From: Micromonospora sp. WMMD1128 | Lineage (GTDB): Bacteria; Actinomycetota; Actinomycetes; Mycobacteriales; Micromonosporaceae | Direction: 5' to 3' | Assembly: GCF_027497235.1 (NCBI RefSeq) | Contig: NZ_CP114902.1 | Location: forward strand, 3,733,501 to 3,797,500 | DNA length: 64,000 bases | In this document: piece by piece, positions 1-64,000 of the stretch | Layout of the letters: each line of letters begins with the position of its first letter | Position numbering within the stretch: the first letter of the stretch is position 1 | Made by a program: the position numbers and the translations under genes | Notes under the pieces: generated by a model | Databases searched by the model: none | What the model saw: only the letters and a program-made list of their open reading frames with translations | What the model was told of the DNA's origin: nothing

Positions 1-331
1 TGGCGAAGGCGAACCCGGCCAACGCGCAGAGCACCGCCTGGCCCACGGCGATCGTGGTGGCGACGATGAGGCTGTTGAGCAGGGACTGCACGAACGGCAC
101 GATGGTGAAGACCAGATCCGCCAGGTGCAGGAAGTTGCCGCCGGGGGTGATCGTCGGCGGGAGGGTCGTCGCGGTGGCGGAGTCCGTCGTCGCCACCACG
201 AACATCCAGTAGAGCGGGAAGACGCTGCCCAGCGCCATGAGGGTGAGCAGCGCGTACACCAGGGTCGGGACGCGGTTGGCCGAGCGCCGCCGGGTCCGCG
301 TGGGTGCGGGGTTCGAGGGTACGGGCTTCAC
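1..331 (-). CDS. Sugar ABC transporter permease, MalG type (partial, N-terminal part)
   Basis: This is an inner-membrane permease subunit of a carbohydrate importer. It runs off the left edge, so only about 110 N-terminal residues are visible. The GTG start at 331 overlaps the stop of the upstream permease (GTGA), which implies translational coupling. The visible part has a basic N-terminus with TRTRRRSANR. A first membrane helix ([21 protein letters not shown]) follows, then an NSLIVATT stretch leading into the second helix, as in MalG-like binding-protein-dependent permeases. It is the last visible gene of a three-gene operon with the binding protein and first permease. The substrate is unknown; a plant-type oligosaccharide is an inference from the neighbouring glycosidases. 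Confidence 0.88.
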   Translation of the reverse strand, partial: MKPVPSNPAPTRTRRRSANRVPTLVYALLTLMALGSVFPLYWMFVVATTDSATATTLPPTITPGGNFLHLADLVFTIVPFVQSLLNSLIVATTIAVGQAVLCALAGFAFA

Positions 332-1290
332 GGGCGCTCCGAACGGATGCGGGTGGCCAGCAGATAGTTGAGTCCGGAGAAGGCCACCACGATGACGAAG
401 AGCGCGACGCCGACCGCCGCGCCGTAGCCGAAGTGGAACTGACCGAAGGACTGCTCGTAGAGGTAGAGGGTGACGGTCTGGCACTGCCGCGCCGCCCCGC
501 ACGTGAGTCCGCCCACCGGGTTGGCCAGCAGCGGCTCGGTGAAGACCTGCAACCCGCCGATGGTCGACGTCACGACGGTGAACAGAATGATCGGCCGTAA
601 CGAGGGGATGCTGATGTGGGTGAACTGTTTCCAGCCGCCCGCGCCGTCGGCGGCGGCAGCCTCGTACAGTTCCCGGGGAACCGCCTGCAGCGCGGCGAGG
701 TACAGCAGGGTGTTGTATCCGGTCCAGCGCCAGGCGATCATCGTGGCGATCATGAGGTGGCTGCCCCACAGCGACGCGGTGAAGTCGATGTGCGCGAAGC
801 CCAGCAGCCCGAGGAACCAGTTGATCATGCCGTAGTCGCGGTCGAACATCTGGGCGAAGACGATGGTCGTGGCCGCCACCGAGGTGACGTAGGGCACGAG
901 CACCGACATCCGGAACAACGCGGCCAGCCGCAGCCGCGCGTGGTTGAGCAGGTGCGCCAGGCCGAGCGCCAGGAGCAACTGCGGCACGGTCGACAGCACC
1001 CAGATGCTGAACGTGTTGCGCAGCGCCCCCCAGAAGCGCGGGTCGTGCAGGAGTTCGGTGAAGTTGTCCAGCCCCACGAAACGGTGCTCGCCGATGGGAT
1101 CCCAGTCGAACAGGGAGATGTAGAAGGTGAACAGCAACGGGAAGAGGCCGAAGATCAGGAAGAGCACGAAGAACGGCGAGATGTACGCGTACGGCGTCAG
1201 GAACTCCCGTACGCCCTGCCGGATCCGCCGCCTGCGATCGGGGCGCCGGACGTCAGGTGTGGCCGTGGCCGGGGTGAGCATGGTGGTCAA
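328..1290 (-). CDS. Sugar ABC transporter permease, MalF type
   Basis: This 320-residue permease has about six transmembrane helices. A cytoplasmic basic N-terminus (RRPDRRRRIRQG) is followed by the first helix at about 33-60. The coupling motif region is EAAAADGAGGWKQFTHISIPSLRP at about 210-233, matching the EAA loop of MalF-type permeases that docks on the ATPase. The start is TTG at 1290, with GAAGGTGA placed a few bases upstream; ATG at 1281 is an alternative. It lies downstream of the binding lipoprotein gene with a hairpin between them. No ATPase gene is present, as is usual for actinomycete sugar importers that share an MsiK-like ATPase. Confidence 0.93.
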   Translation of the reverse strand: MTTMLTPATATPDVRRPDRRRRIRQGVREFLTPYAYISPFFVLFLIFGLFPLLFTFYISLFDWDPIGEHRFVGLDNFTELLHDPRFWGALRNTFSIWVLSTVPQLLLALGLAHLLNHARLRLAALFRMSVLVPYVTSVAATTIVFAQMFDRDYGMINWFLGLLGFAHIDFTASLWGSHLMIATMIAWRWTGYNTLLYLAALQAVPRELYEAAAADGAGGWKQFTHISIPSLRPIILFTVVTSTIGGLQVFTEPLLANPVGGLTCGAARQCQTVTLYLYEQSFGQFHFGYGAAVGVALFVIVVAFSGLNYLLATRIRSERP

Positions 1291-1309
1291 AGCGTCACCT
1301 TCCCGAGGT

Positions 1310-1338
1310 GCGGCGGCCGGACCGGATCCGGCCGCCGC
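1310..1338. terminator. Hairpin between binding-protein and permease genes
   Basis: A perfect 12-bp inverted repeat (1310-1321 and 1327-1338) with a 5-nt loop and no T-run. Its place between a binding-protein gene and its permeases suggests mRNA 3' end protection or partial attenuation, which would give more binding protein than permease. The other sugar operon in this window has a similar hairpin at 61802-61837. Confidence 0.6.
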
Positions 1339-1352
1339 GCCTCAGCCCTCCG

Positions 1353-2609
1353 TCATTCGCGTACGGCGTTCTTGACATTCGTCAGCGCGGTGTTCCAGGC
1401 GTTGGCCGGATCCACCTTGCCCTGCTCGACGCTGGTGAGCGTGTTGAGCAACTCGGTGCCGATGGGGCCGTCCTGCGGGCCGAAGTAGAAGGGCTTGATC
1501 CCCACCACCGACTGGGTGTAGATCTTGCCGATCGGCGCGTTGCTGAAGAACGGGTCGGTCTTTCCGACCAGCTGCGGGTCGGTGTAGACCGACGGCGTGG
1601 TGGGCAGCGATCCCTGCAACAGGAAGTGGTCGAGCTGGCCCTTCGGCGACTGCATCTCGGAGATGTAGTTCCACGCCGCCTTCGCGTTCTTGGCGCGCTT
1701 GGGGATGGCGAGGAAGCTCCCGCCCCAGTTCCCCGAGCCACCGGGGATGGTGGCGATGTCCCACTTGCCGTCCGTCTCGGGGGCGTTCGTCTTCATCTGG
1801 CTGAGCATCCAGGACGGTGAGCACACCACCGCGTAGTCGCCCTTCTTCATGGCCGCGGTCCAGCCGGACGAGAACGACGTCTGTTTGGCGGAGATGCCCG
1901 CGGCGAAGGCCCGCAACGTCACGTCGAACGCCGCCTTGACCTGGTCGTTGTCGTAGTCAATCTTGCGGTCGGCGCTGTAGTAGCGCTGGCTGCCCTGGTT
2001 GACCGCCTGGAAGAAGACGCTCGTCGGCGTGTTGTCCACGAACGGCTTCCCGGTCTGCTGGACGTACTTCTTGCCGACGTTGATGAACTCGTCCCACGTC
2101 GGCCAGAGCTTGGCGACCTCGTCCCGGTCGGTGGGCAGCCCGGCCGCCTTGAACAGATCGGTACGGTACGCGACCGCGAGGCCGCCGACGTCTGTCGGCA
2201 CCCCGATGATCTTGCCGTCCTGGGTCGTCGACTGTGCCATCACCCAGTCGAGGTAGTTCCCCTTGATGTCGCCCGCGCCGAGCGTGGTGAGGTCGACGAA
2301 GTTGTCCGGCGACTGCATGAACTTCGGCAGGTCGTCGGCCTGGATCAGCACCAGGTCGGGCACCTTGCCGCCGGCCAGCGCGGCGGTGAGCGCCTGCGCG
2401 GTCTCGGTCGTGCTGCCCACCTCGGTGAGCTTGACGCGCACATCCGGGTGCGCCTTGGTGTAGACGTCGACGTCGGCCTTCTGGTTGATGTTGGCGAACG
2501 ACCAGAACTCGAAGGTGTTGGAGTCGGACTTGCCATCTGATCCCCCACAGCCGGCGAGGAGGAGCGCGGCGGTGGCGAAGACGGCTGCGGTGGTCCGGAC
2601 GCGATTCAA
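1353..2609 (-). CDS. Sugar ABC transporter substrate-binding lipoprotein
   Basis: This 418-residue family 1 extracellular solute-binding protein delivers sugar to the permeases encoded downstream. A lipoprotein signal peptide ends in the lipobox LLAGC at about residue 20, so it should be anchored outside the membrane. Typical features follow: FEFWSFANINQKADVDVY, a VPTDVGGLAVAYRTDLF segment and a C-terminal QGKVDPANAWNTAL tail. The start is TTG at 2609, chosen because GGAGGG lies directly upstream. It is the first gene of the operon, and an A/T-rich palindrome at 2686-2703 lies in its promoter region. It resembles the binding protein at 60522-61793 in length and organisation. Confidence 0.93.
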   Translation of the reverse strand: MNRVRTTAAVFATAALLLAGCGGSDGKSDSNTFEFWSFANINQKADVDVYTKAHPDVRVKLTEVGSTTETAQALTAALAGGKVPDLVLIQADDLPKFMQSPDNFVDLTTLGAGDIKGNYLDWVMAQSTTQDGKIIGVPTDVGGLAVAYRTDLFKAAGLPTDRDEVAKLWPTWDEFINVGKKYVQQTGKPFVDNTPTSVFFQAVNQGSQRYYSADRKIDYDNDQVKAAFDVTLRAFAAGISAKQTSFSSGWTAAMKKGDYAVVCSPSWMLSQMKTNAPETDGKWDIATIPGGSGNWGGSFLAIPKRAKNAKAAWNYISEMQSPKGQLDHFLLQGSLPTTPSVYTDPQLVGKTDPFFSNAPIGKIYTQSVVGIKPFYFGPQDGPIGTELLNTLTSVEQGKVDPANAWNTALTNVKNAVRE

Positions 2610-2985
2610 CGGCCCTCCATCGGTGATCGTGAAGCGGCGGTGGTCGGGTGACCGTGGCGCATCAGGGCGACGACTGTCACCTCTGAAATTTATCGAGAAA
2701 TTTACATGCCCTGATACGGTGCGCTGAGGCTACTAACTGCCCCGTCATCCGTCAATCACCCCGCTGCCAGCGCGAGCGCCGGACGGCAGGGCGACTTTCC
2801 GACCCGTACGGCCCCGAAAGTTTCGGAACAAGCAGCCGGCCGGAGGCGGCGCGGTCGCGGGTGGCCGGGGCAGGGAAGTGGACCCTGCTGGGGGTGGCCA
2901 GGTTGAGCACGATCTAATGCACCGGCCACCCCGTCCCACCCGGGTGGCTGAGCCCGCACCCTGATCGCCCGGCCCCGGAGACCTC
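2610..2985. other. Divergent intergenic region, sugar ABC operon / MFS gene
   Basis: This 376-bp non-coding stretch holds the divergent promoters. It contains the A/T-rich palindrome at 2686-2703, in an otherwise G+C-rich region, and a perfect 12-bp palindrome CCACCCGGGTGG at 2936-2947, about 39 bp before the MFS start. No convincing gene was seen. Confidence 0.6.
2686..2703. promoter_or_regulatory. A/T-rich palindromic operator candidate
   Basis: The 18-bp sequence AAATTTATCGAGAAATTT is palindromic at 16 of 18 positions. It lies 77-94 bp upstream of the binding-protein start and is markedly A/T-rich for this genome. It is a good candidate repressor site for the sugar operon, but no cognate regulator gene is visible beside it. 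Confidence 0.55.
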
Positions 2986-4263
2986 ATGACCGGCATCCGC
3001 CCCCCGCAACAGGTGGTCACGATCGACGACCCACCGGCGCGACAACCGGGCGTCGGCCGCCTGCTCGCGCTGCTCCTCCCCGCCGTGGCGGCCATGTACG
3101 CGCTGTTCAACGGCATCTCGGCGGTCATCCTCCCGGCTCAGGTGGAGGCCGTGGACCCGACGTCGAAGGTCGGCAACCTCGCCCTGCTCACCACGCTCGC
3201 CGCCGTCGCGTCGATGGTCGCCATCCCCGCCGGCGGGGCGATCTCCGACCGGACCCGTTCCCGCTACGGACGCCGAACGCCGTGGATCGCCGGGGCGGCG
3301 GTGGCCTCGGCCGTCGCCTGCGTCCTCATGGGGCTGGCGGAGAGCCTGCCGGGGTTGATCGCGACCATGGTGGTGCTGTGGTTCACGGCGAACTTCTACT
3401 CGGGCGCGATCACCGCGATCCTTCCCGACCGCGTTCCCCCGCGACGTCGCGGCGTGGCGTCGGCGGTCATCGGGCTGGGCACCCCGGTCGGCATCGTCTT
3501 CGGCGTCCAGGTGGCCAGCCGGTTGGGCCAACTGACCGCGTACGTGGTCATCGGCGCGGTCCTGCTGGTCACCACCGCGCTCCTGCTGCTCGGCGCCCGG
3601 GAGGGCTCGGCACGCGGCCTGCCGGTCGCGGTGCCCGGCCGCAGGAGTCCGGGGCAGTCCGTCCGGTCGTTCTTCGCCGCGTTCGCCACCCGGGACTTCC
3701 GGCTGGCCTTCCTCAGCCGGTTCATGCTCTTCTCGTCCTACTTCGTGGTCAGCGGCTACACCTTCTACACGTTGCAGGACTACATCGGCACCGGCAACGT
3801 GCCCGACGGCGACGTCGCGACGGCGGTGAGCACCCTGCTCACCCTGAGCGTCGTGGTGTGGGTGGTCGTCGCCGGCGTCGCGGGCTGGATCGCGGACCGG
3901 GTGGACCGCCGCAAGCTGTTCGTCGGGGTGAGCGCCCTCGGCGTCGCCGCGTCGATGACGATTCCCCTGGCCGTGCCCACCTGGACCGGGATGCTCGTCT
4001 ACTCCGCCTGCCTGGGCGCTTCGATCGGCACCTATTTCGCCATCGACCTGGCCGTCATGTCCCTGGTGCTGCCGGACGCCGACCGCGAAGGCCGGGACCT
4101 GGGGATCCTCCAGGTGGCCACCGGCCTGCCCCAGTTGCTCGCCGGGGCGGTGGCCAGCGCGGTGATCACCTGGTGCGGTGGCTACCCCGCGTTGTTCGTC
4201 TTCGGCATCCTGAGCGCGGTGGTGTCGGGCCTGCTGATGCTCCGCATCCGCAGCATCCGGTGA
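2986..4263 (+). CDS. MFS transporter
   Basis: This 425-residue polytopic membrane protein has about twelve predicted helices. The cytoplasmic loop between helices 2 and 3 reads GGAISDRTRSRYGRRTPWI (residues about 84-103), the MFS signature in the form typical of sugar/cation-type porters. The second half has a matching GWIADRVDRRKLF loop. The ATG at 2986 follows GGAG by a few bases. It is transcribed divergently from the sugar importer, so it may export or import a related carbohydrate; the substrate cannot be told from sequence. A large regulator gene starts 37 bp downstream and may be co-transcribed. Confidence 0.9.
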   Translation: MTGIRPPQQVVTIDDPPARQPGVGRLLALLLPAVAAMYALFNGISAVILPAQVEAVDPTSKVGNLALLTTLAAVASMVAIPAGGAISDRTRSRYGRRTPWIAGAAVASAVACVLMGLAESLPGLIATMVVLWFTANFYSGAITAILPDRVPPRRRGVASAVIGLGTPVGIVFGVQVASRLGQLTAYVVIGAVLLVTTALLLLGAREGSARGLPVAVPGRRSPGQSVRSFFAAFATRDFRLAFLSRFMLFSSYFVVSGYTFYTLQDYIGTGNVPDGDVATAVSTLLTLSVVVWVVVAGVAGWIADRVDRRKLFVGVSALGVAASMTIPLAVPTWTGMLVYSACLGASIGTYFAIDLAVMSLVLPDADREGRDLGILQVATGLPQLLAGAVASAVITWCGGYPALFVFGILSAVVSGLLMLRIRSIR

Positions 4264-4299
4264 GCCGCCGGAGAGGGAACCACGGCGCGCCGGCGGCGG

Positions 4300-7200
4300 A
4301 TGGCCCGACGCCTCGCGACTGGTACCCTCCGTGGCGTGGGTGGCGGTACCTACCATTTCGATGGATACGAGCTTGATGCCTCCCTCTACGAGCTTCGACG
4401 TGCCGGGAAGCGCATCCCGCTGGAACCCCGGGCGTTCGACGTCCTCCACCACCTGATCACGCACCGCGACCGGGTCGTGTCCAAGGAAGAGCTTCTGGAC
4501 TCGGTGTGGGGCGACCGGTTCGTGAGCGAGGCGGCGGTCACCACCGTGCTCCGGACCATCCGCGTGGCGATCGGCGACGCCGGGAAAGAGCAGCGGCTGA
4601 TCCGTACGGCGTATCGCCGTGGTTACCAGTTCGTCGGCACGGTCATGCGGACGGCGGCCGGGGTCCGGCCGGGGTCGGCACACGGCGTCCCCCTGCCCGC
4701 ACGGCTGGCGGCGTCGTCGGGTCTGGCCTTCGCCGGCCGGGAGCACGAGCGCGCGACGCTCACGGACGTGTGGAAGGAGGTGATCGCGTCGGAACAACGG
4801 CGGGTGGTGTTGGTCAGCGGAGAGGCGGGGATCGGCAAGACGACGTTGTGCTCGGTGTTCGCGGCGGCGGCGCACCGCGAGGCGGTGGTGCTGTACGGGC
4901 GGTGCGACGAGGAGTTGTCCGTCCCGTACCAACCCTGGCGTGAGGTGCTGACGAGTCTCGACCGGGATGCCCCCGATCTCCTCGCCGGCCATCAGGAAGC
5001 GCTCGCGCCGTTGCTGGGTGGCGCGTGCGCGGTGGACCTGGAATCGGACGCCGCCCGGTTCACGCTCTACAACTCGGTGCTCGACGTGCTCGGCGCCGTC
5101 TCGGCACGCGGCCGGCCCGCGATCGTGGTGCTCGACGACCTGCACTGGGCGGACGTGCAGACGCTCGCTCTCCTGCTTCACCTCGTCGGTCGGGCCCTGG
5201 CGACACCGGTGTTGGTGATCGCGACGTTCCGGGACACCGATCTCGCCGCCGAGCATCCGCTCGCCGTGTTGTTGGCCGCGACCCATCGCGAACCGGGCAT
5301 CACCCGGCTGGCCCTGCGTGGCCTCGACGGCAGCGAGGTGCTCAGCCTCCTGGAGACGGTCGCGGGCCACGAGATGGACCACGACGGGCTCGTGCTGCGG
5401 GACGTGCTGCGGGACGAGACGGAAGGCAACCCCTTCTTCGTCACCGAGATCCTCCGCCACCTCACCGAGACCGGGGCCATCAGCCAACAGGACGACGGTC
5501 GCTGGGCGGCTCCGACCCATCTGCGCAACCGGGGACTACCCGTCAGCGTGCGCGAGGTCGTGGGCCGCCGCGTGCAACGACTCGGCCCCGAAACCCGTCG
5601 GGCGCTCGACACCGCCTCGATCATCGGTCGGGACTTCGCGCTCGATCTGCTCGCCGAACTGCTCGCCGAGGACCCCGTCCGCACGTTCGAGCGTCTCCTG
5701 CCGGCGGTGGACAACGCGCTCGTCACCGACGCCGTCGGACGGTTCGCGTTCACGCACGCCATCGTCGCCCACACCCTGTACGCGGAGCTGAGCCCCACCG
5801 CGCGTGCGTTCGGCCATCAGGCGGTCGCCGTCGCGCTGGAGCGACGGGTCGGCGACGACGCGGGCGAGCGGGCCGGCGAGATCGCCCACCACTGGATCCA
5901 CGCCCTCGGGCCGCAGAGCCGCGGCAAGGCCGCCTGGTACGCGCAGCGGGCGGGCGACTACGCGCTGACCCGCCTCGCGCCCGACGACGCCGTCGGCTGG
6001 TATCTCCGCGTCCTCGAACTCCTCCCCGGCGGCGACACGACGCAGCGCGGTGAAACCCTCCTCGGCCTCGGGACCGCCCAACGCCAGGCGGGCGACCCCG
6101 CACACCGCGACACGCTCCTCGACGCCGGCCGTCTCGCGATCGCCCTGCACGACGACGCGCTTCTCGTGCGCGCCGCGCTCGCCAACAACCGCGGCGACGT
6201 CAGCCAGTTCGGGGCTGTCGACGACGAGCGGGTCGAGATCCTGCGGCGGGCGATCGCGGCCCGACCCGGCAAGGCCGACGGTGCGCTCCTGCACGCGATG
6301 CTCGCCATCGAGATCCACGCCGGCTCCGAGGAGCAGGTCGAGGAAGCGGCCTCGGGCGCGCTCGCGCTCGCCCGCGAGTCCGGCGAGGACCGCGTCGTCG
6401 CGCACGTCGCGCGCCTCACCGAGAGCGCGCTACGCACGCTGGACGCGCTCGAACGCCGCGAGCAGTTGTTGCACGAGGGCATCGCCGCCGCGGAACGCAC
6501 CGGCGACGGGCTGCTACGCGGCATGCTCTCGATGTCCCATCACGAGATCGCGCTGGAACGCGGCGACCGCGACACGATGGACCGGGAGAAGGACATCCGG
6601 GACACGTTCGCCAGGCGCAACGCGGAACCCTTCGTCCGCTGGACCAACGCCCAGACGCAGTCGATCCACCTCTTCCTGGACGGCGACCTCGACGGGGCCG
6701 AAGCCGTCGCCCACACCGCGTTCGAACTCGGCCTGGCAACCGGACAGCCCGAGGCGTTCTTCGGCTACGCCGGTCAGGTCTTCCAGATCCGTCGTGCCCA
6801 GGGCCGGCTCGCCGAGGTGGCCGACACCCTCGAACAGGTCCTCGACCAGAACCCGACGCTGCAGGTCTTCCGGGCCGGGCTGGCCCACGTGTGGTGTGAG
6901 CTCGGCCGCGGGTCGGACGCTCGGGCGCTCGCCGACTCCCTCGACGTCTCGCCCGGCGGCGCGCCCCAGTTCTGGTCGACGGCCCTGATGCTGTGGGCGG
7001 AGACCTGCCACGCCCTCGCTCTTCCCGCACCGGCGTCGCGACTCGTGCCGGTCCTCGACGGTTGGCGGGGCCAGGTCGCCAGCACCGGCGCGACCACCGA
7101 GGGCGCCATCGCCTACGGACTCGGTCGCGCGCTGGCGACCGTCGGCCGTCTCGACGACGCCGCCGCCGCCTACGACCTGGCCCTCACCGTCAACCGCCGG

Positions 7201-7374
7201 CTCCGGGCTCCGCTGTTCGTCGCCCGCACCCAACTCGCCTACGCCGAACTGCTCGCCGGGGCCGAACCCGACCGGGCCCGGGCCCTCGCCACCGACGCGC
7301 GGACCACCACCGGTCGGTTCGGCTTCACCGGCATCCGGCACCGCAGCGAGCGACTCCTCGAACGCCTCGGTTAG
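4300..7374 (+). CDS. Winged-helix / AAA ATPase / TPR transcriptional regulator
   Basis: This 1024-residue regulator resembles a LAL protein but carries an OmpR/PhoB-type winged helix at the N-terminus (about 17-113; VVSKEELLDSVWGDRFVSEAAVTTVLRTIR) instead of a C-terminal LuxR domain. A STAND/AAA NTPase follows, with an intact Walker A (GEAGIGKTTL, Lys180) and Walker B (IVVLDDLHWAD, about 275-286). The C-terminal half is helical and TPR-like, probably for ligand or partner sensing. ATG 4300 lacks a good Shine-Dalgarno sequence; GTG 4336, just before the winged helix, is an alternative start. Its targets are unknown; the MFS gene upstream is a likely neighbour target. Confidence 0.88.
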   Translation: MARRLATGTLRGVGGGTYHFDGYELDASLYELRRAGKRIPLEPRAFDVLHHLITHRDRVVSKEELLDSVWGDRFVSEAAVTTVLRTIRVAIGDAGKEQRLIRTAYRRGYQFVGTVMRTAAGVRPGSAHGVPLPARLAASSGLAFAGREHERATLTDVWKEVIASEQRRVVLVSGEAGIGKTTLCSVFAAAAHREAVVLYGRCDEELSVPYQPWREVLTSLDRDAPDLLAGHQEALAPLLGGACAVDLESDAARFTLYNSVLDVLGAVSARGRPAIVVLDDLHWADVQTLALLLHLVGRALATPVLVIATFRDTDLAAEHPLAVLLAATHREPGITRLALRGLDGSEVLSLLETVAGHEMDHDGLVLRDVLRDETEGNPFFVTEILRHLTETGAISQQDDGRWAAPTHLRNRGLPVSVREVVGRRVQRLGPETRRALDTASIIGRDFALDLLAELLAEDPVRTFERLLPAVDNALVTDAVGRFAFTHAIVAHTLYAELSPTARAFGHQAVAVALERRVGDDAGERAGEIAHHWIHALGPQSRGKAAWYAQRAGDYALTRLAPDDAVGWYLRVLELLPGGDTTQRGETLLGLGTAQRQAGDPAHRDTLLDAGRLAIALHDDALLVRAALANNRGDVSQFGAVDDERVEILRRAIAARPGKADGALLHAMLAIEIHAGSEEQVEEAASGALALARESGEDRVVAHVARLTESALRTLDALERREQLLHEGIAAAERTGDGLLRGMLSMSHHEIALERGDRDTMDREKDIRDTFARRNAEPFVRWTNAQTQSIHLFLDGDLDGAEAVAHTAFELGLATGQPEAFFGYAGQVFQIRRAQGRLAEVADTLEQVLDQNPTLQVFRAGLAHVWCELGRGSDARALADSLDVSPGGAPQFWSTALMLWAETCHALALPAPASRLVPVLDGWRGQVASTGATTEGAIAYGLGRALATVGRLDDAAAAYDLALTVNRRLRAPLFVARTQLAYAELLAGAEPDRARALATDARTTTGRFGFTGIRHRSERLLERLG

Positions 7375-7392
7375 CTCGTCGTCCACCGCCAC

Positions 7393-8736
7393 TCACGCCC
7401 CCAGACGGAACGCCTCGATGTGCCGCTGACGGGCCGGCACCCGCAGCGCGCGCAGGCTGCGCTGCACGGTGGCCGCCATCGCGGCCGGGCCGCACAGGTA
7501 GACGTCACGGTCGGCGATGTCCGGCACCAGACCGCGCAGGCTCTCCGGGCTGAACGGCTGGCTGCCGTCGGTGGTGCGGCCGGTCAGCAGGTGCAACCGG
7601 GCCCCCCGGGCCCGCACCAGATCGCGCAGCTCGCCGATCAGCACCGCGTCGGCGGGCGTCCGCGCCCGGTAGAGGACCACGATGTCACCGGTCAGGTCCC
7701 GGTCCTCCAGCAGCGCCCGGATCGGCGTGACGCCGATACCGCCGGCGATCAGCACCGTGTTCTCCCGGGTGCGGCCGGCGGTGGTGAGCGCGCCGTACGG
7801 GCCCTCGACGTAGACCCGGGTGCCCACCGGCAACTGCCGCAACCCGGCGCTCGTGGAACCGATCGCCTTGGCGGTCAGTCGCAGGGTGCGGCCGTCCGGC
7901 GCGGCCGACAGCGACCACGGGTTGACCTGCCACCAGGAGTTGTGACCGGGGAACCGCCACCAGAAGAACTGCCCGGGCCGGGCACGCAGCCGGTCGAGCC
8001 GGTCGCCGCCGACGTACACGGAGACGGCCTGGTCGGTCTCCGGGACGACGGCGACGACCCGCAGCCGGTGACGGGCGTTGCGCGCCAGCGGCACGAACAG
8101 CCGGTTGACGAGCAACGCGCCGATCGCAAAGGCCCACAGAGCCCACCAGTACGCCTTGGTGAGGGTGCTGGACGCGAACGAGCTGCCCTCGTAGACCTGG
8201 TGGATCACCGACAACACGATCATCACGTACACCACCATGTGGGTGGCGTGCCATGCCTCGTAGGACATCCGGCGGCGGGCCATCCGCACCGAGGTGGACG
8301 CCATCACGCACACCAGGCCCGCGGCGATCATGCCGAGCAGCACCGGCGTCTGCCCGGCCAGGTTCGGGATCTCTTCGAGGAACGAGATCCGGTCGAGCCG
8401 GGCGTAGCCGAGCAGGACGAACGTCGGGTGCAGCAGCACGAGCCAGAAGATCGTGAAGCCCGTCCAGCGGTGCCAGTTGGTGAGCTTGTCCATGCCGATC
8501 CGCCGCTCCAGGAACGGCACGCGCCCGATCAGCAGCAGCTGAAGCGCCATCACGAAGCCCAGATGCAGGCCGAGGAACCGGCCGATCCCGGTCAGGGTGT
8601 TCGGCACCGGCCTGCTCGGATTGACGAACATCACCTCGACGATCAGCAGGTTGACCAGGAGGAACACCCAGAGCGTCAGGTACGCGGCTCGGGACTGGCC
8701 GGTGCGGCGCACCTGCGGCGGAGTTGCGGTGTACAT
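7393..8736 (-). CDS. Ferric-reductase-like membrane flavo-oxidoreductase
   Basis: This 447-residue protein has six N-terminal membrane helices with the paired histidines expected of a b-type haem ferric reductase domain (LGLHLGF, NWHRWTGF, VLLHPTF, WHATHMVVY, VIHQV). A cytoplasmic FAD/NAD(P)H domain follows: FAD-binding NPWSLS, dinucleotide-binding IAGGIGVTPIRALL and C-terminal YLCGPAAMAATV. It should move electrons from NAD(P)H across the membrane to a metal or quinone-like acceptor. ATG 8736 is chosen because AGGAAGG lies 6 bp upstream; the reading frame extends further but without a ribosome site. It is convergent with the regulator at 4300-7374 and separated from it by only 18 bp. Confidence 0.9.
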   Translation of the reverse strand: MYTATPPQVRRTGQSRAAYLTLWVFLLVNLLIVEVMFVNPSRPVPNTLTGIGRFLGLHLGFVMALQLLLIGRVPFLERRIGMDKLTNWHRWTGFTIFWLVLLHPTFVLLGYARLDRISFLEEIPNLAGQTPVLLGMIAAGLVCVMASTSVRMARRRMSYEAWHATHMVVYVMIVLSVIHQVYEGSSFASSTLTKAYWWALWAFAIGALLVNRLFVPLARNARHRLRVVAVVPETDQAVSVYVGGDRLDRLRARPGQFFWWRFPGHNSWWQVNPWSLSAAPDGRTLRLTAKAIGSTSAGLRQLPVGTRVYVEGPYGALTTAGRTRENTVLIAGGIGVTPIRALLEDRDLTGDIVVLYRARTPADAVLIGELRDLVRARGARLHLLTGRTTDGSQPFSPESLRGLVPDIADRDVYLCGPAAMAATVQRSLRALRVPARQRHIEAFRLGA

Positions 8737-8817
8737 CGCGAACCTTCCTGAAACGGCCCGGCCGGGGCCGGTGGGACCGCGTGCCACGACGGGCGGCGCG
8801 GGAGGGGAGGCGTGGGT

Positions 8818-10095
8818 CTAGCGCGACGGTGCTGTCACCGTCACCCCGATCTCGGGAAGGCGAACCGTGCCGTCGGCGTCCGCGTGCCAGCGCCAGCGGG
8901 CGCCGGGTAGCTCGCCGAGCACGATCGCGACCTGCCCGCTGCCCGGCCCGCACGCGGCGAGCAGATGACCCGCCTCCTCGGCCGACGGCGGCTCGGGGAG
9001 GACCACCAGCGCGGTGAGGGCCCGCCGGTGGGCGGCCAGGCGCACCATCCCGTCGTCGGTGCCGGGGCCGCGACCGGTCAACCGCAGGTCGGTCACCGAC
9101 CCCATCCGTACCGCGGTGGAGGGCAGGCCCGGCGCCTCGCCGCACAGTCCCGGCACCGACAACACCGGCAGATCCGGGCGGAACCGCGTCAGGTCGGCGA
9201 GGAGATTCGCCAGGACGTCGATGGCGACCCCGGCGGATCCGCCGATCGCGAGGACCCCGTCGAGCCAGGTGAGGTCCACGAAGAGCGCGCCCTCCTCGCC
9301 GCCGCCGACCCGAACCAGGCAGGGCGCGACCGCGTCGTCGGCAGCAGGGCGGTCGCCGGTCGCCTCCGCGGGGCGCGTCCACATCCCGTCCGTCTCGGCC
9401 TGCCACGGCGTACGGGGCGCGTGCTCCGCGGTCACCCACGCGGTCACCGTGCGCTCGCCGACGCGCAGGGCGTACGCCTCGACCTGGTCGGCGGTCAGCT
9501 CGGCGGCGGCGTGCCAGGCCACCAGGGACCGGGCCCGGTCTGCGGCGAACTCGGCGGAGAGTGCGGCGCGTACCCGCATCCGCTCCTGGATCTGGCGGTG
9601 CCAGCGGGCGTTCTCACGGTATGCGTGGTAGCGGCCCCGCACCCGGCGCACGATCCGGCGCCGGAAGATCACCAGGAGGCTGAGGAGCGCCAGGATCACC
9701 GCGCCGACAAGCGCGGACACCACTTTCCAGGTGAAGTACGAGGGTCCGCCGGTGTCCGGGGCCGACCCGACCCGGCCGAGCCGGACGTCCGGGCCGCTGG
9801 CGTCGGCCGGCAGCAGCAGGATCCACCCGGCGCGGACCTCGCCGGAGTCGGTGAGCGCCCCGCCGTCGCTCTGCGGCCGACCGCGGTTCAGGCCGAGGAT
9901 CTCGCCGGCGCGAGCGGGGTCGCCGAGGGTGCGCTGGGCGATCTGCGGCAGGGAGTCGGGACGCCCGCCGTTGTCCCCGGGTGCGCGTACCACAGCGACC
10001 TTGACGACATCGTCCGCGGCCGCCGGGGCGGCGGCCGGTGCGACGAGGGCGACGGTGAACACCGTGGCCACCAGCAGCAGCATTCGTCGGATCAT
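8818..10095 (-). CDS. LysM-like, membrane-anchored protein of the type VII-like locus
   Basis: This 425-residue protein has a signal peptide (about 1-27, ending AAPAAA). An extracytoplasmic LysM-like segment (about 28-98) follows: SLPQIAQRTLGDPARAGEILGLNRGR then GWILLLPAD. One transmembrane helix lies at about 120-142 (VVSALVGAVILALLSLLVIF). A long cytoplasmic domain of unknown fold completes it. ATG 10095 overlaps the stop of the upstream lipoprotein gene (ATGA). I infer an accessory role in the secretion-like locus from context. I do not recognise the cytoplasmic domain, and it is not clearly EccB or EccE. Confidence 0.75.
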   Translation of the reverse strand: MIRRMLLLVATVFTVALVAPAAAPAAADDVVKVAVVRAPGDNGGRPDSLPQIAQRTLGDPARAGEILGLNRGRPQSDGGALTDSGEVRAGWILLLPADASGPDVRLGRVGSAPDTGGPSYFTWKVVSALVGAVILALLSLLVIFRRRIVRRVRGRYHAYRENARWHRQIQERMRVRAALSAEFAADRARSLVAWHAAAELTADQVEAYALRVGERTVTAWVTAEHAPRTPWQAETDGMWTRPAEATGDRPAADDAVAPCLVRVGGGEEGALFVDLTWLDGVLAIGGSAGVAIDVLANLLADLTRFRPDLPVLSVPGLCGEAPGLPSTAVRMGSVTDLRLTGRGPGTDDGMVRLAAHRRALTALVVLPEPPSAEEAGHLLAACGPGSGQVAIVLGELPGARWRWHADADGTVRLPEIGVTVTAPSR

Positions 10096-11135
10096 CGGGC
10101 CGGGGTCCAACCCTGAGCGGCGGCACTGGCGATGATCGTGTCGGTGCTCTTGTCCGCGACGTTGCGGTAGAGCGGCGATCCGTCCAGGGTCACCTGCCTG
10201 GTGCCGTCCTTGCGGCGCATCCACCAGACCCGGTCCGCGTCGATGCCGTCGAGCTTCACCTTGCCGCCGCTCGCGGCGACCACCGGCTGCCACCGGGCCG
10301 CGCAGGCGCCCGTGCAGTTGCTGGTCGGCGGGTCGGTGACGTCGTCGTCGAAGCGGTAGATCGTCGCACCGTCGTCGTCGACGACGATCGGTCCGGCCTT
10401 GCTCTTCCTGGCGGCCAGCGTCCGGGTCCGATCCGGCGGCGCGGCCTTGACGACCGCCGTGGCGATCAGCGAATCGATCGCCCTGCCGTCGGGCGCGAAC
10501 GCGAACCAGGCGTTGTCGATGCCCTGGCCGTTGAGGTCACCCGGCACGGTGTCCCCGGCGAACCGGTAGGCCGGCCAGCCGCCGATGGTGACCTGCACGC
10601 CGCCGTCCGGCCGCCGGATCGCGCCGATGTCATCGGTCTTCATCCCGTCGACGAAGACCCGACCTCCGGCCTGGATCAGCAACGGCGGCCAACTCCTGAC
10701 GCACTCTCCGGCGCACGTCGAGGTCGGCGGTTCGGCCGAGTCGTCGGCGAAGCGGTACAGGGTGAACCCGGTCACGTCGGTCACGGTCTCGCCGATGGAT
10801 GCCTTGTTCGTGGAGAGCTGGACCCACTTCGCCGGCGCCGGGGCGGTGGCCGTCGAGGGCTGCACGGTGGGCGTCGAGGGCCGCGCGGTGGCCGCGGGGT
10901 CGGCCGGCTCCGCCGTGTCCGAGGGTTTCGTGGTGGCCGCCGGGGGCGCGTCGTCGGCACGGCCGTCGCCGGTCAGGCCGGCACTCGCGGCCGGCTCGTC
11001 CACCAGCTGGATCTCGCCGCCGGCGAGGACGGGTGCCGGCGCCGGGGCGTTGGAGTCGCTGCCCGCGCAGGCGGCCGCGAGGAGCACCACCGCGGCGAGC
11101 GGGACGGTCAGTGCGCGGGCCGGGGTCCAGGCCAC
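10092..11135 (-). CDS. Secreted-repeat lipoprotein (PF03640-type repeats)
   Basis: This 347-residue lipoprotein has a signal peptide ending in the lipobox LAAAC (about residue 24). A Thr/Pro/Ala-rich spacer (about 30-100) follows. Tandem copies of the actinobacterial secreted repeat come next: TLYRFADDSAEPPTSTCAGEC..W, then GWPAYRFAGD, then TIYRFDDDVTDPPTSNCTGAC..W, then GSPLYRNVAD. Each pair has two conserved cysteines. Start GTG 11135 follows GGAGG. The function of the family is unknown; a redox or cell-surface role has been suggested for relatives. It is translationally coupled to the LysM-like gene and divergent from the small helical genes. Confidence 0.87.
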   Translation of the reverse strand: MAWTPARALTVPLAAVVLLAAACAGSDSNAPAPAPVLAGGEIQLVDEPAASAGLTGDGRADDAPPAATTKPSDTAEPADPAATARPSTPTVQPSTATAPAPAKWVQLSTNKASIGETVTDVTGFTLYRFADDSAEPPTSTCAGECVRSWPPLLIQAGGRVFVDGMKTDDIGAIRRPDGGVQVTIGGWPAYRFAGDTVPGDLNGQGIDNAWFAFAPDGRAIDSLIATAVVKAAPPDRTRTLAARKSKAGPIVVDDDGATIYRFDDDVTDPPTSNCTGACAARWQPVVAASGGKVKLDGIDADRVWWMRRKDGTRQVTLDGSPLYRNVADKSTDTIIASAAAQGWTPAR

Positions 11136-11258
11136 GGTGACACCTCCGGATTCGGTTGACAGGTACGGTCTGCACGACCCACCGACCGGTCCGGTTCGGC
11201 GCGAGTGGCACAGCTCACATTCGGTGAACCGCTCGGCGCATCCGATCGTGAAGCGCCC

Positions 11259-11546
11259 ATGGCCAGATCAGACATCGTGGTCCCGGGTGAGGATCTCCAG
11301 CAGGCGGCGGAGGCGATGCGCCGGGTACTGCGGACCATCAACGTGAAGCGGAGTTCCGCGGACTTCAACCGGGTCGTCGGCAGCCCGGTCCGCGAGGCGG
11401 CCGAGAACTTCGAGGACCGCTGGGACGCCGGCCGCAAGCAACTGCGAGCGGAGTGCGACGACATCGTGCAGGCGATCGACATGATCCTCGACGCCTTCAC
11501 CACGGTCGACGAGCAGGGCGGCAACAGCCTGGGCGGCGGCAGGTGA
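11259..11546 (+). CDS. Small helical WXG100-like protein
   Basis: This 95-residue, charged, all-helical protein has the WXG100 size. It has two helices around a central turn and the segment FEDRWDAGRKQLRAECDDI, where Trp sits near the predicted second helix. The canonical W-x-G is absent (WDAG instead), so membership of the ESX family is an inference from size, helicity and neighbours. ATG 11259 is chosen; an in-frame GTG at 11205 would add 18 residues. Its stop overlaps the next start (GTGA), so the two are coupled. Confidence 0.7.
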   Translation: MARSDIVVPGEDLQQAAEAMRRVLRTINVKRSSADFNRVVGSPVREAAENFEDRWDAGRKQLRAECDDIVQAIDMILDAFTTVDEQGGNSLGGGR

Positions 11547-12142
11547 CCGCCGGGCACGCCCCCGGATCGTTCACCATCGAGGTGCCGGACGGCTGGCTCG
11601 ACTACGACCTCGCGGGGCAGGACTTCAGCCGGCAGCAGCGCGAGCTGCGGGCGGCGGCGACCACTCCCGAGCAGCGCAGCGCCGTCGACGACGCGCTGCG
11701 CCAGGCCCGCCGCCTGTTGCGCGCCGCCCGGCAACGGGGTGCCGCCTCCGCGGCCGGACTGATCGCCCGCGACGACGACGGCGGGCTGCTCATGGCGTTC
11801 GTCGGAGTGTTCGGGGTGACCGTCCCGGACGGGGCGCAGCTGTCCGTGGCCGACCTCGCCCAGCAGGTGTCCCGGCCCGCTCGCGTCGACGGTCACGGCG
11901 AGCGCACCGTCACGTCCACGACCATTCCCGGCGTCGGGGTCGTCGCCCGGATCACCGGCACCGAGATCGTCGAGCTGACCGGGTCCACGTCCGCCGTGAT
12001 GGTCGCGATGCACACGATCGTCCCGGTCCCGGCGCAGCCGGGGTCCTACCTGGTGGTCACCGGCATGAGCCCGAACCTGCCGCTCGCCGACGCGCTCCAC
12101 GACGTCTTCGACGCGATCACCGGCACACTGCGCTTCGCCTGA
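11543..12142 (+). CDS. Hypothetical protein of the type VII-like locus
   Basis: This 199-residue protein has no signal peptide. It has an N-terminal beta-rich start (GSFTIEVPDGWLDYDL), a basic helix (about 35-75, rich in Arg and Gln) and a C-terminal alpha/beta domain ending in ALHDVFDAITGTLRF. The end faintly resembles LpqN/LpqT-type folds, but I would not assign it. GTG 11543 overlaps the previous stop. The pair probably acts together with the ATPase encoded convergently downstream, which is inference from context only. Confidence 0.7.
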   Translation: MTAGHAPGSFTIEVPDGWLDYDLAGQDFSRQQRELRAAATTPEQRSAVDDALRQARRLLRAARQRGAASAAGLIARDDDGGLLMAFVGVFGVTVPDGAQLSVADLAQQVSRPARVDGHGERTVTSTTIPGVGVVARITGTEIVELTGSTSAVMVAMHTIVPVPAQPGSYLVVTGMSPNLPLADALHDVFDAITGTLRFA

Positions 12143-12217
12143 CCGCGTGACCGCCTGACCGCCTGACCCCGTCCGACGCCGCTGAGCCGGCCCGACGCCG
12201 CCTGAGCCCGCCCGGGG

Positions 12218-12263
12218 CGTGGGGGCCGGTGGTGCCCGACGGCGCCACCGGCCCCCACGTTTT
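12218..12263. terminator. Bidirectional terminator
   Basis: A perfect 15-bp stem (12218-12232 with 12245-12259) closes a 12-nt loop and is followed by TTTT on the + strand. It sits between the convergent ends of the 199-residue protein gene and the FtsK-type ATPase gene. It is the best intrinsic terminator in the window. Confidence 0.85.
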
Positions 12264-15200
12264 CAGTCCGCCTTCGGCACCTGCACGGCGGTCAGCATTC
12301 CGTCGCCCAGGTGCAGGTAGGCGCGCCCCGGCTGGGCGGCCTGCCCGACGATGCCGCGCGGGATCCGCACACCGATCAGCTCACCGTCGGTGACGCTCTG
12401 CGGCCCGATCAGCAGGCCGGCCCGGTTGCGCTTGAGTTGCGTCAGCCAGCCGGCCAGGCCGAGGCTCAACGCCTCCGCGTTGCCGGCCACCACCAGGCCC
12501 CACCCGTTGCCCGCCGCGCCGCGGGCCAGCATGTTCAGGTCACCGTCGATGTCCGACTGGGCGAGCAGCTCGGCGTCGTCGATCACCACCGCCCCGGTCT
12601 CCTCCGGCATGCTCTTCAGCAACTGCCGGAAGTCGACCGCGGCGACGCCGGCGTCGGTCACCACCCCGGTCACTCCCGGCTGCCCGGCCAGGTCCCGCAA
12701 CGGCGAGCGACGCGGCGCCACCACCAGCAGCCCGGTGCCGTTGGCCAGCAACGAACGGGCCACCGTCAACAACGCGGTGCTACGACCCGACCGGGGCGGA
12801 CCGCCGATCGCGAAGGTCGGGATGTCGACGAAGTCCGGCCCGAGCGGGAGCACCTCGTCGCCGCCCACCCCGACGAAGGCGGTGAGGGCCCGGCCGTTCT
12901 CCGGCGCCATCCGGCGCACCTCGGCGTAGCCGATCAGGTCGGGCAGCGCCGCGAACCGGCGTGGCCGGGCCGCCGCCGGCACCGCCGCGTCCCGGTCGGT
13001 GAGCCGCCTCGCCCCCTCGGTCAGCGCCGCGGCCTGCCCCTGTCCCGTGGTGTCCGGGCCGAGCACCGCGATCTGCGCCTCGGCGTGGTCGGCGATCCGG
13101 ATCGCCCGGCCCGGCCCCTGCTCCGGCGGCACGTCCCGGAGGTTCAGGCCCAACAAGGAGTAGTCGCTGCGGTCATTGAGGCGCAGCACCAGCTTCTCCT
13201 CGGTGGCGCCGGCGAAGCGGCCCGAGCCGAGCACCTTGTCCCCCGCCAGCACGACGTGGACGCCCACCCCGGCGCCGTCGCGCAGCAACCGGGTCAACCG
13301 CTCCAGGTAGCTGCCGTTGTCGTGGGTCGCGAAGTCCCGCTCGAACACCTCGAACCGGTCCACCAGCAGCATCAGGTGCGGCAGCCGCTGCGGCGGCGGG
13401 GCGCTGCGCCGCTGCTCCGCCAGGTCCGCCACCCGCTGTTCGCCGAAGAGCGACTGCCGCCGGGTCAACTCGGTGTTGAACCACGTCAGCATGCGGTCCA
13501 GGCGCTCGGTCTGCAGCCGGTCCACCACCGCCCCGCAGTGCGGCAGGCCGGCCAGCGGCAGGAGCGCGCCGTTACCGCAGTCGATGGCGTAGACGTGCAC
13601 GTCGGCCGTGGAGTGCCGGACGGCCAGCGCGGCGGCCAGACTACGCAGCGCCTGCGAGCGACCGCTGCGGCTGGACCCGATGAAGAAGACGTGCCCGGTA
13701 CGGTCGGCGTCGAACAGCAGTGGCTGGCGGCTCTGCGCGGCCGGCAGATCCACGATGCCGTACGCGACCGCACCCAGGTCGCCCGGCACCGCCGCGACCG
13801 CCGGCTGCGGCACCTCCGCCCACTGAATCACCTCGGCCAGCGGCGGCAGCCACGGGCTGGGCTGCCGTGGCACACCCGTCCGTTCGGTCGCCGCGACGAT
13901 CGCACCGACAAGTTCCCGCAGGTCGGTGTCGGCCACACCGCCGGCCGCACCGCCCGCCGCGCCACCGGCGGCGGCCCGGGCCGGGACCGGGTCGCCCAGC
14001 CGGTTCCAGTCCACGTGGGTGACCTCGACGCGCACCTGGTCGGCCCGCGCCCCCGTCACCGGCCGTCTGCCGCCGATGCGCCCGGCCTGGAACGGCAGCA
14101 GCGCGGCGTACCCGAGACGGGCGTACGCCCGGCCCGGCGTGCGCGGCGACAACTCGCCCGCGTCGGGGGCGTCGATGATGTCCCGGCTCTCGCCTTGATC
14201 CGTGGTCCGCAGCGCGATACGCAGGTTCGTGTTCGCCCGGATGTCCGGGGTCACCGCGCCGGACGGACGCTGCGTCGCCAGCACCAGATGGATGCCGAGC
14301 GACCGGCCCCGCTGCGCGATGTTGACCAGACCGGTGACGAAGTCGGGCAGCTCCCGCACCATCGACGCGAACTCGTCGATCACCAGCACCAGCCGCGGCA
14401 TCGGGGGCATGCTGCCGTCCCGGGACCGGCGCTCCTGGTAGCGGACGATGTCGGAGGCGCCGGCACCGGCCAGGACGTGCTCCCGCCGGCGCAGCTCCGC
14501 GCCGAGCGAGGTCAGTGCCCGTTCCACCAGATGGGTGTCCAGGTCGGTCACCATGCCGACGGTGTGTGGCAACTGCTCGCACTCGGCGAAGGCGCTGCCG
14601 CCCTTGTAGTCGACCAGCACGAAGGTCATCTCGTCCGGTCGGTTCGCCACCGCCAGCGTGGCCACCAGGGTTTGCAGAAGCTCCGACTTACCGGCTCCGG
14701 TGGTGCCCGCGATCAGGGCGTGCGGCCCGTCCCGGACCAGGTCGATCGCGAACCGACCGTCCAGTCCGGCGCCGAGCACCGCCTCGGTGCTCCGCGGCCG
14801 GACCGCCCAACCAGCCTCGATCTTCTCCGGGGTCGGCGGCTCCAGGTCCAGGATGTCGAGCAGACGTGCCGACTGCGGCAGGACCGCGTCGTCTCCGTCA
14901 CCGGCCGCGCCCAACGGCGCCATGCGCCGGGCCGCCCGCTCGTACCAGCCGGCGTCCGGTTCGTCGGCGCGGATGCCGACGACCTGCGCCGCGTTGGCGG
15001 TACGCAGCGAGGCCCCAGCCGCGTCGGACACCACCACGGCCCGGCACTCCTCCGGCAGCAGCCGCTCCTGCGACTCCAGGCAGAGCACGTAGACGCCGAC
15101 CGCGGGCCCGTCACGCAGCAGGGTGACCGCGCCGGGCATCGACCGCAGCCGCCGCGCGCCGTCGAACACGACCAGGATGTCCGGCTCCCCGGTCGCCCCG

Positions 15201-16627
15201 CCCCGCTCGGCGCCGTTCTGCCGGTCACCGGCGGACCTCGCGGTGATCACCCGGTTCAGCTCGGCGATACGCCGCGACACCGACTCGGCGCTGGTGCCGA
15301 TCCGGAGGTACGCCTCCTCGCGGTCCGGGCGGACGTGGGGCAGCCAGCGCAGCCAGGACCAGCGCTGCTCGCCGGACGCCTCGGTGAGGACACAGATGCG
15401 CAGATCGTCGGGGCTGTGCAGGACCGCCGCCTGAGCCACCAGCCAGGGCGCCAGGCGGGCCAGACGGTCCCCGGCCACGCCGACCACGCCACTGCCGCGC
15501 ACGTCGAGGGCCACCGGAACCTGCCCCAGCTCGGGCACGGTGATCCGGCGATGCTCGTCAAGCGCCGGATCCTCCACCCGGACCGCCGACGGCATCGAGC
15601 AGGTGCCGACCCGCAGCGCGAGGAAGTCGTCGTCGCGCCACCGACGCTCCCACAGCCGCTCGCCGGGCAGGGTGGCGATCCGCCCGGTGGAGGCCGGATC
15701 CGGGTAGGCGTAGCGCCGGGCGCGCTGCTCCTCGAGAACGGCCTCGTCGATGTCGGCCCGCACCCGGGCGAGCTTCTCCTCGTACTCCTGCGTCTGCTCG
15801 GCGAAGCTCCGCCGGCCGCGCCGTCTGCTGCCGAACTGGGTCAGCAACGCGCCCAGGGGTGAGACCAACGCCAGGAAGATGAACCGCCAGTTGCCCGTCG
15901 CGAGGATGCCCACCAGTGCGCCGATCGCCGGCATCAGCAACAGCGTCACCAGCGGAACGGGACTCCGGTCCGGCGTGGTCGGCTCGACCGGCAGCCGGAA
16001 CTGCCCGCCCGGGATCTGTGGGAAGAACCGCGGCTGCCGGTTGAACTCCCAGGTGAAACCGTCCGACGCACGGGTCAACGGCGCCTGCATCGGCACCCCG
16101 GTCGCCAGTTCGAGCAGGATGCCGCCGATCGCCACCTGGCGGCCCGGCGGCCACTCGACGGTGCCGTCCAGTGCCCTGCCGTCCATCTCCATCGCCGCCA
16201 CGGCGGTCACCTCGACCGTCCGCTCGGCGGTGACCAGCAGCCGGGCGGCGACCGGCGGCGCATCGCCGGCCAACCGCACCCGGCAGGTGGACGCGCTGCC
16301 CACTTCGTACTCCCCGGGTGGCAGGAGCACGATCCCCCCGGCGCCCGGGCCACCCACCAGTCGCACCTCCACGGCGCCGGCCCGACCGGCCGGCGCTCGC
16401 GCCGGCCGGTTCAGCCCCAGCTCGGCACCCGCGCCGATGCTCGCCTCAGCGAGCGACCACCGCGGGTCCAGCGGGGTGACACCGTGAAAGAGCCGGCCCG
16501 GACGCCCGCCCACGGCACCGGCCAACTCGGCGGTGAACGCGCCCACCGAGGTGCCCGGTTCTGCCTCCACCACCAGCGCCTCGGCAGCCGGCGAGGCGTC
16601 GGACAGCACACTGACATTGAGCCGCAC
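12263..16627 (-). CDS. Type VII secretion ATPase, EccC/EssC-like, with fused ubiquitin-like and FHA domains
   Basis: This 1454-residue protein is the motor of WXG100 secretion. In order it has a ubiquitin-like beta-grasp segment (about 1-80), an FHA-like domain (about 90-185) and two close membrane helices (about 222-262). Three FtsK/SpoIIIE ATPase modules follow. Module 1 has a full Walker A (GTTGAGKSE, Lys647). In modules 2 and 3 the lysine is replaced by arginine (GSSRSGRSQ, Arg990; GPPRSGRST, Arg1282), consistent with the known dominance of module 1 in EccC. GTG 16627 is chosen because AGGAGGAGG lies 6 bp upstream. The FHA plus single-chain layout is closer to Firmicute EssC than to mycobacterial EccCa/EccCb. 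Confidence 0.92.
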   Translation of the reverse strand: MRLNVSVLSDASPAAEALVVEAEPGTSVGAFTAELAGAVGGRPGRLFHGVTPLDPRWSLAEASIGAGAELGLNRPARAPAGRAGAVEVRLVGGPGAGGIVLLPPGEYEVGSASTCRVRLAGDAPPVAARLLVTAERTVEVTAVAAMEMDGRALDGTVEWPPGRQVAIGGILLELATGVPMQAPLTRASDGFTWEFNRQPRFFPQIPGGQFRLPVEPTTPDRSPVPLVTLLLMPAIGALVGILATGNWRFIFLALVSPLGALLTQFGSRRRGRRSFAEQTQEYEEKLARVRADIDEAVLEEQRARRYAYPDPASTGRIATLPGERLWERRWRDDDFLALRVGTCSMPSAVRVEDPALDEHRRITVPELGQVPVALDVRGSGVVGVAGDRLARLAPWLVAQAAVLHSPDDLRICVLTEASGEQRWSWLRWLPHVRPDREEAYLRIGTSAESVSRRIAELNRVITARSAGDRQNGAERGGATGEPDILVVFDGARRLRSMPGAVTLLRDGPAVGVYVLCLESQERLLPEECRAVVVSDAAGASLRTANAAQVVGIRADEPDAGWYERAARRMAPLGAAGDGDDAVLPQSARLLDILDLEPPTPEKIEAGWAVRPRSTEAVLGAGLDGRFAIDLVRDGPHALIAGTTGAGKSELLQTLVATLAVANRPDEMTFVLVDYKGGSAFAECEQLPHTVGMVTDLDTHLVERALTSLGAELRRREHVLAGAGASDIVRYQERRSRDGSMPPMPRLVLVIDEFASMVRELPDFVTGLVNIAQRGRSLGIHLVLATQRPSGAVTPDIRANTNLRIALRTTDQGESRDIIDAPDAGELSPRTPGRAYARLGYAALLPFQAGRIGGRRPVTGARADQVRVEVTHVDWNRLGDPVPARAAAGGAAGGAAGGVADTDLRELVGAIVAATERTGVPRQPSPWLPPLAEVIQWAEVPQPAVAAVPGDLGAVAYGIVDLPAAQSRQPLLFDADRTGHVFFIGSSRSGRSQALRSLAAALAVRHSTADVHVYAIDCGNGALLPLAGLPHCGAVVDRLQTERLDRMLTWFNTELTRRQSLFGEQRVADLAEQRRSAPPPQRLPHLMLLVDRFEVFERDFATHDNGSYLERLTRLLRDGAGVGVHVVLAGDKVLGSGRFAGATEEKLVLRLNDRSDYSLLGLNLRDVPPEQGPGRAIRIADHAEAQIAVLGPDTTGQGQAAALTEGARRLTDRDAAVPAAARPRRFAALPDLIGYAEVRRMAPENGRALTAFVGVGGDEVLPLGPDFVDIPTFAIGGPPRSGRSTALLTVARSLLANGTGLLVVAPRRSPLRDLAGQPGVTGVVTDAGVAAVDFRQLLKSMPEETGAVVIDDAELLAQSDIDGDLNMLARGAAGNGWGLVVAGNAEALSLGLAGWLTQLKRNRAGLLIGPQSVTDGELIGVRIPRGIVGQAAQPGRAYLHLGDGMLTAVQVPKAD

Positions 16628-16653
16628 TTCGATCCTCCTCCTTTCGTCAACAG

Positions 16654-16691
16654 CGGACACGCCCGGCGCGGATGCGCTCCGGGCGTGTCCG
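16654..16691. terminator. Hairpin between WXG100 and ATPase genes
   Basis: A perfect 13-bp inverted repeat (16654-16666 and 16679-16691) with a 12-nt loop and no T-run. It lies in the 85-bp gap after the WXG100 gene and could protect the upstream message, raising the secreted partner above the ATPase. Confidence 0.55.
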
Positions 16692-16712
16692 AGGGGTCTG
16701 CCGCCGCTGCCG

Positions 16713-17006
16713 TCAGCCGAGGCGCGAGCCGAGATCCTGGTCGGTGGAGGCGAACGCCTCCCCGACCGAACGGACGTAGTTGCCGATCCCCTGCAGGCCC
16801 TGGTTCACCTGGTCGAAGCCCTTGGCGAACTCGTCGAAGAAGGGCTGGAACCTCTGTTGTGCGGCCGGGGTGCGATAGCCCTGGGCGAGCAGGTTCTGCA
16901 CCTTGCCGCGCACCTCGACCAGCTTGTCCTGCAGTTGGGTGAAGTCGTTCAGCAACGCTGCCGACGTCTGGGCGGTCTCGTCGCTGTTGACCGCGAAATC
17001 GGGCAT
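16713..17006 (-). CDS. WXG100 family protein (variant turn motif)
   Basis: This 97-residue helical-hairpin protein has the classic WXG100 length and spacing. Its turn reads QGYRTPAAQQRFQPFFDEF, so the Trp and Gly of W-x-G are replaced around residues 43-45. The C-terminal YVRSVGEAFASTDQDL resembles the Y-x-x-x-D/E export signal of ESX substrates. AAGGAG lies 7-8 bp before ATG 17006. It is sandwiched between a large candidate substrate and the EccC-like ATPase, so it is probably a secreted partner or chaperone. Confidence 0.88.
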   Translation of the reverse strand: MPDFAVNSDETAQTSAALLNDFTQLQDKLVEVRGKVQNLLAQGYRTPAAQQRFQPFFDEFAKGFDQVNQGLQGIGNYVRSVGEAFASTDQDLGSRLG

Positions 17007-17024
17007 GGTGACACTCCTTGATCT

Positions 17025-19343
17025 CTATATCTGGTCGCCGGCCGGCGACCGGCGAAAATTCTTGGTGAACCCGGCGCCGTCGTCCGCGGCCGTCTCGCGC
17101 ACGGGTGCGGCGCCGACCTGGGCCGGCGCATCGTCCCCGTCCCGGTCCTCGTCCTGCCGGTTGTCGATGGCGGTCGAGGCGACGTGGCTCGCTATGGCGG
17201 AGGAGGAATCCTTGACGGCCTGGGCCGCGCGCTCCTCGATGTCGTCGTCGGCGTCCGGCTCCGCGTCGACGTCCCGCGCGTCGGGGGTGTCGCCGGCGGC
17301 GGACGGCGGCCCTTCCGCCTGCGGACCGGGATCTCCTCCCGCTCCGGCATCGGACTCCGATCGCGGCCGGGATCCACCCGGACCGGACGTCGTTACGCCG
17401 CCCGCACCCGCCGGGGGCGCACCACCGGTGCTGGAGGCGGAGGGGGTCACGGCCGGGGGTGGCGGTCCCGGGTTCGCCGGCTCCCGACCGGCGCCGGACA
17501 CGCTCGCGGACTCCGGGCCCGCGACATCCGACGGTGGCGCGGCCGGCTCCGGGCTCTGCGGTCCGGTCGGCCCGGACGCGGCCCCGGGCGCACCGCCGTC
17601 CGGTGCCGGCCCGTCCTGCCCGGACCCGACCGGCACCGAAGCGACCGGGGCCCGCTCGCCGGGGGTTGCTCCCGGCGGTGCCGGGCTCCCGGCGCCTTCC
17701 CCGGCCGTCGGTGGAAGGCCGGGCGTGGCACCGACCGGGTCGCCTCCCGGCGAGGGCGAGGTCCCGGTGCCCGCGTCAGCGCCGACCGCCGCCGGGTCGC
17801 CCTCGGCCGGGATCCTGGTCCCGTCCGACCTCGGCTCCGCCGGGGTGGCCGGGCTGCCGGCGCCCGCCCCGGCACCCGGGCCAGCCGGAGCGCCACCGAC
17901 TGCCGGAGCGGCCGGAGCGCCGACCGGCGCGGCGCCGGCCGTGGGAGCGACCGGCGCGGCGCTGATGGCGGGGTCGTTCCCGGCCGGACCCGCTGCCGGA
18001 GCAGCGTCCGTGGGAGGCGCAGCGCCGGCGGGCGCGGCACCACCGGCCGGCGCGGCACCACCGGACGGCGCGCCGTCACCGGACGGTCCGCCGACCGCGG
18101 ATGCCTCGTTCCCGCGTGACGGTGCGCCCCCACCGGCCGACCCGTCAACGACAGAGGCACCGGTGTCGCTCGACGTCCGGCCCCCGGCCGGGACGTCGCC
18201 GCCACCCGATGGCACGTCGAGATCCGTACGGGAGAAGCCCTTCTGGAATCCGTCGACGACGCCGCCGGCCGCCGCGCCCGCCGCCGCGCCGCCGAAGATC
18301 GAGGCGGCGTCGAAGCCCGAGCTGTTCTTGTTGCCCAGCTTGTTGAGTCCGACGGTGGCGACCTCCTCGACGACGCCCTTGCTGAAGTCCGCCACCACCT
18401 GCCGGCCGAAGGCGCCACTCCGGCCGCCGAACGTGAGGACGCCAGTGATCAGCTTGTTGTTCCGGCCGATCTCACCGAAGGCCCTGGCGCCGCTGCGAGC
18501 GGTCGCGACCAGCCCGGGCGCCACGCTCTTCGCGCCGCGGGTGAACGAGCCGATCAGTTTCGCGCCGGGGACGAGCGTCACCAGGCCCACCAGGAGGGTG
18601 CCCAGTTCGAAGTTGCCGTTCGCGGCCTGGACCGCCGCCGTGACCACGACCGCGACCAGGGCGAGCACGATCCCGACCACGGGCAGGACCACCCCGACGA
18701 TCGCGATCGCGATGTCGATGATCAGCCGGAAGATCGGGTTGTCGCGGAAGAAGTCCCCGATGCGTTGGAAGAAGCTTCGCCGGGGCGGCGGCTTGATCGC
18801 TTTCGAGGCGGCGTCGTCGAGCGCCTGGTTACATCGCGCGGAGGCCACCTCCCGCAGCCGCCGGGCGTCCGCGGCGAGCCGCTGGGCGGCCGAGAGCTCG
18901 GCGCGCGCTCCGGCGATCTCGTCGGCGTGTGCCTGCGCCTCCGCGATCTCCGCGGGCGTGGCGGCGGCCGGCGACCGCGGAGTCGTACGGCGGGCGACCC
19001 CCACGGCGGCGGTGGCCTGATCCATCGCCGTGTCGATCCGCGTCTGCTGGTCACGCAGCGCCCGGGCATACGTCCGGTACGCCTGCGCCGCCGCGTCGAA
19101 CGAGTCGACCGTCTGCTGCAGCTTTCGCGGCAGCTTGTCGAGCATGTCGCGGAGCTTCTCCATGGACTCGCCACGTGCCTGCGACAGCGAACCGCCCCGG
19201 CCCAGGACCCGTACACCGGTCTGGGCGTCGTCCCGGATCTCCTCGTAGAGGCGCGCCAGTTGGTCGATCTGATCCGGATCTCCCGGGGTGGGGTCCCCGC
19301 TCATGCCCAGGATGGCGAACCCGGAGGTGTGCCGTCTGCTCAC
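17025..19343 (-). CDS. Large candidate type VII substrate with Ala/Gly/Pro-rich tail
   Basis: This 772-residue protein has a helical N-terminal domain (about 15-200) with heptad-like DQIDQLARLYEEIRDDAQ and FDAAAQAYRTYARALRDQQ, resembling the LXG/ESX N-terminal domains that pair with WXG100 proteins. A hydrophobic segment (about 215-260, IFRLIIDIAIAIVGVVLPVVGIVL) and a short second one follow. A low-complexity Ala/Gly/Pro/Ser tail runs from about 370 to 700. The charged C-terminus ends FTKNFRRSPAGDQI. No toxin fold is recognisable. GTG 19343 overlaps the sigma factor stop (GTGA); ATG 19304 is an alternative start. Confidence 0.8.
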   Translation of the reverse strand: MSRRHTSGFAILGMSGDPTPGDPDQIDQLARLYEEIRDDAQTGVRVLGRGGSLSQARGESMEKLRDMLDKLPRKLQQTVDSFDAAAQAYRTYARALRDQQTRIDTAMDQATAAVGVARRTTPRSPAAATPAEIAEAQAHADEIAGARAELSAAQRLAADARRLREVASARCNQALDDAASKAIKPPPRRSFFQRIGDFFRDNPIFRLIIDIAIAIVGVVLPVVGIVLALVAVVVTAAVQAANGNFELGTLLVGLVTLVPGAKLIGSFTRGAKSVAPGLVATARSGARAFGEIGRNNKLITGVLTFGGRSGAFGRQVVADFSKGVVEEVATVGLNKLGNKNSSGFDAASIFGGAAAGAAAGGVVDGFQKGFSRTDLDVPSGGGDVPAGGRTSSDTGASVVDGSAGGGAPSRGNEASAVGGPSGDGAPSGGAAPAGGAAPAGAAPPTDAAPAAGPAGNDPAISAAPVAPTAGAAPVGAPAAPAVGGAPAGPGAGAGAGSPATPAEPRSDGTRIPAEGDPAAVGADAGTGTSPSPGGDPVGATPGLPPTAGEGAGSPAPPGATPGERAPVASVPVGSGQDGPAPDGGAPGAASGPTGPQSPEPAAPPSDVAGPESASVSGAGREPANPGPPPPAVTPSASSTGGAPPAGAGGVTTSGPGGSRPRSESDAGAGGDPGPQAEGPPSAAGDTPDARDVDAEPDADDDIEERAAQAVKDSSSAIASHVASTAIDNRQDEDRDGDDAPAQVGAAPVRETAADDGAGFTKNFRRSPAGDQI

Positions 19344-20068
19344 GCGAGGTCCCCCGCACGGCTCGACGGTGCGGACGGGGACCCCGCCAGCAGGGGTGCC
19401 AGTTCGGCGCGCAGCGCCCGGATCGCGTAGTGGGCGCGCGACTTGACGGTTCCGGGCGGGATGCCGATGGACCTGGCCGCCTCGGTCACCGTGCTGCGGC
19501 GGTAGTAGAGCTCGAAGATCACATCTCGGTGTTCGGCGGTGAGGCGGCGCAGCGCGGGCATCAGGTAGGCGGTGGCCACGACCGCGTCGGCGTGGTCCCG
19601 CACCGGGCTCTGCAGGGCGGCCCACGTCTCGTCGGCCACCGGGTACGCCCGTCGTCCCCGCAGCACGTCGACGGCGACGTTGTGCGCGACCGTGTACAAC
19701 CAGCCGCGCACCGAGCCCTCCCGCCCGAACAGAACCCGCCGATGCCGCCACGCCCGCAGCAGCGTCTCCTGGTACACGTCGTCGGCGATGCTCCGGTTCC
19801 CGGTCAGCCGCGCGACGTACGCCCGGACCGGCTCGCCGTGGCTGGCCACCATGTCCGCATAGTTCTGTTCGGCGGTCCGCGCCGGCTCCGGGACAGGCAC
19901 TGGCTCCAGGGTCCGGATCTGCCGGTGGGCGCGGGCCGTCGCCGCCGCACGCGGCGAACCGCCGCTACCGTTCCTGACGGACGTCCGGGCACCCTGCGTC
20001 AGGGCGCGCGGGAACTGTCCCTGTTGTCCGCCGCCGGGGTCGGTGGCGATGGCCTGGCCCGTAGTCAC
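19340..20068 (-). CDS. ECF-type RNA polymerase sigma factor
   Basis: This 242-residue sigma-70 family protein has an Ala/Gly-rich N-terminal extension of about 75 residues. Region 2 follows (MVASHGEPVRAYVARLTGNRSIADDVYQETLLRAWRHR), then region 4 with its helix-turn-helix (LTAEHRDVIFELYYRRSTVTEAARSIGIPPGTVKSR). GTG 20068 is preferred because GGGAGAAG lies just upstream; the frame is open further upstream without support. No anti-sigma gene is adjacent. Its stop overlaps the start of the large candidate substrate, so it probably drives the secretion-like genes. That is inference from coupling. Confidence 0.9.
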   Translation of the reverse strand: MTTGQAIATDPGGGQQGQFPRALTQGARTSVRNGSGGSPRAAATARAHRQIRTLEPVPVPEPARTAEQNYADMVASHGEPVRAYVARLTGNRSIADDVYQETLLRAWRHRRVLFGREGSVRGWLYTVAHNVAVDVLRGRRAYPVADETWAALQSPVRDHADAVVATAYLMPALRRLTAEHRDVIFELYYRRSTVTEAARSIGIPPGTVKSRAHYAIRALRAELAPLLAGSPSAPSSRAGDLA

Positions 20069-20239
20069 TGCGGCTGCTTCTCCCTCGGCACGCGGGTCCG
20101 CCCGTCCGGACCCGGGCAAAGCCTGCGGGAATCGCCGCGCCGACACTTGGCGGATGTCTGAGGGATTTCTGAGGACGGACGCGCTCACACCATGGCCCGC
20201 GCGCGCGGCGTCGAGCGGCAACCGGCCGAACGGGTGTGC

Positions 20240-20271
20240 GGCGTGGGACGAACCCCGGTTCGTCCCACGCC
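20240..20271. terminator. Terminator-like hairpin 1 downstream of GH3 gene
   Basis: A perfect 15-bp inverted repeat (20240-20254 and 20257-20271) around a 2-nt centre, with no T-run. It is one of two strong hairpins in tandem between the GH3 gene end and the sigma factor gene. Confidence 0.65.
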
Positions 20272-20287
20272 CTTCGGCGAGGGCGTC

Positions 20288-20320
20288 CTCCCGGCCGGCG
20301 TCGCGCACGCCGGCCGGGAG
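20288..20320. terminator. Terminator-like hairpin 2 downstream of GH3 gene
   Basis: A perfect 14-bp inverted repeat (20288-20301 and 20307-20320) with a 5-nt loop. It lies 7 bp past the stop of the GH3 gene on the - strand. With hairpin 1 it should insulate the sigma factor operon from the GH3 transcript. Confidence 0.7.
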
Positions 20321-20326
20321 ACCGCC

Positions 20327-23300
20327 TCAGAAGCCGGTCAGCCCGGCGCCGTACGGGTAGAGCGGGTTGCCGTAGGTGGTCGCCGGTGGCTGGTCGGCGT
20401 CGATCGCGGCCCGGATCTGCGACCGTTCGGCCGCGGTCGCGCCCAGGTCGTACGGCAGGTCCCACGCCTCGACGGCGTCGGCCGGGGTGTCGGTGCCGCC
20501 CGGGCGCAGCACGTCGGACAGGTTGCGGGGCAACTGCCAGGGCAGCTTGCCGCGCGGCTGGTAGTCCCCGAAGAGCAGGCCGGCCAGGGCCGGACCCATC
20601 TCCTCACCGCCCCGGTAGGTGACCACGATCGCGCTTGCCAGGTCCCGCCACTCGGTGATGACGTAGGGCCGCGGCAGGACCAGCGCCACCACCACCGGGA
20701 TGCCCCGGGCGCGGAACTTCTGGATCACCGCGAGCTGGTCCGGCGGCAGGTAGGGCTGTTCCTTCGCCCAGTTCGTCGCGTGGGTGTAGGACGCTTCGCC
20801 GACCGCGACGACCGCCAGCTTGGGGTTCGGGCTGTCGTCCTGGTGAACGGTCACCCCGGCCTGCGCGGCCCGGGCGCGGACCGCGTCCAGGATCGTCTGC
20901 GACCCGTACTCGGCGTGGAAGAAGCTCGTCCACACGCAGCAGGAGCCGCCGTCGGCCGCGCGGGGACCGGCTACCACGATGTCATCACCGGCGGTGAGCC
21001 GCACCGGTAGCGTGCCGGCGTCGTTCTTCAGCAGCGTCATCGACTCCCGCGCGGCCTGGTTGGCCAGCGCCGCGTACGCCGGCTGGTGGAAGCGGTACGG
21101 ACCGTTGACCGGATCGCCGTACGGTGCCTCGAAGATGCCGAGTTGGAACTTCACCCGCAGCACCCGCCGGACCGCGTCGTCGATCCGCGACGCCGGCACG
21201 TTCGCCACGAAGTCGGCGATCGAGAAGCCGGCCGCGCCCGGGTCGGCGCCACCCATCACGTCGGAGCCGGCCTTCGCCGCGCCGATCCAGGATCCCGAGG
21301 GCAGCCAGTCGGTGGTGATCAGGCCCTGGTAGCCGAGATTCTGCCGCAGGTAGGCGAGGATCTTGGCGCTGTCCCCGGCGCCGGGACCGCCCGGGTCGAG
21401 CAGCGAGCTGCCCGCGTAACCGGGCATGATGTTGACCGCGCCCGCCTCCATCGCCGCCCGGAACGGGATCATGTGGTATTTGATCGTCACGCTGTCGTAG
21501 ACGATCAGCGCCTCGCCGCCCGCGCCCTCGCCCGGCCAGTGCTTGACCGTCGCCAGCACGGAGTGCGGGTTCAGCTCCGGGCCGCCCTGCAGGCCGGCCA
21601 CCAGGGCGCGAACCTGGGCCGCGGCGACCTGCGCGTTCTCACCGTTGCCCTCCTGGATACGCGGGTAGATCACCTTGGTGCCGACCTCGGCCAGCGGACC
21701 GAGCACGCCGCGGGTGCCGACCTCCAACTGTTCCCGCCGCTGCACGTCGCCGAGCTGGTAGTCGAGCGGGTAGTTCTTCGCGGCGGCGAGTGCGCTCTGC
21801 ATCGGGTAGGTCGTCTGGTAGCCGTGGATGGTGTCGCCCGCGGAGACGAACGGGATGCCCAGCCGGGTGCCGGCCGAGGCGAGCAGTTGCTGGTGCAGGT
21901 CCGCCGCCTGCGCGGGGCCGAAGTGCCACCCCGACCGGGGGTACGCCTGGGCGTTGTAGAAGAGCTGGTACGCCTTCTCCTCGGGCGTCATCCGCGCCAG
22001 CAGGTCGTCCACCCGGGTCTGGACCGGCAGCCGCCAGTTCTCGTACGGCTCGATGGACCCGTTCCGGTTGAGGTCGCGGGCGCCGGCGACGACGCCGATC
22101 CCGTCGGCGACGCTTTCCAGGGTGGGCAGGTAGACGCTGAAGCGGCGGATGTTCGAGGTGACCGGGGTGCCGCCGACCGTGGTGACGTACCACTGGTAGG
22201 TCCAGCGGTCCGGCAGGTCCCAGGTGGGCGTGTAGGACGTGCCGGTCGGCTCGGCGACCTTCGTGTAGAGGTCGAGCAGGTTGCCGGTGGCGGTGAAGTC
22301 GTAGTCGGTGCGGCTGATGTTGATCCACACCTGGTAGCGGGTCGCGCCGGTGACCGCCGTCCAGCTCAGCGTGGGTCGGCGGGTGGTGGTGACCATCGCC
22401 GCGTCGGCCGGCGCGGTCAGGGTGAACTGGTTGCGGGTCGCCGGCGGGCGGGTGGGGCCGGAGAGCAGCGGCGCGGTGGTGGCGGTGTCGTCGACGCTGC
22501 CGTACGCCTGTAGCTCCCACAACGAGTACCCGTAGCCGGTGGCCCGGGCCGCGCCGTACAGGCGCAGGTAGCGGCCGGTGCCGCTGACGGTGAGTTGTTC
22601 GGTGCCACCGCGGCCGGTGGTGGTGGCGTAGATCGTCGTCCAGGTCGACCCGTCGGTCGACGTCTCCAGCCGGTAGCCGGTGGCGTAGGCGGCCTCCCAG
22701 GCGAGCACCACCCGGTTGATCGTGGCGACGCCGCCGAAGTCGACGCGGAGCCACTGCGGGTCGCTGCCGAACTGGCTCGACCAGCGGGTGGTGCTGCGGC
22801 CGTCGAGCGCGGCGGCGGGGGCGTTGCCGCCCTCCCACGAGGACGCGGCGACCGTCCGGAACTCGGAGATCGGCCGGCCGGTGGGCGGCGGAGTGGTGCC
22901 GATGCTGCCGAACACCTTGAACTCCCAGAGCGAGTAGCCGTAGCCGGTGGCCCGGCCCGTGCCGTACATCCGCACGTACCGGCCGGAGCCGGTCACCGCG
23001 AGGGTCTGCGTGCCGCCGGCCCCGGCGGTGGTCGAGTAGACGGAGGTCCACGGCCCGGACGGCGCGGGGGCCACCTGGATCTGGAACGCGGTCGCGTAGG
23101 CCGCCTCCCAGACGAGCTGCACCTGGTCGACGGTGGCGGTCGCGCCGAGGTCGATCTGGAGCCACTGCGGGTCGGCGAAGGCGCTCGACCACCGGGTGCC
23201 GGCGTCACCGTCGGTGGCGGCGGCGGCCGGCGTCGCCGCGCCCTCGGTCGACGAGGCGGTGGTCGGGCGCCCCTGCGAGATCAGCGGCCCGGCCGCGCCG

Positions 23301-23416
23301 GCGGCCGGGCCGGGCACGACGAGGTAGGTGGCGAGGAGGGCGAGCAGCGCCAGCGCCACGGCGGCCGGGCGGTGCCGGCGGCGCGCGGGTACGGGCAGCG
23401 GTGGTGTCGTGGGCAT
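20327..23416 (-). CDS. Secreted GH3 glycosidase with two CBM32 (F5/8-type) modules
   Basis: This 1029-residue exported enzyme probably acts as an exo-beta-glucosidase on beta-glucans. It has a signal peptide (about 1-41), two CBM32/discoidin modules (about 45-170 and 180-305; TRWSSAFADPQWLQIDLGA and TRWSSQFGSDPQWLRVDFGG) and an Ig/FN3-like module (about 320-415). The GH3 N-domain runs from about 450 to 720, with KHWPGEG and the nucleophile segment GLITTDW. The GH3 C-domain follows. ATG 23416 is chosen since GGGAG precedes it. It is divergent from a GH64 gene whose CBM32 is nearly identical to module 1. Both promoters carry the same 14-bp site. Confidence 0.92.
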   Translation of the reverse strand: MPTTPPLPVPARRRHRPAAVALALLALLATYLVVPGPAAGAAGPLISQGRPTTASSTEGAATPAAAATDGDAGTRWSSAFADPQWLQIDLGATATVDQVQLVWEAAYATAFQIQVAPAPSGPWTSVYSTTAGAGGTQTLAVTGSGRYVRMYGTGRATGYGYSLWEFKVFGSIGTTPPPTGRPISEFRTVAASSWEGGNAPAAALDGRSTTRWSSQFGSDPQWLRVDFGGVATINRVVLAWEAAYATGYRLETSTDGSTWTTIYATTTGRGGTEQLTVSGTGRYLRLYGAARATGYGYSLWELQAYGSVDDTATTAPLLSGPTRPPATRNQFTLTAPADAAMVTTTRRPTLSWTAVTGATRYQVWINISRTDYDFTATGNLLDLYTKVAEPTGTSYTPTWDLPDRWTYQWYVTTVGGTPVTSNIRRFSVYLPTLESVADGIGVVAGARDLNRNGSIEPYENWRLPVQTRVDDLLARMTPEEKAYQLFYNAQAYPRSGWHFGPAQAADLHQQLLASAGTRLGIPFVSAGDTIHGYQTTYPMQSALAAAKNYPLDYQLGDVQRREQLEVGTRGVLGPLAEVGTKVIYPRIQEGNGENAQVAAAQVRALVAGLQGGPELNPHSVLATVKHWPGEGAGGEALIVYDSVTIKYHMIPFRAAMEAGAVNIMPGYAGSSLLDPGGPGAGDSAKILAYLRQNLGYQGLITTDWLPSGSWIGAAKAGSDVMGGADPGAAGFSIADFVANVPASRIDDAVRRVLRVKFQLGIFEAPYGDPVNGPYRFHQPAYAALANQAARESMTLLKNDAGTLPVRLTAGDDIVVAGPRAADGGSCCVWTSFFHAEYGSQTILDAVRARAAQAGVTVHQDDSPNPKLAVVAVGEASYTHATNWAKEQPYLPPDQLAVIQKFRARGIPVVVALVLPRPYVITEWRDLASAIVVTYRGGEEMGPALAGLLFGDYQPRGKLPWQLPRNLSDVLRPGGTDTPADAVEAWDLPYDLGATAAERSQIRAAIDADQPPATTYGNPLYPYGAGLTGF

Positions 23417-23451
23417 GTGCGGCTCCCGGATGGTGGTGGCGGGATGGTGCG

Positions 23452-23465
23452 GAGAGAGCGCCCTC
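23452..23465. promoter_or_regulatory. Operator-like site, GH3 side
   Basis: GAGAGAGCGCCCTC lies 36 bp upstream of the GH3 start. An exact second copy sits 27 bp upstream of the GH64 start. Its core GAGAGCGCCCTC is a near-palindrome around GCGC and resembles CebR-type LacI operators (TGGGAGCGCTCCCA in the literature). No regulator gene is adjacent. Confidence 0.6.
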
Positions 23466-23486
23466 GAATCCAGCGTCATCGACGTT

Positions 23487-23506
23487 CTTCGTTCAAGTCA
23501 ACGAAG
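23487..23506. promoter_or_regulatory. Inverted repeat in GH3/GH64 divergent promoter
   Basis: A perfect 7-bp inverted repeat, CTTCGTT and AACGAAG, with a 6-nt spacer. It lies between the two operator-like copies in the divergent promoter, so it could bind a second regulator controlling both genes. Confidence 0.5.
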
Positions 23507-23584
23507 TGGGGAAGGTCCGGAAAAGATCATGGAAAGGGATGTCTCCTTGACAGCGACCGCGATACGGGTCCACCCTCGGTGACC

Positions 23585-23598
23585 GAGAGAGCGCCCTC
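23585..23598. promoter_or_regulatory. Operator-like site, GH64 side
   Basis: This is the second exact copy of GAGAGAGCGCCCTC, 133 bp from the first. It lies just before the Shine-Dalgarno sequence of the GH64 gene. The placement suggests joint repression of the divergent glucanase genes. Confidence 0.6.
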
Positions 23599-23624
23599 CG
23601 TCGGATCCACCGAAGGAGGCGTTC

Positions 23625-25043
23625 ATGTCCCCCACCCCACCCGTCCCGCACCGGCTCGCGCCGGGCCGTCCCGTCCACCACCGCCGCCGTCCCGGGCGTC
23701 GGTGGCTCGCCGCCGCCGCGACCGCCCTCACCCTGCTCGCCGGCGGCATGCTCGCCGACGCCGCCTCGGCCGGCGCCGACCCGGGGGTCGCCGCCTGCGG
23801 CGGCAACGTGGCAGCCGGCCGACAGGCGGTCGCCTCGTCGGTCGAGAGCGCCGCCTTCCCGGCGTCGGCCGCCGTCGACGGCAACACCGGCACCCGCTGG
23901 TCGAGCGCCTTCGCCGACCCACAGTGGCTGCGGATCGACCTCGGCGCCACCCAGGACATCTGCCAGGTCACCCTCCGCTGGGAGGCCGCCTACGCCGTCG
24001 CCTTCCAACTCCAGACGGCCGCCGCGCCGGACGGGCCGTGGACCACCGTCCACTCCACCACCACCGGCGCCGGCGGCACGCAGACCATCGCGGTCACCGG
24101 CACCGGGCGGTACGTGCGGATGTACGGCACCGGACGGGCCACGCCCTACGGCTACTCGCTCTGGGAGGTGGCGGTCGCCACCACCGGCGGCTCGACGCCA
24201 CCACCGACCACCCCGCCGCCGGCCGGCGGTTTCTGGGGCGACACCACAGGCATCCCGCCGGCCCGCAACGTGCTCACCGTCAAGGTGCTCAACCGGACCA
24301 ACGGCCGCTACCCCGACAGCCAGGTCTACTGGAGCTTCAACGGTCAGACGCGCTCCATCGCCGAGCAGCCCTACCTGGACATGCCGGTGAACTCGGCGGG
24401 CCGGATGTACTTCCGCCTCGGCTCGCCGACCAGCCAGTACAGCGACTTCATCGAGTTCACGGTCGGCGCGAACCAGTTCAACGGCAACACCACCCGGGTC
24501 GACGCGTTCGCCCTCAAACTGGCGATGCGGCTGCACGCCCGCGACGGCTACGACGTCGCGGTCGGCGAGAACGAGACGACCTTCGCCGAGGACCGCTCGG
24601 CGACCTTCCAGCGTTTCGCCGACGCGGTGCCGGCGGAGTTCAAGCACCTGGCCAGCATCGAGGCGCCCTACCGGATCCCGGCGCCGGGAAGCTCCCCGCA
24701 GTTCCGGGCCGGCGGCCAGTACGCCGGCTACTTCACCGCGTACGCCAACTCCGTCGGGCTGCCCGCGGCCACGTCGGACATCTTCGGCTGCGCCGGGCGG
24801 TTCGCCGGTGACCCGACCGGCTGCGCGGCGCTGAACCGGCACACCGCGCAGTTGCCCCGGGCACAGTGGGAGGACCCGGCCCGCTTCTACCAGCAGTCGC
24901 CGGCCAACTGGTACGCGAAGTTCTGGCACGATCGCGCCCTCGGCGGTCGCGCCTACGGCTTCCCGTACGACGACGTCGCCGACCAGTCGTCGTTCGTCTC
25001 CCACGGCGACCCGCAGTGGTTGCTCGTCGCCGTCGGCTGGTGA
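23625..25043 (+). CDS. Secreted GH64-type beta-1,3-glucanase with CBM32
   Basis: This 472-residue exported protein has a long basic signal peptide (about 1-50), a CBM32 module (about 57-186), a Thr/Pro linker (187-202) and a thaumatin-like GH64 domain (about 205-472). GH64-like features are VYWSFNGQTRSI, DFIEFTVGANQFNGNTTRVDAF, the Cys-containing FGCAGRFAGDPTGCAALNRH and the C-terminal SHGDPQWLLVAVGW. The catalytic part (about 268 residues) is shorter than many GH64 enzymes. GGAGG precedes ATG 23625. It would cleave laminarin or fungal beta-1,3-glucan, complementing the divergent GH3 enzyme. Confidence 0.88.
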   Translation: MSPTPPVPHRLAPGRPVHHRRRPGRRWLAAAATALTLLAGGMLADAASAGADPGVAACGGNVAAGRQAVASSVESAAFPASAAVDGNTGTRWSSAFADPQWLRIDLGATQDICQVTLRWEAAYAVAFQLQTAAAPDGPWTTVHSTTTGAGGTQTIAVTGTGRYVRMYGTGRATPYGYSLWEVAVATTGGSTPPPTTPPPAGGFWGDTTGIPPARNVLTVKVLNRTNGRYPDSQVYWSFNGQTRSIAEQPYLDMPVNSAGRMYFRLGSPTSQYSDFIEFTVGANQFNGNTTRVDAFALKLAMRLHARDGYDVAVGENETTFAEDRSATFQRFADAVPAEFKHLASIEAPYRIPAPGSSPQFRAGGQYAGYFTAYANSVGLPAATSDIFGCAGRFAGDPTGCAALNRHTAQLPRAQWEDPARFYQQSPANWYAKFWHDRALGGRAYGFPYDDVADQSSFVSHGDPQWLLVAVGW

Positions 25044-25050
25044 GCCGGTG

Positions 25051-25086
25051 ACGGTTCCGGAACCGCCCGGCCGGTTCCGGAACCGT
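25051..25086. terminator. Strong hairpin after GH64 gene
   Basis: A perfect 15-bp inverted repeat (25051-25065 and 25072-25086) with a 6-nt CCCGGC loop starts 8 bp after the GH64 stop. Each arm contains GGTTCCGGAACC, itself a 12-bp palindrome, so the element could also bind a dimeric protein. No T-run follows. Confidence 0.7.
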
Positions 25087-25221
25087 CCACGGTCAGGCCG
25101 ACATCCTGCCTGCCGGCGGCGGGTTTGCCGGGCCGGCGGGGTGGTCCACCCACCCGAGTCCGACCGTTCCGGTGGCGGAAAAACGTCCGCCGCTCGTCCG
25201 CGGAACGATCACATCAGGCGG

Positions 25222-25251
25222 ATGACACATTGTTGCCTGTCGTTGCATAAT
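25222..25251 (+). promoter_or_regulatory. Candidate promoter of the TDO/kynureninase operon
   Basis: A -35-like ATGACA at 25222-25227 and a -10-like CATAAT at 25246-25251 are 18 bp apart in the only A/T-richer part of this gap. They lie about 68 bp upstream of the GTG start at 25319. The call is based on sequence match only. Confidence 0.45.
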
Positions 25252-25318
25252 GTGCGCTGCACGCGCGTGATCACACCGTCGGACTCCGACGCCGCGCCGA
25301 CCGGAGGGAATCAATTCC

Positions 25319-26017
25319 GTGAAGCAGGACCACTCACCTGTGCTGCCTGGTGACGGCGCCACGGACTATGCGCGCTACATGCGACTGGACACGCTGCTCG
25401 ACCTGCAACGGCGTCCGGCCGAGATGATCCACCGCGACGAGTTGCTCTTCCAGGTGGTGCACCAGTCCACCGAGTTGTGGCTGAAGCTCGCCGCCGCCGA
25501 GTTGACCGAGGCGGTCACCCGGCTGCGTGCCGGCGAACTGGCGGCGACCGAGTCGCTGCTGGCCCGGGCGACGCTCGGAATCCGGCTGGTCACCGACCAG
25601 CTGGACATGTTCCGGCACCTGTCCCCGGCCGACTTCCAGGCCATGCAACCGGCTCTGGGCAAGGGATCCGGGGCGGAGTCACCCGGCTGGCGGCAGGTCC
25701 AGGCCGCCAGCCGGCAGCTCGGTCGGGTCTTCGCCGAGCACCTCGAAGCCCAGGGCGTCGAGCCGGCCACGCTGGGCCGGCCAGATCCCGCCGACCCCGT
25801 CCAGCGGCTCGCCGAGGCGCTCATCGAGTGGGACGAACGGGTGTCGCTGTGGCGGACGCGGCACTATCGGGTCGCCCTGCGCGTCGGGGGCCACGATCCC
25901 GGCGGCGCCGAGGCGACGATGCTCGCCAAGCTCGTCGGACACCGCTTCTTCCCGGAACTGTGGCGAGCCCGCCTGAAGCCCGCCGCCGGACCCGAATCAC
26001 CGGCCGGCCACGGTTGA
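25319..26017 (+). CDS. Tryptophan 2,3-dioxygenase-like hemoprotein, short form
   Basis: This 232-residue member of the TDO superfamily shows YARYMRLDTLLDLQ, DELLFQVVHQSTELWLKL, GKGSGAESPGWR and FFPELWRARL. Compared from memory with Xanthomonas TDO, the distal His55 (here His48) and the haem-ligand His240 (His182) are kept. Substrate-binding Tyr113 and Arg117 become Phe106 and Gln110, and the GTGG loop is lost. It is also about 50 residues shorter than bacterial TDOs. It may therefore use a different substrate or serve as a partner subunit. GTG 25319 follows GGAGGG. It is the first gene of an operon with a TDO-like/kynureninase fusion and a methyltransferase. Confidence 0.85.
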   Translation: MKQDHSPVLPGDGATDYARYMRLDTLLDLQRRPAEMIHRDELLFQVVHQSTELWLKLAAAELTEAVTRLRAGELAATESLLARATLGIRLVTDQLDMFRHLSPADFQAMQPALGKGSGAESPGWRQVQAASRQLGRVFAEHLEAQGVEPATLGRPDPADPVQRLAEALIEWDERVSLWRTRHYRVALRVGGHDPGGAEATMLAKLVGHRFFPELWRARLKPAAGPESPAGHG

Positions 26018-26044
26018 CAATCCTCGTTCACCAGTAATTGTCAA
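26014..26044. promoter_or_regulatory. Inverted repeat between TDO-like gene and fusion gene
   Basis: A perfect 8-bp inverted repeat, TTGACAAT (26014-26021) and ATTGTCAA (26037-26044), has a 15-nt spacer and overlaps the stop of the short TDO-like gene. It could be a weak hairpin affecting downstream expression, or an operator. Confidence 0.45.
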
Positions 26045-26063
26045 TTCCTCCTCGCCCACCTGC

Positions 26064-28532
26064 GTGGCGACCGAAATGTCGAGGTGCGGCTTCGTGCGTG
26101 AACTGACGAGTTGGCTGTCCGGCGGCGGTGCCACCGGCAGTTTTCCGTACTCAGCGGTGCTCGCGGAGTTTCACCGAGCCGGTAAACACTTCGTCGAAAA
26201 GGAAGTGCTCGCCCTGCTCGACCAGGCCCGTACCCGGTTCACCGCGCGGGAGCCGCACGCCCGCCTGCTGGGTGACTTCCTCGACGTCGCGCTCGACAAG
26301 TGGGACGGCCGGTACGACTACCGCAGCTACCTGGCGCTGCGACTGCTCCGGCTGCCCGGCGGGGACGACGTCACCGGTGGGGCCGACGCCGGCCGGTCCA
26401 CCGCCCGCCGGGACACCGACCGGCTCCTCGTCCGCCTGGTCGCCGACGCGCTGGCCTTCGAGCTGACCGCCGCCGCCGGCGCCACCGACCTGCTGCCCGA
26501 ACGGCGCCCGAGCCGGGACGTGGTGGCCAAGCGCTACCGGCTCGGCGTACGGGCCGTCTCGCCCGCCCTCGCCCGGCTGGGCATCGCCGCGACGGTCCCC
26601 GGAGGTGCGACGGCGGCGACCCCGGACGAGCTGCGGGCCGTCGCCGCCGACGCCGAACCGGAGGCGGAGCTGATCCTGCGGCTGAGCATGCTGCCGGTGC
26701 ACGTGTCGCACGACGAATACCTGTTCATCCGGGTGCTCCAGTCGTACGAGTGCCTCTTCGCTCAGATCGCCGAGGAGCTGCGCGCCACCGTCGCCGCCCT
26801 GGCCACCGGCCACGCGGGGCGGGCGGCCGATCGGCTGGCGTACGCCCGGGAGTCGCTCACCGCCGCCGGACCGCTCTTCTCGCTGCTGGCCACGATGCAG
26901 CCGGAGGCGTTCCGGACGTTCCGGGAATACACCGCCGGAGCCAGCGCCATCCAGTCCCGCTCCTACAAGCTGATGGAGTCGCTGTGCCGCACACCGGAGG
27001 GGTCGCGGTTGGACTCGGCCGCGTACCGCCAGGTGCCGGAGGTACGCGACCTGGTGCACGCCGGGCAACCGTCGATCGACGACGCGTACCGCACGGCGGT
27101 GCGGAACGGCCTGCTCGCCGCGCCCGACGGCGAACGGGTCGAGCGGGAGATGCGGTCCTTCGCCGCCGCGGTGCTCCAGTGGCGGCGCACGCACCACCGG
27201 CTCGCCACCCGGATGCTCGGCCCCCGGCCCGGCACCGGCTACACGGAGGGTACGCCCTATCTGGCCGCCGCCCGGTCCATCCCGGTCTTCACCTCCGTCG
27301 CCGGCGAAACCCGAACCCCGTCCCCACACCGAGCCGACCGGAGGCAGCCCCGAGTGAGTGCACCGCACCGGAACCTCGACCCCGACACGCCCGAGTGCCT
27401 CGACACCAGCGCGCACGCCGCGCTGCGCGCCGAGTTCCCCCTGCTGAGTACCGGCGTCTACCTGAACAACAACTCGACCGGCGCGGTGCCACGGGGCGCG
27501 GAGCGGGTGCTCACCGGCTACTGGCGGACGCTGCGGAGTTGGCGGGACGAGGTATGGCAGGACTGGCACGTCGGCCTCGACCGGTACGCCGACTCCGTCG
27601 CCGCGTTCATCGGCGCGCCCGCGGGCAGCGTTGTCACCGACGCGAATCTCAGCACGCTGCTCGCCCGGGTCGCGTCCTGTTTCGACTACCGCCCGCCGCG
27701 GAACCGGATCGTCACCACCGACCTGGAGTATCCGACGGTGCCGTTCATCTGGAACGCGTTCCGCCGGTACGGCGCCCGGCTCGACGTGGTCGGCTCCGGC
27801 GGCCCGCGGTTCGACGAGGACGCCGTCGAGGCACGGATCGACGAACGGACGCTGCTGGTGTGCGTCCCGCACGCCAGCTTCTCCTCGGGCGCCACCATCG
27901 ACCTGCCCCGGCTGGTGCGGCGCGCCCACGACGTCGGCGCGCTTGTGGTCGTCGACGCCTTCCAGAGCATCGGGGTCATGCCGCTGGACGTGACCACGCT
28001 CGGCGTCGACGTGGTCCTCGGCGGCGCGCACAAGTGGCTCTGCGGCGTCGGCACCGCCTTCTGCTACGTACGCCCGGATCTGGTGCCGGAACTGGAGCCG
28101 GCGGCGACCGGCTGGCAGGCCGGGGACCGGGCCTTCACGTTCCAACCGTCGACCGGCTGGGCCGACCGGGCCCGACGGTTCGCCGGTGGGACGCCGTTCC
28201 CGCTGACCTCGCTGATCTCCCAGGTCGGCCTGGACCTGCTGGCGAGGGTGGGCGCCGGCGCGATCCGGCGGCACTCGCTCGCCTGCACCGGTCGGATCCT
28301 GGAGCGGGCCGCGGCGGCCGGCATAGACGTGGTCAGCCCGACCGAGCCGCACCGGCGCGGCGGCGTCGTGTGCCTGGACGTCGCCGACGGCGAAGCCGTC
28401 AAACGACGGCTGGTGGCGCGCGACATGGTCTGTAGCTGGCGGGGCTACCTGCGGGTCGGCCCGCACGTCTACAACACCCTCGACGAGATCGACACGTTCA
28501 TGGACGCCCTGGAAGAGGAGCTGAAAAGGTGA
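26064..28532 (+). CDS. Fusion of TDO-like domain and kynureninase-like PLP enzyme
   Basis: This 822-residue protein has two enzyme domains. Residues about 1-405 are TDO-like with an extra N-terminal helical region: VSHDEYLFIRVLQSYECLF, FRTFREYTAGASAIQSRSYK and HHRLATRMLGPRPGTGYTEGTPYL. Haem-ligand His (His377), Arg287 and the GTG loop Thr391 are kept, but the distal His is Leu225. Residues about 445-822 are a fold-type I kynureninase-family PLP enzyme: YLNNNSTGAVP, VDAFQSIGVMPLD and LGGAHKWLCG, with Lys657 as the Schiff base. GTG 26064 has no clear ribosome site; GTG 26094, after GAGG, is an alternative. A second start may lie inside at GTG 27354. Confidence 0.85.
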   Translation: MATEMSRCGFVRELTSWLSGGGATGSFPYSAVLAEFHRAGKHFVEKEVLALLDQARTRFTAREPHARLLGDFLDVALDKWDGRYDYRSYLALRLLRLPGGDDVTGGADAGRSTARRDTDRLLVRLVADALAFELTAAAGATDLLPERRPSRDVVAKRYRLGVRAVSPALARLGIAATVPGGATAATPDELRAVAADAEPEAELILRLSMLPVHVSHDEYLFIRVLQSYECLFAQIAEELRATVAALATGHAGRAADRLAYARESLTAAGPLFSLLATMQPEAFRTFREYTAGASAIQSRSYKLMESLCRTPEGSRLDSAAYRQVPEVRDLVHAGQPSIDDAYRTAVRNGLLAAPDGERVEREMRSFAAAVLQWRRTHHRLATRMLGPRPGTGYTEGTPYLAAARSIPVFTSVAGETRTPSPHRADRRQPRVSAPHRNLDPDTPECLDTSAHAALRAEFPLLSTGVYLNNNSTGAVPRGAERVLTGYWRTLRSWRDEVWQDWHVGLDRYADSVAAFIGAPAGSVVTDANLSTLLARVASCFDYRPPRNRIVTTDLEYPTVPFIWNAFRRYGARLDVVGSGGPRFDEDAVEARIDERTLLVCVPHASFSSGATIDLPRLVRRAHDVGALVVVDAFQSIGVMPLDVTTLGVDVVLGGAHKWLCGVGTAFCYVRPDLVPELEPAATGWQAGDRAFTFQPSTGWADRARRFAGGTPFPLTSLISQVGLDLLARVGAGAIRRHSLACTGRILERAAAAGIDVVSPTEPHRRGGVVCLDVADGEAVKRRLVARDMVCSWRGYLRVGPHVYNTLDEIDTFMDALEEELKR
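27340..27356 (+). promoter_or_regulatory. Internal Shine-Dalgarno and GTG at the fusion joint
   Basis: GGAGG at 27340-27344 is 9 nt before an in-frame GTG (27354, codon 431), exactly at the linker between the TDO-like and kynureninase-like domains. It could give a separate kynureninase of about 391 residues, or it is a relic of the start codon from before the genes fused. Confidence 0.55.
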
Positions 28533-29587
28533 CTGTCACGCTGTCCCCCCGGGCGCTGATGAGTCTGCTCGCCAACGGGCCGAAGGCCATGGACGTGCTG
28601 GAGACCGCGCTCGGCACCGGCCTGCTCGACGCCCTCGATCCCGGGCCGGCGCGCCTCGGTGAGCTGGCCGACCGGTTCGCACTGCGCCCCCTGCGGCTCT
28701 ACAAGTTCCTCGACTGCCTGGAGAGCCTCGGCGTCGTCGAACGCAGTGAGCCGGACGACGACATCACGACGGCCACGTACCGCGCGGTGCCCGGTCTCCG
28801 GGACGCCGTCACGGCGGTCGTCGGCCCCGGCGCCGTCGAACGGGACCGGGACCGTTACCCCTGGCGGCTGCTGCACGGGCGGCTGGCCGAGAGCCTGCGC
28901 GGCGACGTGAGCATGAGCGACGACGACTTCGCCTGGCCTCCGAAGACCGACGCGCAGACCGCCGACTTCGAGCGCAGCATGGCCGTCGGTCTCGGCCCGG
29001 TGATCGAGACGACGCACCGCCACGCCGGCCGGCTGTGGTCGGACCGGTGCCGTCTGCTGGACGTCGGCGGCGGTGACGGCACGCTCGCCGCGCACATCCT
29101 CGACGACGCGCCGGGGCTGCGGGTCGACGTGTTCAACCTGCCGGCGGTGGCGCCGCTGGTGCAGGCCACCGGGACCCGCACCGGGCACGACGCCCGGCTG
29201 GGCTTCGTCGGCGGTGACTTCCTCGCCGAGCCGCTGCCCACCGGCTACGACGCCATGGCGTTCGTCCGGGTGCTGCACGACTGGCCGAACGACGTCGCCC
29301 GCCGGCTGGTCGAGAAGGCGTACGCGGCCCTCGACCCGGGCGGGCTGCTGGTGATCTGCGAGGAGTTCCGCACCCCGGACCGCCTGGCGATGCAGTTCTT
29401 CTGGAGCTACTTCCTGATCGGTGTCGACAGTTGCGTCAGCCGACTGCGGGAGGTCGAGTTCTACACCAGCCTGCTCAAGGAGGTCGGCTTCGACCGGGTG
29501 GCCGTGCTGCCCGGCGGCTGGGAGCTGGCCTGCGGATACAAGCCGGTGGCCGGAGCGCCGGAGCTACGATGCGCCACCGCACCCTGA
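28529..29587 (+). CDS. SAM-dependent methyltransferase (O-methyltransferase family 2 type)
   Basis: This 352-residue enzyme has an N-terminal winged-helix dimerisation domain (about 1-95, GLLDALDPGPARLGELADRFALRPLRLYKFLDCL) and a Rossmann methyltransferase domain with the SAM-binding LDVGGGDG (177-184). A VRVLHDWPNDVARRLVEKAYAALDPGGLLVICEE block follows. Relatives methylate hydroxyls but also the aromatic carbon of 3-hydroxykynurenine or hydroxytyrosine in actinomycin- and saframycin-type pathways. GTG 28529 overlaps the fusion gene stop (GTGA) and follows GGAG. The context suggests it methylates a kynurenine-derived aromatic; this is inference. Confidence 0.87.
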   Translation: MTVTLSPRALMSLLANGPKAMDVLETALGTGLLDALDPGPARLGELADRFALRPLRLYKFLDCLESLGVVERSEPDDDITTATYRAVPGLRDAVTAVVGPGAVERDRDRYPWRLLHGRLAESLRGDVSMSDDDFAWPPKTDAQTADFERSMAVGLGPVIETTHRHAGRLWSDRCRLLDVGGGDGTLAAHILDDAPGLRVDVFNLPAVAPLVQATGTRTGHDARLGFVGGDFLAEPLPTGYDAMAFVRVLHDWPNDVARRLVEKAYAALDPGGLLVICEEFRTPDRLAMQFFWSYFLIGVDSCVSRLREVEFYTSLLKEVGFDRVAVLPGGWELACGYKPVAGAPELRCATAP

Positions 29588-30876
29588 CCGGCCTGGCCGC
29601 GGCTCTCCTGCTCATCTCCGCGTCCGCCGCGGCGCCCGCGCTCGCGGCCGGTCCGGTGCTGACCGCCCGGATCGTGCAGACCTCCGTCTGGAACACCGGA
29701 TACGGTGCCGAGGTCGTCGTCGCTGCGGGTGGGCAGCAGAGCTTCGGCTTCAACGCCGGTGGCTCCGGGCTGCCGTCCGGCTGCACCGTCGACGGACTGC
29801 CGTGTGCCGGCGGTCCCGCGCCCACAAGCCCCATCCCGTCGAGCCCGACGCCGTCGCCCAGCCGGTCGCCCGGTCCGAGCCCTTCACCCACCGAGCCGAC
29901 CGGGACCGTGGTGGACGTCTCGACCGCCGACCAGCTCGACGCCGCCCTGGTGGAAGCCCTGCCCGGGCAGACGATCCGGCTCGCCGCGGGCGAATACCAC
30001 GGCCCGTTCCTCATCCGACGCCCCGGCACCGCCGGCAGGCCGATCACGCTGACCGGGCCGCGGACGGCGGTGCTCGTCAACGACGGACCGTCCGGCGCCG
30101 CACCCCCGTGCCCCGTGCCGACGACCGGCTGGGACCCGGGGTACGGCCTGTGGGTGTTCGCCGCGCCCTACTGGAACCTGACCGGCTTCACCGTCCGGGA
30201 CGCCAAGAAGGGCGTCGTGATCGACGGCTCCCCGCACGTCGTCGTCGACGGTCTGCACGTGCACCACACCGACGAGGAGGGCGTGCACTTCCGCCGTTCC
30301 TCGGCCGACGGGGTCATCCGTGACTCGATCGTCGAACACACCGGCCTGACGCAACCCGGATACGGCGAAGGTGTCTACATCGGCTCCGCCGGATCGAACT
30401 GGGGATGTCACGGCAACTCCGACGGCGTCGACCGCTCCGACCGGGTCCAGGTCATCGGCAACCGGATCGGCCCGTACGTCAGCGCCGAGCACATCGACGT
30501 CAAGGAGGGCACGTTCGACGGCGTCATCCGCGCCAACACGTTCGACGGGCGCGGCATCTCCGGCCGGAACTCCGCCGACTCCTGGGTCGACGTCAAGGGC
30601 ATCGGCTACACCATCGACGACAACACCGGCACGTTCGCCACCCCGGGCACGTTCGCCAACGGGTACGAGACACACAACCCGACCAGCACGCCCGCGTTCG
30701 CGAACGGGTGCGGCAACGTGTGGCGGGCCAACACCGCCGACCTCGGTGGAGTGGGCGCCTACGCGATCCGCGTCACGTCGACGTCGAAGTGCGCCGGCAA
30801 CCCCAACGTCGTGTACGCCTCGAACTCGGTCCGCAACGCCACCGCGGGGTTGACCAACATCGCCGTGACTCCCTGA
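29569..30876 (+). CDS. Secreted right-handed beta-helix protein with truncated CBM2-like module
   Basis: This 435-residue protein has a signal peptide (1-27, ending APALAA), a CBM2-like region of only about 50 residues (about 30-79), a Pro/Ser linker (80-108) and a parallel beta-helix domain (about 112-435). The helix shows FTVRDAKKGVVIDGSPHVVVDGLHVHH, RDSIVEHTG and VQVIGNRIG repeats, as in pectate-lyase-like proteins. Catalytic residues cannot be assigned. ATG 29569 lies inside the end of the methyltransferase gene (19-bp overlap) and follows GGAG. The overlap suggests co-transcription with the kynureninase operon, although its role looks like polysaccharide binding or cleavage. Confidence 0.82.
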   Translation: MRHRTLTGLAAALLLISASAAAPALAAGPVLTARIVQTSVWNTGYGAEVVVAAGGQQSFGFNAGGSGLPSGCTVDGLPCAGGPAPTSPIPSSPTPSPSRSPGPSPSPTEPTGTVVDVSTADQLDAALVEALPGQTIRLAAGEYHGPFLIRRPGTAGRPITLTGPRTAVLVNDGPSGAAPPCPVPTTGWDPGYGLWVFAAPYWNLTGFTVRDAKKGVVIDGSPHVVVDGLHVHHTDEEGVHFRRSSADGVIRDSIVEHTGLTQPGYGEGVYIGSAGSNWGCHGNSDGVDRSDRVQVIGNRIGPYVSAEHIDVKEGTFDGVIRANTFDGRGISGRNSADSWVDVKGIGYTIDDNTGTFATPGTFANGYETHNPTSTPAFANGCGNVWRANTADLGGVGAYAIRVTSTSKCAGNPNVVYASNSVRNATAGLTNIAVTP

Positions 30877-31177
30877 CGCGGGGCGCAGCCAAGGGATCAT
30901 GACCGGCAGTGAACTCCGACCGAGCGCGCAGGCACTGTCGGTGGTCGATCAGCACGTTGCCCGGACGGGGTTTACCGCACCGCGCACGGCGAGGCGCCGG
31001 ACACCATCTCGCATGTGCCGGTGGTGGTCACGTCGCTGTTGCCACAGCAACTGAACTACTTGTTGAAGCCGAACACGTCCGGCCCCGCTCCGTCAGTAGG
31101 AATGACCAGCACGGACGCATGAATCGGCAGGCACAAGGCCGACCCGATCCGGGGCGGGCCGGCCGCGCGCCGCGAGG
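30877..31177. other. Intergenic region with a possible gene remnant
   Basis: About 300 bp lie between convergent genes. On the + strand, an open frame from about 30961 to a TGA at 31120-31122 encodes VYRTAHGEAPDTISHVPVVV followed by TSLLPQQLNYLLKPNTS. It reads like the end of a folded domain but has no start or ribosome site. The right part (from about 31141) shares DNA similarity with 36089-36165. No other gene was seen. Confidence 0.4.
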
Positions 31178-31250
31178 TCAGTTGCTGTTCAGGGCGATGG
31201 CGTGAACGGAGCCGCCGCTGGCCAGCGGTGGCCGCACCCCGCCCAACCGG
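31141..31250. repeat. DNA segment repeated at the esterase 3' end (copy 1)
   Basis: This segment matches two pieces of the esterase region, about 36089-36165 and 36435-36475, with the roughly 270 bp between them missing here. The similarity continues past both stop codons, so it is DNA-level duplication with an internal deletion and not only protein homology. Confidence 0.65.
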
Positions 31251-34200
31251 TGCCTGCGTGTGATCCTTACCAGGGCGGATTCCGACGTTTGCACGCCGGC
31301 AATCGTTGCTGTGACAGTGACCCGCGCATGCCCGGTCCTGGTTGCGGTCAGGACTCCCGCCGAGGTGACGCTCGCCTCGGCGGTGTTGGTGTCCATCGGG
31401 GCGATCTGGTAGCTGTACGTCGCTGTCGGGTTCGGCGGGAACACACTCGCGGACAGCTGCGTCCCCAAGCGGGCCTGGTCGAGCTTGACTGCCCGGTCAC
31501 CGAAGTCGACCAGCGACGTGTAAGCGTTCGGGAACGCCGAGCCGGTGGCGTCCGGTGCGCCGGACGTCACCACGACCGGGAACGTGGTCGACTTGCTCTC
31601 CCCGTTGGCGGTGGCCTTGGCCGTGATCAGGACGGTGCCGGTGGACACGGGCGTGACCGAGCCGCGGGCGTCGACCGTCGCGATCGACGGGTCGGAGGAG
31701 GTGTACTTCACCTTGAGCGCCCGATCGGACAGATTCCAGAACGTCATGTCGTGCTTGGTGACCGACAGTTGGGCGTTGATCCGGTTGTCGGGAGTGTCCA
31801 GGCTCAACTCGGTGGCGTCCGGCTGCGCCGAGACCACCTCGACACCGGCCGTGCGGTGTCCGACCACCCGCACCGTCACCGACTTCAGGTCCGCGTCGGC
31901 CGAGCTCGGACCGGCCAGGATGGTCCAGTCGCCCGTGGGGAACACCTTCTTGTGCTTCACGTTGTCCCAGAACCACAGGTCACCGGCGTCAATGGTGACC
32001 TGTACCGTCTCGGGGGTCCCGGTGATCAGGCCGCTCTTGACGAAACCCTTCAGCTGCTTGAGCGGACGCTGGTTCCCGTCGGCGCCCTTCGGAGCCTTGG
32101 CGTAGACCTCCACGACAGCCTTGCCCGGGCAGTTGGCGACCTGGTTCGACACGGGCACCGAGACCGTCACCGGATCGTCGGGAGTGATCTTCGAGGAGGA
32201 CAGTCTCGGAGTGCCGTAGACGAACGGCGAGTACGACAGACCTTGACCGAACACGTAGTGGGGCGCCGCGCAACCGGGGCCGACCTGGTAGTAGAGGTAC
32301 GTCCGGCCGCACCTGGCGCCCTCCGCCCTGGTCATCCGGTAGTCCTCGATCCCGCGGTCCGGCGCGGCCGCCGGTCCAAGTTGTGCGTCGATGTCGGAGT
32401 ACCAGGTCAGCGGCAGCTTGCCGGAGAAGTTGGCCACCGCGGTACGCCCGTCCTCCAGCGCCACCGCGTCGTTGAACAGCAGCTCGGCCATCGCCCTGCC
32501 CTGATACATGCCGTTGAAGGACGACCAGACGATCGCCCCCACGCTCGGCAGGTCCTTGACCGCGCTGACGTCGACCATGGTCTTGGCCTGGATCCACACC
32601 GCGATCTTCTTGCCGTACTTCTGGGCGAGCGGGGCGATCGAGTCCCGGATCAGCTCGGCCTGCATGCGCGGCATGACGACCGTTGCGCGATCCGTACCCT
32701 CTCCGCCGTCGTTGTTCCGGTGACCGACGACGACCACGACATTGTCGGCCTGTGAGATCTGGTATTCGGCGGTCGCCGCATCCGCGACGGGATCGCAGGG
32801 GCTGCTGGCACACAGAGAGGTGGTGATCGCGGTGCCGCTGGCGTCGAGGACGTCGGGGAACACCGCGAGGTGGCTGGACAGGAACGGCGTGCTGGAGCCC
32901 GCGGTCACGGCCGAGGTGGCCGACCCCGTCCGTCCGGCCAACGCCTGGGCAAAGGTGGTGTTGACAGCCGTGGGCCCGGAGTAGGAACCCGACTGGAACC
33001 TGTTGAGGGCGTCCACATGCCCCAGGGCGACTGTCTTGCCGCTCACAGCGCCCGCGAACGGGAGCGTTCTGGCGTCGTTCTTGAGCAGCACGGGCGCCTC
33101 GAGGGCGGACTCGTGCGCGATCGCACGGTGCGCCGGCGAAGCCAGCTTGACGTCGGGATCGCCGGCCTCCGACAGCGAGTAGGACTCGCTGTTCCACGGT
33201 ACCGAGGCGACGGGATCGAACTCGCCCAACTGGAACCGCGCGGTGAAGGCGCGGACGAGCGCGATGTCGATGTCGGCCTCGCCGACAAAGCCTTGGCTCT
33301 GAGCCGCCGGGAGTCCGCTCGCCGTCGGGTAGTCACCGCCCGAGCAGTCAAGGTCCGTGCCGGCCTTGAGCGCCCAGGCGTTACCGAGGGTCTTGCTGAT
33401 CTGCGTCGCCCCGCCGAGCTGCACGGGCCGCCACGAGTGGCCCGACGTTCCGGTTCCGTGCACGCGGGTGATCGCGTCGCAGTCGGAGACGATGAAGCCG
33501 TCGAAGCCGTACGACCTGCGCAGCATGGTCTCGATGGCGTACCGGCTCGCCGCAGCCGGCGTACCGGGAGTACCGCCGGGGGTGGCATCGTCGCGCGGGC
33601 TCCACAGGGTCGGGTAGCTCGATGCGGACGGGTAGTCCGTGGTGTAGTCCTCCACCACGGAGAAGGCGTTGTAAGCGGCCATCAGCGACCGCGCGCCCGC
33701 CTCGCCGGCCGAGGCCGCGAAGGGCGGCAGGAAATACTCGTGCATCGAACGCTCGGTGATGTTCGACGTGCCGAAGTCACGGTTCGCCTCGGAGTTGTTC
33801 GCCAGATAGTGCTTCGGCGTGGCGACCGCCTGAATGTAGTCGGCCGCCCCGGTGGGTACCGTGTCGGGCCGCGATGCGGTGTCGCCCTGCAGACCGGTCA
33901 CAAAGGCGCCGGCCACCTGGCCTGCCAGGAACGGATCCTCGGTGTAGGACTCGTCCGCCCGCCCCCAGCGGGGATCGCGGTTGAGGTTCTGGTTCGGCGA
34001 CCAATAGGTCAAGCCGTGACAGGCACCACCGGCGGGGTTGGGGTTCGCCACACCCGGCGGGCAGGACGTGTTGTAGGTCACGCGGGCCTCGTCAGCGATA
34101 CCGCCGGCGATCTCCTGGGTGATATCTGAATTCCACGTCGATGCGATCGAGGTGCTCTGCGGATATTGGGTGTAGTTGCCGTTGCCGGGGACGGTCGGGA

Positions 34201-34555
34201 AGTAGATCCCGTGGTTCGCCTCTCCCCAGTACCCGTACGACCTCACGCCGAGCCGGTCGATCGCCTTCGGCTTCGCACGCCAGGTGGCATGCGGCTGCAT
34301 CGCTATGAGCTGGTCGTACTTCTCTTCCAGCGTCATGCGCGAAACCAAGTCCGCCGCACGGACGCTGAATGGCAGCGAGGTGTTCCGGTACGCCGGCGTG
34401 TCCTCGGCGGAGGCCGACGTCGGCCGCGCGAACGCGGCGAGCCCGCTCGCTGCCACAGCCCACGCCAGCCCGAGCGCCAAGGACCTACGTCCTGGACTCC
34501 TGGCGCCTCCGCCGTGCCCCCTTGCTCGCGGGGGCGCGAAACCGGTCTTCACCAT
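31178..34555 (-). CDS. Secreted GH3 glycosidase (beta-xylosidase/glucosidase-like) with Ig-like domain
   Basis: This 1125-residue exported enzyme starts at ATG 34555, with AAGGAG upstream. Its signal peptide ends near residue 47 (PTSASA). The GH3 N-domain shows DLVSRMTLEEKYDQLIAM, NLNRDPRWGRADESYTEDP and the nucleophile motif GFIVSDCDAI. A GH3 C-domain (VVVVGHRNNDGGEGTDRA), an FN3-like domain and a Big_2-type Ig repeat (SVTPVSTGTVLITAKA) follow. It ends in a short tail, RLGGVRPPLASGGSVHAIAL, that is a shortened copy of the PxKF-like end of the esterase at 36126. It is the target of the LacI-type site at 34896-34909. Confidence 0.9.
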   Translation of the reverse strand: MVKTGFAPPRARGHGGGARSPGRRSLALGLAWAVAASGLAAFARPTSASAEDTPAYRNTSLPFSVRAADLVSRMTLEEKYDQLIAMQPHATWRAKPKAIDRLGVRSYGYWGEANHGIYFPTVPGNGNYTQYPQSTSIASTWNSDITQEIAGGIADEARVTYNTSCPPGVANPNPAGGACHGLTYWSPNQNLNRDPRWGRADESYTEDPFLAGQVAGAFVTGLQGDTASRPDTVPTGAADYIQAVATPKHYLANNSEANRDFGTSNITERSMHEYFLPPFAASAGEAGARSLMAAYNAFSVVEDYTTDYPSASSYPTLWSPRDDATPGGTPGTPAAASRYAIETMLRRSYGFDGFIVSDCDAITRVHGTGTSGHSWRPVQLGGATQISKTLGNAWALKAGTDLDCSGGDYPTASGLPAAQSQGFVGEADIDIALVRAFTARFQLGEFDPVASVPWNSESYSLSEAGDPDVKLASPAHRAIAHESALEAPVLLKNDARTLPFAGAVSGKTVALGHVDALNRFQSGSYSGPTAVNTTFAQALAGRTGSATSAVTAGSSTPFLSSHLAVFPDVLDASGTAITTSLCASSPCDPVADAATAEYQISQADNVVVVVGHRNNDGGEGTDRATVVMPRMQAELIRDSIAPLAQKYGKKIAVWIQAKTMVDVSAVKDLPSVGAIVWSSFNGMYQGRAMAELLFNDAVALEDGRTAVANFSGKLPLTWYSDIDAQLGPAAAPDRGIEDYRMTRAEGARCGRTYLYYQVGPGCAAPHYVFGQGLSYSPFVYGTPRLSSSKITPDDPVTVSVPVSNQVANCPGKAVVEVYAKAPKGADGNQRPLKQLKGFVKSGLITGTPETVQVTIDAGDLWFWDNVKHKKVFPTGDWTILAGPSSADADLKSVTVRVVGHRTAGVEVVSAQPDATELSLDTPDNRINAQLSVTKHDMTFWNLSDRALKVKYTSSDPSIATVDARGSVTPVSTGTVLITAKATANGESKSTTFPVVVTSGAPDATGSAFPNAYTSLVDFGDRAVKLDQARLGTQLSASVFPPNPTATYSYQIAPMDTNTAEASVTSAGVLTATRTGHARVTVTATIAGVQTSESALVRITRRHRLGGVRPPLASGGSVHAIALNSN

Positions 34556-34744
34556 TGACGGTCTCCTTCTCCTCTTCACGCTGCAGAGCTCTCGATGGTG
34601 CTGCCTTTCGCTGCACGGCGAGCCGAAGCTCGTCATCCTCGAACTGCCTTCCGTGCCGGTCGACACGGACGGTCGGATTAGGCTGCAGCACGGCGCGATC
34701 CGGCTGCTCAACCGTCATGGTGGGGGTGACGGGATCCGAACCTC

Positions 34745-34894
34745 TCAGCGTCGGGCTGCCGGTCCGACGACGAGCAGAGCGATACCGGCGCCCGCAGCGA
34801 CGACCGTGCCAGGAATTCCCACGTTGTTGGTGGGCGTTCCTGGTTGGGTGGATCCCGGTGAGCCGGGCAGCCCTCGATCTACCGGCAGGTCCAT
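34745..34894 (-). pseudogene. Remnant: C-terminal cell-wall-anchor-like tail
   Basis: The frame starting at ATG 34894 encodes MDLPVDRGLPGSPG, then TQPGTPTNNVGIPG, then a hydrophobic helix VVAAGAGIALLVVG and the end PAARR. A Pro/Thr stretch, hydrophobic helix and basic tail are the form of LPxTG-like surface-protein anchors, though a real LPxTG is absent. It lies directly behind the operator and promoter, so it may be the tail of a deleted surface protein. A real 49-residue small membrane protein is also possible. Confidence 0.35.
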
Positions 34895-34920
34895 CGTACA
34901 CCGGTATAGATGACGGTCAA
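34893..34920 (-). promoter_or_regulatory. LacI-type operator and promoter of GH3 gene
   Basis: On the - strand, -35 TTGACC (34915-34920) and -10 TACGAT (34893-34898) are 16 bp apart. The operator-like TATACCGGTGTA (34897-34908) lies between and over them. A perfect form, CTACACCGGTGTAG, sits at the esterase promoter (38765-38778). The LacI-family regulator encoded at 34961-36007 is the probable binder. Confidence 0.65.
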
Positions 34921-34960
34921 TGCAATTCCGGCGATTGCGCAAAACGGTGTGGCACCGGCC

Positions 34961-36007
34961 TCAGCGCAGCGTCGACTGCCTCTGGATCAGCTCGAAGTCG
35001 ACGACCATCCTCCGGGGCGCCGGCTGTTCCTCTCGCGGCACACCGTCCAATTGGAGCTGGATCCGCTCTTCCAACAGGGCGACCGCCTGGTGTGCGATCA
35101 CGTCGCGTCCGGGGTCGATGGTGCTCAGCGGAGGCCGGGAGTAGTTCGCTTCGTCGATGTTGTCGAAACCGATCAGCAGGATGTCCTCGGGAACCCGGAG
35201 GCCGCGGTCCTGAAAGGCGGCGAGCGCACCCAGCGCGAGTGTGTCGGCGAACGCCACCACCGCGTCGGGCTTGACGCCGCTGTCAAGGATGCGAGCGATC
35301 GTCGTGGCGCCGGTGGAGTGGAAATAGTCGGGTACCCCGATGATCGCGCGTGGGTCGACGGCGAACCCTCGTGACCGCAGGGCGTCCCGGAAGCCCTGGA
35401 ACCGCAGGGTTCCGCTGCTCGGCGTTGGATCGTCCTTGACTCCCAGGGGAACGACCGTGGTCGCGCCCCGGCCGAGGACGTGCTCGGTCGCCGCACGTGC
35501 TCCCTCGACGTTGCTCATCGTGACGTGGTCGAGGCCGCCATCGAACACCCGCTCGCCCAGGAGCACGAGGGGGAAGTCGACGTCGAACAGCGGGAGGTCC
35601 TGCTGGCCCAGCGCGAGCGGAGAGTACAGCACGCCGTCGAAGCGTGACCGGTAGCTGCCGTCAAGTACCCGCAGCTCGCGGTCGCGCTCAGCGTTGGTCT
35701 GCTCGATGAAGACGGTCAGGCCGCGCCTGGATGCCTCTCGCATGACGGCGTCCGCAAGTTCGGCGAAGTACACGACGCGCAGCGACGGCAGCACCAGGGC
35801 GATCGCCCCGGTCCGGCCCCGGCTCAGGTTCCGGGCCGACACATTCACGTGGTAGCCCAGCTCACGGATCGCGTCGTCCACCCGCTCGCGGGTTTCCGGA
35901 CGCACGTACTGATAGCCGTTGAGGATGTTGGACACCGTCTTGATCGACACCCCGGCGAGTCGGGCGACGTCGCGCATCGTCGCCGACCTGTTGGTCTTGC
36001 GTGCCAC
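34961..36007 (-). CDS. LacI-family transcriptional repressor
   Basis: This 348-residue regulator has an N-terminal LacI helix-turn-helix (about 8-55; ATMRDVARLAGVSIKTVSNILNGYQYVRPETRERV) and a periplasmic-binding-protein-like sensor domain (IALVLPSLRVVYFAELADAVMREA; AFADTLALGALAAFQDRGLRVPEDILLIGFDNID). GTG 36007 is chosen because GGGAGGGG lies 3 bp upstream. It is flanked by two genes, GH3 and the esterase, whose promoters share an ACCGGT-centred palindrome of the kind LacI proteins bind. It probably represses both until an oligosaccharide is present. Confidence 0.92.
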   Translation of the reverse strand: MARKTNRSATMRDVARLAGVSIKTVSNILNGYQYVRPETRERVDDAIRELGYHVNVSARNLSRGRTGAIALVLPSLRVVYFAELADAVMREASRRGLTVFIEQTNAERDRELRVLDGSYRSRFDGVLYSPLALGQQDLPLFDVDFPLVLLGERVFDGGLDHVTMSNVEGARAATEHVLGRGATTVVPLGVKDDPTPSSGTLRFQGFRDALRSRGFAVDPRAIIGVPDYFHSTGATTIARILDSGVKPDAVVAFADTLALGALAAFQDRGLRVPEDILLIGFDNIDEANYSRPPLSTIDPGRDVIAHQAVALLEERIQLQLDGVPREEQPAPRRMVVDFELIQRQSTLR

Positions 36008-36078
36008 GGGCCCCTCCCGCCGCTCCTCGATTCGTCGGCCAGCGTATAAGACCGCACCATTCACCACCCCAGGACGCA

Positions 36079-36114
36079 GCGGCCGGCCCGCCCGATCCAG
36101 GGCGGGCCGGCCGC
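36079..36114. terminator. Strong hairpin after esterase gene
   Basis: A perfect 15-bp stem (36079-36093 with 36100-36114) closes a 6-nt GATCCA loop just past the esterase stop, without a T-run. A degraded relative is at about 31141-31170 behind the GH3 gene. Confidence 0.7.
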
Positions 36115-36165
36115 GTGACGCGAGGTCAGTTGATGGTCAGGGCGACGGTGTGAACGGGGCCGCGG
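36089..36165. repeat. DNA segment repeated at the GH3 3' end (copy 2)
   Basis: This is the fuller copy of the segment also seen at 31141-31215, covering the esterase stop codon, the end of its PxKF-like domain and the downstream hairpin. A second matching piece is near 36435-36475. Confidence 0.65.
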
Positions 36166-38636
36166 ACCGGGTCGATCTGCAACTCGTAGGCGCCCGGGGC
36201 GAGCCCGGTGGTGTCCCAGTGGAAGATGTACTGCTTTCGTGCGGCGCTGTAGCGTGCGGTGTTGTCCGCCCGCTTCTGGACAGGTGCGGCCGGAACGCGG
36301 TGGCCGGCCACACCGTCGGTCTTCTTCACGAGATAGAGGCGCGGTCGCGCGTCGGTGACCGGCTCGCCGTCCGCGTCGGTCACGGTGAACCTGACCGGCA
36401 CGGGGCGTCCGGCGTTGACGATGTCGGAGCCGTCGCCGGCCAGCGGTGGCCGCACCGCGCCGAGCCGGTACTCGGGCGCGAAGATCCGCGGCACGAAGTC
36501 GATCAGATCCGCCATCCAGGTGTCGAAGCCATGCGGTCCGACCCAGGTGCCGGCGTACTCGTATTCGATGCCCTGGGCGGCCAGCCACTGCATCGCGTTC
36601 TGGGTCAACGTGTACGTGAAGTCGACGTCACCGGAGTACAACCGTGCCAGCTTGGTGCTTTCGTTGACCGCCTGGACGTCGACGGCGGTGGGGTAGGAGA
36701 GCAGGCCCCCCGAGAAGGCGCCGATGTAGGCGAACTCGCCCGGGTGGCCGAGCCAGGTGCCGAGGGTGTTCATGGCTCCCCACGACAGACCGGCGAGCGC
36801 CTGCTCGTTCGGATCAGTCGAGATGTGGTACTTCTCCGCCGCGGTTGGCATCACGTGCTGGCTGAGGTCGGTCCAGAAGTCGACGCCGTTCTGGTCGGGC
36901 ATGACCACCACCATCGGCACCATGGTCCCGTTGCGGTAGCTGTTATCGAGGATCTGCTTGGCACGCCCGGTTTCGAGCCAGCTACCGTAGTTCTGGCCCC
37001 CGCCGTGGTACAGGTACAGCACGGGATAGGCCGCTGCGCGGTCGGCATCGTAGCCCGGCGGCGTCCAGACGTACGCGTAGCGCTCCGCGCCCTGGCCTCC
37101 GTCGTAGGTCATCAGCGAGACCGTGCCGCCCCTGCCTTCGGGGACATCGGCGAGCATCGCGTCGGACGTGCCCGGCACGAAGAGCTGCGACTCCATCACG
37201 TGGGTGTTGACGGTGTCGGCCGGGTCCTTCATGTCGACGCCGTCGACCACGTACCGGTAGTAGTAGTAGCCGTCGAGCGGTCCGATCGTCGTTCGCCAGC
37301 GGCCGTCGGGCTGCTTGTTCATCGGGATCCGGAACCATTGGCCGTTCGGCGCCCAGTTGCCCCAGATCGTGACGTCCTTGGCACCGGCCCACTGGGTGCC
37401 GGTCTCGAAGGTGACGATGCCGTGCGGGTCGATGTGCGGGGTCGTGATCGACCCGGCCGCAGGGGGCGCGTACGGCCGGGTCAGCGCGCGGTGTCCCGTG
37501 CTGGCGCCGTGGCGGACGACCTTCTGTCCGAAGAGCCGAGCGGCGAAGTCCCGCAGGTTCTCCCGCCACGCGTCCCAGGTGGCGCCGTCGTCCGGATTGA
37601 CGCCGTCGAACTCGACCTTCACGCCGGACTTCTTCAGGTCCACCAGCATGTCGTAGTTGTCGTTGTAGGACGGATCGAGCGTGTTGCCGACGTATACCCG
37701 GAGCAGTTCGGTGCCCTTGTTGATCGCCTTGGCCTCCGCCCTAGTGATCGGGCCGTCGACGGAGCCGGAGAAGGAGCCGACGTAGGCGAATGCGCCGGGA
37801 TCGCTGCGGAGGATGCTCATCGCCTGCTCGGCACCCGTGGCGACACCGGCCAGCGCCTGGTTCTTGGGCCGAGACGAGATGTGGTAGCCGGCCCGTGCTG
37901 CGGGGACGATGGCGTTGAGCAGCTCGGCGCGGGGGTCGGCGGAAGTGGCGTCAGCCATGACGACCACCATCGGCTTGGCGTCCCCGCCGGCGACCAGGTT
38001 GTCGAGGATCTGCTTCGCCCGGCCGAGTTCCAGCCACTCACGAGCGGTCTGCCCCTCGCTGCTCAGCAGGTACAGGACCGGGTACGCCTCGGCCCGGGCG
38101 GAGTCGTAGCCGGGCGGCGTCCACACCAGGGCCGTGCGGTCCTCCGCCGCCGCTGCGCTCGGGTAGGACAGTTCCTCCACCGTCCCGCCCGCAGCGACGT
38201 CGTCCATCCACGCGACCGACTCACCCGGCACGAAGAAGGTGTTCCAGTTCGGCTTCGACGTCACCGCCACCGGGCTGCCGGGCTGGCGGAAGGACACCTT
38301 CGACCTGTCCGGCATGGTCGCGGTGTACTGGTAGTAGTACAGCCCGGGATCGAGCGGACCGACGTTCGCGGCGTAGTCCGAGCCGCTCGGGTCGAGCGCG
38401 AGCGCCGACCAGGTGCCGCTCGGGCCGATGTTCGCCTCCAGTTCGAGCGTTGCCGGCGTTCCGCCGACGATGCTGCTGGCCTGCGACTGCGGCACCTTGA
38501 AGTAGTGATAGACGTCGTCGTTCGAATGCCACGTGTCGGTCGCGGCAGCCGCCGGGGCCGCGGCGATGACCGACACCACCGCCAAAGCCGCGGCGGCGAC
38601 AAGGCTGGTCCTTCGGGGGCCACTGGTGTGTGACAT
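36126..38636 (-). CDS. Secreted tandem CE1/esterase-D-type protein, first domain catalytically dead
   Basis: This 836-residue exported protein has a signal peptide (about 1-31) and two repeats, each a CBM48-like beta domain plus an alpha/beta hydrolase of the feruloyl/acetyl-xylan esterase type. Domain 2 has the intact nucleophile elbow LAGLSWGAM (Ser618) and a His in VGPHGFDTW (about 702). In domain 1 the matching positions are LAGVATGAE (Ala266) and NPDDGATW, so Ser and His are both lost. A C-terminal PxKF-like domain follows (RLGAVRPPLAGDGS to VHTVALTIN). GAGAGGAG precedes ATG 38636. It probably removes acyl or feruloyl groups from xylan alongside the GH3 enzyme. Confidence 0.9.
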   Translation of the reverse strand: MSHTSGPRRTSLVAAAALAVVSVIAAAPAAAATDTWHSNDDVYHYFKVPQSQASSIVGGTPATLELEANIGPSGTWSALALDPSGSDYAANVGPLDPGLYYYQYTATMPDRSKVSFRQPGSPVAVTSKPNWNTFFVPGESVAWMDDVAAGGTVEELSYPSAAAAEDRTALVWTPPGYDSARAEAYPVLYLLSSEGQTAREWLELGRAKQILDNLVAGGDAKPMVVVMADATSADPRAELLNAIVPAARAGYHISSRPKNQALAGVATGAEQAMSILRSDPGAFAYVGSFSGSVDGPITRAEAKAINKGTELLRVYVGNTLDPSYNDNYDMLVDLKKSGVKVEFDGVNPDDGATWDAWRENLRDFAARLFGQKVVRHGASTGHRALTRPYAPPAAGSITTPHIDPHGIVTFETGTQWAGAKDVTIWGNWAPNGQWFRIPMNKQPDGRWRTTIGPLDGYYYYRYVVDGVDMKDPADTVNTHVMESQLFVPGTSDAMLADVPEGRGGTVSLMTYDGGQGAERYAYVWTPPGYDADRAAAYPVLYLYHGGGQNYGSWLETGRAKQILDNSYRNGTMVPMVVVMPDQNGVDFWTDLSQHVMPTAAEKYHISTDPNEQALAGLSWGAMNTLGTWLGHPGEFAYIGAFSGGLLSYPTAVDVQAVNESTKLARLYSGDVDFTYTLTQNAMQWLAAQGIEYEYAGTWVGPHGFDTWMADLIDFVPRIFAPEYRLGAVRPPLAGDGSDIVNAGRPVPVRFTVTDADGEPVTDARPRLYLVKKTDGVAGHRVPAAPVQKRADNTARYSAARKQYIFHWDTTGLAPGAYELQIDPVRGPVHTVALTIN

Positions 38637-38761
38637 CGCGTTGCTGCTCCTCTCAGAGCGTCAAGGCCTTCCGCGTCGAAGGCACTCGCCTCGCCATCGA
38701 GATCGGCCACCAAAACGTTCCGGCAGCCGCGACAGCCCACATTCACGCCAGCGCACTTCAT

Positions 38762-38790
38762 TTCCTACACCGGTGTAGAGCGAATGACAA
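38762..38790 (-). promoter_or_regulatory. LacI-type operator and promoter of esterase gene
   Basis: The perfect 14-bp palindrome CTACACCGGTGTAG (38765-38778) lies between -35 TTGTCA (38785-38790) and -10 TAGGAA (38762-38767), spaced 17 bp on the - strand. It matches the imperfect site at 34896-34909. Confidence 0.7.
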
Positions 38791-38878
38791 GGGCTCCAGG
38801 TCAGCATTTATCTATTGAGGAGCGTTGATGCCAATTCGGCGCCACGCCTGCAATTCCCACCGGACCGGCGGGCGGTGG

Positions 38879-40423
38879 TCAGTCGGGCGGGGTCATCCGG
38901 CGACGCAGTTCCCGCTTGAGCACCTTGTGGCTCGGCCCAAGCGGCAGGTCGTCGACGTACCGGACCTGCCGCGGGTACTTGTGCCGGCCCAGACGCTCCC
39001 GCGACCAGTCGATCATCTCCTGCTCGTCGGGCAGACCCGGGCCGGCCGGGTCCGCCACCACCACCGCGCAGACCTCCTCGCCGTGGCGCGGGTCGGGCAC
39101 CCCGATCACCGCCACCTGGCCGACCGCCGGGTGCCCGGCAAGAACCTCCTCCACCTCGCGTGGGTAGACGTTGAACCCACCCCGGATGATCATGTCCTTC
39201 TTCCGGTCGATGATGGTGATGAACCCGTCGGCGTCCTTGCGTCCCAGGTCACCGCTACGGAACCAGCCGTCCACCACCGCCTCCGCGGTCGCCTCGGGCC
39301 GCCCCAGGTAACCGGCGAAGACGTTGTGCCCCCGGATGACGATCTCGCCGAGCTCTCCGGTCGGCAGCAGCTCGACCCGCTCGTCCACCTCCGCGCGGGC
39401 GATCTCCACCTCCACGCCCCAGACCGGGTGCCCGATGGTCCCGGCGCGGTTGCCGAAGTGCGGCTGGTTGGTGGTGGCGGTGGGTGAGGTCTCGGAGAGC
39501 CCGTACCCTTCGAAGACCGTCGTCCGGAAGGCGGCGTGGAACCGTTCCAGCACGGCCACCGGCAGCGACGCCCCGCCGGAGACGCAGAGCCGCAGCCGCG
39601 GCAGGTCGTCCCGGTCCCCGGCGGCGTCGAGCAGCGCCACGTACATGGTGGGCACGCCGTGGAAGACGTCCACCCCCTCGCGCAGCATCAGGTCGATGGC
39701 GGCCGGCCCGGTGAACCGGCTCAGCAGCACCAGCGTCGCGCCGATCCGGAAGGTGCCGTTCATCGCCACCGTCTGGCCGAAGCTGTGGAACAGCGGCAGG
39801 CAGCCGAGCACGACGTCCGTGCTGCGCACGTCGTTGGCGTCGAAGACGTTCACGGTGGCGTTCAGGACCAGGTTGAGGTGGGTGAGCAGGGCGCCCTTGG
39901 GCACCCCGGTGGTGCCGCTGGTGTAGAGCACCACCGCCGGATCCTCCGCCGACCGGGTGACGTACGACGGCAGCGGTGGCAGCGGGTGGCTCAGGTCCTC
40001 CAGGCGGGGCGCGACCGCGCCGGCGCCCGCCGGCCCGACGGTCACCAGCGGCACGCCGGCCGCCGCCGCGGCGGCGGCGCCCAGGGCGAGCTGGGAGCTG
40101 TGGCACACCAGCAGCTTCGTGCCGCTGTCGGTAAGCACGTGCGTCGCCTCGTCCACGGTCAGCAGCAGGTGCACCGGGACGAGCACCGCGCCGGCGGCGA
40201 GGCCCCCGTAGTAGACCCGGGGGAAGTCCACCACGTTCGGGGCCAGCAGGGCCACCTTGTCGCCGGGGCCGACCCCCAGCTCCCGCAGCCCGGCGGCGTA
40301 GCTGCGCGCCTCCAGCCACAGCTCGGCGTACGTCACCCGGGTGTCGCCGTCGACCACGGCGACGGTGTCGGCGTGCCGGCGGGCGGACTCGGCCAGCACC
40401 ATGGCCAGCGACAGCGCGGTCAT
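38879..40423 (-). CDS. Acyl-CoA ligase (AMP-binding)
   Basis: This 514-residue ANL-family enzyme activates a carboxylic acid to its CoA thioester using ATP. It shows the P-loop-like VVLYTSGTTGVPKGALLTHLN, the FEGYGLSETSPTA motif, the hinge WFRSGDLGRKDADGFITIIDRKKDMIIRGGFNVYPREVEEVL and the catalytic-lysine end SHKVLKRELR. ATG 40423 overlaps the stop of the short MaoC remnant. It is the last gene of a - strand operon with two acyl-CoA dehydrogenases and an SDR, giving a beta-oxidation-like route. The acid it activates is unknown. Confidence 0.94.
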   Translation of the reverse strand: MTALSLAMVLAESARRHADTVAVVDGDTRVTYAELWLEARSYAAGLRELGVGPGDKVALLAPNVVDFPRVYYGGLAAGAVLVPVHLLLTVDEATHVLTDSGTKLLVCHSSQLALGAAAAAAAGVPLVTVGPAGAGAVAPRLEDLSHPLPPLPSYVTRSAEDPAVVLYTSGTTGVPKGALLTHLNLVLNATVNVFDANDVRSTDVVLGCLPLFHSFGQTVAMNGTFRIGATLVLLSRFTGPAAIDLMLREGVDVFHGVPTMYVALLDAAGDRDDLPRLRLCVSGGASLPVAVLERFHAAFRTTVFEGYGLSETSPTATTNQPHFGNRAGTIGHPVWGVEVEIARAEVDERVELLPTGELGEIVIRGHNVFAGYLGRPEATAEAVVDGWFRSGDLGRKDADGFITIIDRKKDMIIRGGFNVYPREVEEVLAGHPAVGQVAVIGVPDPRHGEEVCAVVVADPAGPGLPDEQEMIDWSRERLGRHKYPRQVRYVDDLPLGPSHKVLKRELRRRMTPPD

Positions 40424-40578
40424 CGGGCCACGTCCCGCACCAGGCGGCTGACCGTCTCGGCGACGCAGACCGGCTGGCCGCCGGCGTCGCGCTCCACGGT
40501 GACCGCGGTGACCACCTGCACGCCGTCGTCCACGGGTGACACGTCGGCCAACTCCTCGATGGACGCGAAGACCCTCAT
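40420..40578 (-). pseudogene. MaoC-type dehydratase gene with internal in-frame deletion
   Basis: This 52-codon frame reads MRVFASIEELADV and then GVQVVTAVTVERDAGGQPVCVAE. The first 12 residues match the usual start of MaoC-like (R)-specific enoyl-CoA hydratases, and the last 40 match their C-terminus. The hot-dog-fold core with the catalytic Asp/His, about 100 residues, is missing. Both ends keep ATGA overlaps with the acyl-CoA dehydrogenase and the CoA ligase, so the operon spacing survived the deletion. It could be kept for translational coupling; enzyme activity is not expected. Confidence 0.7.
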
Positions 40579-41747
40579 GCCAGGTGCCCTCCCAGCTTCG
40601 TGTAGCCGCGCAGCAGATCGCGGGAGATGATCAGTCGCTGCATCTCGTCGGTGCCCTCGAAGATCCGGTACAGCCGGACCTGCCGGTACCAGCGCTCGAT
40701 CGGCAGCTCGCGGGTGTAGCCCATGCCGCCGTGGATCTGCAGGACGCGGTCGACCACCCGGTTGACCATGCCCGCGCCGTAGAGCTTCGCCATCGAGGAG
40801 GCGTGCCGCGGGTCCATGCCCTGGTCGACGGCCCAGGCGGCGCGCAGGATGAGCCAGCGGGCCGCCTCCAGCTCGGTCTCCGAGTCGGCGATCATCCACT
40901 GGATGGCCTGGTTGGTGCCGATCTTCGCGCCGAAGGTCTCCCGGGTGTTGGCGTAGTCGATGGCCATCGACAACGCCCGCTCGGCGATGCCGACGGCGTG
41001 CGACGGGATGGTGTAGCGACCCTTGCCGATCCACTCCATGCCGAGGCTGAAGCCCTGCCCGGGCTCGCCGAGGATGTTGCGCCCGGGCACCCGGACGTCG
41101 TCGAAGACCAGCGAGGCGGGGCCACCCTCGCCCATCGTCTGGATGAACTCCGAGCGCCAGCCCATCGACCGGTCCACCAGGAACGCGGTGGCGCCGCCGT
41201 GGCGGGCGCCCTTCTCCCGGTCGGTCACCGCGATCACGATGGCGAAGTCGGCATCGTGACCGCCGGTGATGAAGGTCTTCTCGCCGTTGAGGATCCAGTC
41301 GTCGCCGTCGCGGCGGGCACTGAGCTTGATGTTGGCCGCGTCGGAGCCGGCGCCGGGCTCGGTGATCGCGAAGCAGCTCCGCCGCTCCCCCTCGATGGTC
41401 GGGACCAGGTACTCGCGCTTCTGCTCGTCGTTGGCGTGGAACAGGATGTTGTCGGCCTCACCGCCGAACCGGAACGGCACGAACGAGCGGCCGAGTTCGG
41501 TCCAGATCAGGGACTGGGTGACGGCCGGCAGGTCCATGCCGCCGTACTCCTCCGGGGTGGCCAGCCCCCAGAAGCCGAACTTGCGCGCCTTGAGCTGCAA
41601 CTCGCGCAGCTCGCTGTGCTCCAGTCCGGGCCGGTGCGCCCGCTCCCGCCGCAGCAGTTCCTGCTCCAGCGGCATGACCTCCCTGGCGATGAAGTCGCGG
41701 GCGGTCTCGCGGATCGCCCGCTCGGTGTCGGAAAGCGCGAAGTCCAT
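40575..41747 (-). CDS. Acyl-CoA dehydrogenase
   Basis: This 390-residue FAD enzyme shows the family layout: an N-terminal helical domain, CFAITEPGAGSDAANIKLSA (FAD/substrate-binding beta domain), WILNGEKTFITGG, GMEWIGKGRYTIPSHAVG, a C-terminal QIHGGMGYTRELPIERWYRQVRLYRIFEGTDEMQR and the expected base Glu in FEGTDE. It should oxidise an acyl-CoA to the enoyl-CoA, passing electrons to ETF. ATG 41747 follows AGGAAAC. The stop overlaps the start of the collapsed MaoC frame. It is the second dehydrogenase of the operon, suggesting two chain-shortening steps or branched substrates. Confidence 0.94.
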   Translation of the reverse strand: MDFALSDTERAIRETARDFIAREVMPLEQELLRRERAHRPGLEHSELRELQLKARKFGFWGLATPEEYGGMDLPAVTQSLIWTELGRSFVPFRFGGEADNILFHANDEQKREYLVPTIEGERRSCFAITEPGAGSDAANIKLSARRDGDDWILNGEKTFITGGHDADFAIVIAVTDREKGARHGGATAFLVDRSMGWRSEFIQTMGEGGPASLVFDDVRVPGRNILGEPGQGFSLGMEWIGKGRYTIPSHAVGIAERALSMAIDYANTRETFGAKIGTNQAIQWMIADSETELEAARWLILRAAWAVDQGMDPRHASSMAKLYGAGMVNRVVDRVLQIHGGMGYTRELPIERWYRQVRLYRIFEGTDEMQRLIISRDLLRGYTKLGGHLA

Positions 41748-41779
41748 GTTTCCTCCGGGTGCTGGTCCGCCGGCGCGCC

Positions 41780-42538
41780 TCAGCGCGCGCCGCCATTGAC
41801 GTACAGGGTCTGGCCGCTGACGTACGACGCGTCGTCGCTGGACAGGAAGGCGATCACCGAAGCGATCTCGGTCGGCTGGGCGACCCGGCGCAGCGGGGTG
41901 TGCTCGGCGACCATTGCCTGATGCTCCTCCGGGCTGCTGCCGACCCGCTGCGCGGTGGCGGCGGTCATCGCGGTGGCCACGTAGCCCGGGGCGACGGCGT
42001 TGACCGTGATGTTGTACGGGCCGAGCTCGATGGCGAGGGTGGCCGTCAGGCCCTGCACCCCCGCCTTCGCCGCGGCGTAGTTGACCTGGCCCCGGTTACC
42101 GAGGGCAGAGCGGCTGCTGAGGTTGACGATCCGGCCGTAGCGGGCCGCGACCATGTGCTGTTGGGCAGCCTGGCAGCAGAGGAACATGCTTGTCAGGTTG
42201 GTGGTCAGCACCGCCTCCCAGTGTGGCAGGGGCATCTTGAACAGCAGGTCGTCACGGGTGATGCCGGCATTGTTCACCAGCACGTGCAACCCGCCGTACG
42301 CCTGCGCCACCCGATCGGTCATCGCGGCCACCGCCGCGGGATCGGTCACGTCGCAGCCGATGCCGACGGCCCGGCCGCCGGCAGCGGCGATCTCGTCGGC
42401 GACCGCCCGGCTGCGCTCCTCGTCGAGGTCGACCACGGCGACGGCGGCGCCCTCGGCGGCCAGCCGGTGCGCGGTCGCCGCGCCGATGCCCTGCCCGGCA
42501 CCGGTGACGACGGCCACCCGGTCGGCGAATCTGGTCAC
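41780..42538 (-). CDS. Short-chain dehydrogenase/reductase (3-hydroxyacyl type)
   Basis: This 252-residue classical SDR has the NAD(P)-binding TGAGQGIG at 13-20, NNAG in VLVNNAGITRDDLL, a catalytic Ser in LSSRSALGNRGQVNYAAAKAG with Tyr and Lys, and PGYVATAM. It resembles FabG-type 3-oxoacyl reductases and in this operon would oxidise a 3-hydroxyacyl-CoA. It lies between the two acyl-CoA dehydrogenase genes with gaps of 15 and 32 bp. Confidence 0.93.
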   Translation of the reverse strand: MTRFADRVAVVTGAGQGIGAATAHRLAAEGAAVAVVDLDEERSRAVADEIAAAGGRAVGIGCDVTDPAAVAAMTDRVAQAYGGLHVLVNNAGITRDDLLFKMPLPHWEAVLTTNLTSMFLCCQAAQQHMVAARYGRIVNLSSRSALGNRGQVNYAAAKAGVQGLTATLAIELGPYNITVNAVAPGYVATAMTAATAQRVGSSPEEHQAMVAEHTPLRRVAQPTEIASVIAFLSSDDASYVSGQTLYVNGGAR

Positions 42539-42553
42539 GGGTTCTCCCCTTTG

Positions 42554-43702
42554 CTAGAAGGCGTTGACGCCGGTGAGCGCGCGCCCGATGAGCAGTTGCT
42601 GGATCTGGCTGGTGCCCTCGTAGAGGGTGGCGACCCGGGCATCGCGCAGGTACTTGCCGACCGGGTACTCGTCGATGTAGCCGTACCCGCCGAAGACCTG
42701 GACGGCGTTGTTGGCCGCCCGGACCGCGGCCTCGCTGGCGAAGAGCTTGGCCATCGAGGCCTCGGTGGCGAACGCCTCGCCCCGGTCCACGAGGTCGGCC
42801 ACCCGCCACACCAGCAGCCGAGCGGCGGCGGTGTCCACGGCGATGGCGGCGAGCAACTGCTGCACCAGTTGGTGCCCGGCGATCGGCTTGCCGAACTGGG
42901 TGCGCTGCCCGGCGTAGCCGACCGCCGCGTCGAGGCAACCCTGGGCGATGCCGACGCAGCCGGCGGCCACCGACATCCGGCCCTTGGCCAGGGTGGCCAG
43001 GGCCAGCCGGAACCCGCCGCCGGCCGGGCCGAGGCGCGCCGAGTCGGGCACCCGGACGGCGTCGAAGCGCAGCTCACCGGTGGCCTGCCCGCGCAGCCCG
43101 AGCTTGCCGCGGATCTCTTTCCGGGTGAGCCCGGCGACGTTTGTGGGCACCAGGAACGCGGTGATGCCCCGGTGTCCGGGCCCGCCGGTGCGGGCGAAGA
43201 GCAGGACCACGTCGGCCGACGTGCCGTTGGTGATGAACGTCTTCGCGCCGGTGATCAGCCAGTCGCCGCCGTCGCGGGTCGCCCGGGTGGTCAGCGCCGC
43301 CGCGTCCGAGCCGCTGTCCGGTTCGGTCAGGGCGAAGCAGCCGAGCGCGGTGCCGGCGCAGAGCCGGGGCAGCCACTCGGCCCGCTGCGCGGCGGACCCG
43401 TGCGCGGCGACGGCCTTGGCGACCAGCCCGAGCGACACCGAGACGATGCCCCGGACGGCGGAGTCGCCCCGGCCCAGCTCCTCCAGCACCAGGCAGTAGG
43501 AGAGGTGGTCGCCGCCGGACCCGCCGTCCTCCTCGGGGATGGTCAGCCCGAGGAAGCCCAGCCGGCCGAGCTTGTCCACGATCTCCGGGTCGACGGACTC
43601 GCGCCGGTCCCAGGCCGTGGCGTGCGGGACCACCTCGCGGTCGACGAACTCGGCGGCGAGCTGACGAACCGCCGCCTGCTCCGCGGAGAGCTGAAGGTCC
43701 AT
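42554..43702 (-). CDS. Acyl-CoA dehydrogenase
   Basis: This 382-residue acyl-CoA dehydrogenase shows CFALTEPDSGSDAAALTTRA, DWLITGAKTFITNG, an Arg-rich FGKPIAGHQLVQQLLA and the C-terminal VQVFGGYGYIDEYPVGKYLRDARVATLYEGTSQIQQLLIG with the catalytic Glu in YEGT. It is the first gene of the operon. ATG 43702 has no clear Shine-Dalgarno sequence and is only 6 bp from the 21-bp inverted repeat at 43709-43729, so the message may be nearly leaderless and tightly repressed by the divergent TetR protein. Confidence 0.94.
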   Translation of the reverse strand: MDLQLSAEQAAVRQLAAEFVDREVVPHATAWDRRESVDPEIVDKLGRLGFLGLTIPEEDGGSGGDHLSYCLVLEELGRGDSAVRGIVSVSLGLVAKAVAAHGSAAQRAEWLPRLCAGTALGCFALTEPDSGSDAAALTTRATRDGGDWLITGAKTFITNGTSADVVLLFARTGGPGHRGITAFLVPTNVAGLTRKEIRGKLGLRGQATGELRFDAVRVPDSARLGPAGGGFRLALATLAKGRMSVAAGCVGIAQGCLDAAVGYAGQRTQFGKPIAGHQLVQQLLAAIAVDTAAARLLVWRVADLVDRGEAFATEASMAKLFASEAAVRAANNAVQVFGGYGYIDEYPVGKYLRDARVATLYEGTSQIQQLLIGRALTGVNAF

Positions 43703-43708
43703 GAGGCA

Positions 43709-43729
43709 TAAACTAGCGCTGCAAGTTTA
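43709..43729. promoter_or_regulatory. TetR-type operator, site 1
   Basis: A 21-bp imperfect palindrome with outer arms TAAACT and AGTTTA and inner GC/GC pairs, placed between the divergent acyl-CoA dehydrogenase and TetR genes. A reverse-oriented relative is at 44464-44484. Confidence 0.7.
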
Positions 43730-43793
43730 ATTCCGTCCAGACCCCGTTGTGGCAGAGTTGCGGCGAACCCACGGGCGAACGAGGGAGGCGCGG

Positions 43794-44459
43794 ATGCCCC
43801 GGCCGAGGCAGGCGCTGCTCAGCCGGCAGCGGATCGTCGATGCCGCAGCGGCGCTGATCGACGCGGACGGCCTGGAGGGGTTCTCCACCCGCCGGCTCGC
43901 GGCCGAACTCGGGGTGCGCGGGCCCTCGCTCTACAATCACTTCGCCACCAAGGACGAGATCCTCGACGCGGTGGCCGACAGCGTCACGGCGCAGGTCGAC
44001 GTCTCCTTCTTCGGGAAGATCGACTGGCGCGAGGCGCTGCGCCGGTGGGGCCACTCGTACCGGGCGGCACTGGCCGCGCACCCGAACATCGTGCCGTACC
44101 TCGCCCGTGGGCCGGGTCGGCGGCCGGCGGCGCTGGCGATGGCCGACGCGGTCTACGGCGGACTCGTCGCCGCCGGCTGGCCGCCCGCGCGCGCGACGCA
44201 CATCGGCGCGCTGATGCGCTACTTCGTGGCGGGCTCCGCGCTCGGGTCGTTCGCCCGTGGCTTCGTCGAGGACCCGGGGTTGTACGGCGAGCGGTATCCG
44301 CACCTGACCCAGGCGCACCGGCTCGCCGAGCATCAGCAGCAGGTGGACGAGGGTGCCTTCGCGCTCGGCCTCGACGCGCTCATCCACGGGCTCTCCCGCA
44401 CCTACCAGGAGCACGTCGGGCCGCTACCACCCCTCCCACCGGCCGACCCGGGGAGCTAG
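43794..44459 (+). CDS. TetR-family regulator of the acyl/alcohol catabolic island
   Basis: This 221-residue regulator has an N-terminal TetR helix-turn-helix (about 10-55; RQRIVDAAAALIDADGLEGFSTRRLAAELGVRGPSLYNHFATKDEILDAV) and a C-terminal ligand-binding domain of the TetR_C type (YRAALAAHPNIVPYLARGPGRR). ATG 43794 follows GAGGGAGG. It is divergent from the dehydrogenase operon and upstream of the aldehyde/alcohol dehydrogenase pair. The 21-bp inverted repeats on both sides mark it as the likely repressor of both transcripts, with an acyl-CoA or aldehyde as possible ligand. Confidence 0.93.
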   Translation: MPRPRQALLSRQRIVDAAAALIDADGLEGFSTRRLAAELGVRGPSLYNHFATKDEILDAVADSVTAQVDVSFFGKIDWREALRRWGHSYRAALAAHPNIVPYLARGPGRRPAALAMADAVYGGLVAAGWPPARATHIGALMRYFVAGSALGSFARGFVEDPGLYGERYPHLTQAHRLAEHQQQVDEGAFALGLDALIHGLSRTYQEHVGPLPPLPPADPGS

Positions 44460-44463
44460 AGTC

Positions 44464-44484
44464 AAAACTTCCGGCGCTAGTTTT
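44464..44484. promoter_or_regulatory. TetR-type operator, site 2
   Basis: A 21-bp imperfect palindrome with arms AAAACT and AGTTTT and centre TCCGGCGCT. Reversed, it matches site 1 in the arms and in the GCGCTAG/CTAGCGC core. It lies 20 bp before the aldehyde dehydrogenase start and 4 bp after the TetR stop. Confidence 0.7.
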
Positions 44485-44504
44485 CGACCACGGTGAGGGG
44501 CGCG

Positions 44505-45923
44505 ATGGATCTCGCACGAACCGACATCTATCTCGACGGAGCCTGGGTCGCCCCCTCCTCCGGGCACACCATCGCGGTGCACAACCCGGCGACCGAGGAG
44601 CTCCTGGCCCGGGTGCCGGCTGGCACGGCCGCCGACGTCGACCGGGCCGTCGCGGCTGCCCGGGCCGCCTTCCCCGGCTGGGCCGCCGCCACCCCGGCGC
44701 AGCGGTCCGCCGCCCTGGACCGCCTGCACGCGGCGCTGGCCAACCGGGCCGCGATCGCCGCCGAGACGATCGCGCTGGAGCTGGGCACCCCGCTCCGGGT
44801 CGCCACCCGGGTACAGGTCGGCCTGCCGCTGACCGTCCTGCGCAGCTACGTCGACCTGGCCGCCCGGCCGCCCGCCGAGGAGACCGTCGGCAACTCGCTC
44901 GTGGTCCGCGAGCCGGTCGGCGTGGTCGGGGCGATCACCCCGTGGAACTACCCGCTGCACCAGGTGATGGCGAAGGTGGCGCCCGCGCTTGCCGCCGGGT
45001 GCACGGTGGTGCTCAAGCCCAGCGAGCTGACCCCGCTGACCGCGTACCTGCTCTTCGACGCGATCCACGAGGCCGGCTTCCCGCCGGGGGTGGTCAACCT
45101 GGTGCCCGGCACCGGCGTCGAGGTGGGCGAGGCCGTCGCCGCCCACCCGGACGTCGACATGGTCTCCTTCACCGGCTCGACCGCCACCGGCCGGCGGATC
45201 TCGCACCTGGCCGCCGACCGGATCGCCCGGGTGGCGCTGGAGCTCGGCGGCAAGTCCGCCAACGTGATCCTCGACGACGCCGACCTGGCCACCGCGGTGA
45301 AGGTCGGCGTGGGCAACGCCTTCCTCAACTCCGGCCAGACCTGCACCGCCTGGACCCGGATGCTGGTGCACCGGGACCGCTACGACGAGGCGGTGAACCT
45401 GGTCGCCAAGGCCGCCGACGGCTACCGGACCGGCGACCCGTTCGCGCCGGACACCCGGCTCGGCCCGCTGGTCTCCGCGGCCCAGCGGGACCGGGTGACC
45501 GGCCACGTGGCCCGGGCGCTCGCCGACGGCGGCCGGCTGATCGCCGGCGGCCCGGACGCGGTGCTGCCCGAGCGGGGCTGGTTCGTCGCCCCGACCGTGC
45601 TCGCCGACGTCGACCCGGGCAGCGCGCTGGCCCAGGAGGAGGTCTTCGGACCGGTGCTCGCCGTCATCCCGGTCGACGACGAGGAGGCGGCGGTGGCCGT
45701 CGCGAACGACTCCCGGTACGGCCTGGCCGGCGCCGTCTGGTCCGCCGACGAGGAGCGGGCGGTGCGGGTCGCCCGGCGGATCCGCACCGGAGCCGTCGAC
45801 ATCAACGGCGCGCCGTTCAACCCGCTCGCCCCGTTCGGCGGCTACAAGCAGTCCGGCCTCGGCCGGGAACTGGGTCGCTACGGGCTCGACGAGTTCCTCC
45901 AGACGAAGGCGATCCAGCGGTGA
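44505..45923 (+). CDS. Aldehyde dehydrogenase (NAD(P)-dependent)
   Basis: This 472-residue enzyme oxidises an aldehyde to its acid. It shows TPWNYPLHQVMAKVAPALAAGCTVVLKPSE, SFTGSTATGRRI, ELGGKSANVI with the general-base Glu246, the nucleophile Cys280 in NSGQTCTAWTR and EEVFGPVLAVIP. ATG 44505 follows GAGGGG; the GTG 12 bp upstream is less likely. It sits just behind the 21-bp TetR-type site and is translationally coupled to an alcohol dehydrogenase, making a two-step alcohol-to-acid unit that would feed the CoA ligase. Confidence 0.94.
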   Translation: MDLARTDIYLDGAWVAPSSGHTIAVHNPATEELLARVPAGTAADVDRAVAAARAAFPGWAAATPAQRSAALDRLHAALANRAAIAAETIALELGTPLRVATRVQVGLPLTVLRSYVDLAARPPAEETVGNSLVVREPVGVVGAITPWNYPLHQVMAKVAPALAAGCTVVLKPSELTPLTAYLLFDAIHEAGFPPGVVNLVPGTGVEVGEAVAAHPDVDMVSFTGSTATGRRISHLAADRIARVALELGGKSANVILDDADLATAVKVGVGNAFLNSGQTCTAWTRMLVHRDRYDEAVNLVAKAADGYRTGDPFAPDTRLGPLVSAAQRDRVTGHVARALADGGRLIAGGPDAVLPERGWFVAPTVLADVDPGSALAQEEVFGPVLAVIPVDDEEAAVAVANDSRYGLAGAVWSADEERAVRVARRIRTGAVDINGAPFNPLAPFGGYKQSGLGRELGRYGLDEFLQTKAIQR

Positions 45924-46993
45924 GGGCGCTGCTCGCCCGCGGCGTGAACCAGCCGCTGACGGTGGAGGAGGTGGAGCTGCCGGCACCCGGGCCGGGCGAG
46001 GTACGGGTGCGGGTACGGGCCGCCGGGGTCTGCCACTCGGACCTGTCCATGGTCAACGGCACGGTCGCGCCGCCGTACCCGCTGGTGCTCGGGCACGAGG
46101 CGGCGGGCGAGGTGGTCGAGGTCGGCCCCGGCGTCGACCGGGTCCGGCCCGGCGCGCACGTGGTGCTGAACTGGGCGCCGCCCTGCCGGAGGTGCTGGTA
46201 CTGCGGTCGCGGCGAGCCGTGGTTCTGCGAGCGGACGGGCTCCCCCGCGACCGCCCGGGGCCGGACCTCGGCCGGTGCGCCGCTGCACGTCGCCCTCGGC
46301 CTCGGCGCGCTGGCCGAGGAGGTGGTGGTGCCGCAGGAGGCGGTGATCGACGTTCCGGCGCAGCTACCGTTCGCCACCGCGGCCCTGCTGGGCTGCGCCG
46401 TGCTCACCGGGGTAGGCGCGGTACGCCGGACCGCCCGGGTGGCGCCCGGCGAGTCGGTGGCGGTGATCGGTCTCGGCGGGGTGGGCCTGTCGGTGGTCTC
46501 CGCCGCCCGGGCCGCCGGCGCCGACCCGGTCCTCGCCGTCGACGTGTCGCCCGCCAAGGCCGAACTGGCCGCCGCCGCCGGGGCCACCGACTTCCTCGTC
46601 GCCGACGACGCGCTGAGCCGGGCGGTCCGGGAACGCACCCACGGGCGTGGCGTCGACCACGCCCTGGAGTGCGTCGGCCGCGGCGTGACCATCCGCGCCG
46701 CCTGGCGGGCCACCCGGCGCGGCGGCCAGGTCACCGTCGTGGGCATGGGCGCGCGGGACGACCTGGTCAGCCTGAGCGCGCTGGACATCTTCCACTCCGG
46801 GCGGACACTGCGTTCCTCGGTGTACGGCTCGTCCGACCCGGACCGGGACGTGCCCGAGCTGGCCCGCGCCGTGCTCGACGGCACCCTGGACCCGGCCGCC
46901 CTGATCACCGACCGGACCGGCCTGGACGGCGCCGCGGCGGCGTTCGACCGGATGGCCCGCGGCGAGGGCGCCCGTACCGTCGTGCTGCCCTGA
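45920..46993 (+). CDS. Zinc-dependent alcohol dehydrogenase
   Basis: This 357-residue MDR enzyme has catalytic zinc ligands in GVCHSDLS and LGHEAAGEV, a structural-zinc loop CRRCWYCGRGEPWFC and the coenzyme-binding VIGLGGVGLSVV. GTG 45920 overlaps the aldehyde dehydrogenase stop (GTGA). It resembles class III-like/Rxyl-type alcohol dehydrogenases of actinomycetes and should interconvert an alcohol and the aldehyde used by its partner. The gene ends 18 bp from the convergent LAL regulator with no hairpin between them. Confidence 0.93.
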   Translation: MRALLARGVNQPLTVEEVELPAPGPGEVRVRVRAAGVCHSDLSMVNGTVAPPYPLVLGHEAAGEVVEVGPGVDRVRPGAHVVLNWAPPCRRCWYCGRGEPWFCERTGSPATARGRTSAGAPLHVALGLGALAEEVVVPQEAVIDVPAQLPFATAALLGCAVLTGVGAVRRTARVAPGESVAVIGLGGVGLSVVSAARAAGADPVLAVDVSPAKAELAAAAGATDFLVADDALSRAVRERTHGRGVDHALECVGRGVTIRAAWRATRRGGQVTVVGMGARDDLVSLSALDIFHSGRTLRSSVYGSSDPDRDVPELARAVLDGTLDPAALITDRTGLDGAAAAFDRMARGEGARTVVLP

Positions 46994-47010
46994 CCGTCGC
47001 CGCGCCGGTT

Positions 47011-49758
47011 TCAGTGCAGCGCGCGGGCGAGTTCGGTACGGGACCGGATGCCGAGCCGGTGGAAGATGTTGCGCAGGTGGTGGTCGACGGTCCGGGTGGA
47101 GAGGAACATCCGGGTGGCGATCTCGCGGTTGGTGGCTCCCTCGGCGACCAACTGCGCGATCCGTAGCTGCTGCCCGGTGAGCAGCCGGGCGGCCGGCAGC
47201 TCCGGCGTGCCGACCGACTCGCCGGCCGCCCGCAGCTCGGTGGTGGCCTGCTCGGCCCAGACGGTCAGCCCGAGCAGGCCGAAGGTCTCCCGGGCCGCGT
47301 GCAGGTGCTCCCGGGCGTCCCGGGGGCGGCGGCTGCGGCGCAGTTCCCGGCCGAGGAGCAGCTCGGTGCGGGCCCGTTCGAACGCCCCCGCTTCCGCCGG
47401 GTGCAGCCGCAGCGCGGTGCGGAAGCCGCGTTCGGCGTCGACGCTGCCGCGCGCGGCCAGCAGCGCGTGGCAGCGCGCGGAGAGCGCCCGCCGGGACGGG
47501 CTGGCGGTGCTGCTGGCCCACCTGTCGAAGACGGCGAGCGCGGCGGTGGCGGCCGGTCGCCGGCCCGCGCCGGCGGCGGCCTCGACCAGGTACGGGGTGG
47601 CCATCACCTGGATCAGCACCTGCCCTCGGCCGGTGCCGGGGCGGGCCAGCGCGGCCAGTCGGGCGGCGGACGCCTCGTGCCGCCCGTCGACCAGGTCGAG
47701 CACCGCGAGCGCCCACTGGGCGAGCGCGCGCGGACGGCTGTACGGGGCGGACGCCTCGCCGATCTCGCGGATCCGGCACAGGCTGGTTTCCCGGTCGGCC
47801 CGGACCGCCGCCAGCACCGCCAGCATGCCCAGGTGCACCCCGGCGGAGTTGACCTGGCCGGTGTCCCGGGCGACCCGCAACCCCTCCCGGGAGGTGTCCG
47901 CCGCCGCCTCGTGCCGGCCCAGCCAGTACTCCGCGATCGCGCGCAGCTCCAGCGCCCGGGGCAGCGCGGACACCTCGCCGCGGGCACGCGCCAGCTCGAC
48001 GGCCCGCTCGGCGAGCCGGTGGGCGGCGCTGTCGACCGCGACCAGCAGGCCCGCGACCGCCGCGCCGGTCAGCGCGGCGGGGGTGAGCGCCGGCCCGGTC
48101 AGCCGGTTGCCGAGCACGACCGCCCGGCGCAGGGCCGGGCCGCCCCGCTCGTGGTCACCGCGCAGCGTCGCCGCCACCCCGGCGGCCAGCGCGGTCAGCA
48201 ACTCCGCGTCGGGCGGGTCCTCGGGCCGACGCAGGGCCGCCACTCGGCGCGCCACCTCGGCGTAGCGGAACTGGTCGCCGGTGTGGCAGACCGCCTCACC
48301 GGCCCGGACAAGCGCGCCGAGGGCGGCGACGCGGTCGACCCCGGACACCGCCCGGGCGGCGGCGAGCAGGGTGGTCGAGGCCGTCGACGGCGAGCCGCAG
48401 CGCAGTTCCAGCTCGCCGCGGAGCAGCTCGGCCCGGCCGGCCGCGACCGGGTCGACCGGTCCGACCGCGGCGGCCTCGGCCAGCAGCCGCCCGGCACGTC
48501 GGGGCTGCCCCGCCGCCCAGGCGCGACCGGCGGCGGCGACCAGCCGGGCGGTGGCCTGCCGCGGCTCGTCGCTGAGTTCGGCGGCCCGGTGCAGGGCGGC
48601 CACCCCGTCGTCCCCGCCGGCCCCACCGGCCACGGCCTCCAGTTCCGCCGCCAGCACCGGGTCCGGGCCCTCCGCCGCGGCGGCGCGGTGCAGCGTCCGG
48701 CGCAGGTGCTGTCCGGGGCCGTCGAGCACGCCGGCGAGCAGCAGGTGGGCGGCGCGCCGCTCGGCCAGCGGCGCGTCCGCCGCGACGACGGCCCGGGCCA
48801 GCGGTTGCGCCAGGGCCACCCGCTCCGGGCCGGCCCGGACCAGCCCGGCTGCCTCGGCCGGGGCGAGCGCCTCGATCGCCGTGCCGCCGGCGCGGGCGGC
48901 CCGGACCAGGGTGGCCGGATCGCCGTCGGAGTCGAGCGCGGCGAGCAGCAGCACGCGCCGGGTGTCGGCGGGCAGCCCGGCCAGCCGGCCCCGGTACCCG
49001 CGACCCAGCGCGCCGTCGAGGGGCGGCCCGTCGGGCAGCGGCTCCTCACCGCGGCACTGGCCCGGGGTGAGCACCTCGGCGAGGTCGACCAGGGCCTGCG
49101 GGTTGCCGCCGGCGACCGCGGTCAGTTCCCGGGCCACCCGGGGGGCCAGCCCGGGCAGCCGTTCAGTGAGCAGCGCAGCGCCGGCCCGGTCGTCGAGGGG
49201 TCGCAGCCGGTGCCGGGGCACGCCGGCGGCGACCGCGTCGGTGCCGGCGGTGAGCAGCATGGCAACCGGCAGGTGACGCAGCCGGCGGGCCACGAAGCCG
49301 AGCACCTCCGCGGTCGGCGGGTCGCCGCGATCGACGTCGTCGACCGTGCAGAGCAGCGGGCGCTCCCGGGCGGCGGCGGCGAGCAGTCCCCGCACGGCCA
49401 TCGACAGGGCGAGCCGGTGGTCGGCCGGGCAGCCCGCGCCGGCCAGCGTCCGCCGCAGCACCCCGCGCTGCGGCTCGGGCAGGGCGTCGGCCCGGTCGAG
49501 CAGCGGGTCGAGCAGGCGTTGCAGCCCCGCGTACGGCAGCGCGGCCTCGTCCGCCAGGCCGGCGCCGGCCAGCCGGTGACAGCGGGTGGCGTACCGGTGG
49601 GCGTAGCCGACCAGGACGCTACGGCCGGCGCCCGGTTCGCCCCACACCAGCAGCGCTCCCCCGGCGTCCGGCAGGCCGTCGGCCAGCCGCCGGACGGCCG
49701 CGCACTCGGTGTCCCGACCCGGCAGCCCAGTTATTTGCACTGACGATGCAGCTACCAT
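47011..49758 (-). CDS. LuxR/LAL-family transcriptional regulator
   Basis: This 915-residue LAL regulator has an N-terminal AAA domain whose Walker A is GEPGAGRSVL, with Arg in place of Lys, and a Walker B-like LLCTVDDVD. A long TPR-like helical middle follows, then a C-terminal LuxR helix-turn-helix (LTGQQLRIAQLVAEGATNREIATRMFLSTRTVDHHLRNIFHRLGI). ATG 49758 is given; GTG 49740 is an alternative, since the operator-like site at 49736-49750 overlaps this start region. The Arg substitution may slow or abolish ATP hydrolysis. It probably controls the neighbouring catabolic and transport genes. Confidence 0.88.
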   Translation of the reverse strand: MVAASSVQITGLPGRDTECAAVRRLADGLPDAGGALLVWGEPGAGRSVLVGYAHRYATRCHRLAGAGLADEAALPYAGLQRLLDPLLDRADALPEPQRGVLRRTLAGAGCPADHRLALSMAVRGLLAAAARERPLLCTVDDVDRGDPPTAEVLGFVARRLRHLPVAMLLTAGTDAVAAGVPRHRLRPLDDRAGAALLTERLPGLAPRVARELTAVAGGNPQALVDLAEVLTPGQCRGEEPLPDGPPLDGALGRGYRGRLAGLPADTRRVLLLAALDSDGDPATLVRAARAGGTAIEALAPAEAAGLVRAGPERVALAQPLARAVVAADAPLAERRAAHLLLAGVLDGPGQHLRRTLHRAAAAEGPDPVLAAELEAVAGGAGGDDGVAALHRAAELSDEPRQATARLVAAAGRAWAAGQPRRAGRLLAEAAAVGPVDPVAAGRAELLRGELELRCGSPSTASTTLLAAARAVSGVDRVAALGALVRAGEAVCHTGDQFRYAEVARRVAALRRPEDPPDAELLTALAAGVAATLRGDHERGGPALRRAVVLGNRLTGPALTPAALTGAAVAGLLVAVDSAAHRLAERAVELARARGEVSALPRALELRAIAEYWLGRHEAAADTSREGLRVARDTGQVNSAGVHLGMLAVLAAVRADRETSLCRIREIGEASAPYSRPRALAQWALAVLDLVDGRHEASAARLAALARPGTGRGQVLIQVMATPYLVEAAAGAGRRPAATAALAVFDRWASSTASPSRRALSARCHALLAARGSVDAERGFRTALRLHPAEAGAFERARTELLLGRELRRSRRPRDAREHLHAARETFGLLGLTVWAEQATTELRAAGESVGTPELPAARLLTGQQLRIAQLVAEGATNREIATRMFLSTRTVDHHLRNIFHRLGIRSRTELARALH
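49736..49750 (-). promoter_or_regulatory. TGCA-type operator, LAL gene
   Basis: Read in the direction of transcription, TGCATCGTCAGTGCA followed by AATAACT. It shares CGTCAGTGCAAATA with the thiolase promoter. It overlaps the first codons from ATG 49758, which suggests a later start or a repressor block at the 5' end. Confidence 0.6.
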
Positions 49759-49806
49759 GCATCGAGTGTTACCTATCGGAAACGGGATGGAAAGAGTTCG
49801 GACCGC

Positions 49807-50415
49807 TCAGCCGGGAGCGTCGGCCAGCAGGGCGGCGACCGTCCGGGCCATCACCGCCCGCGCCTGGTCCACGCCCAGCCCCAGCCCGTCGCGCAGCATC
49901 GACCAGGCCGGCCACATGCTCGCCGCGACCACCGCGTGCAGCACCTGCTCCCGACCGGACCCGGCCCGTGCCAGCTCGGCCGCGAAGAGCTGCTCGACCT
50001 CCTCGATGACCCGCGAGATGTGCACCAGCCGGTTACGGTGCAGTTGGTCGGAGACCGGCTCCCGCATCTGCGCCGCCCGCGCGGAGGGCGCGATGAGCTG
50101 CAGCAGCCGCGCCCGCTGCCGGCAGTACGCGTCGACCCGCTTGGCCAACGGCAGCGTCGGCGAGATCGGCCGGTGCGCGGCGTCCTGCTGGCGGAGCACC
50201 TCCGCCCCACTGGCCTCGAAGAGCGTCTCCATGTCCTTGAAGTTCGTCCAGAGCGTGCGCAGCGAGATGCCGGCCCGCTCCGCGATGCGCTCGCCGGTCG
50301 GCCGCAGGTCCCCCTCGGAGATGAGCGCGAGGTGGGCCTCGACGATCGCCGCCCGGGTCCGCGCGGCCCGGGCCGTCCGCCCGTCCACCCGGCCGGGTGC
50401 CTGCACCCCACCCAT
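49807..50415 (-). CDS. TetR-family regulator
   Basis: This 202-residue regulator has an N-terminal TetR helix-turn-helix (ARTRAAIVEAHLALISEGDLRPTGERIAERAGISLRTLWTNFKDMETLF) and an unclassified C-terminal domain. ATG 50415 is chosen because GGAGGG lies about 10 bp upstream; the frame could extend to 50442. It lies between the LAL and SDR genes and is the most likely binder of the shared site seen at 49736, 51332, 51429 and 57737. That assignment is inference from position. Confidence 0.9.
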   Translation of the reverse strand: MGGVQAPGRVDGRTARAARTRAAIVEAHLALISEGDLRPTGERIAERAGISLRTLWTNFKDMETLFEASGAEVLRQQDAAHRPISPTLPLAKRVDAYCRQRARLLQLIAPSARAAQMREPVSDQLHRNRLVHISRVIEEVEQLFAAELARAGSGREQVLHAVVAASMWPAWSMLRDGLGLGVDQARAVMARTVAALLADAPG

Positions 50416-50569
50416 CCGCGCTGCCCTCCTCGACGCCGTCACGCCTCACTGCCCGCCGAGTCTAGACGCGCGCCGACGGCGCGTCGGAGCGGTGTCGGCG
50501 CAGCTCGCGACGGGCCAGCGACTGCCGGTGCGCCTCGTTGGGTGAGCCCGCGGGTCCGCGCCGGAGCGG

Positions 50570-51340
50570 TCATCCGGTGGCCCGGCCGGCCAGGGTGACC
50601 CCACCGTCGAGGACGAGGACCCGCCCGGTGATCCAGGCCGCGTCGGGGCCGGCGAGGAAGGCGACCGCGCCAGCGACGTCCTCGGGTACGCCGAGGCGCC
50701 CCAGCGGGTACGCCCGGGCGGCCTCCTCCTCCCGGCCCTCGTGCAGCGCGGCGGCGAAGCGGGTCTTCACCACCCCCGGGGCGACCGCGTTCACCCGGAT
50801 GCCGGGCGCCAACTCCACGGCCAGGCAGGCGGTGAGGTGGTCGACGGCGGCCTTGCTCACCCCGTAGAACGCGATCCCCGGGGACGGGGCCCGGCCGGCG
50901 ATCGAGGTGACGTTGACGATGCAGCCGCCCCGCACGGCCATGCCCGCCGCACAGACCTCCTGCACCCAGCCGAGGGTGCCGAGCAGGTTGACGTCGAGGA
51001 GCTTGCGGGCGGCGGCCAGGTCCAGGTCGAGCAGCGACCCGTGGACCGGGTTGATGCCGACGTTGTTGACCAGGATGTCCACCGGGCCGAAAGCGTCGGC
51101 GACCCGGCGCACCGCCGCCCGACGGTGCGCGGCGTCGTCGGCCCGGCCGGGCACCGCCACGGCGCGGGTGGGACCACCCAGCTCGGCCACCGCCTCGGCG
51201 AGCGCTTCCGGGCGACGGGCGGTCAGCCCGACCGTCGCCCCCTCGGCGACCAGTCGGCGGGCCACCGCCAGGCCGATCCCGCGGCTGGCGCCGGTCACGA
51301 GGGCGACCCGGCCGTCGAGCCGTCCTGAATCTGCATTCAC
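50570..51340 (-). CDS. Short-chain dehydrogenase/reductase
   Basis: This 256-residue classical SDR shows LVTGASRGIGLAVARRL, LVNNVGINPVHG, a catalytic Ser/Tyr/Lys in VTSIAGRAPSPGIAFYGVSKAAV and PGVVKTRF. GTG 51340 is preferred: a -35 TTGACG and -10 TACTGT lie directly upstream, so the message may begin at the GTG itself (leaderless). A TTG at 51376 would fall inside the -35 box. It probably acts on a 3-hydroxyacyl-CoA made from the same substrate as the divergent thiolase. Confidence 0.9.
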   Translation of the reverse strand: MNADSGRLDGRVALVTGASRGIGLAVARRLVAEGATVGLTARRPEALAEAVAELGGPTRAVAVPGRADDAAHRRAAVRRVADAFGPVDILVNNVGINPVHGSLLDLDLAAARKLLDVNLLGTLGWVQEVCAAGMAVRGGCIVNVTSIAGRAPSPGIAFYGVSKAAVDHLTACLAVELAPGIRVNAVAPGVVKTRFAAALHEGREEEAARAYPLGRLGVPEDVAGAVAFLAGPDAAWITGRVLVLDGGVTLAGRATG

Positions 51341-51376
51341 GATGCAAACAGTATGAGCCCCTTCGGGGAACGTCAA
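51332..51376 (-). promoter_or_regulatory. Promoter and TGCA-type operator of SDR gene
   Basis: On the - strand, TTGACG (51371-51376) and TACTGT (51348-51353) are spaced 17 bp, followed by the operator-like TGCATCGTGAATGCA (51332-51346) over the presumed start site and the GTG codon. Confidence 0.65.
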
Positions 51377-51407
51377 CGACGGATCTCGTCCAGAATCTCA
51401 CATTCCG

Positions 51408-51458
51408 TTGACACGGCTCGCTCATAACCGCACCGTCAGTGCAAATACAATTTGCACT
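51408..51458 (+). promoter_or_regulatory. Promoter region and operators of thiolase gene
   Basis: It contains TTGACA (51408-51413), the shared site read as CGCACCGTCAGTGCA (51429-51443) and a perfect 9-bp inverted repeat AGTGCAAAT/ATTTGCACT (51438-51446 and 51450-51458) around ACA. The -10-like TACAAT (51446-51451) lies at the centre of the repeat. Confidence 0.65.
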
Positions 51459-51475
51459 CCGGAGAGGACACCGTC

Positions 51476-52696
51476 ATGCCGGAAGCCGTCATCGTCGCCG
51501 CCGCGCGATCCCCGATCGGCCGCGCCAACAAGGGTTCCCTGCGCGATCTACGCGCGGACGACCTGGCCGCCACCATCGTCCGGACCGCCCTCGACCAGGT
51601 GCCGCAGCTCGACCCCCGGGAACTCGACGACCTGATGCTCGGCTGCGGCCAGCCCGCCGGCGAGCAGGGCCACAACCTCGCCCGGGTGGTGGCGGTCCTG
51701 CTCGGACTGGACCACCTGCCCGGCACCACCGTGAACCGGTACTGCTCGTCGTCCCTGCAGACCACCCGGATGGCGCTGCACGCCATCCGGGCCGGCGAGG
51801 GCCATGCCTTCGTCTCCGCCGGGGTCGAGTGCGTCTCCCGGTACGACCGGGGCCGCAGCGACGGGCACCCGGGCAGCGCCAACCCGCGGTTCGCCGACGC
51901 GGTGGCCCGGACCGCCGACCGGGCCACCGGTGGGGCGGCCCGCTGGCACGACCCCCGCGACGACGGCCGACTGCCGGACGTCTACGTCGCCATGGGACAC
52001 ACCGCGGAGAACGTGGCCCAGCTCCGCGGGATCTCCCGCGACAGCCAGGACGAGTTCGCCGTACGGTCGCAGCACCTCGCCGAGAAGGCCATCGCCAACG
52101 GCTTCTGGGCCGGGGAGATCACCCCGGTCACCGTGCCCGGCGGCGGCGTGGTCACCGCCGACGACGGGCCACGTCCCGGGGTGACCCTGGCGGCGGTGAG
52201 CGCGCTGGCACCGGTGTTCCGGCCGGACGGCACGGTGACCGCGGGAAACTGCTGCCCGCTCAACGACGGGGCCGCCGCGCTGGTGGTGATGTCCGACGTC
52301 CGGGCCCGGGAACTCGGGGTCACCCCGCTGGCCCGGATCGTGGCCACCGGGCTGAGCGCGCTCTCCCCCGAGGTGATGGGGCTCGGCCCGGTCGAGGCGT
52401 CCCGGCAGGCGCTGCGCCGCGCCGGGATGTCCGTCGCCGACGTCGACCTGGTCGAGATCAACGAGGCGTTCGCCGCGCAGGTGGTGCCCAGCGCGCACGA
52501 GCTGGGCATCGACTGGGACCGGCTCAACGTCAACGGCGGCGCGATCGCGATCGGCCACCCGTTCGGGATGACCGGCGCCCGGATCACCACCACGTTGCTC
52601 AACTCGCTGCGCTGGCACGACCGGCAGGTCGGGCTGGCGACCATGTGCGTCGGCGGCGGCCAGGGGATGGCGATGATCGTCGAGCGGCTGAGCTGA
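51476..52696 (+). CDS. Acetyl-CoA acetyltransferase (thiolase)
   Basis: This 406-residue thiolase has the acyl-accepting Cys90 in VNRYCSSSLQT, NEAFAAQVV, the catalytic His in NGGAIAIGHPFGMTGA and the second Cys in ATMCVGGGQGMAM. It would cleave a 3-ketoacyl-CoA to acetyl-CoA plus a shortened acyl-CoA. ATG 51476 follows GGAGAGG. It is divergent from the SDR gene, and the two promoters carry related operators. It supplies the final beta-oxidation step missing from the 38879-43702 operon. Confidence 0.94.
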   Translation: MPEAVIVAAARSPIGRANKGSLRDLRADDLAATIVRTALDQVPQLDPRELDDLMLGCGQPAGEQGHNLARVVAVLLGLDHLPGTTVNRYCSSSLQTTRMALHAIRAGEGHAFVSAGVECVSRYDRGRSDGHPGSANPRFADAVARTADRATGGAARWHDPRDDGRLPDVYVAMGHTAENVAQLRGISRDSQDEFAVRSQHLAEKAIANGFWAGEITPVTVPGGGVVTADDGPRPGVTLAAVSALAPVFRPDGTVTAGNCCPLNDGAAALVVMSDVRARELGVTPLARIVATGLSALSPEVMGLGPVEASRQALRRAGMSVADVDLVEINEAFAAQVVPSAHELGIDWDRLNVNGGAIAIGHPFGMTGARITTTLLNSLRWHDRQVGLATMCVGGGQGMAMIVERLS

Positions 52697-52701
52697 CCGG
52701 A

Positions 52702-52738
52702 CCGCCCGGCCGGCGCGGCCACGGCACCGGCCGGGCGG
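52702..52738. terminator. Bidirectional hairpin between thiolase and transporter operon
   Basis: A 12-bp perfect inverted repeat (52702-52713 and 52727-52738) with a 13-nt loop lies between two convergent transcripts, 5 bp after the thiolase stop. Confidence 0.65.
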
Positions 52739-52769
52739 GGCCGTGGGAAACCCCGCCCGGCGCGGTGGC

Positions 52770-54059
52770 TCAGGACGCGGTCGGGATCCCGTCGGCCGGC
52801 GGGGTCACCGGCTGGGCGGTGTACTCACGCACCGGCCCGTCGCGCTCGTCCGTCTCGTACGTCGGCCCGAAGTAGGCCTGCACGCCCCCGCCGACCCGGG
52901 TCAGCCGCTCCCCGCCGTAGCCGGAGTGGTCGCTGTCGGAGTAGCGCAACGGCGCCAGCCCGGGGCCCTGGAAGCCGCCCTTGGCCACCGCCTTGAGCAG
53001 GGACTCCCGGGTGAGGTCCTGGCCGGCGGCCTGGAGCGCCTGCACGAAGAGGTAGCCGACCGACATCCCGTAGACGGTGTTGCCGTCGAACGGCGCGTCC
53101 CCGTTGTGCTCCTTGTTCACCTTGGTGAAGAGCTGGATCCACGGGTTGGCCGCGTCGTTCTGCATCGGCAGGTAGTTGGCGCCGACCATGCCCTCCAGCA
53201 GGCCGGCCGCCGCGCCGAGCTGTTTGGCAAGCGTGGGGTGGTCGGCGCCCACGTTGGAGACCAGCCACTGCGGCTTGAAGCCGAGCCGGGCGGCGGTGCC
53301 GATCGACAGCGCGGTGAAGCCGGGCACGGTGGCCAGGACGACCACCTGGCAGTTGGCCGCCTTGAACGCGCCGATCTGCGGCGCCACGTTCGTGTTGCTG
53401 GTGACGTACGTCTGCTTGACCGCCACCGCGCCCGCGCCGAGCACCTGTTCCACCCCGGCCAGGCTGTCCCGGCCGAAGTCGTCGTCCTGGCCGAGGAAGC
53501 AGACCTTCTGGCCGGGCAGCGCGGTCTTCACGTGGTTGGCCAGGATCTTGCCCTCCACGGTGTAGTCGGGGTTGAAGCCGAACGAGCCCGGATACTTGTC
53601 CGGCTGGTCCCAGCTGCGGCTGCCGGAGGCAATGAAGAGGTCCGGGACCCGGTTGCTCTTGAGAAAGTCGAGCACGCCGGTGTGGGTCGGCGTGCCGAGC
53701 CCGTTGAGCACGGCGAAGACCTTGTCCTGCAACACCAGTTGGCGGACCACCTGCTGGGTGTTCGCCGGGTTGTAGCCGTCGTCCATGATCTTGTAGGTGA
53801 TCTTCCGGCCGTGCACCCCGCCGTTGGCGTTGACGTAGTCGAAGTACGCCTTGGTGGCTGGGGCGATCTTCGAGTAACCGGCCGAGGCCGGTCCGGTCAG
53901 CGGCATGTGGGTGCCGACCACGATCTCGGTGTCGGTGACGCCGGGCACCGCCCCGCGCCCGGCACCGTCCGGGCCCTCGTCGCCACCGCACCCCGCGGCG
54001 GCGACGAGCAGGGCGATGGTGCTGACGACCGCGAGACCACGTCGTGTCGTACGGTGCAT
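52770..54059 (-). CDS. Branched-chain-amino-acid-type ABC transporter substrate-binding lipoprotein
   Basis: This 429-residue Leu/Ile/Val-binding-family protein has a lipobox VAAAGC near residue 25, then VTDTEIVVGTHMPLTGPASAGY, AYFDYVNANGGVHGRKI and a DDDFGRDSLAG segment. ATG 54059 is used; GTG 54068, closer to AAAGG, is an alternative. Many such systems in actinomycete catabolic islands import aromatic or short-chain acids and not amino acids, so the ligand is open. It is the last gene of a five-gene importer operon and lies downstream of the permeases. Confidence 0.93.
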   Translation of the reverse strand: MHRTTRRGLAVVSTIALLVAAAGCGGDEGPDGAGRGAVPGVTDTEIVVGTHMPLTGPASAGYSKIAPATKAYFDYVNANGGVHGRKITYKIMDDGYNPANTQQVVRQLVLQDKVFAVLNGLGTPTHTGVLDFLKSNRVPDLFIASGSRSWDQPDKYPGSFGFNPDYTVEGKILANHVKTALPGQKVCFLGQDDDFGRDSLAGVEQVLGAGAVAVKQTYVTSNTNVAPQIGAFKAANCQVVVLATVPGFTALSIGTAARLGFKPQWLVSNVGADHPTLAKQLGAAAGLLEGMVGANYLPMQNDAANPWIQLFTKVNKEHNGDAPFDGNTVYGMSVGYLFVQALQAAGQDLTRESLLKAVAKGGFQGPGLAPLRYSDSDHSGYGGERLTRVGGGVQAYFGPTYETDERDGPVREYTAQPVTPPADGIPTAS

Positions 54060-54141
54060 GTGGAACACCGACCTTTCTTCGGTCCGGTTCTCCTGAATCG
54101 GGTGGTGGGTGGGGTGCCGGCGACCGCGCCGCCGGCGCTTG

Positions 54142-55245
54142 CTAGGACCGCCGCCCCGGCCACCGGGCCAGTAGCTCCCGGCCGAGCCGGGACAGCAGTC
54201 CCTGTATGCCGCCGGGCGCGGCGATCATGACGACGACCAGGGTGATCCCGAAGATCGCCAACGGCAGGTTGCCCTCCAGCCGCTGCGCCACCGCGGGTGA
54301 GACGGTGAACAGGTCGGTCACGGAGTGCGTCAGGTCGGGCAGGGCGACCAGCAGGACCGCTCCCCAGAGCGCCCCGGCGAGGCGGCCGAGACCGCCGATC
54401 ACCACGGCCATGAGCAGGAAGAGCGACAGGGTCAGCGAGAACGCCCCGGGCGAGACGCTCTGCGCGAGCACCGCGAGCAGCGCGCCGCCGAGCCCGGCGC
54501 CGGCCGCGCTGACCACGAAGGCGAGCACCTGGGTACGGGCCACGTGGATGCCGGCGAGGCGGGCCGCCACCTCGTCGTCCCGGACCGCCCGGAAGGTGCG
54601 GCCGTACCGGCTGCGGACCAGGTTGGCCAGCAGCACCAGGGCGACCAGGGTGGCCGCCGTGGCGATCCAGAGCTGCCACCGCTCGTACGGGAAGTAGGCG
54701 CCGAGCGCCAGCGGCGGTGGCTCGACCGGCACGGAGAGCCCCTGGTCGCCGTTGAAGACGTCGTCGAAGGTGACCGTGAGGGCGGGCACCACGACCGCGA
54801 CGGCCAGCGTCACGCCGGCGAGGTACGGACCGCGCAGGCGGGCGGCGGCTGCCCCGACCACGGCACCGACGCCCACCGTGACCAGGACCGCCGCGACCAG
54901 CGACAGCGGGAGCAGCCAGCCGCCGGTCATCCCGTGGTCGGCGAACGCGCCCTGGCAGAGCGCCACCGAGTAGGCGCCGACCGCCATCAGCGCGCCGTGC
55001 CCGAGCGAGAGCTGACCGTTGAGTCCGGTCAGGACGGTCAGTCCGGCGGTCGCGCAGAGGTAGGCGGCCACCGTGGCGAGCTGGAAGTTGCGGAACGGCG
55101 CCAGGCCGTAGCTCGCCGCCAGCACCAGCAGCGCCGCGACGGCCGCCACCGCCAGGTGCCGCAGCAGAGTCGACCCGCGGCGGCCGTCGACGCGCGGGCC
55201 GGTGGCCGCCCGCTGCGGCGGCACCGCCGCCCGGGTGGCGCTCAC
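54142..55245 (-). CDS. ABC transporter permease, LivM type
   Basis: This 367-residue permease has about ten membrane helices, preceded by a basic N-terminus. The family segment TVLTGLNGQLSLGHGALMAVGAYSVAL is present, as is the conserved AVRDDEVAARLAGIHVARTQVLAFVVSAAGAGLGGAL loop. GTG 55245 overlaps the stop of the LivH-type gene (GTGA). With LivH it forms the membrane channel. Confidence 0.93.
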   Translation of the reverse strand: MSATRAAVPPQRAATGPRVDGRRGSTLLRHLAVAAVAALLVLAASYGLAPFRNFQLATVAAYLCATAGLTVLTGLNGQLSLGHGALMAVGAYSVALCQGAFADHGMTGGWLLPLSLVAAVLVTVGVGAVVGAAAARLRGPYLAGVTLAVAVVVPALTVTFDDVFNGDQGLSVPVEPPPLALGAYFPYERWQLWIATAATLVALVLLANLVRSRYGRTFRAVRDDEVAARLAGIHVARTQVLAFVVSAAGAGLGGALLAVLAQSVSPGAFSLTLSLFLLMAVVIGGLGRLAGALWGAVLLVALPDLTHSVTDLFTVSPAVAQRLEGNLPLAIFGITLVVVMIAAPGGIQGLLSRLGRELLARWPGRRS

Positions 55246-56120
55246 ACCCGCCTCGCGGCGACCGGAGCGAACAGCCCACCGGGCCGGACCAGCAGCACGG
55301 CCAGCAGCAGGACCAGCACCGCGAGCGGGGTGACGTCGCTGCCGGCGTACCCGCTGACGTAGGAGAGCAGCAGGCCCACCACCAGTCCACCGACCACCGC
55401 CCCCGGCGGGCTGTCCAGTCCGCCGACCACCGCCGCGGTGAACGCCGAGACGAAGACCAGGTCCATGGCGTTCGGGTGCAGGCCCAGTTCGGTGGGGATC
55501 ACCAGCATGGCGGCCAGGGCACCCACCCCCGAGGCGAGCGCCCAGCCGAGGGCGAGCATGCCGCCCACGTTGACCCCGAGCAGGCGGGAGACCTCCGGAG
55601 CGAAGGCCGCCGCGCGCATCCGCAGGCCGACCGGGGTACGCGCGAAGATCCAGGCGAGCGCGACCATGACCACCCCCACCGTGGCGAAGACGAACAGGTC
55701 GTACGGTGAGCCGACGGCGAACCCGCCGACGGTGAGCGCGGCGCGGCTGAACGGCGTCCCGGCGGGACGGAACTCGTTGCCGTAGATCATGCCGAGGACG
55801 GCCTGGATCAGCAGGACCAGCCCGAGCGCGACGATCACCGGGTTGAGCGGTGAGGCGTGGTCGACGAAGCGCATCACCGCCCGGTCCACGACCGCGCCGA
55901 ACAGCAGACCGGCGGCGAGCGCGGCCAGGAAGCCCAGCCAGTAGGAGCCGGTCGACGCGGACACACTGTAGGCGACGTACGCCGCCGCGACGGCCATCGC
56001 GCCCTGGGCGAAGTTGACGATCCGCGCGGCCCGCCAGATGAGCACCAGTGCCAGCGCGAACGCCGCGTAGACGGCACCCCGGGAGAGGCCGTCGAAGGTG
56101 AGGAAGACGAAGCGCTCCAC
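55242..56120 (-). CDS. ABC transporter permease, LivH type
   Basis: This 292-residue permease has about eight helices, with the family start FLTFDGLSRGAVYAAFALALVLIWRAARIVNFAQGAM and the conserved GLRMRAAAFAPEVSRLLGVNVGGML loop. GTG 56120 is chosen for the adjacent GGAGG. It lies between the ATPase genes and LivM. Confidence 0.93.
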   Translation of the reverse strand: MERFVFLTFDGLSRGAVYAAFALALVLIWRAARIVNFAQGAMAVAAAYVAYSVSASTGSYWLGFLAALAAGLLFGAVVDRAVMRFVDHASPLNPVIVALGLVLLIQAVLGMIYGNEFRPAGTPFSRAALTVGGFAVGSPYDLFVFATVGVVMVALAWIFARTPVGLRMRAAAFAPEVSRLLGVNVGGMLALGWALASGVGALAAMLVIPTELGLHPNAMDLVFVSAFTAAVVGGLDSPPGAVVGGLVVGLLLSYVSGYAGSDVTPLAVLVLLLAVLLVRPGGLFAPVAARRV

Positions 56121-56146
56121 AGTCCTCCTTCGGAGGGGACGAGGGT

Positions 56147-56916
<770 letters not shown>

Positions 56917-56920
<4 letters not shown>

Positions 56921-57702
56921 GCGGCGGCCTCGTCCACGGCCGCGCCCAGGTAGGCGTCGGCGACCGCCGGGTCGTCGCGCACCTCGTCCGGCGTGCCGGC
57001 GGCGATCACCCGCCCGAAGTCGAGCACCACGATGTCGTCGCAGACGGACATCACCAGATCCATGTGATGCTCGACGAGCAGCACCGCGCAGGGGTCCGGG
57101 TCACGACCGGGCAGCTCGCGGATCAGCGCCGCGAGCTCGGCGATGTCCTCGGCGCCGAGGCCGCCGGCGGGCTCGTCGAGCAGGAGCAGGCGGGGCCGGG
57201 CCACCAGGGCGCGGGCCAGGGCGGCCCGCTGCCGTACGGCGAAGGGCAGCGTGCCCGGCGCGGCGGCGGCGTACCCGGCGATGCCCAGCCGGTCGAGCAC
57301 GTCGAGGGCGTCCCGGCGCAGCCGGTGCTCGTCGCGGTCGCTGGCGGGCAGGCCGAGCAGCGCCGGCAGGAAACCGGCACGGGCGGTGTGGGTGGCGCCG
57401 GCCATCACGTTCTCCAGCACGGTGAGCCCGGCGAAGAGCCCGGTGCCCTGCAACGTCCGGGCGATGCCCAGCCGGGTCAGCCGGTGCGGCCGGGGCCGCA
57501 GTGGGCGGCCGTCGAGGGTGAGGGTGCCCGCGTCCGGGGCGACGAAGCCGCAGATGACGTTGAACAGCGTGGTCTTCCCCGCCCCGTTGGGGCCGATCAC
57601 GCCGACCACCCGGCCGGCGGGCACCCGCAGCGAGACGTCGTCGAGGGCGGTGAGACCACCGAAGCGCACCCCGATGCGGTGCAGCGCGAGCCCTTGCTCC
57701 AT
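56917..57702 (-). CDS. ABC transporter ATP-binding protein, LivG type
   Basis: This 261-residue ATPase has Walker A GPNGAGKTTLFNV, a GIARTLQGTGLFAGLTVLENVMAGA segment typical of LivG, Walker B LLLLDEPAGGL and the H-loop VEHHMDLVM. The signature motif is unusual: LPFAVRQRAALARAL replaces LSGGQ (as LPFAVRQ). It is the first gene of the operon, with the TACACT/AGTGTA operator upstream. Confidence 0.94.
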
Positions 57703-57736
57703 TGGCCCATCCCTCGGTCCGGCGGGGCGCGATATT

Positions 57737-57773
57737 TACACTGGGAGTGTACGTTTCTCGCCTCCGGCGTCAA
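57737..57773 (-). promoter_or_regulatory. Promoter and operator of the liv-type operon
   Basis: On the - strand, -35 TTGACG (57768-57773) is followed after 16 bp by -10 TACACT (57746-57751). That -10 is one arm of a perfect 6-bp inverted repeat TACACT-n3-AGTGTA (57737-57751). The site continues CAGTGTAAATA, matching CAGTGCAAATA at the thiolase and LAL promoters, so one regulator may control all of them. Confidence 0.65.
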
Positions 57774-57846
57774 TACCTCCGCCCGGCGCCCGCGCCGGCG
57801 GCGACCCCGGACCCACCGGGCACGGCGCGCCGGGGACCGGACGGCA

Positions 57847-57882
57847 GCCGGCCCGCCGTCGCGCGGGCGACGGCGGGCCGGC
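57847..57882. terminator. Strong terminator hairpin after cutinase gene
   Basis: A perfect 16-bp inverted repeat (57847-57862 and 57867-57882) with a 4-nt GCGG loop, 8 bp past the cutinase stop on the - strand, without a T-run. Confidence 0.75.
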
Positions 57883-57890
57883 CGGCGAGG

Positions 57891-58793
57891 TCAGGCGCTC
57901 GGGCAGGTGTTGCGGTACTCCTCGATCGCCAGACCTGTCGGTCCCGGGCAGAGGAACTGCTCGTACCGGGTGTCGTTGTCGACGAACCGCTTCAGCCAGG
58001 CCACCATCTGCCGGGCGGTGGGCGTGTTCACCGTCTGCGGGAAGAAGTGGCTGGCCCCGTTCAACTCCAGATACGCCTTCTCGGCCGAGCTCGGGATGCT
58101 GTTGTAGAAGGGCTCGGAGTGCGTCGCGACCGGGGCGATGATGTCCGCCTCGCCACCGACGATCAGGGTCGGCACCTGGACCCCGAACCACGTCTTGTCC
58201 AGGTTCCACGGCGCCAGCGGCACGGCGGCCCGCAGCGACGGGCGCGACGCGGCGGCCTCCAGCGTCCCGCCGCCGCCCATCGAGTGGCCGGCGACCGCGA
58301 GCCGGGTGGCGTCGATCCGGCCACGCACCGAACTGCGCTGGGTCAGGTAGTCCAGCGCCGCCAGCAACTGCCGGCCCCGGCTGTCCGGCTGGTCCAGACG
58401 GGTGATCGTCTCGATGCCGATCACCACGAAGCCGTGTGAGGCGATCCGGGGCCCCAGCCAGTCGATGCTGGACCAGGCGGCGGTGTAGCCGGGCGAGATG
58501 GCGATGGCGCCGAAGGTGCCCGCGCTCGTGCTGGTCGGATAGTAGATGACTCCCCCGCCGAAACCGATGACGCCGAGCGCGGAGACGTTCTGCGTGGCGA
58601 CGGCGAACGGGCCGCGGCTGGCCTCCAGGATCGCCACGGTGGGGTCGGGGCCGCGCTCGTACGGGTTTTCCGCGGCCTGCGCGGCGCCGGACGACGCGCC
58701 GAGCACGCCGCCGGTGGCCAGGACGGCGGCCAGCGCCATCCCGACGGCACGAACAACGAGGGAACGGGGACGGGTGGTGGTCGGTGATGACAT
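57891..58793 (-). CDS. Secreted cutinase / polyester (PET-hydrolase-family) esterase
   Basis: This 300-residue exported alpha/beta hydrolase closely follows the Thermobifida cutinase/PETase pattern. It shows [62 protein letters not shown] and the nucleophile elbow [10 protein letters not shown] (Ser171). Oxyanion residues are Tyr103 and Met172, with Trp196 in PLAPWNLDK. Asp217 lies in [11 protein letters not shown] and His249 in GASHF. A C-terminal disulfide pair, Cys282/Cys297, is present. A signal peptide (about 1-40, ending AAQA) predicts secretion. ATG 58793 is chosen for GGGAG 8 bp upstream. Natural substrate: cutin or other aliphatic polyesters; PET activity is inference. Confidence 0.94.
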
Positions 58794-59240
58794 GCCGGGC
58801 ACTCCCTACGGGTGGGGTTACATCGACAGATGTCATCCTTTGCCCTGCCCGCCCTCGTCCGCATCGGCAAAATCGCCGGTGCCGCCGCTGGTGCCGCTGG
58901 CACTGGTCACCGTGGAAGGAATCAACCGGGCGCCGCACCCCGAGATGCCCACGGCCACCGGCGGCGCTGCGCGCGGCGGAGGAGTCGACGCTGGCACTGC
59001 CGCCGGCGGGGTGGGCGACAACGTCCACCTGCGGTGGACCACCAACGGGCTCCCCGGCTGATCAACGGCTGTCCGGTTTCGAGCCTGCCAGCAGGCACGG
59101 ACCGCGCCGCCGCGCCGAGGCACGGGTGTGACGCTCGAGGCAGGCCCGGTTGCGGGGTCGGTGACAGCGGCTCCGGCGACAGCGACCGCGAGCAGCAGCA
59201 CGATCCGGGTCGGGACGGCGCCGACGTCGCGCGGTTCGGG
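58794..59240. other. Intergenic region upstream of cutinase gene
   Basis: About 450 bp. It holds the cutinase ribosome site and a short inverted repeat ACATC-n4-GATGT at 58820-58833, which may be an operator. Several overlapping open frames on both strands have no ribosome site or recognisable protein. I see no convincing gene in the rest. Confidence 0.5.
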
Positions 59241-60254
59241 TCAGGTGGTGCCGCGGACGACGAGCGTCGTCGGCAACACGGTCGGCTTCGGCGGGTCGTC
59301 GCCGCCGTGCAGCATGGCGACCAGCGCCTCGGCGGCGGCCGTGCCGAAGCCGGGCTTGTTCTGGGCGACGGTGCTGAGCCCGGGCGGGATCAGCGCGGCC
59401 ACCTCGATGTCGTCGAAGCCGACAATCGCAATGTCGTCGGGGATCCGTAGGCCGGCCGCCTGGGCCGCCCGCATCGCGCCGACGGCCATCTCGTCACCGG
59501 CGACGAACACTGCGGTAGGGCGGTCGTCGAGGGCGAGCAGCCGGTCCATCGCGGCGTGACCGCCGTCGAGATAGAAGTCTCCCTCGACGACGTGGCCGTC
59601 GGCGAGCGGCAGGCCGGCCCCGGCCAGCGCGGCCCGGAAGCCGACGAGCCGTTCGGCTCCCGGCCAGGTTCGCAGCGGGCCGGTGATGGTGGCGATGCGC
59701 CGGTGGCCGCGTTCGACGAGGTGACGCACGGCGAGCGCCGCGCCGCCGGCATTGTCCGAGGTGATGTAGGTCGACGTCGGGCCGTCGACCCGCAGGTCGA
59801 GGGCGACGCACGGCACCTGGGCTTCGACGAGGGCGAGCACGGCCGGGTCCCGGGTGCCGTTGTCGATGATGACCGCGCCGTCGAGGTTGTGCTGGCGGAC
59901 GGCGCGCACGTATCGCTGCCCGTCGTCGGGCCCCGCCGCGTCGTGGCCGGCGAGCATGAGCAGGTTCAGCCCGTGCGCGCTGAGCGCCGTCTTGAGCGCG
60001 ACGAGGATCTCCTGCAGGAATGGGTGGCGCCATCCAGGGCGGCGATGGTCGGTGTCCCACACCAGGCCCACCATGTTGGATTTCTTCGTGGCGAGCGTCC
60101 GGGCCGACCCGTTCGGCAGGTAGCCGATCTCGGCGGCCAGATCGAGGATGCGCTGGCGGGTGTGCTGGCTGACGACCTCGGGGGTGTTGAAGACGCGGGA
60201 CACGGTGGCGACGGACACGCCGGAGCGGCGTGCCAACTCCCTAATAGTGGTCAA
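59241..60254 (-). CDS. LacI-family repressor of the sugar importer/GH1 operon
   Basis: This 337-residue regulator has a LacI helix-turn-helix (TTIRELARRSGVSVATVSRVFNTPEVVSQHTRQRILDLAAEIGYLPN) and a sugar-sensing domain (AVIIDNGTRDPAVLALVEAQVPCVALDLR; GDEMAVGAMRAAQAAGLRIPDDIAIVGFDDIEVA). The start is TTG 60254, chosen because AGAAGG lies 7 bp upstream and the HTH begins at once. It is divergent from the sugar ABC/GH1 operon. TGTAACCGGTTwCA palindromes occur once before its own gene and twice before the importer, so it should repress both. Confidence 0.93.
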   Translation of the reverse strand: MTTIRELARRSGVSVATVSRVFNTPEVVSQHTRQRILDLAAEIGYLPNGSARTLATKKSNMVGLVWDTDHRRPGWRHPFLQEILVALKTALSAHGLNLLMLAGHDAAGPDDGQRYVRAVRQHNLDGAVIIDNGTRDPAVLALVEAQVPCVALDLRVDGPTSTYITSDNAGGAALAVRHLVERGHRRIATITGPLRTWPGAERLVGFRAALAGAGLPLADGHVVEGDFYLDGGHAAMDRLLALDDRPTAVFVAGDEMAVGAMRAAQAAGLRIPDDIAIVGFDDIEVAALIPPGLSTVAQNKPGFGTAAAEALVAMLHGGDDPPKPTVLPTTLVVRGTT

Positions 60255-60268
60255 TGTGGCGCCTTCTC

Positions 60269-60282
60269 TGTAACCGGTTTCA
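60269..60282. promoter_or_regulatory. LacI operator O1 (regulator gene)
   Basis: TGTAACCGGTTTCA, a near-perfect 14-bp palindrome, lies 15 bp upstream of the regulator start and suggests autoregulation. Confidence 0.75.
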
Positions 60283-60471
60283 CGACCGTAGCGCCAACGA
60301 TGTCCGCCGGTCAACCCGCATCGACCGTTATCGTTTCGTAACTTGACACCCCCTAACCAAACCCGTTCACACTTCCCAGGAAAGGCACTCGCCGGCGGTC
60401 ACCCGCAACTCGGCCGGCATCCGATCTTCATCCAACTCCACCCACCCCCACCACCATCGCTTCGCCGACAA

Positions 60472-60499
60472 TGTAACCGGTTTCAGGTAACCGGTTACA
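60472..60499. promoter_or_regulatory. Tandem LacI operators O2 and O3 (importer operon)
   Basis: Two abutting 14-bp palindromes, TGTAACCGGTTTCA (60472-60485) and GGTAACCGGTTACA (60486-60499), lie 22 bp before the binding-protein start. Their 14-bp centre spacing is about 1.3 helical turns, so two dimers would sit on different faces. Confidence 0.78.
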
Positions 60500-60521
60500 T
60501 CGCACGAAAGGGTTCCCTGGC

Positions 60522-61793
60522 ATGCACCCAAACCGACTGTTGCGACTGGCGGCGGCCACCCTGGCCGCCGGAGTACTGCTGACCGCGTGTGGCACCGGCA
60601 CCGAGGGAGGCTCCGGCGGCGGCAACGAAAAGATCACCCTGAACGTCAACCTGTTCGGCAACTTCGGGTACCAGGACCTGTACGCCGAGTACCAGAAGTC
60701 GCACCCGAACATCACGATCCAGGAGCGCACGGCCGCCTACAACGACCATCATCGCGACCTGATCACCCACCTGGCCACCGGCTCCGGCGCGGGCGACATC
60801 GAGGGCGTCGACACGGGCTTCATCGCGCAGATGCGCGAGCGGGGCAACCTCTTCGTCGACCTGGGCAAGGACCGCCAGTCCGAGTACCTCGGCTGGAAGT
60901 GGGCGGCGTCGCTGGCCAAGGACGGCAAGCAGATCGGGTACGGCACCGACGTCGGCGGCCTGGCCATCTGCTATCGGCGTGACCTGTTCGAGAAGGCCGG
61001 CGTGCCGTTCGACCGCGACCAGGTGTCGGCCGCCTGGGGCAGCGGCTGGGACCAGTACATCGAGTTCGGCAAGCGGTACGCGGCGAAGGCCCCGGCCGGC
61101 AGCGCCTTCTTCGATGGCGGAGGCCAACTGTTCAACGCCATCATCGGCCAGGCCCCGGTCGGGTACTACAACGAGGACAACGCCATCGTCGTGGGCACCA
61201 ACCCCGATGTCCGAAAGGCCTGGGACCTGACGGTGAAGGCGATCCAGAGCAACCTGTCGGCCAAGCTGATCGGCAGCTCGCAGGAGTGGAACAACGGCTT
61301 CGCGAAGGACCAGTTCGCCACCATCGCGTGTCCGGCCTGGATGATGACCAAGATCAAGGACCAGGCGAAGCACGCCGCCGGCAAGTGGGACGTGGCGAGC
61401 GTCCCGGGCGGCGGCGGCAACTGGGGCGGCTCGTACCTCACCGTTCCCAAGCAGGGCAAGCACGTCGAGGAGGCCAAGAAGCTCGCGGCGTGGCTGACCG
61501 CCCCGGAACAGCAGGCCAAGGTGTTCACCGCGCGGGGCAACCTGCCGTCCATCCCGGCTCTGTACGACAAGCCCGACATTGCCCAGTACAAGGACGCCTT
61601 CTTCAACAACGCACCGGTGGGCCAGCTCTTCACCACTGCGGCGAAGCAGCTCAAGCCCCAGTACCAGGGCCCGCGAGCCGGAGACGTGCAGACCACCATC
61701 CGCGACGCCCTCGTCCGCATCGAACAGGGCAAGCAAAGCTCCGACGAGTCCTGGAAGCAGATGGTCAGCGACGTCGAGCGCCTCGCCAAGTAA
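60522..61793 (+). CDS. Sugar ABC transporter substrate-binding lipoprotein
   Basis: This 423-residue family 1 binding protein has a lipobox LLTAC near residue 22. Its features include ITLNVNLFGNFGYQDLYAEYQKSHPNITI, a GYGTDVGGLAICYRRDLFEKAG segment and VPGGGGNWGGSYLTVPKQGKHVEEAKKLAAWLTAP. AAAGGG lies upstream of ATG 60522. With the GH1 gene downstream it probably binds a beta-linked disaccharide such as cellobiose; this is inference. Confidence 0.94.
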   Translation: MHPNRLLRLAAATLAAGVLLTACGTGTEGGSGGGNEKITLNVNLFGNFGYQDLYAEYQKSHPNITIQERTAAYNDHHRDLITHLATGSGAGDIEGVDTGFIAQMRERGNLFVDLGKDRQSEYLGWKWAASLAKDGKQIGYGTDVGGLAICYRRDLFEKAGVPFDRDQVSAAWGSGWDQYIEFGKRYAAKAPAGSAFFDGGGQLFNAIIGQAPVGYYNEDNAIVVGTNPDVRKAWDLTVKAIQSNLSAKLIGSSQEWNNGFAKDQFATIACPAWMMTKIKDQAKHAAGKWDVASVPGGGGNWGGSYLTVPKQGKHVEEAKKLAAWLTAPEQQAKVFTARGNLPSIPALYDKPDIAQYKDAFFNNAPVGQLFTTAAKQLKPQYQGPRAGDVQTTIRDALVRIEQGKQSSDESWKQMVSDVERLAK

Positions 61794-61801
61794 CTCGACC
61801 C

Positions 61802-61837
61802 GCGCCGCCGGCGGTCGCCCCTGACCGCCGGCGGCGC
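61802..61837. terminator. Hairpin between binding-protein and permease genes
   Basis: A perfect 15-bp inverted repeat (61802-61816 and 61823-61837) with a 6-nt loop and no T-run, 8 bp after the binding-protein stop. It probably stabilises that transcript and reduces permease expression. It parallels the hairpin at 1310-1338. Confidence 0.65.
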
Positions 61838-61857
61838 CCGGCGATGAAGGATCGACG

Positions 61858-62790
61858 ATGGCCACCTACCTCCACCAGGCCCGGCGGGCCGGCCTGAGCC
61901 GGCTCGACACCAAGGGCTCGCCCTACCTCTACATCCTGCCGTTCTTCCTGCTGTTCGGCGCGTTCGGGCTGTTCCCGCTGCTGTACACGGCGTACGTCTC
62001 GTTCAATGACTGGGACCTGCTCGACTCCGGGTCGCACCGCTGGGTCGGCCTCGCGAACTACCGCGAGATGCTGCAGGACGCGTACTTCTGGAACGCCCTG
62101 GGCAACACACTCAGCATCTGGGTGCTGTCCACCGTGCCGCAACTGCTCGCCGCGCTCTGGATCGCCCACCTGCTCAACCACCGGCTGCGGGCCCGCACCG
62201 CGCTACGGATGGGCGTGCTGCTGCCCAACGTCACCTCGATCGTGGCGGTGACGATCGTCTTCACCCAGCTTTTCGGCCGCGACTTCGGCATGGTCAACTG
62301 GGCGCTCGGCCTCGTCGGCATCGGCCCGATCGACTGGCAGGCCAACACCTGGAGCTCCCACCTGGCCATCTCCTTCATCGTCGCCTGGCGGTGGACCGGC
62401 TACAACGCCCTCATCTACCTCGCCTCGATGCAGGCGATTCCGCACCACCTGTACGAGGCCGCCGACCTCGACGGCGCGTCGCAGGCTCAGCAGTTCAGGC
62501 GGATCACCGTCCCGATGCTGCGGCCGACGATCATCTTCACCACGGTGATCTCGACGATCGGCGGCCTGCAGATCATGGCCGAACCCCTGCTGTTCGCCAG
62601 CTCCCAGACGCCCACCGGCGGCTCCGACCGGCAGTTCCAGACCGTCGCCCTGTTCATGTACGAGCAGGGGTTCCGGGAGTTCCGCTTCGGCTACGCCTCG
62701 GCGGTCGCCTGGACGCTCTGTCTGGTCATCGCCATCTTCGCGATCATCAACTTCCTGCTCACCCGGCGCATCGCCAAGGACGAGGACTGA
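61858..62790 (+). CDS. Sugar ABC transporter permease, MalF type
   Basis: This 310-residue permease has about six helices, a basic cytoplasmic start and the EAA coupling loop EAADLDGASQAQQFRRITVPMLRPTI at about 200-225. It resembles the permease at 328-1290 closely, for example in LGNTLSIWVLSTVPQLLAALWIAHLLNHRLRART. ATG 61858 follows the inter-gene hairpin. Confidence 0.94.
   Translation: MATYLHQARRAGLSRLDTKGSPYLYILPFFLLFGAFGLFPLLYTAYVSFNDWDLLDSGSHRWVGLANYREMLQDAYFWNALGNTLSIWVLSTVPQLLAALWIAHLLNHRLRARTALRMGVLLPNVTSIVAVTIVFTQLFGRDFGMVNWALGLVGIGPIDWQANTWSSHLAISFIVAWRWTGYNALIYLASMQAIPHHLYEAADLDGASQAQQFRRITVPMLRPTIIFTTVISTIGGLQIMAEPLLFASSQTPTGGSDRQFQTVALFMYEQGFREFRFGYASAVAWTLCLVIAIFAIINFLLTRRIAKDED

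Positions 62791-64000
<1,210 letters not shown>

Follow-up and report, generated by a model that had tools for sequence, protein, structure and literature searches.

Layout of the operon and its promoter-like block

The window analyzed here is a stretch of 64,000 nucleotides from Micromonospora sp. WMMD1128 (contig NZ_CP114902.1, positions 3,733,501 to 3,797,500), in which positions 25319-29587 hold a coupled operon of three open reading frames. These encode a short TDO-like protein (sTDO), a fusion of a TDO-like domain (lTDO) with a kynureninase-like domain (KYN), and an O-methyltransferase. The reading frames run exactly as originally predicted (25319-26017, 232 aa; 26064-28532, 822 aa; 28529-29587, 352 aa), and they are tightly packed, with 46 bases between sTDO and the fusion and a 4-nt overlap, GTGA, where the fusion gene meets that of the methyltransferase. 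The features of the locus are as follows:

25222..25251, + strand: putative sigma-70-like promoter of the operon, ATGACA-18-CATAAT; the single site in 25000-30000, with 0.1 expected from shuffles
25227-25251, + strand: 25-bp block conserved 5' of sTDO, which includes the -10 element
25303..25308, + strand: ribosome-binding site of sTDO, GGAGGG, read in the sequence; comparable purine-rich stretches stand in many aligned relatives
25319..26017, + strand: sTDO, 232 aa, a short TDO-like protein predicted to carry haem; His48 (distal), His182 (proximal) and Gln110 where TDO has its substrate Arg
26064..27299, + strand: the fusion's lTDO domain, spanning about residues 1-412; a helical N-terminal part and a TDO-like core, which has Leu225 in the distal site, Arg287, His377 as the proximal His and a GTG loop at 390-392
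27300..27386, + strand: linker/junction, with an extra base near 27307 compared with G093, a split relative; in split relatives the GTGA at 27354-27357 serves as overlapping stop and start
27387..28532, + strand: KYN-like PLP domain, about residues 442-822; Pfam PF00266 and PF22580 (KYNU_C); PLP Lys657, Asp631 and Arg797 kept
28529..29587, + strand: O-methyltransferase, 352 aa, with an LHDW stretch; Pfam PF00891; GTGA overlap with the fusion gene

Of 26 Micromonospora-type loci, 21, including the window and G093, have the 25-bp block at 78-94 bases 5' of sTDO, a figure that is descriptive and no independent test, as the pattern was composed from the same sequences; it was absent from the remaining five (L062, L070, L074, L076 and L085). 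In the 3.73 Mb searched, all 29 matches to the block sit 77-94 bases before an sTDO start, with both strands counted and some genomes present twice under different handles. Moreover, the whole genome holds a single match with up to 3 mismatches allowed, so the block yields no additional regulon targets, and the genome-wide regulon search with it returned no further target genes. The operon thus seems to be mobile with its own promoter.

The O-methyltransferase scores well above the PF00891 cut-off (6.5e-21, 75.1 bits against 22.3), and SAM binding is what its family would lead one to expect. Elsewhere in the window, glycoside hydrolases flank the operon on both sides (20327-25043 and 31178-34711: a GH3 with F5/8 type C domains, a GH64 and a second GH3), and a type VII secretion-like region at 12263-17006 comprises genes for a 1465-aa FtsK/SpoIIIE ATPase (12263-16660) and for a WXG100 protein (16713-17006). 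None of the 16 window proteins that were family-scanned (3 from the operon and 13 others) is a formamidase, a hydroxylase or an NRPS.

Two TDO-type proteins and a kynureninase-like domain

Both TDO-like proteins score above the cut-off of Pfam PF03301 (34.9 bits), with 70.2 bits for sTDO (2.6e-19) and 61.1 bits for the N-terminal half of the fusion (1.6e-16), and structural matches of the predicted models agree with the TDO-superfamily fold as well. Against the TDO equivalog TIGR03036, sTDO reaches 109.3 bits and the fusion 65.2 bits, both below the curated cut-off of 390.7. The TDO found elsewhere in the same genome also misses this cut-off (315.3 bits), so the failure separates sTDO and lTDO from ordinary TDOs less than it seems. 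That second TDO, of 292 aa, belongs to a separate TDO-kynureninase operon at 1.02 Mb of the 6.81-Mb genome (single contig, 99.98% complete), in which the kynureninase passes the equivalog cut-off of TIGR01814 (396 bits against 246.4) and is adjoined by a flavoenzyme that we call only KMO-like, since its best NCBIfam match is VioC, below cut-off. The presence of this set makes it unlikely that the sTDO/lTDO/KYN operon is the ordinary tryptophan route of the cell, and supports reading it as a dedicated, self-contained set distinct from that at 1.02 Mb.

The residues to which the original prediction had drawn attention, His48 and Gln110 in sTDO and Leu225 and Arg287 in the fusion, all stand at the positions given. 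In addition, both proteins keep the proximal His (H182 in sTDO, H377 in the fusion), which the prediction had not mentioned. Each of the two has a TDO core and, within it, a proximal His of its own; the idea of a split pair was not borne out. As in the TDOs of X. campestris (2nw8) and R. metallidurans (2nox), fold and proximal His are conserved, lTDO retains the Arg and the GTG loop, and sTDO retains the distal His. lTDO departs from these enzymes in its distal Leu, invariant over 77 loci, and in an additional N-terminal helical part of about 190 residues in the predicted model; its substrate Arg is likewise invariant (77/77), and so is the proximal His in the 76 loci that are readable there (one has a gap). 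In TDO, Arg and Thr hold the alpha-amino acid part of the substrate, and lTDO keeps the equivalents of both. Haem in sTDO and lTDO would be expected from what is known of the family.

In sTDO, distal and proximal His were both found in 65 of the 65 loci compared, and the substrate-Arg position is the one that varies. It is Gln in 20 and Lys in 2 of the 22 Micromonospora-type loci (group A, below), and Arg in 32 of 32 loci of the other type (group B), where the distal His is also present; the 11 remaining sTDOs have Arg (8), Gln (2) or Ala (1). Among the 121 closest sTDO proteins, 114 have Gln, and the change from Arg to Gln is limited mostly to the Micromonospora-type operon. The claim that the features of the two proteins are complementary thus holds for that operon, but a complementary active site as a general rule was rejected, as the other-type sTDOs hold both features. 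Loss of the distal His was also not accepted as a sign of inactivity: the TDO at 1.02 Mb has Ser there, and for the same reason the distal-site difference is weak evidence and does not point to a half-enzyme. Crystal structures of the H55A and H55S variants of X. campestris TDO exist, although their existence alone says nothing on activity.

The closest fold among the structural matches is MarE, the beta-methyl-L-tryptophan oxygenase of maremycin (PDB 8vyy, 9ca3), while PrnB and IDO match far more weakly than MarE or TDO. To our knowledge, MarE has neither a KYN-like nor an lTDO partner. The loop also differs: MarE has SLGGR (PMC12312684), the window PGGAEA and the sTDO consensus GT.G.P.

As for the C-terminal half of the fusion, KYNU_C (PF22580) scores above its own Pfam cut-off, and the best sequence match among solved structures is the P. 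fluorescens kynureninase 1qz9 (phmmer, 5e-35). Nevertheless, the domain falls short of the kynureninase equivalog TIGR01814 (68.4 bits against the cut-off passed by the canonical enzyme of the genome), as it does of the cysteine desulfurase model TIGR01979 sufS (94.9 bits against 475.1); this half of the predicted model has low confidence, with structural matches to cysteine desulfurases as well as to kynureninases. Residues could be counted in 54 of the 60 loci with a KYN match, L111, L118, L124 and L128, with weak or split matches, having been grouped as lacking KYN by a bit-score threshold. The equivalents of the PLP Lys, Asp201 and Arg375 of kynureninase are kept in 54 of 54, and PLP binding is to be expected on the strength of the family. 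On the other hand, Tyr226, Asp132 and His204 (1qz9 numbering), which we take to be functional residues of kynureninase, are gone in all 54, and are all present in the canonical kynureninase of the genome. In the window they are replaced by His656, Val559 and Gln634; across loci, the Tyr226 position is His in 22 of 22 group-A members and Met (18), Ser (5), Gly (5), Ala (2), Asn (1) or Leu (1) in group B, the Asp132 position is always Val, Ile or Leu, and the His204 position is always Gln. Such residues fit none of the activities compared here.

Distribution and neighbouring genes

Scanning GTDB genomes with an lTDO alignment gave 77 loci, in whose fetched stretches the partner genes were sought by tblastn. 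sTDO was matched in 67 of the 77 and KYN in 60, and all three genes in 60, some matches being partial or weak. These 60 loci come from Actinomycetota, Chloroflexota (MAGs) and Pseudomonadota (Tateyamaria, Cysteiniphilum, Photorhabdus and Yersinia alsatica). Group A (22 loci, including Hamadaea) has the order sTDO-lTDO-KYN-OMT, with an O-methyltransferase orthologue 72-87% identical in every member, and group B (32 loci) has, as a rule, sTDO-KYN-lTDO; the other 23 loci have no KYN match above the grouping score. Near group B stand a flavin hydroxylase (23 of 32), a formamidase-like PF04199 cyclase (22), a class IV aminotransferase (16) and an exporter-like protein (9), the last named from its sequence and the others from family scans, and none of the nine neighbour families searched for was found in group A. 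A protein with the oxygenase domain of nitric oxide synthase (NOS; PF02898, 4.4e-112 in L109:10179-11411) directly follows lTDO in four group-B loci of Micromonospora, L109, L112, L119 and L120, which suggests nitration or nitrosation in those four. An NRPS-like group occurs in 6 of the 77 loci, with condensation, AMP-binding and carrier domains in the two members checked by Pfam, and ATP-grasp genes sometimes lie near the trio.

Several individual loci deserve description on their own account. In Streptomyces, L117:8971-15825 combines lTDO with a carrier protein and a 1460-aa protein in which condensation, AMP-binding, carrier and ketosynthase domains follow one another, and it also encodes a 286-aa protein that resembles sTDO but has diverged (identity 25-29%; nothing in Pfam at 1e-5); L123, also from Streptomyces, resembles it, the domains having been checked in L117 only. 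In Yersinia alsatica (L127:2506-4233), methylaspartate mutase E/S-like genes (179.6 and 56.7 bits, below cut-offs) lie near the trio together with ATP-grasp-like proteins. A 461-aa protein at L077:4424-5809 represents a group present in 16 of the 77 loci and has no Pfam match at 1e-3.

Fifteen genomes with an incomplete trio in the fetched stretch were chosen for a further check. An sTDO was found in four of them (E < 1e-97), that of Chitinimonas lying, provided that both are on one contig, some 10 bases outside what had been fetched, and only weaker TDO-type matches in six others. The remaining five have lTDO and no other TDO-type match, and three of these are MAGs that are possibly incomplete. 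In these five (L096, L099, L101, L104 and L108) lTDO stands alone, and several solo lTDO genes have unrelated neighbours, such as the alanyl-tRNA synthetase-type gene next to lTDO in L096 and L099. Overall, the sTDO/KYN/lTDO partnership is strong, yet not absolute.

Within Micromonospora, match listings for 121 genomes were tallied by hand. Genes of the Micromonospora type were found in 35 genomes for sTDO (at least 63% identity), 35 for lTDO (at least 59%) and 36 for KYN (at least 71%, one partial); at least one of these genes is present in 38 genomes and the full trio in 32. In G005, lTDO and KYN lie on different contigs. Six of the 38 are without at least one gene: G073 and G077 have sTDO and lTDO and no intact KYN; G091 has sTDO, KYN and the methyltransferase and no lTDO; G099 lacks sTDO, and its partial KYN is separated from lTDO by about 65 kb; and G047 and G056 have KYN with only a 35% sTDO and no lTDO. 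sTDO and lTDO occur together in 34 of the 36 genomes with either Micromonospora-type gene. A second type of sTDO (41-58% identity) and of lTDO was found in the same 13 genomes, that is, together in 13 of 13; G050 has an additional 40% sTDO match that contains a stop, with no second-type lTDO.

Among the 20 loci compared, flanks outside the four genes, for those listed, are common to small groups of genomes and differ between groups. A clean empty insertion site was not found: G064 shares the left flank, at 92.7% DNA identity and ending at window position 25085, but its right side is different. No relative was found on viral contigs. As to the literature, the open-access matches listed, taken by titles and the starts of abstracts and with subscription journals mostly outside, hold no description of an sTDO/KYN/lTDO trio, and the word 'dioxygenase' is absent from PMC12154649, on hydrazine haem enzymes.

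A possible tryptophan-derived building-block module

Gene content, conservation, residues, predicted fold, the promoter-like block and co-occurrence all support the reading that we consider probable, namely an orphan module for a tryptophan-derived building block, with two separate haem oxygenases and a KYN-like PLP enzyme, of which the operon is the Micromonospora version. The module's haem and PLP binding, substrates, order of steps and product are what we infer. With its Arg and Thr kept, lTDO would oxygenate tryptophan or a tryptophan-derived amino acid, and KYN, co-translated with or fused to lTDO, would act on the lTDO product, probably by cleavage or rearrangement of a side-chain bond. 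sTDO would carry out a separate haem-dependent oxygenation, which in the Micromonospora form may act on a compound that has no free amino-acid head group, since the Arg is replaced by Gln. The O-methyltransferase would cap a hydroxyl. This sequence of events, from lTDO to KYN with sTDO apart and methylation as the cap, is at best a tentative ordering; a kynurenine- or anthranilate-type product is plausible. Haem enzymes of the TDO superfamily reach widely different products with a single fold, pyrrolnitrin intermediates among them. N-formylkynurenine and oxindoles also come from it (PMC12312684).

That lTDO and KYN work together is argued by their fusion in opposite orders, which means independent fusion events: among 47 protein matches, P0001-P0003 have, like the window, the order lTDO-KYN, and 11 near-full-length proteins (P0007, P0010-P0012 and P0014-P0020) have KYN-lTDO, with three more covering KYN partly. 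Whether the window itself holds one gene or two is a narrower matter. The original prediction had asked for the same fusion to be sought in other genomes and for a missed stop codon to be considered; lTDO-KYN fusions do exist elsewhere, but among the 32 Micromonospora genomes with all three genes, only that of the window gave lTDO and KYN as a single match, and there is no in-frame stop between the domains, but the fused state hangs on one base relative to G093. This extra base falls in an AAA run near 27307, a little ahead of the domain boundary, and model pLDDT across the junction (27300-27386) is mostly below 50. Four aligned split relatives have a stop/start overlap, GTGA in G093, G024 and G070 and ATGA in G085, and the GTGA is still intact in the window, in another frame. 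Furthermore, a direct frame test showed, for all 22 group-A loci and for 13 other fetched loci that are partly of the same species, that a stop precedes KYN and that KYN is read in a different frame. The fusion is, then, a local feature based on one extra base. A one-base assembly error, with lTDO and KYN being two overlapping, coupled genes in the cell, would account for these observations, and we hold it to be a serious possibility short of an even chance, given that the genome is a nearly complete single contig and that P0001-P0003 are lTDO-KYN fusions too.

Two other explanations would change the function assigned to the module. Because sTDO and lTDO are adjacent in the window and co-occur so regularly in Micromonospora (34/36 for the Micromonospora type, 13/13 for the second), they could form one haem oxygenase of two subunits with a shared or complementary site, sTDO giving the distal His and lTDO the substrate Arg and the GTG loop. 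We regard this as improbable, as each protein has its own proximal His and TDO core, the other-type sTDOs have both His and Arg (32/32), and lTDO is the only TDO-type match in five of the 15 genomes checked, three of them MAGs; moreover, sTDO matched 21 of the 47 proteins, always on their lTDO core, and no sTDO-lTDO fusion was among the 47. A heteromer of sTDO and lTDO with two separate sites may nevertheless form. Alternatively, the operon could be a duplicate TDO and kynureninase merely supplying anthranilate, in the manner of AntN (TDO) and AntP (kynureninase), which are dedicated to the antimycin biosynthetic cluster (PMC5883857). The enzyme superfamilies are the same, KYNU_C scores above its Pfam cut-off, and the failure of the genome's own TDO at the TDO cut-off means that such a failure is no strong sign of another function. 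Yet KYN lies far under the kynureninase cut-off and is without the equivalents of Tyr226, Asp132 and His204 in 54 of 54 loci, two TDO-type proteins would be superfluous for this purpose, and a canonical set exists elsewhere in the genome. The antimycin system also has one TDO, separate genes and an NRPS/PKS line to receive the anthranilate, in contrast to the two divergent TDO-type proteins and no assembly line here, and an anthranilate supply is, in our opinion, quite unlikely.

Returning to the building-block module, a broader and still doubtful proposal is that sTDO, lTDO and KYN form a catalytic unit so far unrecognized and present in three phyla or more, where two different haem oxygenases flank a PLP side-chain reaction and turn tryptophan into a new class of building blocks, with a neighbouring NOS adding an N-O or N-N function in some Micromonospora. 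The Micromonospora form, four genes in a compact operon that brings its own promoter-like block, is suited to heterologous expression. Altogether, the recurrence of a pair of divergent TDO-type members, with Leu and His, respectively, at the distal site in every locus compared, next to a KYN without kynureninase residues, predicts a chemistry as yet unassigned.
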